Source of the DNA: Ceratodon purpureus
Taxonomy: Eukaryota > Streptophyta > Bryopsida > Pseudoditrichales > Ditrichaceae
Direction of reading: 5' to 3'
Length of the DNA stretch: 64,000 nucleotides
NCBI GenBank assembly: GCA_014871385.1
Contig: CM026426.1
Location: 104,877,281 to 104,941,280 of the forward strand
Shown: positions 1 through 64,000 of the stretch, in pieces
How the letters are laid out: each line of letters opens with the position of its first letter
Numbering within the stretch: position 1 is the first letter of the stretch
Position numbers and translations under genes: made by a program
The notes under the pieces: model-generated
Databases searched by the model: none
The model's input: the letters and a program-made list of their open reading frames with translations, nothing else
What the model was told of the DNA's origin: nothing

Positions 1-2683
1 ATATATCCCCGAGAGTTAACACTCCCATGGATGTGGACTCATGCGCTGGATCCCGGGTTTCAACTTCGAAGAATGAACCCGTTCTATTGGGTGAGGGTGT
101 ACCTTCCATTTCCACTCTTCCGGGGGAAGGTAGTGGACAGTTATCTCCTTTGAAGGCAAAGAGGCAATCTACGTTTCAAGAGGGCTTCGAAGAGACTCAG
201 AGGCGGGAATGCGACAAAGCATGGGCCACATGTTTTTACGAGAACAGTATCTCGTTTAACGTGGCTCGGAGTGCCTCTTTCAAGGACGCGGTGTTGAAGA
301 CGTCCAACATGAAGAGATCATACACACCTCCATCTTTCCACCATCTCCGAACAAATTTACTAGCCTAAGCAAGGACTCATTTGGAGACTTCCTTGAATGA
401 TAGGATTTTTTCCAGTGTTAGGAAGTACGGGGGAACGTTGGCCCTCGATGGATGGATTTCTGTAAGCAGTCGCCCTCTAATAAATGCAATGCTGGTATCT
501 CCTGCTGGTGAGTTATTCTTGGGAGCCGTTGACACGAGTGGGAAAGAGAAGGATGCTGTTTTCGTAGCAACCGTCATTGAGAAGTTTATCCAACAAGTTG
601 GAGAACAGAACATCATTCAAGTATGCTACAATAATGCTCCGGTGATGCTTAATGCCGGAAAGTTGGTCCAAGCACTCTATCCATCCATATTTGTCCAAGG
701 ATGTGCTGCCCATGCGATGGACCTTTTGTTGGAGTACTGGAGTAAGATGAAGTGGGTGAAGGAGCTCCTAGATCGGGCTAAGAACTTGGTTAAGTTCATA
801 AAGATAAGGCAAATGCCACTCTCTGTATTTCGAAAGCACGAGGCAAAACTTAACTTGTTGATGCCTGGTCAGACTAGGTTTGCATCGCACTACATTATGA
901 TTTCGCGTCTACTGAAGGTTCGAGGAGCATTGGAGCAGAGCGTTGTGGATCCTGACTAGAGAAACTACGAAACGAAGAAGACCTTATCTGCCCGTGACAA
1001 AGCGAAGATCTCACGCGATGTTAAGAGGGTTGTCTTGGATGACGTTTTCTGGGAGCAATGTGCAAACTTCAAGTGGATGACGAGTCCCGTTGTATATGCC
1101 CTACGAGAGTTTGATGCGAAGGAATCGGCATTGGGTAAAGCCTACGTCGTTCTCCGCAACCTTGAGAAGCATGTTCTCTCTTTATGCCATGAGCCCTTCA
1201 AACTAGACTCTAACAATGCTAATTTCTGCGAGGACTCATTTTATGAGCGTAAAGCCATGGTCAAATCACCCTTACAGTGTGCTGCTGCGCTTCTAAACCC
1301 TTATCTTATTGATGATGAGGACCTTCACAATGATACTGATGCGATGGCATCGGCGAAGGCGGTCTTGTTGTCGATGGCTCCTCCGACATTGAAGGAAGTG
1401 GTCATAGAAGAGTTCTTTGCATTTCGTGAAGCTTATCCTCCGTTTCGTGATGTACGTGACTCCTCTAAGTCACAATTGCCGCCTTCTGGTTGGTGGGATA
1501 TATACGGATCCGCTGGTAAATTCATTTCCCCAATTGCAAAAAGGATTTTAGCTCAGCCCCTGTCTTCTTCTTCATGCGAGCGGAATTGGAGTAGCTACTC
1601 CTTTGTCCACAACAGGAAGCGAAACCGTTTACTTCCGGAAAGGGCTAATGACCTCGTGTTTGTGTATACAAATTCCAAGATAACTTCCCAGTCCAAGTTG
1701 AGTGCCTTAGGCAGGTTCTACGGGGAGTTGGAGGGGAAGGAGGATCCAAAGGCCGTGGAAACCGAGGACGTTGACTACTCTAGTGAGTCTGATGTTCATG
1801 TACCCTTCGACAATCTATCAATTGACCCCCCATTGACAACCCAGTCGACGACCTCGAGGTTTCACCGAAAGGAAAATCCCGTTGTTCTCCTGCGCCGATG
1901 GAGCGTGCTTTCGAGTATGATGATGTCGAAGAAGAAGGTACCAACGAGGAGGATACGATTCATCTTGCCTCTTTTCTGAATGGAGACGGTTTACTAAACA
2001 GTGATAAGATTCTGCGGGGAGGATCCTCTCATACTACCGTGGATTTGGTCGTACCAAAGAAAGAGGAAGACCCCTTTGATACTTCTAAGGTTGTTTCTCC
2101 AAACTTCAACCGCCTGAAGGAGGAAATGGTTCCACCCTCTACAAAGGACGATGTGCCCGTACCCGTATCGAGTGCGTCTCGGACATTGTTTGGAACCGCA
2201 AAGACTAGGGTCCAAGTTGGTGGGTTCGAATCGTCCACGAGGTTGGTTGAGTTGTCTAAAAAAATGAAGGCAGATGCTAAGGCTGCTGAAGTAGCGGAGA
2301 AATGTAGGAAGAAATTGGTAAGAACCCGACAAGCGGACCCGAGCATCCTCTCTACTGATGATGGACTTCCAATTGGGCATCTCTTTGGGCCGAAGTTGGC
2401 TTTGGGAAAACCGGACATATTTCCTCAAAAACCCCCTGCTAGAGCCATGTCCAAGCGGAAGGCTGTAGACAAGATTCAGAAGGTGTTGGCTTTCAATCCT
2501 GGGAAGCCAAAAACTCCTTTGGATGACCCGAATGGCCCAAAGAAATTCATGAACCCATTCGAGTCAAAGAAGAAGACTAAGGCGAGGGTGAAGAAGGTAC
2601 GCGAGAGCGATGGCGATGACGAATACGATTGTTCCGGTCCTAGTGGGGCCAAAGTGAAGGACGACAGCGATTATGTGGCCTGA
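1..2683 (+). pseudogene. hAT-superfamily transposase copy A1, decayed, 5' cut by window edge
   Basis: The product aligns throughout with the intact transposase at 16401-19184. It has the DUF659-like RNase H segment around LDGW (~445-460), the YNNAPVM block (~630), GCAAHAMDLLLEYW (~700-735), and the hAT C-terminal dimerisation block SSSCERNWSSYSFVHNRKRN (~1567-1628). The N-terminal BED finger is off the window. The frame is open from the edge and broken by TAA at 366-368 and TAG at 957-959. The TAG sits where the intact copy has Trp (SPKW), so it is a TGG-to-TAG change. A frameshift follows near the C6 tract at 1826-1831, after which an acidic, then lysine-rich tail runs to 2683. The tail keeps PIGHLF, matching PIGRLF of the intact copy. 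Sequence shows a dead copy; hAT assignment rests on known family motifs. Confidence 0.85.
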
Positions 2684-3147
2684 TTGCGCACGATAGTTAG
2701 AAGGCAGCATTTCCAGTGCACCACCCTAGAATGTCACTCTTTTATGAATGTCCATTTCTAGAAACCATTATCATATCATATACATTTAACTTTTAAGTGG
2801 TGGTGCTTGCCTCCTCAATATTGTCCTCCACGTTGTGTACTTATGTTTACTTTGATTGTACTTCTCGCAATTCTTTTCTTGTAATGAATGTACAAAATCT
2901 ACATATGAAGTTCGATGCATCTAAGTACAAACAATTCTTTCAACACAAATGCAACTCCGAGAAAACATAAATGAAATTGTATTAAAACCAGAGGTAATTT
3001 TTGCAAGTACATATAGAGGTAGAGTAAAGTCCATACAACCGGCTACGCAACCAATATATATATATTGCTCTAAATACGACTATCACCCAATGTATTGTCA
3101 CATTAACCGAAGTAATGCGGGTACCATGTCCAATGTAAATACTCTAT
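2684..3147. other. Convergent 3' spacer between A1 and B1
   Basis: About 460 AT-rich bases separate the two convergent stop codons. I see only likely 3' UTR material, including AATGAATGTA-type stretches and a short TATATATA run near 3054-3062. No further gene is recognisable. Confidence 0.6.
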
Positions 3148-6100
3148 TCAACGTCCATTGTTTGCATTTGATCTCCGAGTAAAGCGTCGCTGGCTTGGTC
3201 GTGTAATCGTACCCCCCAATCGATATTCTTCCTCCACTGCTACCACTTCTCGACGATTATCTTCCCCCCATTCAGGATCATCTTCAAAAGGGCCGTCCCG
3301 ATTGCGCTTCTTGGAATTCTTCCCGTCCCACAACTCCTTTGCCTTCTCAATCTTGGCTACTGTTTCTTGCACAATCTTCTCAATCCTAGTGCGTGACCAA
3401 CGAGAGGAATTATCCTCCGCACGAAGTGCCCTTCTCTTGTCACAAACTATTTTCTGAAGAGCATCGTCAGACTTCTTAATGATCACCCAGTAGTCTAGGT
3501 CCAAATATTTGAAGGATTCCTCTGTAAAAGTGCGACGATGCTGAATGGCTTCTTCTAGTTTGGCCAATACAAGTGCCCTCCCAACCGGGGTTCTGTCATA
3601 CATCTTGTACTCATCAAGTTGGCCATAGTCCCGTTCTACTTCTCTTCTCTTACCGTCGGCATCTACCACAACTTCTGGTTTTGGAAACCGGAAGAAGCGA
3701 TTGCCATGTATACTCCAATGTCCACCGAAGTTCCTGCAAAAAAATTCTCGCTCCTTGGCATCCGGAATTTCACGTGCCCTCATCTCCACCTCATAGTCGT
3801 GTGTCATCCATGAAAGATCGTCCAATTCGGCATTGCTAGCCGTAGATAGTTGGTGAGTCATTGTCTCTGGGTTCCAAGCAAGTGATTTGCCCCAATCATA
3901 ATAATTCAGCTCTTTCTTAGGAAGTTGGTCTAGTGGTAAATTCCACCGATCAAACTCATGCCCAGGCGGCATTACGTGTTGTAGTCCCAGCATCTCGTAA
4001 AAACGTGAACTAATTGGGGAGCGGCACATAACACACTGTTTGTTGATTAAAGCAGCCTTCGCGATGCAGGTTATGTGGAACTTGTGATTACAATGTCTCA
4101 TCTCAAAGGCCCCTTCCGGCCCAAAACATTGTTGACAAATGGGACACGTCTCCTTCGAATATTCCTCCGAAGGTTTGTGGGTATGGATAACCACACGTTT
4201 CGATTCATCCAAATGAGATGATAGTACATCGTACGGCATCCACCCCTCCTTGACCTCTAGCGCCCAATCAATGACCCCTTCTTTATTTTTTGAACTATGT
4301 AATGTGCGCTCCATCATTTCTCCTACATCGCGCCATATCGTGATTTTTGTAGCATCCTCGCCGCCCTTGGCTGCTGCCTCGTTATACTTCTGTAAAGATA
4401 ATTGGATAGCTTCTTCGACATCCATGGAAGTAATTGCACATTTCTTCATATCTTGTTGTGCTCTAGAGACTATTGTCTCCTTATCTCGTAGTTTATGGAC
4501 CCAACCAAGCCATGATAATGCCCTTGTGGAAGATGGTGTATCATCTACCATCTGTATAGTGGTCCTCAGCTTTTCCAGTTCTGTACGGGCCTCGTCTCTT
4601 TCCCTTCTAGCCACCTCCAAATCCCGTAAAAGAATGTCTACTTCTTGTGAATCATCCATTGACTCCTTTCCTCTATCCTCATGTTTTGGTGTTGCTTGGC
4701 TAGAGCCAATGTCCAATAGAACTGGACCACATGTCCTTTTAGACTTTTGAGACGCCATCCCTTGTGTGGCCCCATCTCCACTTTCATTTGAGAATTTAGA
4801 GAGGCCGAGGTCATCGGAATCCTCATCATCGCTCAATACTTCAATGACACCATTCTTTCCGTCCACCTTCACCGCTTCCTTCGTCACCGTAGGCTTCACT
4901 TCTTTTATTTTGTTTTTCTCCTTAACTATCGGGTGGAACTTTTCGCACTCTTCCAATTGTGCACTCCAATTCATCTTCACTTTGTCCAAGCTTTTTGTCA
5001 AACTCTTGAATTGTTGCGTTGCCTCCATTAAATCCTTACTCAGGGCCACGTTCTCTTCGCTTAATTGCACACGGTCTTCCAGAAGAGGCTTAATGGAAGA
5101 TGCCAAGTCTCAAAGCTGAGGGCACCATGTATCATGCCCGGAGTGATACTTCCAAATGCATGAGCCATGTTTATGAGTTTTGGTGCCATAGCGCCTAATA
5201 CGGAAGCCCCTTCTTTCAAGGTGTGTGCAATCTTCAACACATTATGAATTTATTGCACTTCCTCCGTGGTTTTTCCTGCATCGTCTCCCTCCGTGGTATT
5301 CTCTAAGCCCCCACGCTGTTCATCAGAGGACACCTCCGTCCATTTGATGCTAAAATCTAGTAAATCCTTCAATGGTTCGTTGTTTGGCATCGACTTCACC
5401 AGCTCCATAATCTCCGAAATGGAATGAACTGCATCCTTTGTGCTATCCTCTTTGGTAGGCACTTGTACTATTGCCAAGGAACTCGGACCATCGTCCACTG
5501 AACGAGGGTTGGAGCATCCAGCTGCCGCATCCTTAAGATGTGTCATACAGTCATTGTCCACCTCAACTTCCACCTCATCCACGGCTGCCTTGCTCTTTGT
5601 ATCATTGGAAGATTTCACCGTGATTCCCAAGTCTGCTCTAGGAATAACAAGGACATTGGTTTCCGTGGCAGTAGGGAACATCGTTGCGATCACATTGGCA
5701 ATGGCAACGGGCTTCCTTTCCTCTGGACGGTGTGGAGTTTCATTCTCTAAATTCCGGACTTCATTCTTCGAGAAACTCTTCAGAGGTGGCCAATGCCCCT
5801 TTCGGAACTCCGCTACGACATTCTTCGCTTGCAAAGGATCGATCAGATATAAATCCGGAATATCTCTTACCCTCCATCCAATTTGCAACGGCCTGTCTTT
5901 CGTAGTGGGGTACGTACACCAACTAATCTTCCGCTTCAATATTAGCTCCGCATATACCATACTGCAAATGGTATAATTGAAATGGCCTTTGCTAGGCTTA
6001 CGTTGCCCAAACATAGTAGTCCAGACCTCATATGCTCGATGCAAGAAATGGTCATCCATGCATGACAAGGGCTTGCAGGTAAAACTCCGTGTGTTCAAAT

Positions 6101-6317
6101 TGTGTTCTTCTCGGGGCCACAACTTATCAATGTGATACATCTTCACATACTTCTTGCACTCCTTGAAAGTCCAGAAAATCTCCCCCACAGATTCCCAGCC
6201 TTCTTCCGCTACGATGTTTTTGTTGTCTAGGATCTCCCATGAAAAGTTGTGGCACGTTCCCTTCCGCCTGTTCTTCTTCCCGGTTCCTCCAATCTCATCA
6301 TGTTGCGGATCCGCCAT
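3148..6317 (-). pseudogene. D-domain / coiled-coil / RING-H2 protein B1, disrupted
   Basis: Reading starts at ATG 6317 and has two parts. The first (6317-5250) carries the D domain shared with B2, D and the 57.9-kb gene: FKECKKYVKMYHIDKL, then an aromatic stretch, then MVYAELILKRKISW, followed by an acidic linker. The second (5106-3148) has heptad-rich helices, an acidic Ser/Asp patch, a UIM-like AIQLS motif, and a C3H2C3 RING at ~4147-4010 (CPIC, CNHKFH, CVMC). After the RING come YEMLGL, MPPGHE and a C-terminal region shared with B2. RING-H2 domains typically act in ubiquitin E3 ligases, so that role is inferred. A TAA at 5250-5252 interrupts the frame, which then stays open to a frameshift near 5115. 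An intron could mimic this, but no convincing splice pair was seen. B1 is convergent with A1. Confidence 0.75.
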
Positions 6318-6555
6318 AGTAACCTCGTTTTAAACAAAAACGTTATGGTTCTGTTTTAAAGAAAACAAGGAGTTGATAAATGACGGTTTACAAAATAACG
6401 AATACAAAAAATTCAAAAACTCACCCCCCCCCCCCCAACAATAAAAATGACCCCCATCTCCTCACCCCTACGTACCAACAAGCTCCCAAGTGAATTGGGA
6501 AACTGTAGCAATAGGAGAGGGACTATTGAGGAGAGTGAAGTGAGGAAGAGGGAGA

Positions 6556-6583
6556 GGGCCGTCGCCATATATGGCGATGGCCC
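6556..6583 (-). promoter_or_regulatory. B1 core promoter: TATA at centre of near-perfect palindrome
   Basis: Two 13-base arms (GGGCCGTCGCCAT and ATGGCGATGGCCC) pair with one mismatch around the centre, so CATATATGG lies on the dyad axis. It sits about 240 bases upstream of the B1 ATG, with the CGGCCGT array immediately beyond. Its promoter role is inferred from position and from the matching layout at the D and C2 genes. Confidence 0.55.
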
Positions 6584-7010
6584 CCAACCCTACGGCCGTC
6601 CCCCGGAGCCTAGGGCCGTCGGCCCCCGATCCTACGGCCGCGGCCTATGGCCGTCGTCCCGAACCTGACGACGGCCGTTGGGGGCTGTCGGGTCGGGGGC
6701 CACGGTGACGGCCGCGGAGGCCTGTGCCTCCGGGCCGTCCGATGGCGGTCGTCGCCGAGGGGACGGCCTTGGAGACGGCCCCCGAAGGGGCGGCTTGCGG
6801 CCGTCCAATCGTGGCCGTCTCCGCGGCCGTCTCCGTCCGATGGCAGCCGACCGCGCGGGGACGGCCGCGGAGACGGCCTTGGAGGCGGCCCTGTCGGCGA
6901 CGGCCGTTCGATCACGGCCGTGGTCAAAGGGCCGTCCCCGCAGACGGCCCCTCGCGGAGACGGCCCACGGCCGCGGGGACGAGGCCGTCGCGGCCGCGGG
7001 AAACTTCCCC
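6584..7010. repeat. CGGCCGT-rich GC array upstream of B1
   Basis: Extremely GC- and CpG-dense DNA in which CGGCCGT/ACGGCCG words recur every 10-25 bases with CGCGG and CCGTCCCCG spacers. The long Arg/Gly/Pro-rich open frames through it on both strands come from composition, not coding. The same class of array precedes D (19345-19680) and C2 (25005-25640). A C16-17 tract closes it near 7010. Confidence 0.8.
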
Positions 7011-8670
7011 CCCCCCCCCCCCCTACTTTTTTTAAATACAAAATGATAAAAACATATAATGCTACATCTTCCGACCACATATTAAACTAAACCTGTTAAT
7101 TTCTTTCACCAATTAAAATCAGAACAGCACTTAATGTTAACATGAATTAAAAGACTTCATGGTATGCAAACCATCTAAATTCTTCAACAAGTCATTATTC
7201 CGTACGCTCCACCCAAGTCAATGTATGTGTCATTTATTCAAATCATTCGTTTTGTTATTTCTATCGTAAGTATTTCATACTGTCTACCATCCCACTCCAG
7301 AAGTTCTTTGCGGAAATCGAACTCATCTAAACCCGTTTCAGAAATTGTAATCTTAATAGTCCTCCGTCTTCTTATTCTCCGCTTTGAATTTTTTTTTTTA
7401 AATACATAAATACTTCTATTATACTTTCATTAAACGGCTTCATATTCTCAATTTAATTCGGGTTACCATCTCTTTATGTACTTTTAACGTTCCTCCCTCT
7501 ATACAATTTCCACTCTCAAATATGTTTTTCATTTACTTCTTCTTTATTTTCCTCTATGTTTTTTCTCCCCTAGTTTATGCCCTTTTTTAAACGTCTAATT
7601 TGTCTAATCTACCACGCCAACCCTCGAAGCTCCATAAATGTCACTGTTGAATTTCATCCTTTTATATCGTTTCAAACGTTCCTATTTCGATTTATTTCCT
7701 CCATGACCCATGTTAAAGTATATTTAACTAATTCGACCACTATTCCACCATTTTACTAATTCTACCCTACTGCTTTAGTTTTAAATTATATTTTACTAGA
7801 TGTACCCTACTGCTTTAGTTTTTATTGACTACTGTACCCCTCTTTCATATATACGTTTTGAACTCTCCATGTATCACTACATCATGGCCGTTGTCTATTT
7901 CTTGTAATAATTATAATTTCGATACTTTCCCTCTCAAACTCTATTTTTTTCGTCTATTATTTCGATGGTTCACTCATTTGTTTACTTATGAATATACTTC
8001 TACTTCACAGTCTTCCCCAAGTGTAGCGATACATTATTTCTTAATATTACACCCGTCGTCGTTATAGTTCTAATATTCATATCCGTCCTCAACCTTCTTA
8101 TTCTTTGTGTTGTTCATTAATATAATTACTTACTATTTAGAAACAATACCACCCCACCAAACATCTTTCATCAGTATTTTTAGTATTCCAATAATATATT
8201 TATTTCTAAAACTATGTCCCATCAATAAACGTTTTCGTGTAATAATTTTATTTCCGTACTTGTAGCTCCAAGTATTTCACGTCGTGACTTTTTGATTTTT
8301 CTTTGGTACACTATAGTCTATGTGTCTCTATGAATTATCGTGTTTGTTTAATTTTCTCATTGTGTCATTAGTAAGTGATTACTTTTGTACGTATATACTA
8401 TACAAGTTGGAATCCAATTCCATATTTATATTTACGTTAAAGTGTATATGAATAAACATATATTCCTATAGTATATAATGTAAATGTCTTACCTAATTTA
8501 TTTATTTTATTTCATATAAGTTACAACTCAATTCTGGGCGTGAGAAACTAGAATTGTTTATAAAAACAATGATTTCAATTTTAGTCGTTCACAAATTGGC
8601 ATTATTCAATGACGATTGAATGTTTTGTTTTTTTGTTTTGTTTTTTACTATTATCCCTTTCTCATCTCAA
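7011..8670. other. AT-rich stretch without recognisable genes
   Basis: AT-rich, pyrimidine-biased DNA. The only structure seen is a short direct repeat around TACCCTACTGCTTTAGTTTT (about 7764 and 7803). No protein homology is recognisable in any frame. It ends at the left terminus of the proposed large hAT element. Confidence 0.5.
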
Positions 8671-8678
8671 AATGTGAG

Positions 8679-8790
8679 CAGGGTTGTCTATTCGGACGGA
8701 CATGGGCAAAATTTCCGGACATAGACGGACGGACGGACGGACGGACCGGTCGGTCCCCGGACATAATCGGACATTGAGGGGAGGAGGAAA
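8679..8790 (+). repeat. Left terminal/subterminal region of the large element
   Basis: Begins CAGGGTTGT, a start common to plant hAT elements, then CGGA tetranucleotide repeats (8724-8744) and three TCGGACAT/CCGGACAT words. The right end carries similar CCGGACG words in mirror orientation. Confidence 0.5.
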
Positions 8791-8907
8791 ATTACTAAGT
8801 TAGTTTTTTTTTTTTACAACTTTCCTATAGGGGACACATATTGATGACATGGACAACGAACGATGACGGGGAATTCCACATATGCAAAAGGGGTGCCAGC
8901 ATGTGTA

Positions 8908-9080
8908 GGGGGCGAGAGCGGGTACAGGGGGGGGCGCGAGCGGGTTCAGGGGGGCGCGAGCGGGTTCAGAGGGGGGGGCGCGAGCGGGTTCAGGGGGGGC
9001 GCGAGCGGATTCAAGGGGGGGGCGCGAGCGGGTTCAGGGGGAATGGGCGCGAGCGGGTTCAGGGGGGGCGCGAGCGGGTT
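8908..9080 (+). repeat. G-run minisatellite array 1
   Basis: About eight units of roughly 20-23 bases built on GGGGGGCGCGAGCGGG plus TTCA or TACA, with G-run length varying from 4 to 8. This is the same unit as in the arrays near B2 and C1. No TATA box or gene start follows on the right, where only the B2 3' end lies, so this copy is either an orphan promoter array or a subterminal repeat. Confidence 0.85.
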
Positions 9081-9336
9081 TCTCGTGCGGCCCATTTTGT
9101 AGATAGTAAATTTTTGACAATGCAAAAAAACCTAACATTTTCATCAGAATAATATATTGGGGCTAAGCGCAATGACAAATGTGTAAATTCAGATACTCGT
9201 GAGCCAAAATACATGGACTTTGCAATGTTGTATATATTTATGAAAGTAAAAGCATTTCATTACCAATTCAAACCAAAACATTACAAAAACTGTAGTATAT
9301 GAAAACTAGTCACTTAGTACTAAGTTGTAACTATTC

Positions 9337-11718
9337 CTATTCATCTGCATCTACTCCCGCTGTGCCACTTGGTCCCGCTCCATCGTCCAGCGTCAAGCTG
9401 CGCCTGGCTCTCGTCCGTGTCCGCCGGAATGGGCCATCACTTTCACTGAGAGAACGCAAAATTTGCGAGTTCCTCAATTCTCTCAATGTACGCAATGTCT
9501 GTGGAGAGTGTTCCTCCAGAAGAAAGTCAACAGCCTCATGTTTGAAAATTAACTTCCACTCCGAAAGAGACATTTGGACTGCATCTCGGGCGGTCAAAGA
9601 CATGAATTGACCTTCGAGGTCTGTAACCAATTCCCCGTCCTTGTTCCATATGAGGCCTTTTGGGTGATTACCAAGTTGGAACTTCCTATGCTTCGGATCC
9701 CAGTATCCATTCAAAGTCTGATAGAAGAAATTTCGTTTCCCTTGGTCCTCCTTCTTTGATCCAATTATCTTCTTTGCCACCCTCACAATCTGATTGGGGT
9801 CATCCTCCCACCCCAACTCGTCACTTACATTGCTCTTGAAGACCGAGTGAGTCTGGGCCCGCCAACTCCAAATCAAATCTTCCCCCCACATGTTGCGGTA
9901 CTGTTCACCTGGTGTGTTTTCGGGATTTCTCTCATGGCTTGGTGGCATGTATGGAGTGAGTCCAAAAACCTCGTACAAGCGTTCATGGAACGGGGATTTG
10001 CACACCGGGCAAAATCTCCTTACCAAAAAAATGTTAATTAAACACATTGGATGGAACATGTGGGTACATGATCCAACTGCCCATCCACCCTCAGGACCAA
10101 ATGTATTTATACACACACTACATTCTTTTGAACCATCCATCACCCACGGTTGAGGATTTGGCCAAAGCTTTCTGCTATTAACTCCTTCCTTCATTTGAAG
10201 ATCATGGCACGAAGTTGCGTTCTTCACATCGAAATTCAACTGGGCCCAATCTATGAGTTCAGGATTCGATTCTTGCTTTGGCATGTTATCTGGATACATA
10301 TCATCTGCGTTAGTCCATGAAGTGAGGCCAAAATTCCTTCGTCTGTTGTGTTGCAAGTACGATTCGTCGATCTTCTTGAACTCTAATGCAATTTGGCGAC
10401 CGCGATCAACGCTGAGAATGGTTGCCACTTTCCACTCGTAGTATGCTTTAGCAAACTTAGAAACAAGGAGCCGCAAATCATTATTGGCTCTCTTCAATGT
10501 CTCCACTTCTCCCGTTAGAGCATTGGGTGGAAATGACAAGGAATCTTGACTTAATGGTCCATCGATGTCCACATAGGGTCGCGGGTATGGGGCTGGTGGA
10601 GGCAATATCACTCCAACTCGTCGTCGTTTTGCTGGAGTGGAAATATTCTCCAACACACCGGCCGTCGCAACATCAACCGTGTTGTTGATGTAAGATTCAT
10701 CCACCAACATTGGATCTTGAACTACAGGTATATCATTGGCTTGAGAAGACTGAGGTCTTTCTCGTTCTTGCAATTGATTGCGCAAATCTGATATTACTGC
10801 ATCTTTTGCTGCTGATTCCAATCGTAGTTTTCGGATGGTCTCTTGTAACTCTGCAATGAAGCCATCCTTTTCTATAACCTGTAATTGCAACTCCCCGACC
10901 TCCTCGGTCTGGTTAGACTGGTCATTTCTAACTAGAACCGGCATGCCAAGAACCATCGTAGGTTCAGTTCCGACCACGTCCAAATTAGCTGCCGTATTTG
11001 GATCGTTTTCCACGAAGATGGTGTTCGCATTGTCGTGAGGTTCTATGACGTCCGCTGGATGGTTCATTGGAGGCTCTACAGCCATATTTGCTGGTGCTGC
11101 AATTCTACGTGGCACTCTTTCTCCACGACGACCATCGGAATCAGAATCTGGTTCAGACTCTGCTGTATCAGGCTCCCGCACTTGTGTTTTTTCCTTCATT
11201 TTTTTCCCCAGGCCACCATCTGCGTATTTCCTTTGTTTGGGAATGTCACGCTCTGTCGACGCCCTAACACTCGGCGTGGATTTGATGGTGGACCAATCCA
11301 CCACTTTGTGAAGCACCACCTAAGCATACACCATTCTGCAAATGAACAATGGTACTTCATTGCGTTCAACACATCGTTGCTTGTATAGATGCTGGTAAAC
11401 TTGTATAGAACGTTCAACAAACTCCGCATTCAAGCAATAATAGAGGTTAGCCTTGTCTGAGATCCTGTGTTTTCTGTGCCGATCATGTGGAAATATTTTT
11501 GTGATGTGGCACCACTCAATGAATTCCTCGCATGTGGAATATTTCCACGGTTCCGGCTCATCTTGCCAACCTCTAAATGCCAACTTTGTCGGGTTGTTCA
11601 GCACATGAAGCCGCTTCTTCATCTTCTTACCACCACGCTTCCGTTCACGATCTCTGATTTTCTTCTTTTCGGCCTTGGTGAGTGGCCTTTCCTCCGCCGG
11701 ATCTGGGTTTCCCTCCAT
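9337..11718 (-). pseudogene. D-domain / coiled-coil / RING-H2 protein B2 with one in-frame stop
   Basis: A 794-codon frame from ATG 11718 has a single break, TAG at 11320-11322, where relatives have an acidic residue (MVYA-E, MVWA-D). A basic N-terminus (RDRERKRGGKKMKKR) leads into the D domain ending VVLHKVVDW. A Ser/Asp-rich linker and long heptad helices (~11000-10400) follow. The RING-H2 is at ~10120-9985 (CSVC, CTHMFH, CPVC). A conserved tail follows with YEVFGL, MPPSHE, FFYQTLNGYWD and a basic C-terminus. B1 shares this whole architecture. Ubiquitin-ligase activity is inferred from the RING. It is divergent to C1 and lies at the left end of the large element. The gene would be intact but for one codon. 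Confidence 0.8.
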
Positions 11719-11837
11719 CGTGGTCTACTGGTAAAGTTTTGTGTGTTAAAAAACACACCAACTCCTCAAAACTTCCCCCAATTGATTTTACAATTTTCCT
11801 CCGTGGTTGATTATGGTATTGTAACTATACTTTGTGG

Positions 11838-11999
11838 CCCACCCAAGTATTCAGCAATAAGCCACCGTGAGGTAGTTTAGGGCCCGAATTCCCGGATGAG
11901 CGTACAAAATACGGTAGAACGAGGTACGTTGCGCTGTCAAAATGCTGTAGACCCCACCCAAGTACTCAGCAATAAGCCACCGCGAGGTAGTTCAAGGCC
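11838..11999. repeat. Duplicated ~47-bp motif in the B2 leader
   Basis: Two direct copies (about 11838-11884 and 11953-11999) share CCCACCCAAGTA, CAGCAATAAGCCACCG and GAGGTAGTT with only a few differences. They lie between the B2 ATG and its TATA box, so they would be in the 5' leader or its intron. Confidence 0.75.
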
Positions 12000-12056
12000 T
12001 GAGTGCCAAGGTGGAGCTTAAAAAGTGGGGGGGGGGGGGGGGGAGGGCGCCCCCTT

Positions 12057-12067
12057 CACTTATATAG
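12057..12067 (-). promoter_or_regulatory. TATA box of B2
   Basis: On the minus strand GACTATATAAG lies about 340 bases upstream of the B2 ATG, directly adjoining the G-run array. The identical 11-base core occurs at the C1 promoter. Confidence 0.55.
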
Positions 12068-12356
12068 TCGGGGGTCGGGGGGGGGGGGGGGGGCGCGAGC
12101 GGGGTCGGGGGGGCGCGAGCGGCTGAGGGGGGGGGCGCGAGCGGGATTAAGGGGGGGCGCGAGCGGGATTAAGGGGAAGCGCGCGCGGGTTTAGGGGGGG
12201 CGCGAGCGGGTCTTGGGGGGGGGGGGGGGGGGGGGGCGCGAGCGAGTTAGGAAGGCGCGAGCGGGTATGGGGGGGGGGGCGCGAGCGGGTTCAGGGGGAG
12301 GTGCGCAAGCGGGTATGGGGGGGCGCGAGCGAGATCAAGGGAGGGCGCGAGACGGT
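12068..12356 (+). repeat. G-run minisatellite array 2 (upstream of B2)
   Basis: About a dozen irregular units of GGGGGGCGCGAGCGGG with TTAAG, TTAG, TATG or TTCAG spacers and G-runs of up to about 20. G-rich on the plus strand, hence C-rich on the B2 sense strand. Confidence 0.85.
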
Positions 12357-12499
12357 CCCCCTCTTAAAACAAACTCTCATTTCCTTAGGAGTACCATTGA
12401 AGAAGGTTGGAAGACAATAATAAAAACAAATGCAATGGATTTTTTCACCATTTCTCTCTAAAATAAAATTAAAAATTAAAAATTAAAAAGAGATATTAA

Positions 12500-13480
12500 A
12501 ATAAGGAATACTGATTTGAATAATTTGGGGATGAGATATCAAATTATAGAAAAACAATCATGACTATAATAAGGGACTCGGGATAAAAAGGGATGAATAA
12601 CATGGGATGAAAGAAGTTATCAAGATGAATAAATCTCATGGTGATTAGAAACTGAGTTATGCCATAACGGAATACTGATCTAATGCACCATGAATAATAT
12701 AATGTTGACTACAAAAAAATTAGTGTATTAATATTAGAAGAGATGTGGAAATCTAAAAAAGATAAAACATTGGAAGAGACGAAGGGAATAAAATAAAATC
12801 AATAGCATGGAGTGGAAGAGATAAAGGGAATAAAATTAAAAGAATAGCATGGTGTGGAAGAGAGTTGGATTAGAGTTTAAAAAAATAAAAAATATAATGC
12901 ATTGTACATACGGATCCTACAATGCTCTAACATAAAATGAAAAATATAAAGAATCATAAAGAAGGGCTCGATGCAATTGGTTTGGCTGATAAACAGAATA
13001 AAATTAAATCAATAGCATGGAGTGGAAGAGATAAAAGGAATAAAATAAAAAGAATAGCATGGTGTGGAAATACGCAGGATTAGAGTTTAAAAAAATAAAA
13101 AATATAATGCATTGTACTTACGAATCCTACAATGCTCTAACATATAATAAAAAAAAAAATGAATCATAAAGAAGGGCTCGATGCAATTGGTTTGGCAGAT
13201 AAACGGAATAAAATTAAATCAATAGCATGGAGTGGAAGAGATAAAAGGAATAAAATAAAAAGAATAGCATGGTGTGGAAAAGAGTTGGATTAGAGTTTAA
13301 AAAAATAAAAAATATAATGCATTGTACATACGGATCCTACAATGCTCTAACATATTATAAAGAATCATAAAGAAGGGATCGATGCAATTGGTTTGGGAGA
13401 TAGACGTTTTAAAATTAAATCAACAGCATGGAGTGGAAGAGAGCTGCATGAGAGGTTGTGCATGTATAAAATCCCAATAC
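12500..13480. repeat. AT-rich 210-bp tandem repeat between divergent genes B2 and C1
   Basis: The landmark AATAGCATGGAGTGGAAGAG occurs at 12801, 13011 and 13221 (period exactly 210), with a degenerate copy near 13422. Each unit also contains ATAATGCATTGTAC, CCTACAATGCTCTAACAT and GATGCAATTGGTTTGG. Sequence before ~12720 looks like degenerate flanking DNA. No coding potential is seen. The block separates two G-run arrays. Confidence 0.85.
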
Positions 13481-13595
13481 TTTCTATTTTTTAATTTGTT
13501 TTATTTTATTTCTTTCTCTTAGAAAGTAGTGTAGAGATTTCACTATTTCCAGAAGAAAAATAGAAAATAAAAAATTAGTTGGAAAACAAATGGAA

Positions 13596-13847
13596 GGGGG
13601 GGGCGCGAGCGTGTCCGAGGGGGCGCGAACGGGTGGGGGGGGCGCGGACGGGTACGGGCGCGAGCGGGTACAGGGGCGCGAGCGGGTCGGGGGGCGCGAG
13701 CGGGTACGGGGGGGGGCGCGAACGGGTATAGGGGGGGGGGGGGGGGCGCGAGCGGGTACAGGGGGGCGCGAGCGGGTACAGGGGGGCGCGAGCGGGTACA
13801 GGGGGGCGCGAGCGGGTTCAGGGGGGGCGCGAGCGGGTCCGTGGGGG
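13596..13847 (+). repeat. G-run minisatellite array 3 (upstream of C1)
   Basis: About eleven units of GCGCGAGCGGG with TACA, TTCA or TATA spacers and G-runs, ending 2-3 bases before the C1 TATA box. Four consecutive units near 13746-13820 are almost identical, suggesting recent expansion. Confidence 0.88.
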
Positions 13848-13858
13848 ACTATATAAGG
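13848..13858 (+). promoter_or_regulatory. TATA box of C1
   Basis: ACTATATAAGG directly follows array 3. Transcription would start near 13880. A leader intron is likely, because a T-rich tract ending in CAG (acceptor at 13996-13997) lies 14 bases before the ATG at 14012. Confidence 0.65.
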
Positions 13859-14011
13859 TGGGGAGAAGCTCTCGCCCCCCTCACTCCTTCCCACTGCGGC
13901 TCCTTGTCCTGACGTGTGAAAACACGCCTTGCTTGGAACTGCTTATGTGGGAAGTCTTCATTGGGGCGGGGGGGGAAGTTGTTGATTTTTTTTTCAGGGA
14001 TTTACTTTGCG

Positions 14012-15592
14012 ATGTCTTCTAGACAAGGCTCCGGCAAGCGGCCTATCTATGTGGACTTGGATGCTCCAGATGCGGTGGACCCTATGAGTTGCGTAACACC
14101 TCATGGTTCTACTGGTTCTACTCCTTCATCTAGCTCGAAGGGTAAAAAGAAGAAGAGTATTCCAGCGCACGAGAAGGATGACGGTTATCCACCATTGGAG
14201 TATACGCATTTCATCAGGAAGGTGGCCGTCGAGTACTACAAGGCCCGTACCATACGAATGTTGAAGGCAATGTACCTTGATCACGGAGAGAATGGTATCT
14301 ACAACCTCCAACGTGATTTGGAAAGGGAATTTTGGAGCGCATTGGAAGGATCAGAGATGTACATGGATTGCATGACGAAGTATTTTCACAGCCCGAAGTG
14401 GTTGACACAACAAGTGAGTAGTGCTACGACAAATGTCATTCATGTCTTTGAATCACATGTCAAGAAACCACAAGGCGAAGAATGGAGCAACCAAGACAAA
14501 GTGTTTATTCAAAAACTGACAACGGTTCAGGAGGCATGTCAGAGATGTTCTAAGGGGAAAACAAAGATTATGCCTTGGAATGAGCAAGCATTGAACTCAG
14601 CATTGGAAGCACACATGTATGGTGCATTGATATGGATTCCGGTTACGGCCAAGGTTGTGCCATTATCTGGCTTCAATGCCGAGGGGGGGTATGGCAAAGT
14701 GCGAAAAGTGCGAATAGCCAATATGAAGAAAATTCCAATTCACATAGAATTTGCGGGAAAACTTTCCAAGGCTAAAACCGAAGTGAAGAAGCGAGAGGAA
14801 CGGGCGATTGAGGCCACGGTTAACCCCGTAGAGCATCCGGGTGTGATAAAATTTTGGGCCATTCACTCGAAGACTATGGAAGCTTATACCCTGTGGTGGA
14901 ATGGAGATTGCCTCCGCAACTTCCTCAAATTAAATGAGAAGGCAACCGAGGCAACAGATTACAAAGAAATTTTGAAGTCGAGGGATATGCCCATGGAAGA
15001 GTGCCAAAGAATTGTTGCCTATCGAAAGAACCGGGGAATGTTGGCGTGGAGTCTCATCTACGTTATGGACATAGTCCATAAGGCTGAAATCCTCCACAAC
15101 GACTTAACGCCATCCAACATTCTACTCCACTTTCCACCTCATGACAAGGATAAAGTATATATTGGTGTGTGCGATTGGGGTGTGGCAAGCAGAGTCATTG
15201 AGAACAAGGCCTCCCCTTATGGTGTGATGGACCCCGATGAACTTGTACAAGTAAAGGAGAGGAGGGTAGGAGTTGCACCGGAGTTGTTCTTTTTATATGG
15301 CAAAAAAGATGATGAGGAACGGAATTTGGAGCGCATGAAGAGGATGCATCCATGTACGACGCTATTTGATGCATTTTCGGTAGGCCATTTGGCAAAGAAG
15401 ATATGGAGAGAAGAAGGTTGCCCAGAACTCTTCAAGGATTCAATCTCAAAGATTGTATTCTCATCAAAGTTGGATGGCTTGCTTAACGAAGATCCTACAA
15501 AGAGGCTTTCACTTGCAAAAGTTGTGAATGATTTGATGAGCCCCCCTTACAACTTCCAAGCTCCCAATGGTTGTTTTAGATACACATTGTAG
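14012..15592 (+). CDS. Protein-kinase-like protein C1, intact (526 aa)
   Basis: The frame also extends upstream, but ATG 14012 is chosen because a splice acceptor (TTTTTTTTCAG) ends at 13997. Residues ~1-210 are a basic, Ser-rich start and a helical region of unknown function. The kinase domain follows: glycine loop GGYGKVRKV (~223), candidate beta-3 lysine in FAGKL, catalytic loop HNDLTPSN (~361; HRD replaced by HND), metal motif CDWG (DFG replaced by DWG), and an APE-like motif APEL (~423). The main catalytic residues are present, so phosphotransfer is plausible; the substrate is unknown. Its relative C2 is damaged. The gene lies between B2 (divergent) and A2 (same strand) in the large element and looks like cargo. 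Confidence 0.8.
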   Translation: MSSRQGSGKRPIYVDLDAPDAVDPMSCVTPHGSTGSTPSSSSKGKKKKSIPAHEKDDGYPPLEYTHFIRKVAVEYYKARTIRMLKAMYLDHGENGIYNLQRDLEREFWSALEGSEMYMDCMTKYFHSPKWLTQQVSSATTNVIHVFESHVKKPQGEEWSNQDKVFIQKLTTVQEACQRCSKGKTKIMPWNEQALNSALEAHMYGALIWIPVTAKVVPLSGFNAEGGYGKVRKVRIANMKKIPIHIEFAGKLSKAKTEVKKREERAIEATVNPVEHPGVIKFWAIHSKTMEAYTLWWNGDCLRNFLKLNEKATEATDYKEILKSRDMPMEECQRIVAYRKNRGMLAWSLIYVMDIVHKAEILHNDLTPSNILLHFPPHDKDKVYIGVCDWGVASRVIENKASPYGVMDPDELVQVKERRVGVAPELFFLYGKKDDEERNLERMKRMHPCTTLFDAFSVGHLAKKIWREEGCPELFKDSISKIVFSSKLDGLLNEDPTKRLSLAKVVNDLMSPPYNFQAPNGCFRYTL

Positions 15593-15810
15593 TTCCATAG
15601 TGAATTACGTTTGGAACATTTTGATTGCCTATGTGGCCTTGTTTGCACATTTCTAATATTTTAATAAATTGTTTTTTCGGCGTATACATGCCTTGGTGGA
15701 ACATGAAATGGTATTGTTGGTTTTGTAATGGAATGAAAAATTGTTTTTAAAAAAAAAATTAAAAAACTGTATGCCCCATTCACCGGGACTGCCCCTCGTA
15801 CAAGGGTGCC

Positions 15811-16190
15811 TCCCCCCTGAACCCGCTCGCGCCCCCCCCCCCTCTGGAAGCTCGCGCCCCCCCCCCCCCCCCCCTTCCAGAAGCTCGCGCCCCCCCTCTG
15901 AGAAGCTCGCGCCCCCCTTTGCAGTAGGTTGCGCCCCCCCCCCCCCCCCCTTGGAGAAGCTCGTGCCCCCCCCCTGGAGAAGCTCGCGCCCCCCCTGGAG
16001 AAGCTCGCGCCCCCCCTGGAGAAGCTCGCGCCCCCCCTGGAGAAGCTCGCGCCCCCCCTGGAGAAGCTCGCGCCCCCCCTGGAGAAGCTCGCGCCCCCCC
16101 CTGAAGAAGCTCGCGCCCCCCCACCTGGAGAAACTCGCGCCCCCTGCACACGCTCGCGCCCCCCCGCCTGGAGAAACTCGCGCCCCCCCT
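15811..16190 (-). repeat. Reverse-oriented G-run minisatellite array 4 (upstream of A2)
   Basis: On the plus strand, units of GAGAAGCTCGCGCCCCCC(C)TG repeat; six consecutive copies around 15970-16100 are nearly perfect. The reverse complement has the same GGGGGGCGCGAGC core as arrays 1-3 with a different spacer (TTCTCCAG). The array therefore shares the motif but is inverted relative to the gene it precedes. Confidence 0.85.
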
Positions 16191-16194
16191 CACG

Positions 16195-16204
16195 AGTATA
16201 AATG
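16195..16204 (+). promoter_or_regulatory. TATA box of A2
   Basis: AGTATAAATG follows the end of array 4. A leader intron is probable: ACTAACACTTGCAG ends at 16364 as acceptor, and the coding ATG lies at 16401. Confidence 0.6.
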
Positions 16205-16400
16205 CCACCAACTTAGCCCAAGCCCAATATCATTTGAAATCATGGCCTCTAGTCCCGGAACTCCTTGTGGGCTCCTTGCTTGAGACTATGTGCATCACAT
16301 TGGCCTGTGGTTGATGTCTACACATACCATTTTTTTCTCACATGTGTCATACTAACACTTGCAGACAGGAGATCATTGTACTTTTTCAGAGACACGGAGA

Positions 16401-19184
16401 ATGGCAGGTCAACAGCGTCAGTCGACGGCTGAGTGGGCTCCGTGGTGGACGTTCATTGATAAGGACCATGTGAAATGTGTGTGGTGCAATTTCACCTTTC
16501 GTTATAAACGACAAAGAGCTTTCAAGCACTATGGATGGGGTGAAGGTTCAAGCAAGAGTCATTGTACCAAGGCCCCCGCCGCCGTATTTAGGCGCTTTGC
16601 CAATTGTGGTAATGTAATACCAAAAAGAATGACACATGCGGAGATATACGGCACTGATGGTGGTGATGGCGAGGCACACTTGGCACACTTGGCACCATGT
16701 TCTAGCCAGTCTATGCCTGCTGAGCAATCTACGGAAGTGCCTCAGAGAACGGAGGAGGTCCAAGAGGAGAGGATTTCCCAAGTTCAACCGTCTCAGTCAA
16801 CTCCGCCTATAAGCAGAGGCGATTCATGTACACCAAGATCTATGCGGCAACAAAGTTTTACCGAGGCCTATCAGATTGGGATGCGCAATGAATTGGATGA
16901 GAAATGGGCGTCCTATTTTTACGAAGCGAATGTGCCTTTCAATGTGGTTAGACATCCATCTTTTATCGCTGCTGTGGAGGCAACATCGAAAGCGGGTTTT
17001 GTGTACCGTCCACCAGCATACAACGCAATGCGAACCAAGCACATCCAGCCAACAAAGCAGCTTCTCAAGTTGAGAATAGAGGAGAAAACGAAGCAGTGTA
17101 TTAGCTTGTACGGGGCAACTATTTGCTCGGATGGATGGGACAACGTTGTTCATCGGCCGTTGATGAATGTCATGCTTGTGTGTCCAGCAGGAGATATATT
17201 CCTGGGTTCCATTGATACAACGGGGTACAAGAAATCAAAGGCATACATAGCTGGGAAATTGAAAGAGTGCATCAAAGAAGTTGGACCGCAGAATGTGGTA
17301 CAGATTTGCTCCGACAATGCTAGTGCGATGTTGGGAGCCATGGACCAGGTGGTTGAAGCTTATCCTCACATTTACAAGCAAGGTTGTGCAGCTCACATCA
17401 TGGACCTCTTACTAGAAGATTGGGGGAAGGAAGCAACCTTCAAAGAGCTGATTGCCTTGGCAAAACGCATACCAAATTTTATACGTCGCCGTCATGTCAC
17501 CATGGCTTTGTTTCGCCAATTCAGCCCGAAGTTGTCTCTGTTGTTACCAGCGGAGACAAGATTTGGATGCCAGTACTTGATGATTGTTCGATTGCTTGAA
17601 CTGAGGGAGGCACTAATCCAGGTGGTAGCCAGTCCGAAATGGGACGAATATGTGGGTACTTTATTCAATCGGTCAAACGGGTATCGAGCTCACACCTTAG
17701 CATGTCAAGTACGGAGTACCATTCTCGATGAGACATTTTGGTTACGTTGTGAGAATCTTGTGCATGTTATGAAGCCGGCTGTTGTGACCTTGAAGACATT
17801 TGATGGACAAACACCGGCAATGGGGAGGGCATGGTTGGCCATGAATAATTTGAAGAAGCATGTGTTCCGTCTACGGGGTGATCCTTTTTTCCTAGACCCC
17901 GCTATAGCAGGGCGCTTTGAGAAACATTTTACGAAGAGATGGAAGATGATGTTGACAGATCTCCATTACGCAGGCGCCATTTTGAATCCCTACATTTTCC
18001 CGGAGAGCCACGAGCTATTGACTAACAGTGCTGCGAAGCGTGCACTCCTGCAAGTGCTAATTCATTTGAGTGAGTCCCTTAAACTGGACCATGATACTGT
18101 GATGTTCGAGCTAACACAGTTTGAGGAACGCACCGGTCCATTCAGCCCTTTGGAGGCCCCAAACATTCGACAGACTAAGATGCTACCTCATCAATGGTGG
18201 CAGCGGGTTGGGGGCGATGCGTTACCGTTGATAGCAAAGCGCATCCTTTCGTTAACATGCTCGGCATCATCATGTGAGCGAAATTGGAGCATGTATTCCT
18301 TTGTTCACAGTAAGGTTCGCAACCGATTGGCCGTGAAGAAGGCAGAGGACTTGGTGTACATTTACACGAACAGTAAGCTCCTTCGAGAACGACGTGGAGC
18401 GGATCCTGTTCTTTGGTACGAGAACCAACCGTTCTCCGAAGACTCGGATGAAGAAGTGCCAGCCATGTACGATGAAGACGTATGTGATGATGATGGAGAT
18501 GAAGGATTCCACGACGGACTTGAAGTTAATGAAGGCGATGGTGATGACGGTGGAGTTCATTACACTCCTGCTACTATGGATGATGAGTATCCAGAGTTAC
18601 CCGTGGACAATGGTGATGGTGACATGCCACGCACTGAACCCGTTAACCAGCCGAATGGAGTTTTTGACTGGGCAGGATTTGATGAAGAGGCAGCTACTTT
18701 GCCTCACCACGTTGTCAATGAAATACAAACTAGAGGCGAGGTCGCATACGATCGGGCAGACGATGATATTGACGATGAATTTGAAGTCGAAATGACTCAG
18801 CATCAAAGCGACGATGGTGGCAATAATGATGACATTTACCCCGTTCGTAGCGTTTCGAACAATGACAATGAAGAAGGGGGTAACAACATGGGAGAGCAAA
18901 TTCCAATTCCAGAAGACGTTGAGGGAGGAGAAGAAGTTGAACAACTCCAGGCCACTCTGCCAGTAAATGTTGAGGAAACAATCAGGTCTGGAGGTTTGGA
19001 TGAAAGCCCTCCAAGAAATGAACAATCAGAGACAGTCAGAAATGGACAAGAAGATGAAATTCCTATTGGCCGATTGTTTCAAACACCCCTGCCCCGAGTA
19101 CACCTTCAATCGGAGCAGTACTTGCAGGGTTGGGTCGACCCCCCCCACCTCGTTCAAGCACTTCTACTGGGCATGGTTCATTAA
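16401..19184 (+). CDS. hAT-superfamily transposase A2, intact (927 aa)
   Basis: ATG 16401 (MAGQQRQ) follows a likely acceptor at 16364; the longer frame upstream would start inside the intron. A BED-type finger opens the protein (CVWC ... KHYGW ... SHC, residues ~26-55). The DUF659/RNase H region follows with CSDGWDN (~243) and CSDNASAM (~304), candidate catalytic acids, and GCAAHIMDLLLEDW. The hAT C-terminal dimerisation region is at ~600-650 (SCERNWSMYSFVHSKVRNRL). A long acidic tail then leads to PIGRLF. Compared with A1 the end is short. A C8 tract at 19139-19146 precedes the stop, and the alternative frame continues into a Ser/Thr/Pro-rich basic stretch, so a slippage truncation is possible. 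It probably cuts and pastes the surrounding element. Confidence 0.88.
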   Translation: MAGQQRQSTAEWAPWWTFIDKDHVKCVWCNFTFRYKRQRAFKHYGWGEGSSKSHCTKAPAAVFRRFANCGNVIPKRMTHAEIYGTDGGDGEAHLAHLAPCSSQSMPAEQSTEVPQRTEEVQEERISQVQPSQSTPPISRGDSCTPRSMRQQSFTEAYQIGMRNELDEKWASYFYEANVPFNVVRHPSFIAAVEATSKAGFVYRPPAYNAMRTKHIQPTKQLLKLRIEEKTKQCISLYGATICSDGWDNVVHRPLMNVMLVCPAGDIFLGSIDTTGYKKSKAYIAGKLKECIKEVGPQNVVQICSDNASAMLGAMDQVVEAYPHIYKQGCAAHIMDLLLEDWGKEATFKELIALAKRIPNFIRRRHVTMALFRQFSPKLSLLLPAETRFGCQYLMIVRLLELREALIQVVASPKWDEYVGTLFNRSNGYRAHTLACQVRSTILDETFWLRCENLVHVMKPAVVTLKTFDGQTPAMGRAWLAMNNLKKHVFRLRGDPFFLDPAIAGRFEKHFTKRWKMMLTDLHYAGAILNPYIFPESHELLTNSAAKRALLQVLIHLSESLKLDHDTVMFELTQFEERTGPFSPLEAPNIRQTKMLPHQWWQRVGGDALPLIAKRILSLTCSASSCERNWSMYSFVHSKVRNRLAVKKAEDLVYIYTNSKLLRERRGADPVLWYENQPFSEDSDEEVPAMYDEDVCDDDGDEGFHDGLEVNEGDGDDGGVHYTPATMDDEYPELPVDNGDGDMPRTEPVNQPNGVFDWAGFDEEAATLPHHVVNEIQTRGEVAYDRADDDIDDEFEVEMTQHQSDDGGNNDDIYPVRSVSNNDNEEGGNNMGEQIPIPEDVEGGEEVEQLQATLPVNVEETIRSGGLDESPPRNEQSETVRNGQEDEIPIGRLFQTPLPRVHLQSEQYLQGWVDPPHLVQALLLGMVH

Positions 19185-19344
19185 CTCCAACACCGAATAC
19201 AAGCATTCCACTCACTTCTTCTGGACGAAGTCTACCAGCTGGACCTTCTACGACGCGTCATGGAGTGATACGGTCACGGAAAGGTCCAACAAACGTTTGC
19301 CCTTTTTTTTCAGGATATACTGTTGGAACTACCCCGTCTTTACC

Positions 19345-19680
19345 TGTGGCTGTGGGTCCCCCGGGGACGGCCGTGGCCCAACCCGCGTTCGGAGGTCCGA
19401 TCCGCGTGGACGGCCGTCGCTGTCCACGCGGTCGCACCCCCCGACCGCGGGGTGGAGCACGGCCGTCCCCGCGGTTGGCCGCGGCCATCCACGTGGTCGG
19501 CCGTCCCGACCGCGGGGCGGCGGTCCACCGACGCACCATTTGGGAAGCGGTCGCGGCCGCGATCCTGGACGGCCGCGACCGGTCATGCGACGGACCTGTT
19601 ACGGCCGTTGGATTCTCCATTCCCCGAGATTTAACGGCCGTTGGGGGGCCGTCGTTTGACCTAACTGGCTGTCTAGGGGT
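19345..19680. repeat. CGGCCGT-rich GC array upstream of D
   Basis: Dense CGGCCGT, CGCGGTCGG and GGACGGCC words, the same compositional class as 6584-7010 and 25005-25640. It directly precedes the TATA hairpin at 19684. Open frames through it are compositional. Confidence 0.8.
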
Positions 19681-19683
19681 TCG

Positions 19684-19704
19684 GGCCAGCATAAAAGGCT
19701 GGCC
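19684..19704 (+). promoter_or_regulatory. D core promoter: TATA in a hairpin loop
   Basis: A perfect inverted repeat with 7-base arms (GGCCAGC / GCTGGCC) encloses ATAAAAG. The coding ATG is 1.1 kb downstream because a 740-bp element is inserted between. A likely splice acceptor (GGTTTTTTGGCAG) lies just after that insertion, at ~20638. Confidence 0.5.
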
Positions 19705-19875
19705 TTGCATCCTTTTTCTCCACTTGGGTGCTCGTGCTACATGTGCTGGATTTAGTTCAGCTCAGTTGCGTTCCTCCAAGCTTTTTCTACTTTCCCACGG
19801 GTTATCGTGGGATTGTATATGGGGTTGTCAGCACCATTTGTTGGTTATTATGAAACCAACAAAATAGTGCTTCAT

Positions 19876-20615
19876 GGGGGGAAGCATGATAAAGTGTACA
19901 GGAAAAGTGCTTATCTATTTGTCAATTTCAGCCCTTTTGCAAAAAGTGCACAAAAGTGATGGAAAGATGTAATTGAAGTCAAATTTTTTTACTAAGATAG
20001 ATTCTCAACTTGTTTTTGTACAACTTGGAAAAGTTTCGTGCAAAGTGGACACTTTAAAGTTATTGTTTGAGGGCTTCAAACCCAAGCAAAGTGAATGCAA
20101 TAATTTGAAAAAGTGGCTATAAAAGAATAAAAAACTATCTAAAAATCTTTTTTGATGATGTGGGGCCCTCTGTATGTTTAAGAAGTATTATAAAATAGTC
20201 AATTCATATACTCATCAATTGGTTTGAGGTTCCAAAAGTACCGCAAAGATGTTATTTAGGAGGGTCACTTCCGCGGTACTTTTTGTCACTTTTTTTTCAC
20301 CGAACATTGTTTTCTAAATTGGAAAAAACATCTTCTAAAGTCAATAGAGGGCCCCAAATGAAGAAATTAAGACATTGAAAAAGTTCATTTTCATGATTTA
20401 GAACTAGTGGTCAAATTAAGTTTCAATTGAAGATCTTTTCTTCCTGAAGATGTATATAAGATACATTGTGACATCCAAAAACGTGTCTAAAATGCTCAAA
20501 AACTACACCAAAATGCTCAAAATCAGATTTGAGCTTTGAAAAACAGCACACTTCATAATCACTTCCATCTGGTCACATCGGTCACTTTGTTGTACACTTT
20601 ATCATGCTTCCCCCC
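19876..20615. mobile_element. 740-bp inverted-repeat element M1 with 4-bp target duplication
   Basis: Perfect 25-base terminal inverted repeats begin GGGGGGAAGCATGATAAAGT and end in the complement at 20615. Target duplication TCAT is present at 19872-19875 and 20616-20619. The interior is closely similar throughout to the element at 25853-26591. No transposase is encoded, so it is non-autonomous. A 4-bp duplication fits superfamilies such as Sola; assignment is tentative. It sits in the leader region of gene D. Confidence 0.9.
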
Positions 20616-20784
20616 TCATACGTACGGTTTTTTGGCAGGAGTTCTTGGTTTTGTTTTGGTCCTTATGCACTAGATATATACGAGATTAAATCAACTTTTA
20701 TACGGTGGGGAGAAGTTACAGTCATTGTTACAAGGTTGGTTTGATACACGGTATTCACAGGTACTCGCTTACTGGACTTTCGTC

Positions 20785-22287
20785 ATGCCTCGTAACGACC
20801 GGGGAGGATCCTCCACTCCAAAAAGGAAACACCCCTTGGGTCTATACGCTACGAATGACCCTGATTGCGTAGCAGAGTTTGGATGGGAGGGGGAACCATC
20901 ACCATGGCGGATGGTAACTTGCAAGGAATATGTAAAGATGAAGCACCTCATGAAGTTGATCCCAATACATCTACGTACCGAGGCTGCGGAGAAACAGGCA
21001 ACACGGGGAGAGATCAGGATCGACAATTGTGAAAGTAATCATTTCAAAATTACATATAACGAGGTGTTTCGAGCAGCTAATATCCAGAACTCCCGACCCC
21101 ATATCATGTTGTATTCGAATATGGCAATGGTGTGGGCGGACATAGTCTTACACAAGAGGGTTGACTGGACCACAATCTTGGGCCTGAGGACAGATAGAAT
21201 GAACAGAGAAAGCATGGATCTTAAAACAGACTGAGTTGGACATAGCAATTGTCCCCCACTACATATTTCAAACCGTCAGAGTCCACCGGCACGGGATGCA
21301 GGAATACAAACTCTAGCCATCGAATATAATGATGAGGAACAGGAGAGACGTCGTTTAAGCTATGATTATGAAGACAACTATCGAGGGCGTCGCTCAAACA
21401 AAAATCCCAGGAATCGCAGAGGGCATCGTCGCAGAGAGTCATCGCGTACCAACCATGACGAGTATGGACAAACCTCTGCCCACGGGGGACACCGTTCGCG
21501 AGATCGTCAAGACATGGGACCCCACGAACGAGGCTATGGCCACGGGGAGCCGGAAGGAGCTGATTTACCCTTTGACTTTGCGGATGATGCGTATGGACCG
21601 TATGGGGGACGACCTTGGCCAGATTATGCAACGGGATCAAGATACTTTAGTAACTATGACGACGGCTGGTCGGAAATACCGAGTCCTCCAAGGAGTGCTA
21701 GTCCCCGCCATCGAACACCTGCGAGAGAGGTACCTCACGGTTATTCCCTAGATCGCGAAGAAGTTACGCAGAGACTGGGACGTGATGATTACGCAACTCC
21801 CCCTCCATACCACGGATATGGTGGTCATGCTACCCCATTTGCCCTTTTTGCAGAAGATGATTACAGATCATCTTCGCAGACTCCGCCTGGAATATTTCCT
21901 CCACCTCTAGGTTATCACACCGACGGTACTGATCACAATAGCGAGGACAACCGCAACGTACTTCATCCCGATGACAGAGTACCACCTCCTCCTTTTGGAT
22001 ACCCTCCCGGTCGAGTTGTAAGAGATAGCTATTTTGAGGAAGAATTAGAGTTGGAGCGGACAAGGCAAAATTATGTACTACAGATGGAGAATCATGCATT
22101 TCACCTTAGACGGGATAATCGAAGATTGATGGAGGAGAGAGAGAGACTTTTGAGAGCCTCCACAAATTATGGAGGGCACGGGCCACGAGAAACGTACGAT
22201 CGGGGAGGTCCAAGCGAACTCCCCAATGATGGGAACTATTATCATCCATATGACTACAATGGATTAGGGTGGAGGGGAGACTATTAG
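20785..22287 (+). pseudogene. D-domain coiled-coil protein D without RING, one in-frame stop
   Basis: A 501-codon frame from ATG 20785 (TCGTCATGCC) is broken only by TGA at 21232-21234; the frame before and after is continuous. Residues ~30-135 are the D domain: PSPWRMVTCKEYVKMKHLMK ... MAMVWADIVLHKRVDW. After the stop the product is Arg/Tyr/Pro/Gly-rich and disordered (YGPYGG, PPPPFGYPPG). A short charged helix rich in Glu/Arg follows (FEEELELERTRQNY ... RRLMEERERLL), then an Asn/Tyr-rich end. There is no RING or other catalytic motif. Function is unknown; by analogy with the fused D-RING proteins it may be a partner or adaptor. Its promoter is probably the TATA hairpin at 19684, separated by M1. 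Confidence 0.65.
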
Positions 22288-23222
22288 AATGGGGTGAATG
22301 GTAGTACTATCTACAGCATCGGAGCGTACCGAGTCTTTAATGTGGACATCGCATATTACAAATTTACAGCGTAAAGTAAAAGATGCAAGCATAGTGTGTA
22401 CGTAGTTTGCAGTTTTGTAGATGGAGGTTTAAAATGTACGGACTTAAAAAAATTGGCACATGCCACATATTGCAAATAGAATAGATAGAATTAGTGGAAT
22501 AGAGTGTAGTTGTGTTGTCTTGTATATTGTAGTTGTCTTGACATTTGAAAGGAATTTGTCTTTTTAATCTTCTCCTAGCGGTATTCTAAGTGCACATTAA
22601 CATCAATATCACTATTTTTAAAATGACAACTTACCATTGACATGGGTTACGAGCACTTGAATATTATGAATCTCAAGACAAGTATGCAAAATAATTTTCA
22701 ATTATTTTTTTTGCTAAATTAATAAGAATATCGTGAATGATCTTTTTCGAGGGATGCATATTTATATTTAAGCTATTTGTTTGTACCGGGGATTATGAGC
22801 AATCATGTTATGCGACCCTTACGCTTTTGTCTTCACAAAAAGGACTTCAGTATACACCTGCCAATATTTCTAAGACTAAAACGTACAAAGCATAATGGTT
22901 ACAATTCACATATCACATCATTTTCATAATTAGAATTGAGACTATCGACTTTTAGCAGGATGTGTGGAGCCAATCCGTTTTCCAAAGAATACAAGGGGTA
23001 GAAATAGACCAATCTTAGTACAGAGACCATATTTGAACCAAATGCAAGTAAACTTTATAAACAAAATATTGACCGATGTACAAAAATTGAGATTCCAACA
23101 TCTCATAATAATATAGAGTCTAAATATAACTATTCACTACTGAGAGCTATGCCCGCCGTCCGGTAACAAAAAAAACATTATGCTTTTATAGGAATACGGA
23201 AAGGTAGATATGTCTCTCCATA
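22288..23222. other. Convergent spacer between D and C2
   Basis: AT-rich, with presumed 3' UTRs of both genes. No additional gene, repeat or inverted structure was recognised. Confidence 0.5.
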
Positions 23223-24764
23223 TCAGTAACCCACGCGGTAGTGTTTGAAGGGAGTGGGCCAGTCGTGTGTATCTGTGAAACGGTTAATAAGATGTCCGAG
23301 TCCACCAATCGTTCCTCTGTTGTTTTGGCAAACTCTCTCAAGGTAACCTTCGAATACCATTGCGAGTTCTCCGATATTCTTGAAATGGCGTGTTTCTACT
23401 AGCTCCGCTTCGTGGTATGTTGTGCACATGTTGCCCCTGTTGATCTTTGCCGCAATCTTCGCGGCTGCGAAATCCTCGGATGCAACCGTCAAATCCGGAA
23501 TGATTTGAATATCTTGGTTTTCCTTGTGTACGTATACCACGCGAGGATCCACCCAGTATCGCCTCCTCATAGTCTCCTCCATCTGATGGACACTCTCAAA
23601 AACCCAAGGCGACCTTCTGTTCTCTAGTGTCTTCGTCATCAAGCCCCAATCACAAACCCCGATATAGATCTTGGACTCATCTTCCGGAAAGTGAAGTAGG
23701 ATGTTGTCCGGTGACAAGTCATTGTGGAGGTAACCGTATTTGTGCACAGCATCTATGATGTTACACAATGCTCAAGCAATCTCTATACGCTTACTTCGGA
23801 AAAGTTGGAGACGCTTCCCTAGAATCGGACTGTCGTCTGCATTCTCTCTGAAGATGTAGTCGATGGGGAGGTCACCCGGGGCCTCGTTGTCTCTCTGTAG
23901 CATGGCTCGAAGGGTCCCATCGTTCCACTAGTACATGAATCCCACATGTTCCAACTGATGAATGGCCATGAAGCGGATGACACCAGGATGGGGAATCCTT
24001 ATCGCAAGAGATTCATTGTTGTGGTCCACACGTGCCAAATCCGGCCTCATAGACCAATTGAGCGGCCGTTCCTCAGCAAACTCCCAGAATGGTGGGATTT
24101 CCGGGTTTCCCTCGATACGAACCCTGCGTATGGTAGCATAACCACCTCTCTGAACTTCCTTGTCCAAGTAATAGAAAATTGCAAAGTCTGCCAAGATAGT
24201 CAAATGCCGTCTACGTAAGTCAGCCGCCGTCTCCATCCCAATCGGAAAATTCCACCAAGTAATAGACGCCCGTCGATGCTTTCTTGAGCTTCGGGGCGCC
24301 ATTAGTCTCGTGAAGCAATCTGACTTTGCAATAGTATCCTTGAAGGCCTGGACTCCCCCCCTTTGCGCCTTTGCATACTTAGAAATAACCTCACGAGCAT
24401 TCCATAACGCATCGTGTGCACGCTGTGACACGAAATGATCGTAACTGGGCTTCTGTGTATCCGAATGCCAGCACGGATCCGTCAAACGATCCCTAATCTT
24501 TCCCTCCATCTCTGACTTGAATTTCTTGGGCCCATATTCCTCATACCGCACGTAACGACTATTCAATGAAACAAGGGTATTCTCCTCATAAAATTCCACG
24601 ATGAATGCCACAATATAATCCCTCCAACGTAAGCTCGGCATGTCATCGAATTTGTTCGCCCATTCCCCAACATTCTTCTGCTTCTTGTTCTTTGGCACGT
24701 GGAAAGCCTTCAAGGCTTCAAGAAATCGAATCCGCAACTCCAAATAAACCCTCAATTCCCACAA
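23223..24764 (-). pseudogene. Kinase-like protein C2, two in-frame stops, probably a pseudokinase
   Basis: One frame runs 24764-23223, interrupted by TAG at 23928-23930 and TGA at about 23770-23772. Alignment with C1 puts both stops at Trp codons (TLWWNGD / FMY-stop-WNDG; LAWSLIY / EIA-stop-ALCN). Visible motifs are glycine loop RGGYATIRRVRI, catalytic loop HNDLSPDNILLHF, and CDWGLM. The beta-3 lysine region reads FAEE where C1 has FAGK, and APE is replaced by VDPR, so the ancestor may already have lacked normal catalysis. There is no ATG near the 5' end; the first internal Met is at MPSLRW, aligned with YPPLEY in C1, so an upstream exon or a lost start is likely. The GC array and TATA palindrome lie just upstream, next to the element's right end. 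Confidence 0.75.
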
Positions 24765-24977
24765 AGATTAATAAGAGCAATACAAATCCAAAGGGTTTTG
24801 AAAAAAACCGTTTAAAAATTCGAAAAGTCCCACCCCCCCCCCCCCCCCCCCTCCCCCCCCCCAAATGAAGGACCCCTTTCCTCCCGGTGAGAACGACCAA
24901 CGGAGAAGGAGCGAATCCCCCACCAGTACCAATGAGCCTCACTCGATATGGGAGGAAAAAGGTAAAAAATGAAGAGG

Positions 24978-25004
24978 CGGCTTCCCCTTATATAGGGGAA
25001 GCCG
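24978..25004 (-). promoter_or_regulatory. C2 core promoter: TATA at centre of perfect inverted repeat
   Basis: Arms of 11 bases (CGGCTTCCCCT and AGGGGAAGCCG) pair perfectly around TATAT; on the minus strand this reads CCTATATAAGG. It lies ~215 bases upstream of the C2 frame and abuts the CGGCCGT array. It is the clearest of three promoters with this design. Confidence 0.6.
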
Positions 25005-25640
25005 ACCTCGCGGCCGTCCCCATGGCCGTCCCCGCAGCCGTTCGATCTACGGCCCCCGCGGCCGTCCGATCCAGCGCGACGCCGCCGGAAGGCGCCGGCC
25101 GTCCGATCGGACGGCCGCGTCGTGCGATGGCGCCGCGTGGCCGTCGCTCGACACGGCCGTCTGCGCGGTCGGCCGCGTCTCCACGCGGTCGGCCACGCGG
25201 ACGGCCGCGGGATCGGACGGCCCTCCGCGGCCGACCATGCCGGCCGCGGGCCGTCGGATCCCGTGGCCGTCCCCGCGGCCAACCGCGGAGACGGCCGCCG
25301 GATCGGACGGCCACGGGGACGGCCGCGGGATCCGACGGCCCGCGCCGGGGCCGATCCGGGCCGTCGGATCCCGCGGCCGTCCCCGTGGCCGTCCCCGCGG
25401 TCGGCCACGGCGACGGCCGCGGGATCCGACCGCTCGCGATGTGCCAGGACGGCCGCATCTTGGCCGTCGGATCGAGGTGCGGCCGTCCCCAGCGACCCCG
25501 GGGCCGTCTCCGCGGCCGTTCCCGCGAACGGACGGCCGAGATGGGGCGTGGTGGCGGGATCGGCCGGTCGGACGGTTGGGGGATGTTTTTACCCCACGGG
25601 GTCGCAAAATTATTAGCGCGACGTAATTCTCGAGCGTCGG
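25005..25640. repeat. CGGCCGT-rich GC array upstream of C2
   Basis: The longest of the three GC arrays. CGGCCGTCCCCG, GCGGCCGTC and GGGATCGGACGG words recur on both strands. It ends in GGACGTCC-type repeats that merge into the right terminus of the large element. Confidence 0.82.
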
Positions 25641-25705
25641 GGACGCCACGTCAGCGACGGGGGACGTCCGGGTCGGACGTCCGGACGTCTATTTGAACAA
25701 CCTTG
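25641..25705 (-). repeat. Right terminal/subterminal region of the large element
   Basis: Read inward from 25705, the end starts CAAGGTTGTTCAAATAGACG and continues with three GGACGTCC/CCGGACGT words. The first nine bases match the left end at eight positions. Confidence 0.5.
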
Positions 25706-25852
25706 AGTGTGACATCATGCAGACAAAAGACAAGGATGGTATTTGTGGAACATGATATGAAAATGAGATAGAGTGTTATTGACATATTATCAAACTCAAT
25801 CGATTACATAACACCTTGTAGAAATGGAGAACATTAGCCGATGACGATGTTT

Positions 25853-26591
25853 GGGTGTAAGCATGGTAAACTGTACCAAAAAAGTGGTTAACTATTTGTC
25901 AGATTGAGCCCTTTTGCTAAAATTATGCAAAAGTGATGGAAAAATGTTATTGAAGTCAAATTTTCTTGCTAATATAGATTCTCAACTTGTTTTTGTACAA
26001 CTTGGAAAAGTTTCATGCAAAGTAGACACTTTTAAGTTATTGTATGAGGGCTTTAAGTCCAAGCAAAGTGAATGTGACCATTTGAAAAAGTGGCTAGAAG
26101 AGAATCAAAAACTATCTAAAAATCACTTTTGATGATGGGGGGCCCTCTGTATGTTTAAGAGGTATTCTAAAATAGTCAATTCATATACTCATCAATTGGT
26201 TTAGGGTTCCAAAAGTGTCGCAAAGATGTTTTTTAAGAAGGTCACTTCCGCGGTACTTTTAGTGAGTTTTTTTCACCAAACATTGTTTTTCAAATTGGGA
26301 AAAACATCCTCTAAAGACAATAGAGGGCCCCAAATGAAGAAATCCAAACTTTGGAAAAGTTTATTTTCATGATTTAGAACTAGTGGTCAAATTCAGTATC
26401 AATTGAAGATGTTCTTTTTATGAAGTTGCTTATTAGATACCTTGTGACACCCTGAAAAGTGACTAAAATGCTCAAAAACTACACCAAAATGCTCAAAATC
26501 AGCTTAGAGCTTCAAAAAACAGCACACTTCATATTCACTTTCTAGTGATCACACATTGCACTTACTGGTCCACTTTACCATGCTTACACCC
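25853..26591. mobile_element. 739-bp inverted-repeat element M2, sister of M1
   Basis: Termini read GGGTGTAAGCATGGTAAA inward from both ends, and GTTT is duplicated at 25849-25852 and 26592-26595. The interior matches M1 along its length, apparently more than 80% by eye. It contains an open stretch of 72 codons (25914-26132) ending in a charged helical segment (SECDHLKKWLEENQKL). The equivalent stretch in M1 has a stop. Confidence 0.9.
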
Positions 26592-26595
26592 GTTT

Positions 26596-29500
26596 GCCAT
26601 TAAAAGAGATTAGATATTGCCTAAATATATAAATGATATTGCAAATATTGCAATACAAGTCACATTCAAAACACTATGTCATCATTTCCCCAAGGACATT
26701 CCATGCATGTGTGTTCATGTCAGCGATTATCGTTTGCAATCCTTACAGAAGAGTGGGCGAAGATAGAAAAAAATATGTATTATTCTACCAAGGCCAGTGG
26801 AACGGCAATCCACATTGTCATCAATCTCAAAAAAGAGAAGGGGTGGATGAAGTTAGACAATTCAAAAGATGTTCTGAACTATTCTTGCATGATCCAATAT
26901 ATTTTTGAATCATAATAAACACATATAGAATATATGGCGTAATTCATGACACATCTTCTATGCACTACTTAACACAGACATGTACTGCATATTGTTTTAT
27001 TGATCTTATTCTTTTGATACAAGTGTTTACAAGTTTCAAATTTTAACCTTATATGGATAACGAAGTTGTGCATGTAGATAGAATTAATATGGTAATAATG
27101 GTTCAACCCAATTAAACTAGAGTTGTTGATAAACCATCTAATCTTGATAATACTATCTATTATATCATACATCTAGCACCAATAGAGCAGCCATAAAGAC
27201 TTGGTGGGTCTATTGGATCTTATGGCAATATATGAAATGGTTGTGAGATGGGATGATTTTGGATTTAAAGAAGTGTCGAGAAGGTTTGTTAGATCCAACA
27301 TGCTATTTGGAGCGATTTTGAAATGAAAGAAAATCCTTGATGATAAGTATCGTGAAAACGATTATTGAATCCATTAGAACTTTGAAGAAGGCTCATGCAA
27401 AGGAGACTAGAGAGTAGGCTAAAATGGTCTTATTAAATTCATATCTTTGACCTTCTTCACAACATTTTTAAGAACTTTGCAAAACTACATGAATTTATCC
27501 ATAATCAATAATATCCACAAGAATGCACTCAAGATTGCCTAAATAGGCGTAGATCTCACACTAATCAATGGATTTTATCATTTTGCCCTCAAAAGTTCTG
27601 AATGTTGTTTCTTTGCTCTTCAAACATAATGTAGAGTGGTCAAATGTCTCCAACACCACTCCATTAGACTGTGTCCATGCAACAATAAGAGATTGAGGGA
27701 AAATGGACCAAAAGCTTCATCTTCTTTTTCTAAAAAAGAAATCCCTAGTTGCCACTTTAATTAAGATCTTTGGCTATAATGAATTTCATCCATTTTGATT
27801 GAACTATCATCTTGTTTTGGGAGTCAACCTTGAGGCCATATCATGTTGACCCACATGTTCTAGTAACTATCATATATTTACGCTACAATAACAGTTTTGT
27901 TGTCATAGTAATTTTATTTTTTTGTTGTTATCTAGTTTACAAAGATGCCACTCTCAGCCCCTCAAAGATCTCCAATTTTTTAATTTCTTCTTTTATTCAA
28001 GATAAAGCACTTATTTTTTGATCCTTGATTCTTGATCCTTGCTCCTTAATCTTGTAACCACCATTACGAGGATGAAATAAAGAGATGAATGTAGAGAAAG
28101 GTAGATGAATAAGAAGATGGGTGAAGGTAGAACATTGAAAATGGAGATGTAAGAGAAGCATCTTCCAAAGATGATATGCTCAAAATGCATATGTTGATGA
28201 TATTAAGTTTTGGAAAGTGGTGGATTTGTATGTATATAGCAAGAGAACCTCCCATGGCAATTGTCATCAACACACTCCGGTGAAGGCAAGGATTGACGGA
28301 ATCAAATATCCATATCGGTCTTGAAGGCGGGGCTCTTTCAGTATCAACCAACATTAGGCCAAAATGGTTGTTGTGGGGAGTGCTAGATTGGACCAGCATT
28401 GAATCTCATTGTAACCCTTTTCTTGTCCTACATTATTGCTTTTTTCACATCCAATTAGTAAAGATGCCCCTCTTAAAGTATCAAAGGACCTTAATTCTTC
28501 TTTCGGTGCTTAAAATGAAGCATTCAAACATAATGCCATATCTTCAAGCCTTTACAAACACATAGATAGAATTTGGAAGCATGCGGAATAACAAAGTTGG
28601 ATGTGTTAATGGATAGCTTTTGAAGTCTTGACGCTAATCCACCTCAATCATTTTGAAAGTCAAATCATTTTGGTTCCAAGATGAAAGCACAATACAATGC
28701 CCCTCTAAAAGCTAAGCTACAAAGTAATGTTTTAGTAGCTCTATGTTGTAAAGCATTTTATAATAGGTTGAAAATTATTTCCTTTGAAAAAATAAAACTA
28801 ACCTATCATACGTAACATCTCTATATTTGAGATTTTCAAATTAAAATAATCTTATTTTTTTTAGAAAACCAAACTGATTAATAATTTGGATTTTTCTTCT
28901 ATGTCACAGTTCTCTTTCAAATGAAAGGTATTTACTATCATAAGTAAACAAAAAATCAAATTCAAGTACTTGATACCTTGTAATGACACTTAAAACCTTG
29001 AAAAATCTTCATGCTCTACAAACTTTGGACCTTGGTTATTGATGAAGTAACATCATAAATGCAGTCAACACTTGCAAGCATTAATTAATATTTTAAAATT
29101 CATTTTTAGCATCCATTGCATTTCCAATCTTTCAATAGGGCTATGTTGAGATTGGATTTTATGTTATCTAAAAAAAATTTAATCTTACAATTTCAAAGGA
29201 TCCAAAATTTGAATTCACACCTTAAAATGTCCAAACGTATCAAAGAGTGTGAGTATTGTTGGTTTGGAGTAAGGTGTAGCATACTTTCACCTCTAGCACG
29301 TTTTAATGAATGTCATGTGTTTGTCCCACTATAAGAATTTGTCATCTTGTTTTATACCTCTTTCATTTATACATTATTCTATATTAATCATATATCCTTA
29401 TCAGATATGTTGTTCAGACATTGGCTTAGAGGTGGAATTTCAAAGACTCAATATTTATGTTAGTCCCTAAGAAAGAACAGAGTTACCATTTCATTATTCT

Positions 29501-31640
29501 TTTTGCACCTCAAATTTTATACAATCTCTATTTCATCATCTTTCAATGTAGCCGTAGTTTGTTCAAAGTTTGTCAAAAAATTGTTTTATTGCATCTGCTC
29601 TCTTTAAAAGTGAAGCTTTGCCTTGGAAGATTTTTTTCAATAATCTTGGCTTTCAAATTCATGCTATAATTAGTGCAATCTATAAAATTTGGGATATAGT
29701 TGAATGACCATCATGGATTGTTTTTACAGTAGCCAATCCTCATTGCAATCTTTGTATGGGCTTAGTACCACAAGCTGCCTTAACATCTGTTGTGATGGAT
29801 GAATGGAGTAGATGATCAATGAATGAATTCTCTTTTGAACATGAATAGAGGAATGAATTTACTCTAGACACTTAGGGACTTCCAATAATTAGTAGATACA
29901 TTAATAATAGTTCCTGGCATTGCCTTTGGTAGAAATGGATCCAATCCAGGACATAGGCCAACTATAGCTTCAACTTAGCTTAAATTCTAAAAAGTATGTT
30001 GGACCCTATATTCTACCTTTTGGAATAAGAAATATTTGGAATAAGAAATAACTCATGCTTTGGAATCATAGCTTTCGGTTGATTCCATACATGAAAATCA
30101 ATACAAAGTACCTACACATTAACTACATGGCAAAAAGGATTGGTTGGATCTAATACTTGATAGTTTGCAAATTTCAAAATGGAGGGTATCTTGTGCCTTT
30201 GTTTGCGGTGGATTCCATATATGGAGGTAGGCTGAAGATTTTTTTAAGTCACCTTGTAGTGATGATGGATTTATCATGTCTTATACTTTTTCACAGTCAA
30301 TTTACAACAAAAGTTGCATATGAGTGTCTTAATGCAAGTCAAATGTATGTAATTTGGACTTTATGTATTTTAATTTAGAAAAAATAAAATTCACTTGAGC
30401 ACTCAGATGGGATCTTTAGTTATAAAAGCATGAAACACCTTTCACTTTAAATTTTCAAAATATCAAGTGTCTATTTTGAGAGATACGTATTGCTCTATTA
30501 TAATATCAAATGTATCATTGGCCTCTTTTTGAAAGTAAGACCTGCCTCAAGCAAAGACATGTAACACCTTCTATATTGATTTTGCAATATACTAAGTGTT
30601 AGATCTAATGAACTCTAATTTGAAAGTGTTTGATTGGACAAATATCCTTACCCATCAAGTTGATTTAAGGGTAACCTTAGCCTTAGTTTAAATGAGACCC
30701 ACCTTGAAGTAAAGCCTTGGTTTTCTTTGATTTTCTAATGCAAAATATGAAGTTTTAGATTTGATATGTACATTGATATGTCATTACAAATCCATACTTG
30801 ATTATTAATATCATAAGTAAACTCATTTGAAATTAATCTTCCTCCTCAACATCTAGTGCCCTACCTAAATGTCCTCTTCAACTTTAAACTTTTACTTTGA
30901 CTCCAAGCCCTAGACCAAAGTTCAAGACTTATCAAATTATCAATATGCCATGCAATTAGTCCCAAGCCCTAGCCTCTACCTTATGATAAGCCTTGAGCTG
31001 GTAATGTTCCAAACCTCTAATATGTCACGGCTATACTTTTTAGACAAATCTTGCATAATATCTATTCTAAGTCCCTTGCCCCCTCCAACCGAAAAAACTC
31101 ACACAATCTAATATGCATTGCAACATGTTATCTTAGTGGATAAATTGCTTCTTTCTTCACCGGATGTATCCATTGCAACCCCTCCACAAATCCATGTATT
31201 GGATCTCAATACAAGAATTGTGAACTCTTCAAAGTCAAGGGTGGCTCATCCCTCCTTTTATTCTCTTCATCTATATTCCTCCCTTTGGACCAAGCTTTCT
31301 TCTGAATCCTCTTCTTTGATACTTTAAAATGGTGCTAATTCAATCAAAGAGTGTCAAGGCATGTGAAGGCAATGTGTTTAGTTTTCAAAAATATGGCTTT
31401 GTTTCTATCAATTGTTGAAATTGGTATTGGTATAGGTGTAAAAAAGAAGAAGAAAAAAAGTAACCACAATACTCACCTTTCAAAGAATTATAAGGTGGAT
31501 AAAAGGACAAAATGATAGTAAAACCTAAATTACTATTTGTGTTGACATAATATACAATAATGTTAATAATTATTGAACTTTGAAATTATACAAGAATTAT
31601 GGAGGTTTTACTCATTTACAAATTTAATATGTAAATGCAG
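26596..31640. other. Long AT-rich region without recognisable genes
   Basis: Five kilobases with only short open frames, none of which I recognise. Part could be intron sequence of the dynein gene starting at 31641, or old decayed transposon DNA. No inverted termini, long direct repeats or tandem arrays were noticed by reading. Confidence 0.4.
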
Positions 31641-32652
31641 GTCAAATAAAATTGCAGAACGGATAAAAAACTTAATTGATTATCACACTTATGCAGTATA
31701 CAAATATACTACTCGTGGACTTTTTGAAAAACATAAGCTTTTACTCTCACTTCAAGTAAGTGTTCCACCATTTTCTTGACCTTTTTTTATTTTTCTTTTT
31801 CAGTGCCTTCCTTTTAGGAAATTCACCTTGAAATATTGTTTCAGACCTTTCGAAGACTTAGTAAACATATTTCGAATTACTGGTCTGAGATATTTATATA
31901 TATATATATCATGTCAATTCCAAGAATAATCATAAAAAGAATACAAATATACATGTAGAAATTACAATTGGCCATAATATAATTGTTTAGTTGGCACTGA
32001 ATGTTACAAATATTATGCTGTGTGTACTACAAAACAACTAAATCTTGTTCAAAATATTCCCAACTATTATTTAGTTTACATTTGAGGTGTCTATGTATAT
32101 ATATATGAATCAATATAGGAGTATGTTGTCATGCTAACACCCATCGTTGCATTTTATACAAAAATAATGTGAATGGTTAATGTTAAAGTAGAGAAAACTA
32201 AAATCACCTTGTTCACATTTAAATCCCACCAAAGGCACCTTATCTGAAAAACCTGACAAAAAGTATTTTCTTTTGATTTTACTACAAAAGAAGTTTTCAT
32301 TATCCACAAATTGTTGAGTTTTAAATAACACCAAAATAATCTCAATAGCTCCTTTATGTATTCAGATTCTTTCGAAAGTTCTTCTATTATCTGGAGAAAT
32401 TGCACATGATGAATGGAATTTCTTTCTAAAAGGTGCAACAGTCCTTGATCGTACAAAACAACCTCCTAATCCAGCTCCAGTGTGGATCTCTGAAGAAGCA
32501 TGGGACAATGTCACTGGACTTGCTGTTCTTTCCACCTTCGAAAACATTGTAAATTGCTCCTTGTAATATTATTTTGCTATAGAATCTGGAAAATCATGTT
32601 AAGAAATACAGAATTAAAAAAATAAAAATAAAAATAAAAAATAAAAAATAAT

Positions 32653-32739
<87 letters not shown>

Positions 32740-33058
32740 CAAAGAAAAATTAATAGTAGTTTCATTTTTCTCTTCTAATCTGAACATGTAATAAATTTCA
32801 TCAACATTGTAAAACACAGATAATCAATCACCTAGAGCATATTAGTCATAGACTTTGCAATGAGGAATAAAACTTCGTCCCAGACACATGTCTTTACTTC
32901 TGTAACATGTGTCCCAGGTTCCAAGCATCACAGCAGACCATAAATTGTGGTTAGATTGGTTCAAGTATAGTTCACCTGAAGAACAAGAATTGCCTGGTGA
33001 ATGGGAAGAAAAATGTAGTGATCTTCATCGAATGATTCTGTTGCGTTGCTTCCGGCAG
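31641..33058 (+). CDS. Axonemal-type dynein heavy chain, three exons of a partial gene
   Basis: Three exons with canonical borders and matching phase 0 junctions: 31641-31755 (acceptor AAATGCAG, donor GTAAGT), 32366-32548 (acceptor TATTCAG, donor GTAAAT), and 32918-33058 (acceptor GTCCCAG, donor GTAATA). They encode consecutive C-terminal motor segments: RGLFEKHKLLLSLQ, then GEIAHDEWNFFLKG with DRTKQPPNPAPVW and AWDNVTGLAVL, then LPGEWEEKC with MILLRCFRQ. This order is diagnostic of dynein heavy chains between AAA4 and AAA5/6. The motor drives flagellar beating. The usual next exon (RPDK-like) is not visible by 34.1 kb, and upstream exons were not found. It may be an isolated fragment or a gene with very long introns. 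The reading frame is clean over all 146 codons. Confidence 0.8.
32658..32735. repeat. (TA)n microsatellite in a dynein intron
   Basis: About 39 uninterrupted TA dinucleotides between the second and third dynein exons. Confidence 0.97.
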
Positions 33059-34140
33059 GTAATATGTTGATAGGATATAAATTATAACAAATATCAGAGA
33101 AATCATTTACTTTCCACAAGATTACTCTTGAATTGTAACTTTGGTGGAAAATAAACCAGCCTATTTCCGTCAATTTAAGGGATTCGCATATATTATTCAA
33201 GTAAACTCTACACTTGGGTAACTGGTTGCTCTTTGAATAAATTTGGGACAACCTCTTTATTTCTTGTTTCCTTAGATGTAAGTACATATGACAACTTGCT
33301 AATATAGGGGCCAAGTATAATTTTTTTGACAATACAACCAACTCATATTAGAAATACAAGCTGAGGTATTTGGCATGCTTCATGTTTGTTGAACTATCTT
33401 GTTTTCACTATTCAATTAAGGAATTTATGTTTCACTCATTAAAAAATCTACTGTACCAGGATTACTATACAATAAATAAACATTTAGTGGTCTACTATAC
33501 ATATAAAGCTTGTCCTTTAGACTAAAACCTTCTTTTGTGAAAAAATGATGAGTTGTTACCATGTCCAACAGAGTGAATGAACTCGTAATTCTTCTTTAAA
33601 CGAAATTGATCTCTGTGAAAGAGGAGACATCCACAAAGTGCCAGATATGTCCTTTTCTTTAGTGCTTGTTTCTTTAATTGATTGATTTCTGATTTATTGT
33701 CATTTTTATTTCTTCATCTTTTACTCAACATAGTTTTGAAATTCTAAGGAATTACAATCATGCCAAAACCTTTCAACATTCAGTCTTGTGAGATTTTTCT
33801 CTACAACTACAGAAAGAGCTACAAACACGATGTTCAGACTTTTGCAATCTGAAGACATAATGTTGTAACCAGTATTTAAGTACTTCTGGACAAAAAGTCC
33901 AAGATTCAAAAACTGCGTAATTAAGAAAGCACGCAATATATGGAGACGATTAAAAATGCTCCAATGACACCTCAGCGGTTTGTCAATGATAAAAGGATAT
34001 AAACGATTACTCTATGGATAGATGAATAGAATACATGGTTTGAAATGCAAAAGAGAAATTCTAGATGTAGATGGGAAGAATACGTGTTTGATAAAAGCAA
34101 GGTTTTCTATTCCGTCGCGGCTTGAGACTGTTGCGTCATA
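33059..34140. other. AT-rich spacer after the dynein exons
   Basis: No further dynein exon, repeat or gene was recognised. Base composition changes abruptly to CpG-rich at about 34100. Confidence 0.45.
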
Positions 34141-34602
34141 ATGTCGGGACGTTGCGACGGTTTGTCGTCACGACCGGACGTCCTATACGGTCTTTATTGT
34201 GACGGCCCAAAAATTACGGCATCATTTTCACGTTTACATTTCCCGATCGGTGACACCTCGGACAGCATATGTCCACGTTTGTGTGAAGATTTGTCTGATA
34301 CGTGTAAAGGAAGGTGGGCCCCTCCACTAGTCCGCTCACCTAAGCGTCGTCCACGCCACCGTGGAAAATCCGCAACCTCGTCACAGGACCTTTCTCTACC
34401 ATACATCCCAAACATCTACTCCGTTTTCCGAGCTATCGTCCACGTTCCGCCGGATAGATGTCCAGTGGTCTGCCGTGCCCTCATGCTCTCGTCCGCATTC
34501 CGGCACCCCCCAATGCAATCATCCGACCCTCGTGATGTCCGCTCTCATTGCCCCCTCACAAGTCTCCCACATTCTCTTGTACGCCTCATCCTCGGACCCT
34601 AG
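34141..34602 (+). other. CpG-rich segment with a 153-codon open frame of unknown meaning
   Basis: The open frame starts MSGRCDGLSSRPDVLYG and is rich in Pro, Arg, Ser and Cys. No domain is recognised. The segment is CpG-rich against AT-rich surroundings and ends about 245 bases before the decayed D-like gene at 34848, so it may be that gene's promoter region and not coding. Confidence 0.25.
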
Positions 34603-34847
34603 TATAGCCACTACCTCGACATCGTACCTTCGACTGCCAAGTTCCAACCCGAGTTCTAGTCTGACGCTTATCAAATTCCTTTGTCGGACAACATATCTTT
34701 GTCCGCCTCCCATCAAATGGATTGGTATACTATGCTATGCCTGCTTTATCTCCATAGTCGTTCTATAAACCGGTGCATTATCTTCCACTTTGCAACCACG
34801 CTTGCGATCGGCTCGTTGAAACAAGACACCTTGACCGCATTTTAGCT

Positions 34848-35210
34848 ATGGCTCACAGTGCTGGGAAACCTCGGAGTCCTATCCCCTTGTTTGGGGCAGC
34901 CTAGTTCAAGAACGATTCAAACTGGAGCGATGATGAAGAGTATAAGTCAATTGTAGACATGAGACTGAGAATTAGGCCGAGTTTCTTACCTGCCATCCCG
35001 ATAGACGTCTCACATGGCATCATCTAGACAATGTTGATGATTGAGGATGACAACATCGTGAACAACAGAACATGCACTGTTCTCCGTTGTGTTTGCACAG
35101 GGTGGAGGAACTTCGTGGATTACTAGCAACATTGGATGCAAGGCCGACCTGCATTCAACCTGCGGCCTTATATGGATTCTGAGGACGAGTCCTGGGAAAC
35201 TATTCTTTGA
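34848..35210 (+). pseudogene. Decayed D-like coding remnant
   Basis: From ATG 34848 one frame of 121 codons ends at TGA 35208-35210 and contains three internal TAG stops. The readable parts (WSDDEEYKSIVDMRL, TVLRCVCTGWRNFVDY) and a PRSPIPLFG start resemble the D protein N-terminus (KRKHPLGL, CKEYVKMKHL) in order and character, but similarity is weak. A TTTTAG acceptor-like site precedes the ATG, as in the other cargo genes. Confidence 0.35.
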
Positions 35211-36091
35211 AACACTAAGGTGTAGGGTACCGATGAGCGAAGGTTAGTACAACAAGATTTGCATGGTTGGATTCCATCATTCTATTCATATTGTGGACCA
35301 AATGCCATTGTACGTAGGCGGATTCTAATTACAGTCGCGTTCACTCCTTGTTATCTCAACTCTGAATCCGCATTTATTGTCTATCTTTACACGTCTCTTC
35401 CAAACGCGTCGTCTTCTGTATATGTTGAATGGTCTTGTACATGGTCTCATCTCCTAATTTCTGCATCTTCTTCCTCCTAGATACACTTTGAACCGTTGTT
35501 TAGGCTTAGGATTGAGCCTATTTGCAAGTCTGCGGTGGTCGGATTGGTGTAGACTAGAGTACGGCATTGGTCGGATAACGGGTCAGACATTGCATCCCGC
35601 CGGAATCAAAGAAGTTGCTCTTGATCTCAAATTCCTACGTATTGGCATCATGAAACTACAATTGCAAAAGAATTAATGATATCATAATCATTCTTTTACA
35701 TCTATTGTCACTAATAAGTTTTTGATGCGTATACATGTCCTGGTACTGCATTGAGTTGTGTTCTCAAGTGATGCTCGTGGAATAGGTGGTATTCTGAATG
35801 ACATCCTAATCCCTAGACGTATTGAGCGTATTGCGTTTTATAAATTTGGCCATCGAACCTGTTATAACTGCGTATACGTCTGTTCGCTTGATGGGATTGA
35901 TTTCATAATTCCAGGTGGATTGCTAGTTTTATTGCAATTGAGAAGGGAAAATAAATGCCCATTTGAAGCTATGATGATCATTGCCTCCCTTCTTCTATGT
36001 GTTGATCGCCGCTGGTAATGCAGGACCATTGGGGAAAACATTCTTTCGGGGTGGTGTAGCTAACCATTTCTCCGCCTGCTGAACTGACCAC

Positions 36092-36940
36092 ATGTCGGAC
36101 CATTCCAAGCCGTGCCTAATGGCCTGTTTGCGGGGAGGCCCGCCATCAGTTACGCAAGGGAGTAGCCAGTGCGTATGCGAGTTTCTTCGTTCGGACTACG
36201 AATTTGCGGATTTGCCTGTGTGGGCAAATGCAGCGAGGAGAAGGGGAGGGGAGTATCAACATGCGAGAGATGTGCCGAGATCACAGGAGTGTCTACGGAT
36301 TTGGCTGGGAGCCGTCAACACGTTTCAGGAGGAGTTTCAGCTCTTGTGTCCCGACATCTCCGCCGTCCGCCGCATGGAAATCCGTCTGTGGGCGTCGAAC
36401 TAGGACCCCGTAGCACTGTTGGAGTTCCAATCTGTGGCAAATTGCACAGCCATTATGCATCCGATCTGCATGCGCATTCCCGCAGAACGCTTGGCCAAGA
36501 GTGGGGTCGGGCAGATACAGGAAGGTTGGACAATCATGCAGACACGGGCTAGAGGTCTAGTGATCGATCGAGTGCGGAAACAGTGTGCATGCGTGCATGC
36601 ACAATGGTGGAAGGCGGGATGCCGGACGAGGATGATGCCACTCCGCCGAGATAGAATCAGAGCTGTTGGCATGGGTTTGGAGGAGATGGAAGCTGGAGAC
36701 GCTGCGCTGGGATCTCACAATTCTATAAGGGCGAATACTAGATCCCCTTCTACCACACGCGGATCTTCCGGCTCTGCTGTGAAATGTAAGGTAGTCGATT
36801 CGGAAGACGAGCATGAAAGCTCTAAATCTCGCGAAACTACGAACTCTGAGTTTCAGCGGCATTGCTGGAGAACGATGCTGTATTTTGGTCAAATGTCCAA
36901 TATTGTGAACAAACAGGAGGGTTTTTGGCAGGACACTTAA
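36092..36940 (+). pseudogene. Unknown protein, single frame with one TAG
   Basis: A 283-codon frame from ATG 36092 to 36940 is broken only at 36401-36403. The first part has CVCEFLRSDYEFADLPVW and AVNTFQEEFQ. The second has an Arg-rich, Cys-containing helix-like stretch (RVRKQCACVHAQWW), then a Ser-rich region with a DSEDEHESSKS acidic patch. I recognise no family. Codon structure over two long open segments suggests a recently inactivated gene and not chance. It lies between the D-like remnant and the BED fragment. Confidence 0.4.
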
Positions 36941-37629
36941 TTTTAGTAGACAAGGACGGCGCTGATAATGACTCTGGAGCCTACCAATCTTGGAATGTTT
37001 ATCTTTGCGTTTCAAGTTACATGTTGTCTATATGTTTGCAGAGCATTTTAATAGATTAGTCCGCATTACTATTTTTTTTTTCCCGTTGATTACTATGTTT
37101 ATGTTTTGTTGTTTTAAATATATTGATGGTACCTGCGTAAGGATAGTGCTTTTCTGAATGTGCCATGTATTTTAAAATTCCCTTTTTTTGTTTCAAGGTT
37201 TCTAGTACTTATATTCGTTGTAGTTATCCATTCAATGCAGCTTCTAAGCACACAAACATCTTCCAACCTTTCTACTATAGAAAACTAGTTGCCAATGCGT
37301 AGCGCCGACAACAAAGATTCTCCGTGTTTAATCATATAATATTTACTTCTATATTAGTTAGAATTCCTAGCTTGTTCATGTCCTTTAATTTCAGGTACTT
37401 GCATGGCCAATTCGCCTCCAATTCCTCAACGTTAGTCCTAGATTTTGGAGATTCGGTTGCCATGGATGAGGCTGCTCTCCCCTACATGTACCTTTGTATC
37501 GGACCTCCCGTGCTTATAGCAACGCTGGAATGCTTCGGACCCTGTGCTAGAAATGACCTCCCGTTATAACCTCCTCCGGGCTTTCCATACACGTTGTTGT
37601 CCTTTCACTTGCACTCTTGATTAGCTTGT

Positions 37630-38094
37630 ATGCAGACACCTCCTCTCAACCCTTGTACTTTGTCTATGCCAATGTCCTTGTCTCCACTACCCGCTTTTGG
37701 AGACTTGGAGATGGTGGGTGCGAGGCCTCAAAGACATGTTATATGTAGATTTTGTGATGTGACTATTGTGTATTGTCAAGATAGAATGTTCGCCCACATT
37801 GGATATAGACCTCTAGGTGGTCCAGGTAACAACGCGGTACACCTTTGCAGATTAATTTCTGCGCGGGTGAGAAGGTTGTTCAAAGAGTGTAGAGGTGAAA
37901 TTCCTAGACTTGTGCCCGATAATGTTGAAGACTCTGAATTAGGGGAGAACGGGGACCCTAATTCGGTATTACTTCAAACTCCCGATAATGAGGGGGGGGC
38001 ACGCGATTGATTTAGAAACCACGTTAGAGCCTAATATGGCACCGCACGGTTCTCCACCTAGAGAAATGCGTCAAGTGAATTTGAAAGGGTGATC
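37630..38094 (+). pseudogene. BED zinc-finger N-terminal fragment of a hAT transposase (A3)
   Basis: After an acceptor-like GCTTGTATGCAG the frame encodes a BED-type finger, HVICRFCDVTIVYCQDRMFAHIGY with HLC. It is laid out like the A2 finger (HVKCVWC ... FKHYGW ... SHC), followed by RLFKECRGEIPRL. The frame shifts at a G8 tract (37992-37999). The next frame continues to SPPREMRQ, matching TPRSMRQ of A2, and stops near 38094. Everything downstream of the linker, including DUF659 and the dimerisation region, is absent. Confidence 0.6.
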
Positions 38095-38802
38095 TTGCTT
38101 CACACTGAAATTCTACTATATTGTTTTCCAAGCCAAATGAAAACTCACGAAAATTTAGTACCTACCTAGATTTTGATACCCCTTACTAACCTGCTCTTAG
38201 ACTGTACCATGAATCCGACAACCTGCCCCCCCTTTAACTGTCATCAATGCAAGCTTCCACAATCCATGTTATCTCTCAAACCTTAGCATTCAATACACAC
38301 AAGGCTCAATGATCCAAAAAGGATCTTGTTCCCTTCATTAAGGCCTGCAATGTACATTCAATCTTGTTCCTTGTAGTCCGGCTCTACCATCATAACTCTT
38401 AACCCTCTAAATTCCCCCTCCTAACCTCCATAGCCTCTGAAAACTCAAGAGAGTGAGAGAGAGTGAGAGCCGCCACAGCGTCACTCCTCTCTTATCCGCC
38501 TCCAAACCCTAGCCGCGTACATCCATCCGTCCATTTATCATCCAAGTCGAACGTTCATTAGACTGTCAAAAGTTCATCCAAGATATAGTAACTACGGACT
38601 AACAATAATTTCACTGTTTTACTGCTACCTCCAATTTACTGTTGCTGCCCCTGATTTATTGTTTCGGCTCCTAGCCTAAAGGGTGAAAAATCCTGTTAAC
38701 ATTATCCCCTTTTTAGTCTGCATCTGCTATCACATGCTCAGTTTTTATGTAGTTAACCAAAAATTAAAAAGTATCATAAATCAAAAATGTAAAAGAGAGT
38801 CT
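38095..38802. other. Spacer with GA-repeat leader-like sequence
   Basis: No gene is recognised. A short (GAGA)n stretch at ~38450-38470, then CAAACCCTAGCCGCG, resembles plant 5' leader sequence and precedes the small frame at 38803. Confidence 0.3.
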
Positions 38803-39069
38803 ACTATGGGTTTTACTAGTACTCTACGTATGTATAATTCCTGGCCACTAGTGGGTGTCAATCCTACTTCTGCTGCGACCAACTCTCGTGGTGTTGAATC
38901 TGATCCTGGTGGTGTCGTCGTTGAGGCTCGTCCTGGTCCTCCTACTAATAGAGTTCCGCCTTGTCCTAACTCTCCTATTGGTACTGATGATGGTCCTTGG
39001 CGTCCACAGGCTGGTGAAGTAACTGGTACTGGTCCTTCAAGAGTATCCAAGGAAGATACTACTGCCTAG
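38803..39069 (+). CDS. Small hypothetical Pro/Gly/Ser-rich protein (88 aa), doubtful
   Basis: The frame begins ATGGGTTTTACTAG and encodes a disordered, Pro/Gly/Thr-rich peptide (VVVEARPGPPTNRVPPCPNS). No domain, homologue or flanking context supports a function. It might be the start of a degraded gag-like or host gene. Confidence 0.2.
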   Translation, partial: TMGFTSTLRMYNSWPLVGVNPTSAATNSRGVESDPGGVVVEARPGPPTNRVPPCPNSPIGTDDGPWRPQAGEVTGTGPSRVSKEDTTA

Positions 39070-40311
39070 ATGGTGCGATCCACGTCCTCAAACCCAGTAG
39101 TTGGAGATGGTGCCCCCTGCTCCTCGGCCACATTCTGTTCGTCATCTGACTAGTAAACAAAGGTAGGGAAAGTATTGACAAACCTGACTAGATACTGGTT
39201 ATAATGCTCGTGGTCTTTGGAGTAGGCCTTGAGCTCATCACAGACCTGTTTCTTCGAGGTGGACAAGAGATGTCTCGCGAGGCCTCTACTGGCTGGGGAA
39301 GCACTGGACTCAGCCACTTCGAGTTGGCGTCGAAGTTGCTAGTTCCCCAAGGCCAGCTGGTCGTAATCCTAGAGTCAAGCATTGGTCTTCATCTTGAGTT
39401 CCAACCTCTGCCTGCGTCTTCCCTCAACCTCTCCTCCTTGGGCTGCCCACTGAGCCCGCTCCTTCCTTGGAGAACACTGTCAACTTGTTCCTTCGACCCC
39501 CTCTACCTTTACCCTAATTCCTAGCCCTCCTTACCTATTTCCTCTATCCAAAGCATTGACTAATCCCCACTGCTCTAACTTTCCCTTATTTGGGCTGTAA
39601 CCCTCCTGCTCTTCCTCGTATTCCTGTTGAAACGCCTTCCAAAACTCAGCTGGGTTTAAGGATACCTGGGCCGACTGCTGGTTTTGTTGGTTCTTCTCCT
39701 GCTGCAAGCTGAGCTCCCCTTCCTCCTTTGTCCTGCTCGACTGTCCTCCTTTCAGGGTGATGCTGAACTTCGCTCCTTCAGTATAGTGTCTTGCCCTAAA
39801 TGTCTTCTGTCTCTTGACCTCCTTGGTGCTTGCTGCTCCACTCGGCTTACTTCCCACTTTCTGCCTTGCCACCAACGCCTAGGGTTTTGCTCCTTCCGCT
39901 GTTCGAGACTTCACTTCTGAACTGCCGCCGTTGTTCTTCGTCAAGTTGCCCCAAATGCTCCTATTGCACCAATTGTTGATGCTCTTCTTCTGTCCGCTGC
40001 CTCTGCTTCTCTTCGCTTAGTTGCCGCTGCTCCTCTTCTAACAGCCGCTGCTTCTTCTCTACTAAGAGCCGCTGCTTCTTCTCTTCTAACCGCTGCCGCT
40101 GCTGCTCATTTGTGCGCTGCCACTGCTGCTCTTCGAAGTGCACCTCTGCTGCTGTTGATCGTTGTTGTCTTAGCTCCTCCGGATAGTCCAAGTAGCCGCA
40201 GTGTTGATGCTTCTCTTCCTCGCTTACTCCACACCGCCATCTCCTTTCGTGGTGATCCTCAGTTCTTACTTCTAACCTCTCACACTCCCTCACGCCTTCC
40301 TCTCTCCACAA
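39070..40311 (-). pseudogene. Decayed Gln/Glu/Arg-rich coiled-coil gene
   Basis: 40311-39961 encodes a strongly heptad-like Gln/Glu/Arg helix with repeated QRL-LEE-KQR segments, produced by a near-repetitive GCTGC/CTTCTTCTC stretch on the plus strand. 39875-39531 encodes a Gln-rich basic peptide. Further pieces at ~39330-39070 read as a helical segment with VCDELKAYSKDHEHYNQYLV. Frames are shifted and interrupted. It lies 3' of the gypsy pol on the same strand and could be an extra ORF of that element or a separate dead gene. Confidence 0.3.
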
Positions 40312-40958
40312 CTCATTGCTGGCTCTATTCTCCTGGCAGCACTAGAAAGTAAGGTCCGCACTCCTTCCTTGCTGAGGTGTCGCAACCCTAAAAAGCCTTA
40401 TCCACTCTGTAGGTTTCATCCAGTTTGGATGAAACTTCATCCATTGTCTGTCCCTATCCCTGGTGGATGAATGAAAGTTTCTGGTCGGATGAATGTTGCT
40501 CCTCTTTAATGGGCCGCCCATTTAATTGTCCCATCCTCTTCTCCTTCATTACTGCCTCTATCACCCCACATCCTATAATTTCTTACCCTTCCTTTTCATT
40601 TATTTTTTCTTTTTCTATTTTCTCTTTAATTTTTTCTTTTTTTCTTATTTTCTTCATTTCCTTTAATTTTTTCAATTACCTCCATCATGTCTCCTTCCCT
40701 TAACTGATGTCTTTCCTCTTGCTGATTTTTCATTTTTTTCTCACTGTTTTCTTTACCCCTCTAACGGCTTGATGCTTCTCTGTCCGTTTCTTCAAGGCCT
40801 TTTTCATCTTCTAATTCTGTTTTTTTTAACTCTGAATGGACACTATCTCCCTTTTTATTGTTGACCAGTCTTCTAGTTAATTGTTCCGGTGTTCGGGTCT
40901 TTACTACGTTTTTATCGTAAAACCTATAAGGTTTTAACTAATTGATATTGACCAACAC
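40312..40958. other. Pyrimidine-rich spacer
   Basis: T/C-rich tract (notably 40575-40690) with no recognised gene. It could include LTR remains of the gypsy element, but no matching second LTR was found. Confidence 0.3.
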
Positions 40959-40959
40959 T

Positions 40960-43900
40960 GGGTTTGGTTCAAAATTTTTACCTGGACCAGCAGAGCAATG
41001 TTGTTGAGGAGTATGTACTAGACCCTATAAGGTCCAAACCACCTACTTTTGAATTTCCCCACATGCTCCTTGTGGCCTTTGGGGTACCAGAGTACGAAAT
41101 CGCCCACTTGGAAATCCTTTCTCCTGTAGTGCTCCTAGCTCCATAGTGCTCTCTTCCATTGCTTGGCCCCCACTGCTTCTTGCACCTTTTGTCTGGATGT
41201 GTCCATTTGTTTTAGATCCGCAATCCTGGCTGCCAACACTTGGGTTGGTGTATAATCTATCTCAGACTTGGTCTTCCTGGTCGGTACAATGTATTCCATT
41301 GCCATCAATGGATGTAATCCATAGACTAGTTGGAATGGTGTGTAACCTGTGGTAACTTTATAGGCAGTCCTGTACAAGAGCAGTATAGTATGAAGATGCT
41401 CATCCCAATCTATTCTTCTATCATTGATCAGCTTGCTGGGTAGGTGCCCAATCACCTTCTTTGATGAATCTGCCTGGCCATTACCTTGTGGAGAATAGGT
41501 AGTTGATGTACGATGCTCGAGCAGAAAATGCTCAACTAGGTGTTCTATAGCCTCATTAATAAAATGGGAACCCTGGTCACTGACCAATGTCAATGGACAC
41601 CCGTATCTAGTGAGGATCTGCTCATAAAGAAACTTAGCCGTGGCTGCTGCTCAATTCATTTTCAACGCCCTTGCTTCTACCCACTTGGTTGCATAATCTA
41701 TAGCCACCAGTATGTACTTGTTCCCTGTTCTTGATGCCGTGGGTTTAATTGGCCCAATAAAGTCCAACCTCCATTTCATAAATGGTTCTGCTAGCATACT
41801 GGTCACCAAGGTCGCCAAAGTAGTATTGGCCATACCTCCCACCCGCTCACACCTATCACAGGCCTTAACCCCTAAAGGACAATAGTCCTGGAATGGGCGT
41901 TTTAAAATTTGGGCAGGTTCCTAGAATTTCAATTTAATTCCTAAATCTTTGAAAAAAAAAATGTAGGTAGGCATTTTGAAGAGGTTTGTGCAGATTTTTA
42001 TTATTTTTTTTTTTTTTTTGAACATACTGAAAAAAAGATACGGGGTTTTGAATGTCAAAAACTGCATTCAGCCATACTCTGGGCAAGCTCATAGCCATTG
42101 TCAATGCAGCAAATTCTGCCCAAAACTGCCCAAAACTGCCCAAAATTGCCAAAATCTGCCAAAATCTGCCCAAAGACAAAACTTTGAAATTCCACCAAAA
42201 ATTGAGATTTTAATATTTTTTAAAAATAAAAATTTCTATATATAGATAAAGCAGTAGAGTATATTCCCACCGTTCGGATTTTTAATCCAAATTGTTTTCA
42301 TATGCTAATTTTATTGTCAAAAAACGGCCTTTGTTTGTGAATTTCAGTATACCCCCTAGCAGAAAATGATTTTTTCAGCAACCTTCCACAACTTTTTTGA
42401 ATATAATTTTTTTTTATACAATTAGTTAACTCAGTATTCTTTGACATGCATCAAAACCCCCAAAATCCATAACGCAAAAAAATGGTTTTTTGGGCCTTCA
42501 AAATTCTGTTATTCCCTTTTTGCGCAGGGAAAAAAACCTTGTTTTTCAACTTTGAATGTTACGATCTTGCAATTGGTGAGGAATGAGTGTCTAAGATTTC
42601 GTCGACATGTAGACGTAGAATTTAGCTACAAGATCTGACGGTTAGATATACAAATTAAGACCTCAACTTTGCAAAATCCACCTTGCTTTGAAGAGGGGCT
42701 ATTTTGAGGCAGTTTTGATGAAAAATACCCTCAGAACTTTAGGGGTTAAAATACTCCGAAACATCCCAATGTATTGCTGGCCACCAGTATCTGGCGTCCA
42801 AAATTATTTTGGTGGTGATATCTTGCAAAAAATGACCTCCAGCTACGCCATTGTGCATCTCTTTCACCACTGTCCCTCCCTAAACTGGGTCTAGTACCGT
42901 TCTGACCACCAGATCATGTCCCCTCTTGTGTAGAATTCCCTGGACCATTGTATAGGGCAGTGACTTCAAGATCAATTTTTGCTTCTCCTCTTTGGACAAA
43001 TCCTGTCGTACAATACCAGATTTTTGGTAACTACGAACATCCTCCAGCCATTCAGGTTTAACATAAAACAAACTAGCGTCTTTGGTCTGGTCCTCAACAC
43101 TAGTCGCTAGTTCTCTATTGGGTAGCCTGGACATCGCATTTGCGACTCCGTGATTTTTCCTTGGCTTATACACCACTGTAAAATTGTACTCTTGAAATAG
43201 TTGTAGCCATCTTGCTATCCTCCCCGATACCTCCGGCTCATTGACCAGATACACCAATGCCATATGGTCAACATAGAAATCAAATTTATTGCCCATCAGA
43301 TAATGCTTATACTTATTCAGAGCATAAACCATTGCGAAGGCCTCCCTTTCAGTAGTACTGTAGTTCCTCTCAGCAGAATTCAGAAGTCTACTGGCATAAG
43401 AAATGGGCTGGTCACACTTCCCTGTTGGATTCTGGGCCAGCATCAACCCTACTGCTCTATTTGGAGCATCAGTATGCACGTCAAACTCCAGGTCCCATCT
43501 TGGTGCAATTAAAATCGGCGCATTCTGGTACTGCTCCTTGATTTTCTTCCAAGCCTACTCATACGGGTCAGTCCAGATGAACTCCTCGATCTTCCTCATG
43601 TGCCTGGTGATTGGCTCCATGATATGTGCATACGACTCAATGTAGCATATGTTAAAGTGGGCAAAACCGTTAAAAACCTGGACATCACTTGGCTTTTCTC
43701 GTCTAGGCATCTTCTCCACTACTTTGATCTTTTCAGGATCAGGAAACTTTCCTTCTTTAAACACAATATGACCAAATATAATACCAGAGAAGACCAGTAA
43801 TAAGCATTTTTTGGGGTTCATACTTATACCATACTCACGGCATTTTTCAAAACACTTTCTCAATTTGACAAGGTGACTAACGATATCACTGTATACACTG

Positions 43901-44930
43901 AAATCATCTAAAAAAAATTCCATAAAATCACCAATGAAATCACGAAAGGCTCGGTTTACTGCCCTCTAGTATATTGGTGGTGCGTTTTTCAGCCCAAAGG
44001 GCATGACTATCCACACAAATGCTCCCCAGTCCGTTACAAAACCAGTCTTGTGTCGGTTTTCTGGTGCTATCTGAATCTGGTGGTACCTAGAGTACCCATC
44101 CAGAAACGAATACATCTCATGTCCTGCCACAGAATCCAACACCTCCTCAATAAATGGTAATGGGTAAGGGTCCTTTTTAGTGGCAGCATTTAGTTTACAG
44201 AAGTCAATACAAATTCTCAACTTCCCATTCTTCTTAGGGAGAATAACAATTGGAGATAACCATGTAGCATCCTCTACTAGTGTAATGAATCCGGCGTGGA
44301 ACAGCTTATCCAAGTCTTGCTTTACAATACTGGCGTAATTTGGATTCATTTTGTATCTGGCCTGGTGTGACGCTAGTATATCCTTCTCTAGCTCAATCCT
44401 GTGCTGTACAATCGAAGGTGGAATAAACTTCAAATCCTTACAGGTCCAGGCGTTACATCCTTGAACTCCCTGAACAAGGCCTCTGCTTCGTTGGCCTGTT
44501 CTAGACTAATGGCTGCATTAATTCTCAAGTACAGGGGTTCCTCCTCTATTTTGAGATTAATTTTTTGTAACTATTCTGACTCTGGTAAGGTCCAGGATGC
44601 AATCTTCAGTTTCTTCACCTTCTCTCGGGCGGGTGTCTCATCGGCTTCAATATCGCCCTCTTCAAAGTTGTAGAAATGGTCTGGGTAGGCTCGCTCTAGT
44701 CCCCACTCTTGTGTCTAGTCCTTGTTCTTGTTCTGGTCCTTATCGTGCTCTATACGAGGCAGAGTAACGGTTCCAACGGCTAGTAAGTCCTGCTCACCAG
44801 CGAACCACAAGGCTTCCTCCTCATGTGTCACTCCTTCAGTAAAATTATACCAGACTAGAACTTCAGGTAACTTAGGCGGGGGGAAGCATCCTAGGATGTC
44901 TAGGTAGGAACGTCACACTGTCATTTCCTC
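40960..44930 (-). mobile_element. Ty3/gypsy retrotransposon pol fragment, degraded
   Basis: On the minus strand one continuous frame encodes reverse transcriptase (44433-43555; LRICIDFCKLN, FLDDFSVYS), RNase H (43479-42880; TDAPNRAVG, YVDHMALVYL), and integrase. Integrase shows the zinc-binding end around 42750/41864, the core LVSDQGSHF and STTYSPQGNGQAD at 41593-41400, and a GPY-like RWFGPYRV near 41030. Domain order RT-RH-IN defines Ty3/gypsy. TAG stops at 43966, 43555 and 42880, and further stops in integrase, make it inactive. Upstream of 44433 only a pol-linker remnant is visible, with no recognisable gag or clear LTRs. An 877-bp element is inserted in integrase. Confidence 0.88.
41869..42745. 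mobile_element. 877-bp TTAA-flanked inverted-repeat element inside gypsy integrase
   Basis: Ends read CCCCTAAAG inward from both sides and are bounded by TTAA at 41865-41868 and 42746-42749. Removing the element plus one TTAA restores the integrase frame exactly across the zinc-binding region. No transposase is encoded. Interior features are a T/A-rich body and a short tandem run of AAAACTGCCC-like words at ~42118-42175. TTAA targets with CCC-starting ends are typical of piggyBac-type non-autonomous elements. Confidence 0.88.
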
Positions 44931-45650
44931 TGAATTAGAGATTTTTGACCTTGTGATTGGGTTTAGGAAAAATGATTTTTTTTATCATTGTATTCCAGCA
45001 AGTTCCAGCACTCATTGTTTTTGCATAGTATGAAGAGATAATTAGAAATGATTGGTGTTTCGTATTCCTATGAGTTTAGTTTGCTAAAAAATTCAGGAAT
45101 GTCACAATGAGAAGTCATACAGTCAGGAACTTGTTATAAGTACCCGGTGTGTTAGTTTTTGAGATGCATTGATTGGGTTGGGGCGTACAACGTTAGGCTA
45201 CTTGATTTTGTTTTTTATTTTGCAATAGGCCAGAAACTATTTTTTGGGGGAATTTTCGAAATGGCCGCATCCTGGAATTATGAGGGCGCTGGGAGTAAGG
45301 AAAGGAAATTCGACTCTGATTTGTATTATTCCAGTTTTGGCACCTAGAATTTTCACTCCTCTAACGGCTTGCAATTGCTGATTGCCTGCGACCTATGTTC
45401 TCTAGAACTTAACGACCATAAAGAATCTGGAAATAGGAAAAGGAAACGGTTGAATTCCAGTAAAGTCGTTCATTCCTAGGACCCTTAGTTCCTTGGCCAC
45501 TTTAAATCTGCGCCGTTAGATCGTAATCCAACTGCATGTGACGACACCACGGTTGGGATACCGTCGTCTCTCTCACCTCGGTTTCCCTGTCGACACTGTC
45601 CGCGGCTGCGTGAGTTCCTGCGCAGTTGAGTTATAGGAAATTTTGTAAGT
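44931..45650. other. Spacer upstream of the 45.65-kb ORF
   Basis: No gene is recognised. 45500-45640 is moderately GC-rich and may be the promoter/leader of the downstream transcript. A 14-base match (CCTCTAACGGCTTG) to ~40757 was noticed but its flanks do not match. Confidence 0.35.
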
Positions 45651-46010
45651 ATGGGTTCACGACGAAGTTCTTCAACTGCTTCAGAAGCGTTGATCACTGA
45701 TTTTTTTCAACAAGAGAGAGTGACAGAACGTGAGGTTGACGAGTGGTTTTTTTATCAGACGTTGATTACTGACTTCTACAGGGAGAGGGAGGAAACAGTA
45801 GAAGTCGGTCAATCACTTTCGGAGCGTGGCTTCACTGATTCAGAGTTCCATAGCGTTCTGGACATAGAGCCACAAACCCCAATCTCACAGTTAAGTTTGA
45901 GATACTCAGATTGCACTCATGTTTCCGAAACCCCTGAAAATAGAGTTGCAAGACCGAACTTCGGTTTTGATTCGGAGGTTCAGTCCCAGATGCGTAAATG
46001 CCTGTGGTGA
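45651..46010 (+). CDS. Small acidic ORF (119 aa) upstream of the transposase-like gene
   Basis: ATG 45651 opens a frame rich in Glu, Asp, Ser and aromatic residues, with an internal duplication (ALITDFFQQERVTER / TLITDFYREREETVE). It stops one base before a strong donor (GTGAG|GTAAGT, exon end 46011). An acceptor (TTTTTTGCAG, 46120) follows, so this ORF lies in what looks like the first exon of the transcript encoding the 46481 gene. It could be an upstream ORF, a separate small gene, or an exon joined through another splice choice. No domain is recognised. Confidence 0.4.
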   Translation: MGSRRSSSTASEALITDFFQQERVTEREVDEWFFYQTLITDFYREREETVEVGQSLSERGFTDSEFHSVLDIEPQTPISQLSLRYSDCTHVSETPENRVARPNFGFDSEVQSQMRKCLW

Positions 46011-46480
46011 GGTAAGTGCCGAATTCATATTTTGGAATGCCTAATGGGTTTTTGTCATATTTCATTTAATTTTGTTTTCAAAAATTTCGCAGTCTCTAAT
46101 CATGACTTCCTTTTTTGCAGGTAAAAGGTTCGGTACCTAATCAGGAAGGAAGTATGCTTGCGGTGGTTTCTGTATGATGAAGTTCGAAGTAGATTAGAGC
46201 TCATGAATGTGCCTGCTAAGTGATGCATACATAGAGCAGCATTATATAATCTTAGATAGGTTGTCAAAACGTTAATGTCGAGTATATGAGTGGCTGGGGG
46301 TAGATACTCTCTTTAATAAACTAGCTACTGCATTCCAATCGCTGAAATCAATTTGTAGAGTTGGTCGACTTCCTATGCAGCCGGTGACTTTGAGCAGGCC
46401 TTGTGGTTGTCATCGTTACGATTAATATTTCAGCAATTAGGATCGTTAGTTATATCTGTTCTTCTCTAACAGTTTTTAGG

Positions 46481-49400
46481 ATGGCTCCTCGTAGAGATGA
46501 TAGACGACTTGGAGAAGGTAGCAGAGCCCGATTAGCTCTTCAGGAAAACTTAGTTTTGAAAAGGGAGAAAGCGGCTCTCAGACAGAAGAAGTGCCGAGAG
46601 AGGAGGAAGGAGATATTACAGAGGGTGTGTCAGGATAGTTTAGAGAGTGATGTTAGTGTGGTCAATATCCAAAGGTCATCTACTCGTGCAGCAGAGGATT
46701 TAGCTCTGAGATGGTTTGATGAGACAAGTAGCAGGGGAATAGAGTATCAACAAGCCTTGCTACCAAAGATTCTCAAACACAGTATTTGGCGTAGTGTACT
46801 CCCTAATTACTCTAACATGGAGGTAGCTTACAGTGCAGTGTCAAATATTTCTCAAGGATGGCAGTATGTTAAAGGTGGTCATTCCAGAGACCAACAACGA
46901 GCCAGGAATGTGATCATTCCCATGCTTCTAAGTTTGGGTGGTATTAGTGCTAGACAGACCAGTTTGTTGACAGGAATTCACAGACGAAACTTGAAGTCGG
47001 GTTTGGTGAGGAGGCTAGCGTTAGAGTCAAAATCTGATAAAAGTCTTTGGGCTGTTTGTGGACGGCAAAGGCGAGTTGATTGTCTACCTCCTCATATGAC
47101 GAAGTTGGTAGAAGACTTCTGGACAGCAAACACCCGAATCAGTCCCAACAGAAAAGACGTCGCAAGGAAACGTATTGGTGTAAAGGAGTGGATTTACCAC
47201 CCCACACATCATCTCACCGAATCTCAGGTCAGTTAATTGATCACCTTGTTTAGCCACAGTGTATGGTAGAATAATGTCCAAGGTACTAGTATAAAAACTC
47301 TGCAAATAACATAGATACAGTGACTGGTCGATGCAGCCTATGTTACTTAGTCTCGGCCCTGAGCTATAATCCAGGAGTAGTAGTCTTTTGAAAAAAAATT
47401 GTTGTATTGTTCTAGTCTAATTCGTTTAGACACTACTGCATTCCGTTAGTTTCTAGTTTTATCTCCAGATAATTTATCCACATTTCAGTTCCTCGGTTCA
47501 TTTTGATATTTCATTGGGTTAATTGATTAACATAATATTTTACAAGCAATTGAAATAAAAGTAATGCTGAAGTACTATCATGTTCACTATGCTCATCAAG
47601 AGACGATGCAGTGAGGGCAGCCACTGTTACTTCATCTTGGACACGATCTATAAGAAACGGAAAGTAATGCCGATGAATTATAGGAACAGTCTTGTCTAGG
47701 AATTAAAGGAACCGGAACTCAAGGAACAATAATGCAAGGAACAGTAATGTCTAGCTAGGAATTGAAGTCCTCATGTTTAGGAACGTTAATTCTAGGAACA
47801 GTTATGTAGTCCTAGGAATTCAAGTCGTCATGTATTTTTTAAATTTTTTATTTTTGCCTCAAAAGAAAAGTCTATTGCAAAAGAACAGTTCATAAGCCCT
47901 CATTGGGCGAGAGACAGGGCGTGGGTAGTCGTCATGTATTTCAATTCCTAGATTCATTCTAACTTTTTTTCCTAACAAATCTTGTGGATTTTGGCTCTTC
48001 AGCTTTCCTTCTACACGCGATTTAGAGTAGCACACAGTGGCGTCGAAATTGGAGTGCGATCTTTTGAGTCACTGAAACCTTGGTTTGTGCGGAGGATGCG
48101 GGAGTTCAACAGTTGCTGCTGTAGGTACCACGTGCAGATGGCTGAATTGAAGGATGCACTGAACTTCATGCGCCGTGGAACAGTGCACAAGAATTGCTCT
48201 TGCCAGTTTGAAGTGTGTCGACCAGAGGATGGACAGGGTGAATGTAAAGCATCAGAGGTGACTTTTCAGTCAGTTACAAGACTCTGTGAAGAAGTTATGT
48301 GCCCAAAGCCCGAAGAAGAAGAGTTCCATGCACTCAGTTGCATTCGGGGAGATTGTACGATGTGTGGGGCTACGAAATTGAAGATTTGCCCCAACGAACT
48401 GTCTGGATGTACGAATGCTCTGGTTTCCTGGAAGCTGTTTGAGATGGTATTTGTAGGGAGAGGAGAAGACGGAAATGACAGGCATGCACTTCGTCTGGAG
48501 CACAAGTTGACCCCACCGTGTGACTTGGTATCATCTTTGCGGTCCCACTTGGAAGAATTTTTGGTCCACAATTTTGAGGCAAAGTGGCAGGATCAACAGT
48601 TCAAGGTATGCATGGGCAACTTAAGTCCTGATGCAATTGTTTCGGTTGTAGATTTCGCTGAAAACTATGCATTCAAGTGGCAGAATGAGGTTCAGTCCCA
48701 GCATTGGTTCAGTTTTCAGGTGTCAATCTTGGTTCATATTACATTCCGAATTCATCCTGAATGGGACGGGTTCGATCCTGAGAATAAGATACTCACGGAG
48801 TATCATTTTTATATCAGCGATGACAAGTCCCATGATAACAACTTTGTCCAATACTGTTTTGGGCTTCATAGAGATTTTTTGAAGGAACAAGGGTTTCTTT
48901 TCCCAGTGGAGCACATAGTCTTCTCTGATGGCTGTGCCTCGCAGTTTAAATGTGCGAAGTCACTGTATTTCGTTGCCAGGTATCCTTCTCTAACAATATC
49001 GGAAGAGTTACCCCTCGGTTGTGTGATGCAATGGAATCATTTTGGTACTGGTCATGGTAAGGGTCAGTGGGATGGAGCAGGGGCTCACGTGAAGGAGGCC
49101 CTGCACAGGAAGCAAGTGAAGCCTGATGGAGTGCGGCTACATAACTCATCTGATGTGGTAACTTTCCTGCGTCAAGCAATGAACCGTGAATATGCTGGTT
49201 ACCACAGTGCTCGAAGATCAGTACACAGACATTTCTATGATGTAAAAGAGGCTGACGTGAACCAATTCCAGGCTCCAAATGCTCGCACTGTAGAAGGTAC
49301 CAGATCATTTCACCAGGTTAGAAGTGTTGGATTAGAGGGGACATCATTGCAGACCCGGCGACTATCTTGCTTTTGTAAGTTCTGCTTGGACGGTGGCGAT

Positions 49401-49937
49401 GGACCATGCGATAGTGTTGGGTTTGTTGAACCTTTCACTTTGATCAGGCTAGAGCCTTGTGAGCCCCAGACACTAACAAGGCGTGATAGGGCGCGTCTTG
49501 ATGCTCAGGAGAGTAGACTCCATCCCCGCATGAGTGCTCGAGAATCACTTGCTGCCACGTTGGAGGTTGGTGATCACTTTGCGGTTCTAGCAGATGACGG
49601 ATCCGGGGTTCCTGAATTCTGGATACTTCACTGTCAAGAGCCCTTGCATGGCGTCGAAGAGGATAAGATGGAAGATACCTGGGGTCAGACAGTGTATCAT
49701 GGGGAGCAAATTGTGATTGGGACTTATTATAAGCGAAGGGGTAGTAGCAGAACATCTTACATCAGGGAAGACCCACGCAGACCCGCTTTCATTTACTCTC
49801 ACTTGGTAGTGCCCACAAAGTTTGACTTACCAGCAGCCACGCATCGTCAGAAAGGAGGACGTGGAGGTACCCAGGTGTACAAACTCACCACCGAGGCCCA
49901 AGATCATATCCACTCTCAACTCTTAGTAGTTGACTAA
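46481..49937 (+). CDS. DDE/RNase H-like transposase-type protein, two coding exons (893 aa)
   Basis: Exons 46481-47227 and 48003-49937 join in phase 0 across an intron with CAG|GTCAGT and TGGCTCTTCAG. The start (MAPRRDDRR) follows a TTTTTAG acceptor. The N-terminus is a basic helix (QKKCRERRKEIL) with a helix-turn-helix-like stretch. The middle is Cys-rich (KNCSCQFEVC, CTMCGATKLKIC). The core has VVDFAENY ... NEVQSQHW, ISDDKSHD, FSDGCASQFKCAKS and HGKGQWDGAGAHVKEAL, a motif series I know from many uncharacterised transposon-like proteins of animals and plants. The C-terminus (GDHFAVLADDG ... FWILHCQEPL ... PRRPAFIYSHLVVPT) looks like a chromatin/BAH-type module. I cannot assign a transposase superfamily. 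No stops occur, so it may be active or domesticated. Confidence 0.65.
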
Positions 49938-51980
49938 GGAGTTCAGATATAGTACTCTGGCTAGGAGATTCATGATACGTTTATGGCCAGCAGTTGTTTT
50001 AGTAGCTTGCCATGATGTAGTGGAAGTTTAGGTGGCTTAGATTTGTTTAAATTTTAGTTTGGAGTGGTTTGTTTTGGTCATTTGCAACAGTGCTATGTAT
50101 GTAGGATTACAGTAATGGTAAATAATAATTAAAAAAATGGATTCTGCTACTATCAGTTCCCGTACAATTGGAGTGGGTATTTAAGCAGAATGAAATGACT
50201 TCAATGGATTAGGGGATTCTCGTTTTTGAATACAGTACTGAAATTTGGAGAGCGCATACCAGGGACTAATTTCAATACCATATCCACATACAAATGAACC
50301 ATAAGAGGCCAGCATTGTACACAATCAAAACACATCCAACTTTAATGAAGTACATCCCGTCTGGATGAATTTATGCTCAATCGAATGAATATTGACACTA
50401 CCAGAAGAATGAAACAATTCCATTCCTACGAGTCCAATACATGATGATTTCCTTGGTACCAGGAAACCTTATTTCCTTTGCAATTGTAAATAGGAAGGTC
50501 TTTCGTTCTTAACCAATCTACTTTAAATCCTGATTATTTTCCTCTTATATTTATGTTTTTTATTATATTTTTCTAGCATGTGAAGGGATAGGATGTCATC
50601 CTGGTCTATTTTTTTCCTGGTTACATTACCCCGTAAAGTACTATTTTGGGGAATATTCCGTTTTCTAACCAATGTACGAATAATTTTTTAACATTTTTTT
50701 AAACTTTCATGAAAAGGTTGTCATCCAAGACACTCTATTGTTGGTTATATTTTTGCGACGATCAAGATTATAAATTTAATATTTTTTATCCAATATGATG
50801 TATGTGGACTTATTCACCAGTGTCACATGCCTTGTATAATTATTATGGGCATGAATTAATGAAAAAAATACTATTCCGTAGATTGGATCAGGGTCTTCAT
50901 CTGTAGATTGGATCAGGGACTGCCTTCAATATTATTAGAAAGAAATGAAAGTGTTGGACATTCAACTCAAGGGATCATGAACTGATTAGGACATTGAAAT
51001 AAGACCCCCCTTTGAACATACATAAGTGTGAAATTGGTAAAAACTCTACAACTTAGGAAATTAGGAAATGTGTGCAAAAGATAAAAAGTCACCAAATTAG
51101 GAAAAGAGTCTGTTTAGGCGAAAAGGGAGTGCAAATATTTTTAAAAAATGGTCCTCACGCGGACATGAAACCGGCTCCTATTTAGTTTTGTATTGTGTCA
51201 TGTTGAAACCGGTCCCCGCACAGTCTGGGGCGACGTACGTCACTCCACTTGATTTCTCTCGTCCCAACTCTGAACTAGGACTCGGTTACCAACTGACGAG
51301 AGAGTAACAGTAAAAATCCATTATATTACCGCAGCTGGGTTACATTGCAATCAATATGGGATAAGTTCAATCTAAACGTGGTTTAAGGTAGGATCGAAGA
51401 AAGTCAACAGTGTGTTCAAATCTATGCGTGTCATAGATTCCTTACTGCTCGTTCCTTGAAATGATATACTGATTTTGCCGAAACCTAGATTTACTATCTT
51501 GGATGTCTACCATGACATCAAATTATTGACAGTGGGTACATTTCGAGAAATCAGTGTATGTAACTATTATTTCGAGTGGATAACTTTTCAATGTAAAACC
51601 AGTGACCAATAGTGCACTCAGATTTGCTTAATGTATTAATCCAATTTGTATATACTTGTTTCACAGTATACAAAGAATGACCTTACAAAACTTAAGAATA
51701 ACATAAGAAACCATAACAGGATTATGTTGTTCCTCTTTTTGACTTCTCAATTCTCTTAGTTATAAATATCTTTACTACTTTCTAAGAACAAACCTAGAAT
51801 TATGTGACTCTAATCATGGGCATATGTACCAATATTGTCTAATTTTACAATTATTTATACAGTCGTTTATCAACCTCGACACTTGGTAATATTTTTATAT
51901 TATTTACCTTTGATACTATTTGAAGGAATATTGTAATTACGAGCCAGTATAATTTTGCCACCTCACATTGTTTTTTTTTT
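49938..51980. other. Intergenic region without recognised genes
   Basis: AT-rich sequence with a possible 3' UTR to ~50130. A slightly GC-richer patch at 51160-51300 contains GACGTACGTCACTCC. No coding homology, inverted ends or tandem repeats were noticed until the satellite begins. Confidence 0.4.
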
Positions 51981-51984
51981 CTTA

Positions 51985-54900
51985 TATAACAAGGGGGATA
52001 TGATTTCATTATTAACTCTATATATTCTTAGTGTACTGTCCACTTAAATTACTCAATAAGAATATATTCTATTTTATAGCCAATCAAATTATGACATGTG
52101 TCTTTTTTATTCTTATTTTATTTTATTTTTATTTAGGCTTCCGAAGGTATGATGTCATCATTGTTTATTTTTTGTGAAGACATTGCGGGATATGATGTCA
52201 TCGTTGGCGCTCTATATTGGTCTTTTATTGTCCACCTACATTACTATTAAAAGGAATATAATATACGAAATTATATTCTATTTTATAGCCAATCCAATTA
52301 TCACATGTGTCTTTTTAATTTTTATTTTGTTTTATTTTTATTCATGCTTCCGAGAATATGATGTCATCATTGTTTATTTTTTGTGAAGACATTGCGGGGT
52401 ATGATGTCATCGTTGGCGCTCTATATTGGTCTTCTATTGTCCACCTACATTACTATTAAAAGGAATATAATATACGAGAGTATATTCTATTTTATAGCCA
52501 ATCCGATTATCACAGGTGTCTTTTTTATTTTTATGTTGTTTTATTTTTATTCATGCATCCGAGGGTATGATGTCATCATTGTTTATTTTTTGTGAAGACA
52601 TTGCGGGGTATGATGTCATCGTTGGCGCTCTATATTGGTCTTCTATTGTCCACCTACATTACTATTAAAAGGAATATAATATACGAGAGTATATTCTATT
52701 TTATAGCCAATCCAATTATCACATGTGTCTTTTTTATTTTTATGTTGTTTTATTTTTATTCATGCTTCCGAAGGTATGATGTCATCATTGTTTATTTTTT
52801 GTGAAGACATTGCGGGATATGATGTCATCGTTGGCGCTCTATATTGGTCTTTTATTGTCCACCTACATTACTATTAAAAGGAATATAATATACAAAATTA
52901 TATTCTATTTTATAGCCAATCCAATTATCACATGTGTCTTTTTAATTTTTATTTTGTTTTATTTTTATTCATGCTTCCGAGAATATGATGTCATCATTGT
53001 TTATTTTTTGTGAAGACATTGCGGGGTATGATGTCATCGTTGGCGCTCTATATTGGTCTTTTATTGTCCACCTACATTACTATTAAAAGGAATATAATAT
53101 ACGAGAGTATATTCTATTTTATAGCCAATCCGATTATCACAGGTGTCTTTTTTATTTTTATGTTGTTTTATTTTTATTCATGCATCCGAGGGTATGATGT
53201 CATCATTGTTTATTTTTTGTGAAGACGTTGCGGGGTATGATGTCATCGTTGGCGCTCTATATTGGTCTTTTATTGTCCACCTACATTACTATTAAAAGGA
53301 ATATAATATACGAAAGTATATTCTATTTTATAGCCAGTCCAATTATCACATGTGTCTTTTTTATTTTTATGTTGTTTTATTTTTATTCATGCTTCCGAGG
53401 GTATGATGTCATCATTGTTTATTTTTTGTGAAGACATTGCGGGATATGATGTCATCGTTGGCGCTCTATATTGGTCTTCTATTGTCCACCTACATTACTA
53501 TTAAAAGGAATATAATATACGAGAGTATATTCTATTTTATAGCCAATCCAATTATCACATGTGTCTTTTTTATTTTTATGTTGTTTTATTTTTATTCATG
53601 CTTCCGAGGGTATGATGTCATCGTTGTTTATTTTTTGTGAAGACATTGCGGGATATGATGTCATCGTTGGCGCTCTATATTGGTCTTCTATTGTCCACCT
53701 ACATTACTATTAAAAGGGATATAATATACGAGAGTATATTCTATTTTATAGCCAATCCAATTATCACATGTGTCTTTTTTATTTTTATTTTGTTTTATTT
53801 TTATTCATGCTTCCGAGGGTATGATGTCATCATTGTTTATTTTTTGTGAAGACATTGCGGGGTATGATGTCATCGTTGGCGCTCTATATTGGTCTTTTAT
53901 TGTCCACCTACATTACTATTAAAAGGAATATAATATACGAAAGTATATTCTATTTTATAGCCAATCCGATTATCACAGGTGTCTTTTTTATGTTTATGTT
54001 GTTTTATTTTTATTCATGCTTTCGAGGGTATGATGTCATCATTGTTTATTTTTTGTGAAGACGTTGCGGGGTATGATGTCATCGTTGGCGCTTTATATTG
54101 GTCTTCTATTGTCCACCTACATTACTATTAAAAGGAATATAATATACGAAAGTATATTCTATTTTATAGCCAATCCAATTATCACATGTGTCTTTTTTAT
54201 TTTTATGTTGTTTTATTTTTATTCATGCTTCCGAGGGTATGATGTCATCATTGTTTATTTTTTGTGAAGACATTGCGGGATATGATGTCATCGTTGGCGC
54301 TCTATATTGGTCTTCTATTGTCCACCTACATTACTATTAAAAGGAATATAATATACGAGAGTATATTCTATTTGATAGCCAATCCAATTATCACATGTGT
54401 CTTTTTTATTTTTATGTTGTTTTATTTTTATTCATGCTTCCGAGGGTATGATGTCATCATTGTTTATTTTTTGTGAAGACATTGCGGGATATGATGTCAT
54501 CGTTGGCGCTCTATATTGGTCTTCTATTGTCCACCTACATTACTATTAAAAGGAATATAATATACGAGAGTATATTCTATTTTATAGCCAATCCAATTAT
54601 CACATGTGTCTTTTTTATTTTTATTTTGTTTTATTTTTATTCATGCTTCTGAGGGTATGATGTCATCATTGTTTATTTTTTGTGAAGACATTGCGGGGTA
54701 TGATGTCATCTTTGGCGCTCTATATTGGTCTTTTATTGTCCACCTACATTACTATTAAAAGGAATATAATATACGAAAGTATATTCTATTTTATAGCCAA
54801 TCCAATTATCACATGTGTCTTTTTTATTTTTATGTTGTTTTATTTTTATTCATGCTTCCGAGGGTATGATGTCATCATTGTTTATTTTTTGTGAAGACAT

Positions 54901-55470
54901 TGCGGGATATGATGTCATCGTTGGCGCTCTATATTGGTCTTCTATTGTCCACCTACATTACTATTAAAAGGAATATAATATACGAGAGTATATTCTATTT
55001 TATAGCCAATCCGATTATCACAGGTGTCTTTTTTATTTTTATGTTGTTTTATTTTTATTCATGCTTCCGAGGGTATGATGTCATCATTGTTTATTTTTTG
55101 TGAAGACATTGCGGGATATGATGTCATCGTTGGCGCTCTATATTGGTCTTCTATTGTCCACCTACATTACTATTAAAAGGAATATAATATACGAGAGTAT
55201 ATTCTATTTTATAGCCAATCCAATTATCACATGTGTCTTTTTTATTTTTATTTTGTTTTATTTTTATTCATGCTTCCGAGGGTATGATGTCATCATTGCT
55301 TATTTTTTGTGAAGACGTTGCGGGGTATGATGTCATCGTTGGCGCTTTATATTGGTCTTCTATTGTCCACCTACATTACTATATAAAGGAATATAATATA
55401 CGAAAGTACATTCTATTTTATAGCGAATATAATATTTTCACATGTGTCTTTTTAATCTTCCATTTATGAT
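51985..55470 (+). repeat. 209-bp tandem array, 15 full units with degenerate edges
   Basis: Unit starts recur exactly every 209 bases from 52174 to 55309. A degenerate unit precedes (51985-52173) and one follows (to ~55470). Each unit contains ATGATGTCATC twice about 44 bases apart, GGCGCTCTATATTGGTCTT, ACTATTAAAAGGAATATAAT and TTTATAGCCAATCC. Because 209 is not a multiple of three, the 70-codon hydrophobic frame in each unit changes phase from unit to unit. It starts at GTG, so I do not call it a gene. Units 1-3 and 4-6 share private variants, showing a 627-bp block duplication. The unit at 54473 has a CGA-to-TGA change. Confidence 0.95.
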
Positions 55471-55597
55471 TTTCAATCTTCCTTTTATGATTTTCAAGAA
55501 ATACTTTCACTGATCTCCAATCATATTTTTCTCCACCCCTTTTGCAATAGTTTGCTGCAACAATAAGCAAAGTAATTGGGAATTTGGTGTCATTCTT

Positions 55598-55602
<5 letters not shown>

Positions 55603-55666
<64 letters not shown>
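55603..55666. repeat. (TA)n microsatellite
   Basis: About 32 TA dinucleotides just beyond the 209-bp array. Confidence 0.97.
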
Positions 55667-55667
<1 letters not shown>

Positions 55668-55699
55668 TTACAATTTATATTTGTAATTAAAATAGTATT

Positions 55700-57884
55700 T
55701 TATTTCTTAGCCAATCAAATTATTACATATTTATCTATGTTTTCTTAACCTTTGGGAATATTTATTTCTTTTCCTAAATTTCCCGCCATGTCGTCCCTCT
55801 AATTAGGAACTGCCACGTGTATCTCCCGCGTACTCGTGGGCCAATCAGATGGTCCCACTGTGTTCCCGCGTTTTTTTTTGGCGCACCAGCCTCACTACAA
55901 CGTCCATGTCCACCTGATACCCGGAAGATACTCTGCCGGTACCATCCTAGTACTTAGACAACACCTGGGTAATACCCGGTTCTTTTTCCCCCCCAATACC
56001 CGGTTCGTCTTCCCCCCCAATTGGTTTCCCAGGATTCCACGCAGTAGTGTTCCTTGTACACGCCGTTCTCTCTCCCTAGGGTTTTGTTTAGTTGTTTCTC
56101 AGAGTCTGTGTTGGGTTTTGGGCGCACTAGATTCTCTAAGTGTTTTAGCTAATTGTGAGAGAGGTTTGTGGGTTTGTTGTGCAAATTGTTTGCTAGATTC
56201 AAACTGTTCGTGTGAGTTTTCTAAAGATTACAGTTAGGCATCAAGGCCCAAGGAATAGGTGTTTGTGTGAGTTTGGTACCATGGGATCACTTCGGGGGCC
56301 ACTACTTCTGATTTCTCGTGGTCCGTGTGTTTTACAAACCTTATTAGAGATTCCGAATGCCATGGTGGACAGGTACGTGGAAGCCGATTTTCAAAACTTT
56401 CACATTTAATATGTACTTCATTTGCACTTGAATTGCTGGTTTTTGGGTTTCACTTCATTCCTAGGATTTGGTTCTAATCATTGCACTTGGATGTTGGGCT
56501 AGAAGGAGGTACGGGTCAATGGACAGCCCAAGCCGTGGCAGAATTAATTGGATGCGACACTTTGGGTGTCGGCATCCATTATTCCGTGGTCGTCTCTCTC
56601 TTTGGATTCTTGGAAAGGAGCTGGAGTTCTTGGCCACATTGATGTTCTTGTCGTGGTGTGCTTGGTTAGTGCTCTCGAGGTTGTGTTTGATTCCAAGTGA
56701 TTCATGTTAGTATTTCCAGGACCTTGAGCTTTGTGTATCATTTCGCATAGAAGATGTATTGCTTTTGGGCCACGATCCTTGTGTTATAGTGCTTTCATTT
56801 TGAGTAACACTTACCTTTTTCCTTCACTGTCATCGTTGGCAGGGTCTGGAGTCAGGCATTTCTCCACTGTTCACCAAATGCTTCAGCTCCTAGTCATCAG
56901 ATAGTTCAAGGATTACAAAGGTGAGTTTGTAAGTCCACATGTTAAGTTTTCCTTTGAGGTTATGCACTTTGGAGAAGAAGTCCTTTAGCTGTGACCTTCC
57001 AAGGAGATTTTAGCGTGGAAATCTCTGTACTTCCGGGTCTAATGTGATGCAATAGGAAAACAGTACATAAAGTAGGAGATCAGAATAGCATCAGTAAACC
57101 ATTGTCGTGTCCAGTAGCCATTCCTTGCTCCTGATATGAATTTTCGTTGGATTTTCCTCTTGCACTCCTGGATTTGCAGTGGTGGTCCTGTTCCGGTGTA
57201 TTCGCTGGAAACATTGTCCGGGTCGAGCATCCTCCACAGTTTGCAAGGAGTATGCAATACTCCTCCTCCTTTTCAGGTTTTATTTTTTCTATCAATGTCC
57301 TTCTTTTGATGTCGATCTCCTGGCTTTCATTTTTTATTTACAGGTTCCGGTTTTTGTCTTGGAGTTACTGGTTTCATCCTAGGAAGTCACCTCCTTCTCA
57401 CTTCCTACTGTTCCTTCGTAGTCGTGGTTTGCGGTCCTTTTTCCTGAGCATACCCTTTTCACAATTAGCGTTCCTTTTTCCTTGCCAAGGTTTGGACTTG
57501 TATCCGTGAATGCGGTCTTCATTTCCTAAGTCCTTAGAATTCCAGTGTAGGAGATGTTCACATTTTCCTTAGTCCTTTTCCAGCACCCGTAACTCCTGTT
57601 CTAGATTACTGAACTCCTGTCACCAGATTCCGTAGCCTTTATTTCCACGTTCCTTACTATGAAAGTATTTCCTGGCTAGGATCTAGTCTTTTCTTTCATG
57701 TCCTAAATCCTGGTCTAGTATATCCTAGCTAGGTTCCTGTCCTATCTTTCCAAGTTGAATACTTTACATGCGAATGATACTTCTGATGTCAATGTTCTAA
57801 CTAGATGAAATGAATTCTCTGATTTCTTACAGTATTCGTTGCCCCTGTTTCTTACACTATTTCAGGGCTTCAAACGACATCAGC
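55700..57884 (+). promoter_or_regulatory. Promoter and 5' leader region of the 57.9-kb D-domain gene
   Basis: 55830-56060 is GC-richer, with CCAATCAG, a T9 tract and repeated CAATACCCGGTTC. An ATG in a good context (ACCATGG, 56281) opens a 30-codon frame ending at a donor (GACAG|GTACGT, exon end 56371). Its continuation is unclear. Introns with TTCCT/TCCTAG words fill 56.4-57.86 kb, and an acceptor (CACTATTTCAG, 57865) precedes the main coding ATG. Exon structure of the leader is not resolved. Confidence 0.4.
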
Positions 57885-59555
57885 ATGGAGACTTTCTACT
57901 ATCCCGAGAAGGGTTGGTTCAAACACGTCACCAAGCTGAATGCGACTGGACTCATCCCTGGTAGCACACTGACTGAGCAACATGTCAGCAAAAAAGAATG
58001 CAAGATAATGTTTCATTATGGTGGAGATCGATCGAACAACGGCTACAGACTCAACCCCCACTGTACCTTTTTCAACGAAAGATTGCAATGGCTTTGGCTT
58101 CGGGTTCATCAAGTGGAGAAACCTGCAAATAACGACTTCGGACTTGCATTTGCCCAGGCCTTGATTTATGAGTATAACACTGGGGAAGAAGTGGACTGGG
58201 CTGAACTCGCATTTCGCACCGTGACACGTTATTGCAAAACCAGGGGCACGAAACAGGTTCATCCTCTCTGGGCTTGGGCCCACCCCAGCGTCACTATTAA
58301 TCTTCAGACTGGTGTCCCCGTTGGAACCAATTACCACTTCCCCAACACTCCAGGCTCCAGAATAATTCAGCTGTCCTCTTATCCCCCCGCAGTAATTTCT
58401 CAAATCACTCTCCTTGGTTTTCTTATATTCTGTTTGCCTTTATGAGTAAGTTATAGATTGTAGAAATATAGAAAACCATGTATGAATCTATTTTTTAGGA
58501 TCTTAAGTATGAACCTAACTGAAGTACACATTTACTTTTCAGGATCTTTCCACGCCCAGGCCTGTAACACGTTCAACACAGAAGGTAAAGCGAGAAGATC
58601 CTTCTTCAGCAGAAGACTACTCTGACGACGACAGTCACACGGGTAGGCAAAAGAAACGCAAACGCAAGCAGATGGCAAGATACGAGAGCCCCTGTCAAAG
58701 ATCTGGGCAGCCTTCTGCTCTAAATATGGGGTCCACATCTATGCATGTTACACAGTCAGCACCGGAATCCCCTCCCAAGAGCGAGACAAAGGACACGGAT
58801 CAGCTCCTCACTACGCCTACTGAAAGCAATGATCTGAGGTGAGTTTAGACCGTACTTAGTATCCTGTATTATCATGTTTCACAAATTCCATTGATTCCCA
58901 ACTTGTATTACTGTTTAATGTTTATTCCATTGTTTTCCATTACTTAGTTTAGGTGCCCATGTCTTTCTTCACAAATAACATAACTAACGTTGGGTGTTGT
59001 GCAGATCTGGGATTTCACGTGGAGAGACGTTTGAAGCTCCACTACCTCCAATAGTCGTGGCTGCCATCATGGAGTTCAAGAAGGAGATTCTAAACATGTG
59101 TGAAACAGTTATTAAGGACCTTGATCTTCGAAGGTCAGAGCTCCAAGTGAAGCTTAAAACTTTGGGCGATCAAGCATCCTTCGCAAACTGGACTCAGAGC
59201 GAGCTAAACACTGAACTGGACCTAGCTAATCGGGCTCTTGTTGAAAAAAATGATGATGCGACCCAAGGTGAAGTCCGGTATCTACAGTCAGCTCTCAGAT
59301 GTGCAGAGAGCAAGCTGACAGTCGCTATGGAGAAGGAGAAGGAAACATCAGACACATTGACAGCTTTGTGTAAAAAAATTGAAGAGAAGCGCAAAGCTAA
59401 CGGGATACTACAGGAACACTTCCAATCCTGTACAGGACCAGGTACGTATATTTTGAACTGGTTCTGAATTATTTAGTGTCGTATGTTGCCTTGTATAATT
59501 CTGCCCATCTACTTACAATTCAGTAGAAATTCTTGACATACGTTTGGTTTCGTAG
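57885..59555 (+). CDS. D-domain coiled-coil protein, intron-containing (about 378 aa)
   Basis: Start is ATG 57885, 20 bases after an acceptor. Exons are 57885-58256 (donor CAG|GTTCAT, uncertain), 58543-58838, 59005-59441 and 59524-59555 (stop TAG 59553-59555); all junction phases agree. The D domain ends LIYEYNTGEEVDW, matching MVYA..VLHK.VDW in B1, B2 and D. The second exon is a basic/acidic linker with a probable nuclear signal (GRQKKRKRKQ). The third is a long coiled coil (EFKKEILNMCETVI ... ESKLTVAMEKEKETSDTL). A stronger donor (GTAAGT at 58446) exists, but an in-frame TGA lies directly before it, giving a 186-residue alternative product. It is convergent with the double-RING gene. Function is unknown; an adaptor partnering the RING protein is inferred from the fused forms. 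Confidence 0.6.
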
Positions 59556-60913
59556 TTCTTCGTTGAAGTTGAAGATCAACATCAGTCACCGACATAGGCA
59601 CATGCCTGGGCCAAGGATTTCAGTACTTGTTACAAGTTTGTTTGTCGTGAAGGATGTGATTTGTAACTCATTTTTGATCTACAGACAGAGGGACCCTTTG
59701 TTTCTCCTTACGGTTTGTAAATTTTGAACTCAGCATGACATGAGTATCTAGTTCCTTTTTGTTTTGCTTACATAGACTCGGTTGGTGTAGTACATAGGAT
59801 ATATTAGGCTAGTCAGTGACAGATACTGTGTGTTCAACTTTTATCCTAGAAAAAGTAAACAGTATAAACACATTTCAATTTACAGTGGATGCTTATTATG
59901 AAAGCATAAATGTTTGGATATCTAATACTCTGGACAGTCATGGAGAATCTTCTCTTAGATTAGTATGCGTTTACTGATTCTGTGCAAGTAGAGCTTACAA
60001 TTCTATTCATGTGTAGCTGCCCTGATGTCTCATTGTGCTTGTAGGGAACGTGTGTTTTTTTTTTACAGTTGGGTGTGGGTTGATCGTAGACTTACAGTGC
60101 CCTATTGTACTTATGCTGAGTGACAAGGAAAGTAGCATTGGACATTCATTTCGTTGATGATCTGATTAAACAAATACAGAACAGTCTGATGCTATTAGAA
60201 ATTGTTTAGTTGTAAGTCTTGCTCTCATGTTATGGACTTGAAGTCGAAGATTTTAGATCCTTACCTGATTTTCATTAAATTGTGACATTGCAGTCTTGTG
60301 CAATACAAACTTCTTTGCATTTGTATCATGCTCCTTGTTTTTGAAGTTTAATTTCGCTAAATAGAAATGCTTAGTGACAAACAGAACATAGAGGCTGACT
60401 TGTATAAAAAACCATTGAAAACATCAAGCGCTTCTACCAACGAATTCAGAAAACAATAGCACTGTCAGTCTTGGCCGTAGACATATCAACAAAAAGTCAA
60501 CGGTTCTGACTTACCAAGGAGCAGGGATGGTTTGCTTCGAAGTGGTACGACAAGTCACTAATATTGTCAAATGAATTAGCAGAGAAAATTGTGTTGTCAT
60601 TGGCAGTGTGTTGTACAATTTGCACAAACAGATATGCAAGAAATTCTTTACATTTTGAGGAACACACCCAAATCACTCTCAGCTGTGGCTGGGCTTAACT
60701 AACTATACATTAATAAGTGTACACTCCAATAAAAGAAACTGCCTCTTATTAAAAATGTGGTCTGTACATGGCCTATTCATTTTCAAAACATCAAACAAGT
60801 CTTTCAAACTTGGACGTTATTTCTGAACCAAGTTAACGTGAATAAAAAACAAACTTTGATTACACCAGAAGTAGCTAAAATCGAACAATGAACCTGAAAA
60901 AAGGTTCTTCTAC
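59556..60913. other. Convergent spacer between the D-domain and double-RING genes
   Basis: Presumed 3' UTRs; no gene or repeat was recognised. A T10 tract lies near 60055. Confidence 0.45.
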
Positions 60914-63900
60914 TCACTTTCGATAACTACTCCTTTTGCTTCTACCAGCCCCAGATTCTTTCGTGATCGACTGGGCTTGCTGGTCAGCCAGAAGTCGCAA
61001 AACCTCTTTCTTCTGGGATGTCACCAAGACATCAGTCTTTCCATCCTTTCGCAAATTTCTCTTGGGACAGTTACTAGGCTCAGTCGGGTTACGTCGTTTT
61101 GAGATGATTCTCGGTCGATCCTCCACATTGCTATTGTCTACCTTTTTAGTGAGTGTTGGACAATCACCTTCTTCATTCTCTACATACTCTGGAACTTCCT
61201 GGACCACTAGCTCCGCTGGACTGACTAGAGTAGGTGTTGACTCGAATTCTAATCTATCGTCAGCCCTCGCAGAACTTTCTAAATCCAACACTTGTTCAGT
61301 TTGAAAAATTTCTTGAGCGTTACCCTCCACAAACTGTACATTGTCCTCCACAGGAATGTCACCGCCACATGTGTCTTCAGTACTAGGGCCCTGTTCACCA
61401 ACAATTCCTTGTCTTTCTACACCAGCAGATAAGCGTCTTGGTTTGTTTAAAACAAACGTTGATGGCGTGCTCAGTAGAGCCTCCTCATCATCGGAGGATG
61501 ATTCATCAGAACCTGACTCTAAATCCGGTTCTGTACCTCCAAAGATCTCCATGCTTGCATTACTTTTTAGCCTAGTACCATTAGACCTACTAGGTGTAGC
61601 CTCGACGTCAGGATCGACACTAGAATTAAAAGCGGAACCTAAAGCCAAAGGTTTCAGCTGACATCTCATTTGCGCATCTTTAGATCCCTCCACGGTGGTT
61701 GAGCACTCAGGACAGACCAGAATTTCATTTGCACATGTCTTGCAGATTCCATCGTGCCCACAAGGCTGGTTCAAGAACAACAGTTTTTTGTCAAAGGACC
61801 ACAAATTATTAGTATTTAAACTTCCATGTAAACAACAAAATAATACCACAACTAACAATATTGTAAGCTTTGTAAAGTCCATGATATTACCTCTAGAGCA
61901 AACATGACAGGGTCAGCTTGGTGGCATATGGAGCATGCAATCTTGTCTTCAGAATCTTGCGAATTAATTGGTGAAACAAGCGAACTGTTCTTCTGTCGAG
62001 CGTCCCCCCAATCTCCATCAGTATTAGGTTGTTGTAGAGCTGGCGAAGCAGATTGTATATCGCCAGCGTGTCCTATTGGGTAGTCAGAATCCGCTGATTG
62101 GACATCTATACAAATCAGTGCAAAGCAATGCCACATCAACCACTGTCAGTGAAAGGAATACGTATTTTCATGATTTAATTCCTGGAATAGGAATCTAATA
62201 TAAATCACTATAAATCAAGTAAACAAGTTCCTACTACAAGTACTTATCCTTTTCGACTAGGAGATTTGACTCCTGGAAAGAAAGAGTTGTAGGAATCCTA
62301 AACCATACAGGACATAGGAACCAAAACTCTCGCAGGAAGACAAGGAAAATAAAAAACATAGTAGTATTAATCTCCTGTTCCAAAAAATACTTCCAATCAC
62401 ACAGGAAAAATAGCAGATACGGAAATTATGCTCCTGTGAATACTGTAGTACCCAAGGAGACACTCCTTCCGTAAAAGGAACTGATCCCGAAGGTACTCAT
62501 TTACAAAGGAAAGTCTGTGAAACATGAAATAGGAAAGGAAGAAATGGGAACAAGAGCATGGAATGATGCATTCGCCAGTACCACAGTTCCCAGGAAAGGA
62601 AGGAAAAAATCATGACCGAGTACTAGTGAAAGTAATCCAGTAAGGAAAGAAAGGAACATCTAAAGTTTCTAACAAATTTCAGAGTGGGTTCAGGGAGTTA
62701 CCGATACTACTGGACAGGATACCTGTTATTATCCTTGGAAATACATCGTGATGCAAGTACTTGAAAAGAATTCAAGGAACATGGCATAGGAATCACTAGG
62801 AATTCCATTCCTTACTGTACATATAGTAAGTGTCCGTTCTAAACGTCCCATGCCTCGGTACAGTCAAAGAACTAACAGTAATGAATGACACCGGAATAAA
62901 AAAAAAAAAATCTTTAGGAAAATTTTTTGATGCAAAGAAGAGGCCCTTGGTTGCAGTAGAGGAGTCTTACCAGACATTGCAGCAACGTTTGGGCTTCCAA
63001 CTGCTGCATTGGTAGAAGAAGGTGGAGCCCTCTCTGGTTCCGTAAAGCCAAACGATAGTCGCCACTGCGAATCAAATTCCTCGTTGCAAAACTTAGCTAT
63101 ACAGGTTCTAGACTTCGAACAAAGTGAACTAATGCAAAAAGGATGGTAGCAGTGTCCACAGGAGGCAACAACAATGTCATTGCAGTGAAAATGTTCCCCA
63201 CAAGCAGGACAGTTTTCCACGTACACTATGTTGGTTTTCTCATGATCTTTGAGCCTCTCTATTGGTGTCGGCGTGAAACTATCCAAAATACCTGCCTTGA
63301 GTCTAGTAAGATACTCGGATACAGAGACAAGAAACTTCTTCGTACAAAGCTGGCTCTCAAGTAAAGAATCATATCGCTTTTGAAAAACTTGCATTCCCTC
63401 GTTACACCTCTCATAGTCTGCTACAGTAGCTTCTAATTTCAAACGTGTCTGTCTACTGTTCCTTTCCTCACATAGAAGTTGTTGCTGCAAATCTGCAACT
63501 CTAGTTTGCAAATCCTCCTCACTTTCCTCTAAACCAGAAGTAGATGATAGGTCTAAACCTTCACTCCCTGAGCAATTTGTCCACTGGTCGACGTACTTAG
63601 AAGACTCCTCTAATGCCAACTTGACTCGCTGAACCTCCGCCAATGCCTCGTCAGACAGACTCTGCCTATCATCCCGCATTAATTTAGCACGCCTTAGCTC
63701 TAACTCCTTATCGTCCCTCTCTCGTTCTAAAACCTTCAACCTTTCTTTCCTTGACAAGTAGTAATTTTGTTTGTCTACTAACAAGTGGTGTACCCTTGTG
63801 ATAGTCTTCTCCACTGCATCAGTGATGGCAGTTTGCTCTGAAGCAGTGAGTAAACCGCTAGGAGAAACTCTGACACGACGTCTGCTAGAAGACGCAGACT

Positions 63901-64000
63901 CCATCCTCCCCTTCAAACCTAGAGGACGACCAACACGGGATGGCAATGGAACCGATGGACAGGGAGAAACACGAATAGGTGGAGGTTCTCTAAAGCCCGA
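60914..64000 (-). CDS. Double-RING coiled-coil protein, three exons, 5' part may run off the window
   Basis: Exons (minus strand) are 64000-62971, 62105-61891 and 61765-60914. Donors CTG|GTAAGA and GAG|GTAATA and acceptors TTTGTATAG and TTGAACCAG give phase-compatible joins. The first in-frame ATG is 63904 (666 aa from there), but the frame stays open to the window edge. Order: basic Ser-rich start; coiled coil (DKQNYYLSRKERLKVLERER ...); RING-H2-like domain (CPAC, CGHCYH, then a variant CIAKFC) followed by QWRLSFGF, like the post-RING YEVFGL of B1/B2; linker; second RING CSIC ... CGH ... CKTC ... CPEC, built only after the 125-bp intron is removed; acidic tail; basic end. Ubiquitin-ligase activity is inferred. 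It faces the D-domain gene. Confidence 0.7.

Follow-up and report, generated by a model that had tools for sequence, protein, structure and literature searches.

The window analysed here, a 64,000-nucleotide stretch of the male V chromosome of the moss Ceratodon purpureus, contains a copy of one hAT transposon family, hAT1, inserted into an older copy of a second, hAT2. The hAT1 element runs on the plus strand from 8679 to 19357, with an intact 5′ end and a truncated 3′ end: relative to copy E022 it lacks its last ~1.14 kb (1138 bp). Its left terminus, CAGGGTTGTCTATTCGGACGGACATGGGC (8679..8707, plus strand), is identical to 136 left ends genome-wide, the 29-mer being found at 61+75 places, against 0 for the control. 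At 8671..8678 (plus strand), immediately left of hAT1, stands the left member of its target-site duplication (TSD), AATGTGAG. The hAT2 copies on C1 and C2 are uninterrupted at this point and continue across 8678, and therefore provide the empty site for the hAT1 insertion; we infer that the right partner of AATGTGAG went with the deletion described below.

Three genes lie within this hAT1 copy. Gene B (9337..11718, minus strand) has a stop at codon 133 here; its product is a RING-H2 protein whose N-terminal domain is conserved, and 53 of the 57 listed family copies have no inner stop (792 aa). Gene C (14012..15592, plus strand), which has at least 82 copies in the genome, encodes a divergent protein kinase of 526 aa and is open here (Pfam Pkinase, E 9e-11). 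Gene A (16401..19184, plus strand) encodes a hAT transposase with DUF659 and Dimer_Tnp_hAT, 927 aa long in the window, while most listed hAT1 transposases have a longer tail and reach about 1094 aa. The transposase frame is 1076–1118 codons in 41/49 listed copies; the window frame has 942 codons and a tail common to just two other listed copies. The first-pass annotation had called this transposase intact. Both the DUF659 and the dimerisation domain are read through without a stop, but with a short frame, an unusual tail and a 1.14 kb loss from the 3′ end of hAT1, intactness is not established. Repeat search places a G-rich minisatellite of the CGCGAGCGGGTTCAGGGGGG type, with a unit of ~20–24 bp, at 8904..9091 (plus strand); further blocks lie at 12065–12350 and 13595–13850 and, inverted, at 15792–16200, and similar arrays align in other hAT1 copies.

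The outer hAT2 copy is on the minus strand and begins outside the window, at window position −4511 (C6:104872769). Its distal part (1..8678) is 91–94% identical to the C1 hAT2 copy and its proximal part (19358..25705) 82–94%, the latter over 19359–25432. The terminus at 25687..25705 (minus strand), which reads GTCTATTTGAACAACCTTG on the plus strand, is followed at 25706..25713 (plus strand) by the TSD AGTGTGAC, with an identical copy at −4519..−4512. The transposase gene A′ is interrupted by an insertion that separates its C-terminal part (1..1979, plus strand) from its N-terminal part near −3800. The RING protein gene B′ (3148..6329, minus strand) is in two frames here and in a single 1056-aa frame in the C2 copy; the kinase gene C′ (23223..24767, minus strand) has two stops here and a 491-aa frame in the C2 copy. 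Gene D (20785..22287, plus strand), with one stop here, encodes a ~500-aa protein that shares the N-terminal domain of B; no RING was recognised in it. A separate ~0.74 kb inverted-repeat element with inverted end words is inserted in hAT2 (19876..20615, plus strand), where it appears as a gap in the hAT2 alignment; it has a relative at about 25852–26600.

The first-pass annotation had read the interval from 8679 to 25705 as one 17 kb hAT. Much of what it described is there: five genes lie between CAGGGTTGT at 8679 and CAAGGTTGT, which ends at 25705 on the reverse strand, and each end has CGGAC words on its inner side. The pattern CAGGGTTGT N5-25 CGGAC has 386+616 genome matches (overlaps counted) versus 5+5 for the reversed control, and these end words are genuine transposon ends. 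They do not, however, bound a single element. The annotation had itself named ends from separate elements as grounds for abandoning its reading, and this is what the locus holds: the left end belongs to hAT1, the right end to hAT2. In all five copies compared, out of 29 other hAT1 loci, the hAT1 alignment ends at 19357. The right end of the family, GTCCCATGAACAACCCTG, is present in 28 of the 29 other copies fetched, and the end words found in the window do not include it. A 31-mer spanning 19357/19358 is unique genome-wide with up to three mismatches allowed. The hAT1 copy landed inside the hAT2 copy, and a later deletion fused the two at 19357/19358, removing ~1.14 kb of hAT1 and ~1.3–1.4 kb of hAT2.

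The similarity of the two ends, both of the CAGGGTTGT type, and the agreement of six out of eight flanking bases had spoken for one element spanning 8679–25705, perhaps a hybrid able to transpose in its own right. The end at 25705, however, has a perfect 8/8 TSD of its own, AGTGTGAC, and its partner end lies 30 kb away. If all bases are equally frequent, a flank pair would match at six or more of eight positions with a probability of 0.004; among deliberately mismatched flank pairs such a match is reached by 1/342 for hAT1, that pair coming from neighbouring copies with a common flank, and by 3/72 for hAT2, one of them again from neighbouring copies with a common flank. The similarity at 8679/25705 is best read as chance. 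Set against the family's own right end, the unique internal junction and the uninterrupted target site at 8678 in two other hAT2 copies, a single 17 kb element deserves practically no credence. On present evidence (alignment stop, unique junction, own TSD, empty site) it is refuted, since its ends come from two elements that were nested and then fused by deletion; a mobile hAT1/hAT2 hybrid is ruled out by a junction that occurs once in the genome.

Outside the window, hAT1 is a ~12 kb element with three intronless genes, for the RING protein, the kinase and the transposase, in the order B← C→ A→. The six complete copies fetched measure 11.9–12.6 kb, all have perfect TSDs and all contain B, C and A, though not always unbroken: A is open in 6/6, C in 5/6 and B, at full length, in 4/6. 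Full copies with matching 8-bp duplications, which the first-pass annotation had suggested looking for, are found for hAT1: both ends were obtained for 19 of the 20 copies tried, and 18 of these showed perfect, mutually different duplications. hAT1 moves as one unit. Its listed genes (49 A, 82 C, 57 B) recur at 97–100% identity and, on a point that the annotation had proposed to check, B and C homologues cluster with A genome-wide, so that the idea of RING- and kinase-carrying hATs stands even though the 17 kb boundaries fall. A listed kinase lies 723–935 bp upstream of 43 of the 49 listed transposases and 2.1–6.3 kb from 46 of the 57 listed B genes, and an exact left end is found upstream of 48/55 listed C genes on C1–C7. 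Taken from the other side, with the best 100 of the 136 left ends, 46 have no listed C or A downstream, a figure that partly reflects gene lists made of best matches only. Because only the best candidates were scored, all such genome counts are lower bounds and biased towards intact copies.

The hAT2 family is about 16.7 kb long when uninterrupted and contains, in the order C′→ D← B′→ A′←, homologues of A, B and C together with the B-like fourth gene D. It too moves as one unit and makes 8-bp duplications: of 12 copies tried 11 had both ends and nine had perfect TSDs (7/9 among ten tried, plus the 16,666-bp C2 copy and the window copy). For the copy from C1:7858307 onwards no far end or second TSD was found within 21.8 kb, and the C2 copy was therefore taken as the hAT2 reference. 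Pairing the first 100 of 150 hAT2 kinases with 100 of 229 ends, with a fixed 2045-bp offset, gave 27 kinase/end pairs and an estimated length of 16.3–17.6 kb. A listed DUF659 match lies 12.2–13.1 kb from 22/41 hAT2 kinases, in a hand-chosen comparison of 96 of the 150 DUF659 matches with 41 of the 150 kinases.

In a third family, hAT3, whose ends were not found, the same gene kinds are linked with the order B→ A→ C→, and the transposase matches DUF659. A lies 2.44–2.64 kb upstream of 56/71 listed C genes and 3.9–7.1 kb downstream of 41/55 listed B genes, B being placed here by its location. There is also a fourth DUF659 class, with 22 listed copies that have a 1095-codon frame. None of the listed kinases (82 hAT1, 150 hAT2, 71 hAT3) lies within 20 kb of it; the module is thus perhaps not a universal one. 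Between families, the figures for divergence are 35–57% for A, whose identity falls as low as 35%, 28–51% for C and 27% for B (hAT1/hAT2). This divergence, together with the retained gene kinds and the changed order, argues for long-term retention. B and C give the impression of an accessory module of long standing and not of recent captures.

Across an alignment of 26 sequences, K250, H362, D364 and N369 of kinase C are invariant and D388 is kept in at least 90%. The same motifs occur in the hAT2 kinase, where the APE motif is degenerate, and in the hAT3 fragment. C keeps the predicted active-site residues of a eukaryotic protein kinase (β3 Lys, HxD Asp, DxG Asp and Asn). Its matches to solved kinases are distant (best profile E 5e-5); its profile has just three weak partial matches in bacterial and archaeal genomes and no match in viral contigs, and an NCBIfam search returned nothing specific. 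In B the RING ligands are invariant or nearly so (16 sequences), and the RING is closest to those of RING-H2 E3 ligases. Pfam and PDB hold only distant kinases and RINGs as relatives of C and B. The transposases exceed the Dimer_Tnp_hAT cut-off in hAT1 (A) and hAT2 (A′), and DUF659 is found in hAT1, hAT2 and hAT3. Estimates of dN/dS in hAT1, from few, non-independent copies of low divergence, are 0.15 for A, 0.30 for B and 0.43–0.46 for C, the last suggesting that the kinase is only moderately constrained.

The locus holds two nested multigene hATs, and we consider it highly probable that B and C are inherited together with them as an accessory module, not as passenger cargo, and further the success of the element itself. 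The module would probably act by controlling silencing or the transposase. If the RING-H2 protein is an E3 ligase, it would most likely act jointly with the kinase, phosphorylation marking a target for ubiquitination. That target may be a host silencing or repair factor, which would be removed; alternatively, the transposase may be adjusted. Counter-silencing of this kind would parallel that shown for VANDAL elements and proposed for TET/JBP-bearing elements. More tentatively, and short of favouring it, we put forward a wider reading: an ancient and widespread bryophyte hAT lineage with its own kinase and RING-H2 ligase would direct the degradation of silencing factors by phosphorylation, and would have kept this capacity through the split into families and the reordering of the genes. 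On this reading, the relatives of A, B and C seen in metagenomes would point to a wide distribution of the unit.

Other accounts of B and C have to be weighed against an accessory module. They may be needed for the chemistry or timing of transposition, for instance through phosphorylation of A or a coupling of excision to the cell cycle, with no anti-silencing action. This would fit the way in which they stay linked to A in all three families; hATs elsewhere (for example Ac and Tol2) nevertheless move with one protein, and the fourth DUF659 class has no listed kinase nearby, and we regard the account as rather unlikely. B and C could also be host-useful cargo, helping the host in stress, defence or sexual competition while riding on the element as in Starships. 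The large multigene element and the genes that are open in many copies agree with this, but the same genes recur at near-identity in the listed copies of all three hAT1 genes, and the transposase is a hAT and not a tyrosine recombinase; we think such cargo improbable.

Equally improbable is Pack-type capture, in which B and C would be recently acquired host genes or fragments, passively carried. Plant DNA transposons often capture host genes, as passages of PMC6446971 state for MULEs. Here, however, the same gene kinds occur in three diverged families, B and C are single-exon and open in most listed copies, their relatives in Pfam and PDB are distant, and dN/dS below 1 in the three hAT1 genes signals purifying selection. 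An accessory module serving the element remains our preferred reading.

The moss has three hAT families that keep a kinase and a RING gene near the transposase, each gene having between dozens and 150 listed copies, many of them near-identical; this brings accessory proteins of plant DNA transposons within reach of experiments. The families offer a testable natural case, in a culturable moss, of a transposon with apparent post-translational control of its own. Element genes may also enter annotation as host genes (a relative of the transposase is recorded as the hypothetical protein KC19_VG232100), which affects gene counts and has a bearing on what is said of gene-rich UV sex chromosomes.

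The usual view is that plant cut-and-paste transposons need no more than one or two proteins, and known hATs mostly encode one. The moss elements resemble the hAT superfamily (Ac/Tam3 type, DUF659 branch) in the 8-bp TSDs of hAT1 and hAT2, in CAGGG-type short terminal inverted repeats, with CAGGGTTGT at both ends of both families, and in the DUF659 plus Dimer_Tnp_hAT transposases of hAT1 and hAT2; they differ from it in adding two to three conserved genes and in being 12–17 kb long. Starships have a tyrosine-recombinase captain and variable cargo. The moss element is likewise large and carries several genes together, but it combines a hAT transposase with a fixed module, and no tyrosine recombinase was found among 20 window ORFs scanned. 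The analogy with Starships drawn in the first-pass annotation is thus a weak one, the same extra gene kinds recurring across three diverged families instead of a variable cargo. In the open-access literature searched, a scope that did not include the Ceratodon genome paper (PMC8245031), no multigene hAT with a kinase and a RING protein is described. Also comparable are the TET/JBP-bearing DNA transposons of fungi, including hAT7, for whose extra enzyme gene Kojima 2025 (PMC12730594) proposes an anti-silencing role; as described there, these elements have a dioxygenase instead of a kinase and RING protein, 7-bp TSDs and rust fungi as hosts. VANDAL/MuDR elements have a Mutator transposase, whereas the moss transposases show DUF659/hAT only in Pfam scans, and the passages of PMC6446971 on VANDAL mention neither a kinase nor a RING protein. 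The same passages describe VANC as an anti-silencing factor, and the moss elements share with VANDAL/MuDR (mudrB, vanB, vanC) the plan of a plant DNA transposon that encodes dedicated proteins besides its transposase.

The end word CAGGGTTGT at window position 8679 and its mirrored counterpart at 25705 both have CGGAC words inside them, and five genes lie between. On the plus strand these are a kinase gene (14012-15592), a hAT transposase gene (16401-19184) and gene D (20785-22287, one stop); on the minus strand they are a RING gene (9337-11718, one stop) and a second kinase gene (23223-24767, two stops). In end words and gene number the first-pass annotation, which read 8679..25705 as one ~17 kb hAT element with RING, kinase and D-domain cargo, was accurate; that this is a single element is contradicted by what follows. 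The first suggestion of two related elements came from the genes themselves, as D is similar to the N-terminal part of the RING protein B, and the two kinases are alike.

The second half of the interval does not continue the first. A copy of the hAT2 family on contig C1 gives a gapped reverse alignment to the window, 82-94% identical, over 166-8679 and 19359-25432. In the 8 kb examined before the window (negative coordinates) we located the far end, CAGGGTTGTCACGGTCG, at -4511; the 8 bases before it, AGTGTGAC, are repeated directly after 25705. These matching flanks indicate that 25705 is the terminus of an outer hAT2 element, at present ~30 kb long, which contains a copy of a second family, hAT1, an inverted-repeat element of 0.74 kb and, before the window, another insertion in the hAT2 transposase gene A'. 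Two other hAT2 copies run uninterrupted across the hAT1 start point, where the empty site reads AATGTGAG followed by CTAGTG. The right part of the nest is missing: hAT1 has lost 1138 bp and hAT2 1.3-1.4 kb. Since the hAT1/hAT2 junction is unique in the genome, the deletion was one local event.

The inverted-repeat element (19876-20615, ends like GGGGGGAAGCATGATAAAGTGTACA) has a relative just outside hAT2, at ~25852-26600, 85-87% alike over two 300-base stretches. The insertion splitting A' (L068, about -3540 to -90, ~3.4 kb) contains coding-like frames. G-rich minisatellite arrays of 20-24 bp lie between the hAT1 genes in both orientations (8904-9091, 12065-12350, 13595-13850 and 15792-16200), and in hAT2 the array is of another kind, rich in GGCCGTCC (19358-19620 and 25001-25560); such arrays are candidates for promoters or transposase binding.

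The 29-mer of the hAT1 left end occurs at 136 places in the genome, versus none for a reversed control. Genome searches, which score the best candidates alone and thus give lower bounds, found at least 49 copies of transposase A (97-100% identical, 48 of them free of inner stops), at least 82 of kinase C (97-100%, 79 free of stops) and at least 57 of B (98-100%, 53 free of stops). As the multigene reading had supposed, B and C cluster with A genome-wide: a listed C lies 723-935 bp upstream of A on the same strand for 43 of 49 listed A, and 2.1-6.3 kb from B for 46 of 57 listed B. An exact left end is found at most 12 kb upstream of 48 of the 55 listed C on contigs C1-C7, and a listed left end 0.6-0.7 kb past the 3' end of B in 39 of 57; among the best 100 of the 136 left ends, 54 have a listed C or A downstream and 46 have none. 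The right end GTCCCATGAACAACCCTG, ~1.3 kb beyond the conserved region of A, is common to 28 of 29 other hAT1 loci fetched (one with a single-base difference upstream of the last 11) and was not found within the stretch examined at L029.

Left flanks were fetched for 20 hAT1 copies, and 18 of the 19 with both ends in hand have perfect 8-bp target-site duplications, all different. In the one exception, L016, the left flank is the same as that of its neighbour L015, which makes a local duplication likely. Six complete copies measure 11.9-12.6 kb; A (~1094 aa) is a single open frame in all six, C (526 aa) is open in five and B (~792 aa) in four, with both C and B broken in E011 and B shortened in E015. 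At C3:24319313-24325166 the kinase starts just 0.7 kb from the left end, so that this copy appears to be a natural hAT1 derivative with B deleted. Elements of ~0.24-0.26 kb at C2:540153-540415 and C2:11280880-11281121, with ends of CAGGGTTGTCATAAC(G/A)G(G)AC type and CAGGGTTGTTCATGGGAC, are MITE-like relatives of the hAT1 ends.

For the hAT2 kinase C' we found at least 150 copies, many with a 495-codon open frame. The 26-mer of the hAT2 far end occurs at 229 places with at most one mismatch, versus none in the control. When the first 100 listed kinases were matched to the 100 of these ends that were listed, 38 pairs resulted; for 27 the estimated length is 16.3-17.6 kb, and the others fall between 5 and 40 kb. 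Nine of 10 further copies checked have both ends and seven have perfect duplications, which are lacking in L073/L074 (one flank common with a neighbour) and L089/L090; one end of L081/L082 was not found. With the window copy and a 16,666 bp copy on C2 (duplication GTGAGCTA) included, perfect duplications are present in 9 of 12 hAT2 copies tried. The C2 copy encodes C' (491 aa), D (500 aa) and B' (1056 aa, with a RING-like CxxC...CxH..HxxC...CxxC read by eye); its A' has one stop, and many other copies have a 1032-codon frame.

Contig C6, which holds the window (104877281-104941280) and which we take to be the male V chromosome from the 'VG' in the Ceratodon purpureus locus name KC19_VG232100, carries 110 of the 150 listed hAT2 kinases, against 18 of the 82 listed hAT1 kinases. 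Every listed hAT2 kinase below 93% identity falls on it, so the sex chromosome appears to retain old copies of hAT2. C6 has 110,524,308 bases of the 362.5 Mb assembly (30%); a review (PMC13120521) gives 358 Mb for the strain R40 genome and ~30% of it for sex chromosomes. The transposase relative at KC19_VG232100 (P0139) stands in the NCBI records as a normal hypothetical protein, and gene counts for the Ceratodon sex chromosomes may be inflated by element genes that are intact.

Querying the genome with a diverged metagenome kinase (P0062) gave at least 79 loci, eight of hAT1 and 71 of a new kind, mostly with a 557-codon frame. A transposase fragment 4.3 kb from one of the latter has at least 104 copies. 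This transposase, of a third family, hAT3, lies 2.44-2.64 kb upstream on the same strand in 56 of the 71 listed kinases and 15-20 kb away in three; 12 have none listed, and none of the 71 has it on the opposite strand within 20 kb. A diverged B (P0126) matched at least 55 loci; at 41 of them the hAT3 transposase lies downstream in the same orientation, 3.9-7.1 kb away. There is also a fourth class of DUF659 transposase, with at least 22 copies that have a 1095-codon frame. Within 20 kb of its 22 listed copies there is no member of the kinase lists of hAT1 (82), hAT2 (150) or hAT3 (71).

The kinase C is divergent: it matches Pkinase at E 9e-11, and its best PDB profile hit is a MAP kinase at E 5e-5. 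Across 26 sequences, the others 30-75% identical to hAT1 C, K250, HND and N369 are invariant and DWG is kept in at least 90%. GGYG or GGYA, FAxK, HND, CDWG and WWNG motifs recur in hAT1, hAT2 and hAT3 kinases, and APE is lost in that of hAT2. In B the Cys/His RING set is conserved in 16 sequences, one ligand being His or Cys; by profile B is nearest to the RING-H2 proteins RNF24, RNF38 and Arkadia, and its conserved N-terminal domain is common to D. The transposases are 35% (hAT1/hAT2), 57% (hAT1/hAT3, 400-aa fragment) and 38% (hAT2/hAT3) identical. Metagenome homologues of the three proteins show similar identity ladders (selected values: A 78, 63, 62, 56; B 75, 69, 64, 60; C 75, 67, 65, 61, 55). 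They include one cluster each for A (43 members at 56%), B (47 at 50%) and C (47 at 55%). This is a hint that other organisms may have related elements with three genes.

The median nucleotide distance between hAT1 A copies is 0.55%. We obtained dN/dS values of 0.15 for A (30 copies; 0.21 from pairs more than 0.5% different), and 0.30 for B (7, window included). For C the value is 0.46 at full length (6, window included) and 0.43 over a 600-bp stretch (28). As the pairs are non-independent, these values are indications rather than proof that hAT1 genes were under constraint during the spread of the family.

hAT elements that carry several genes, among them those for a kinase and a RING protein, transpose as units in two families, hAT1 and hAT2, and the same gene kinds are linked in hAT3. 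We infer that the B and C module serves the element itself: the set is kept across deep divergence despite changed gene order, its genes are mostly open in the listed copies, and the libraries searched hold only distant relatives. The pairing of a kinase with a RING-H2 protein suggests phosphorylation-directed ubiquitination. Its target could be the transposase and repair proteins or, slightly favoured, a silencing factor, by analogy with VANC and TET/JBP, which in other transposons are linked to silencing. The likeness to fungal Starships drawn by the first-pass annotation breaks down, since the moss hAT elements differ from Starships both in enzyme and in cargo variability.
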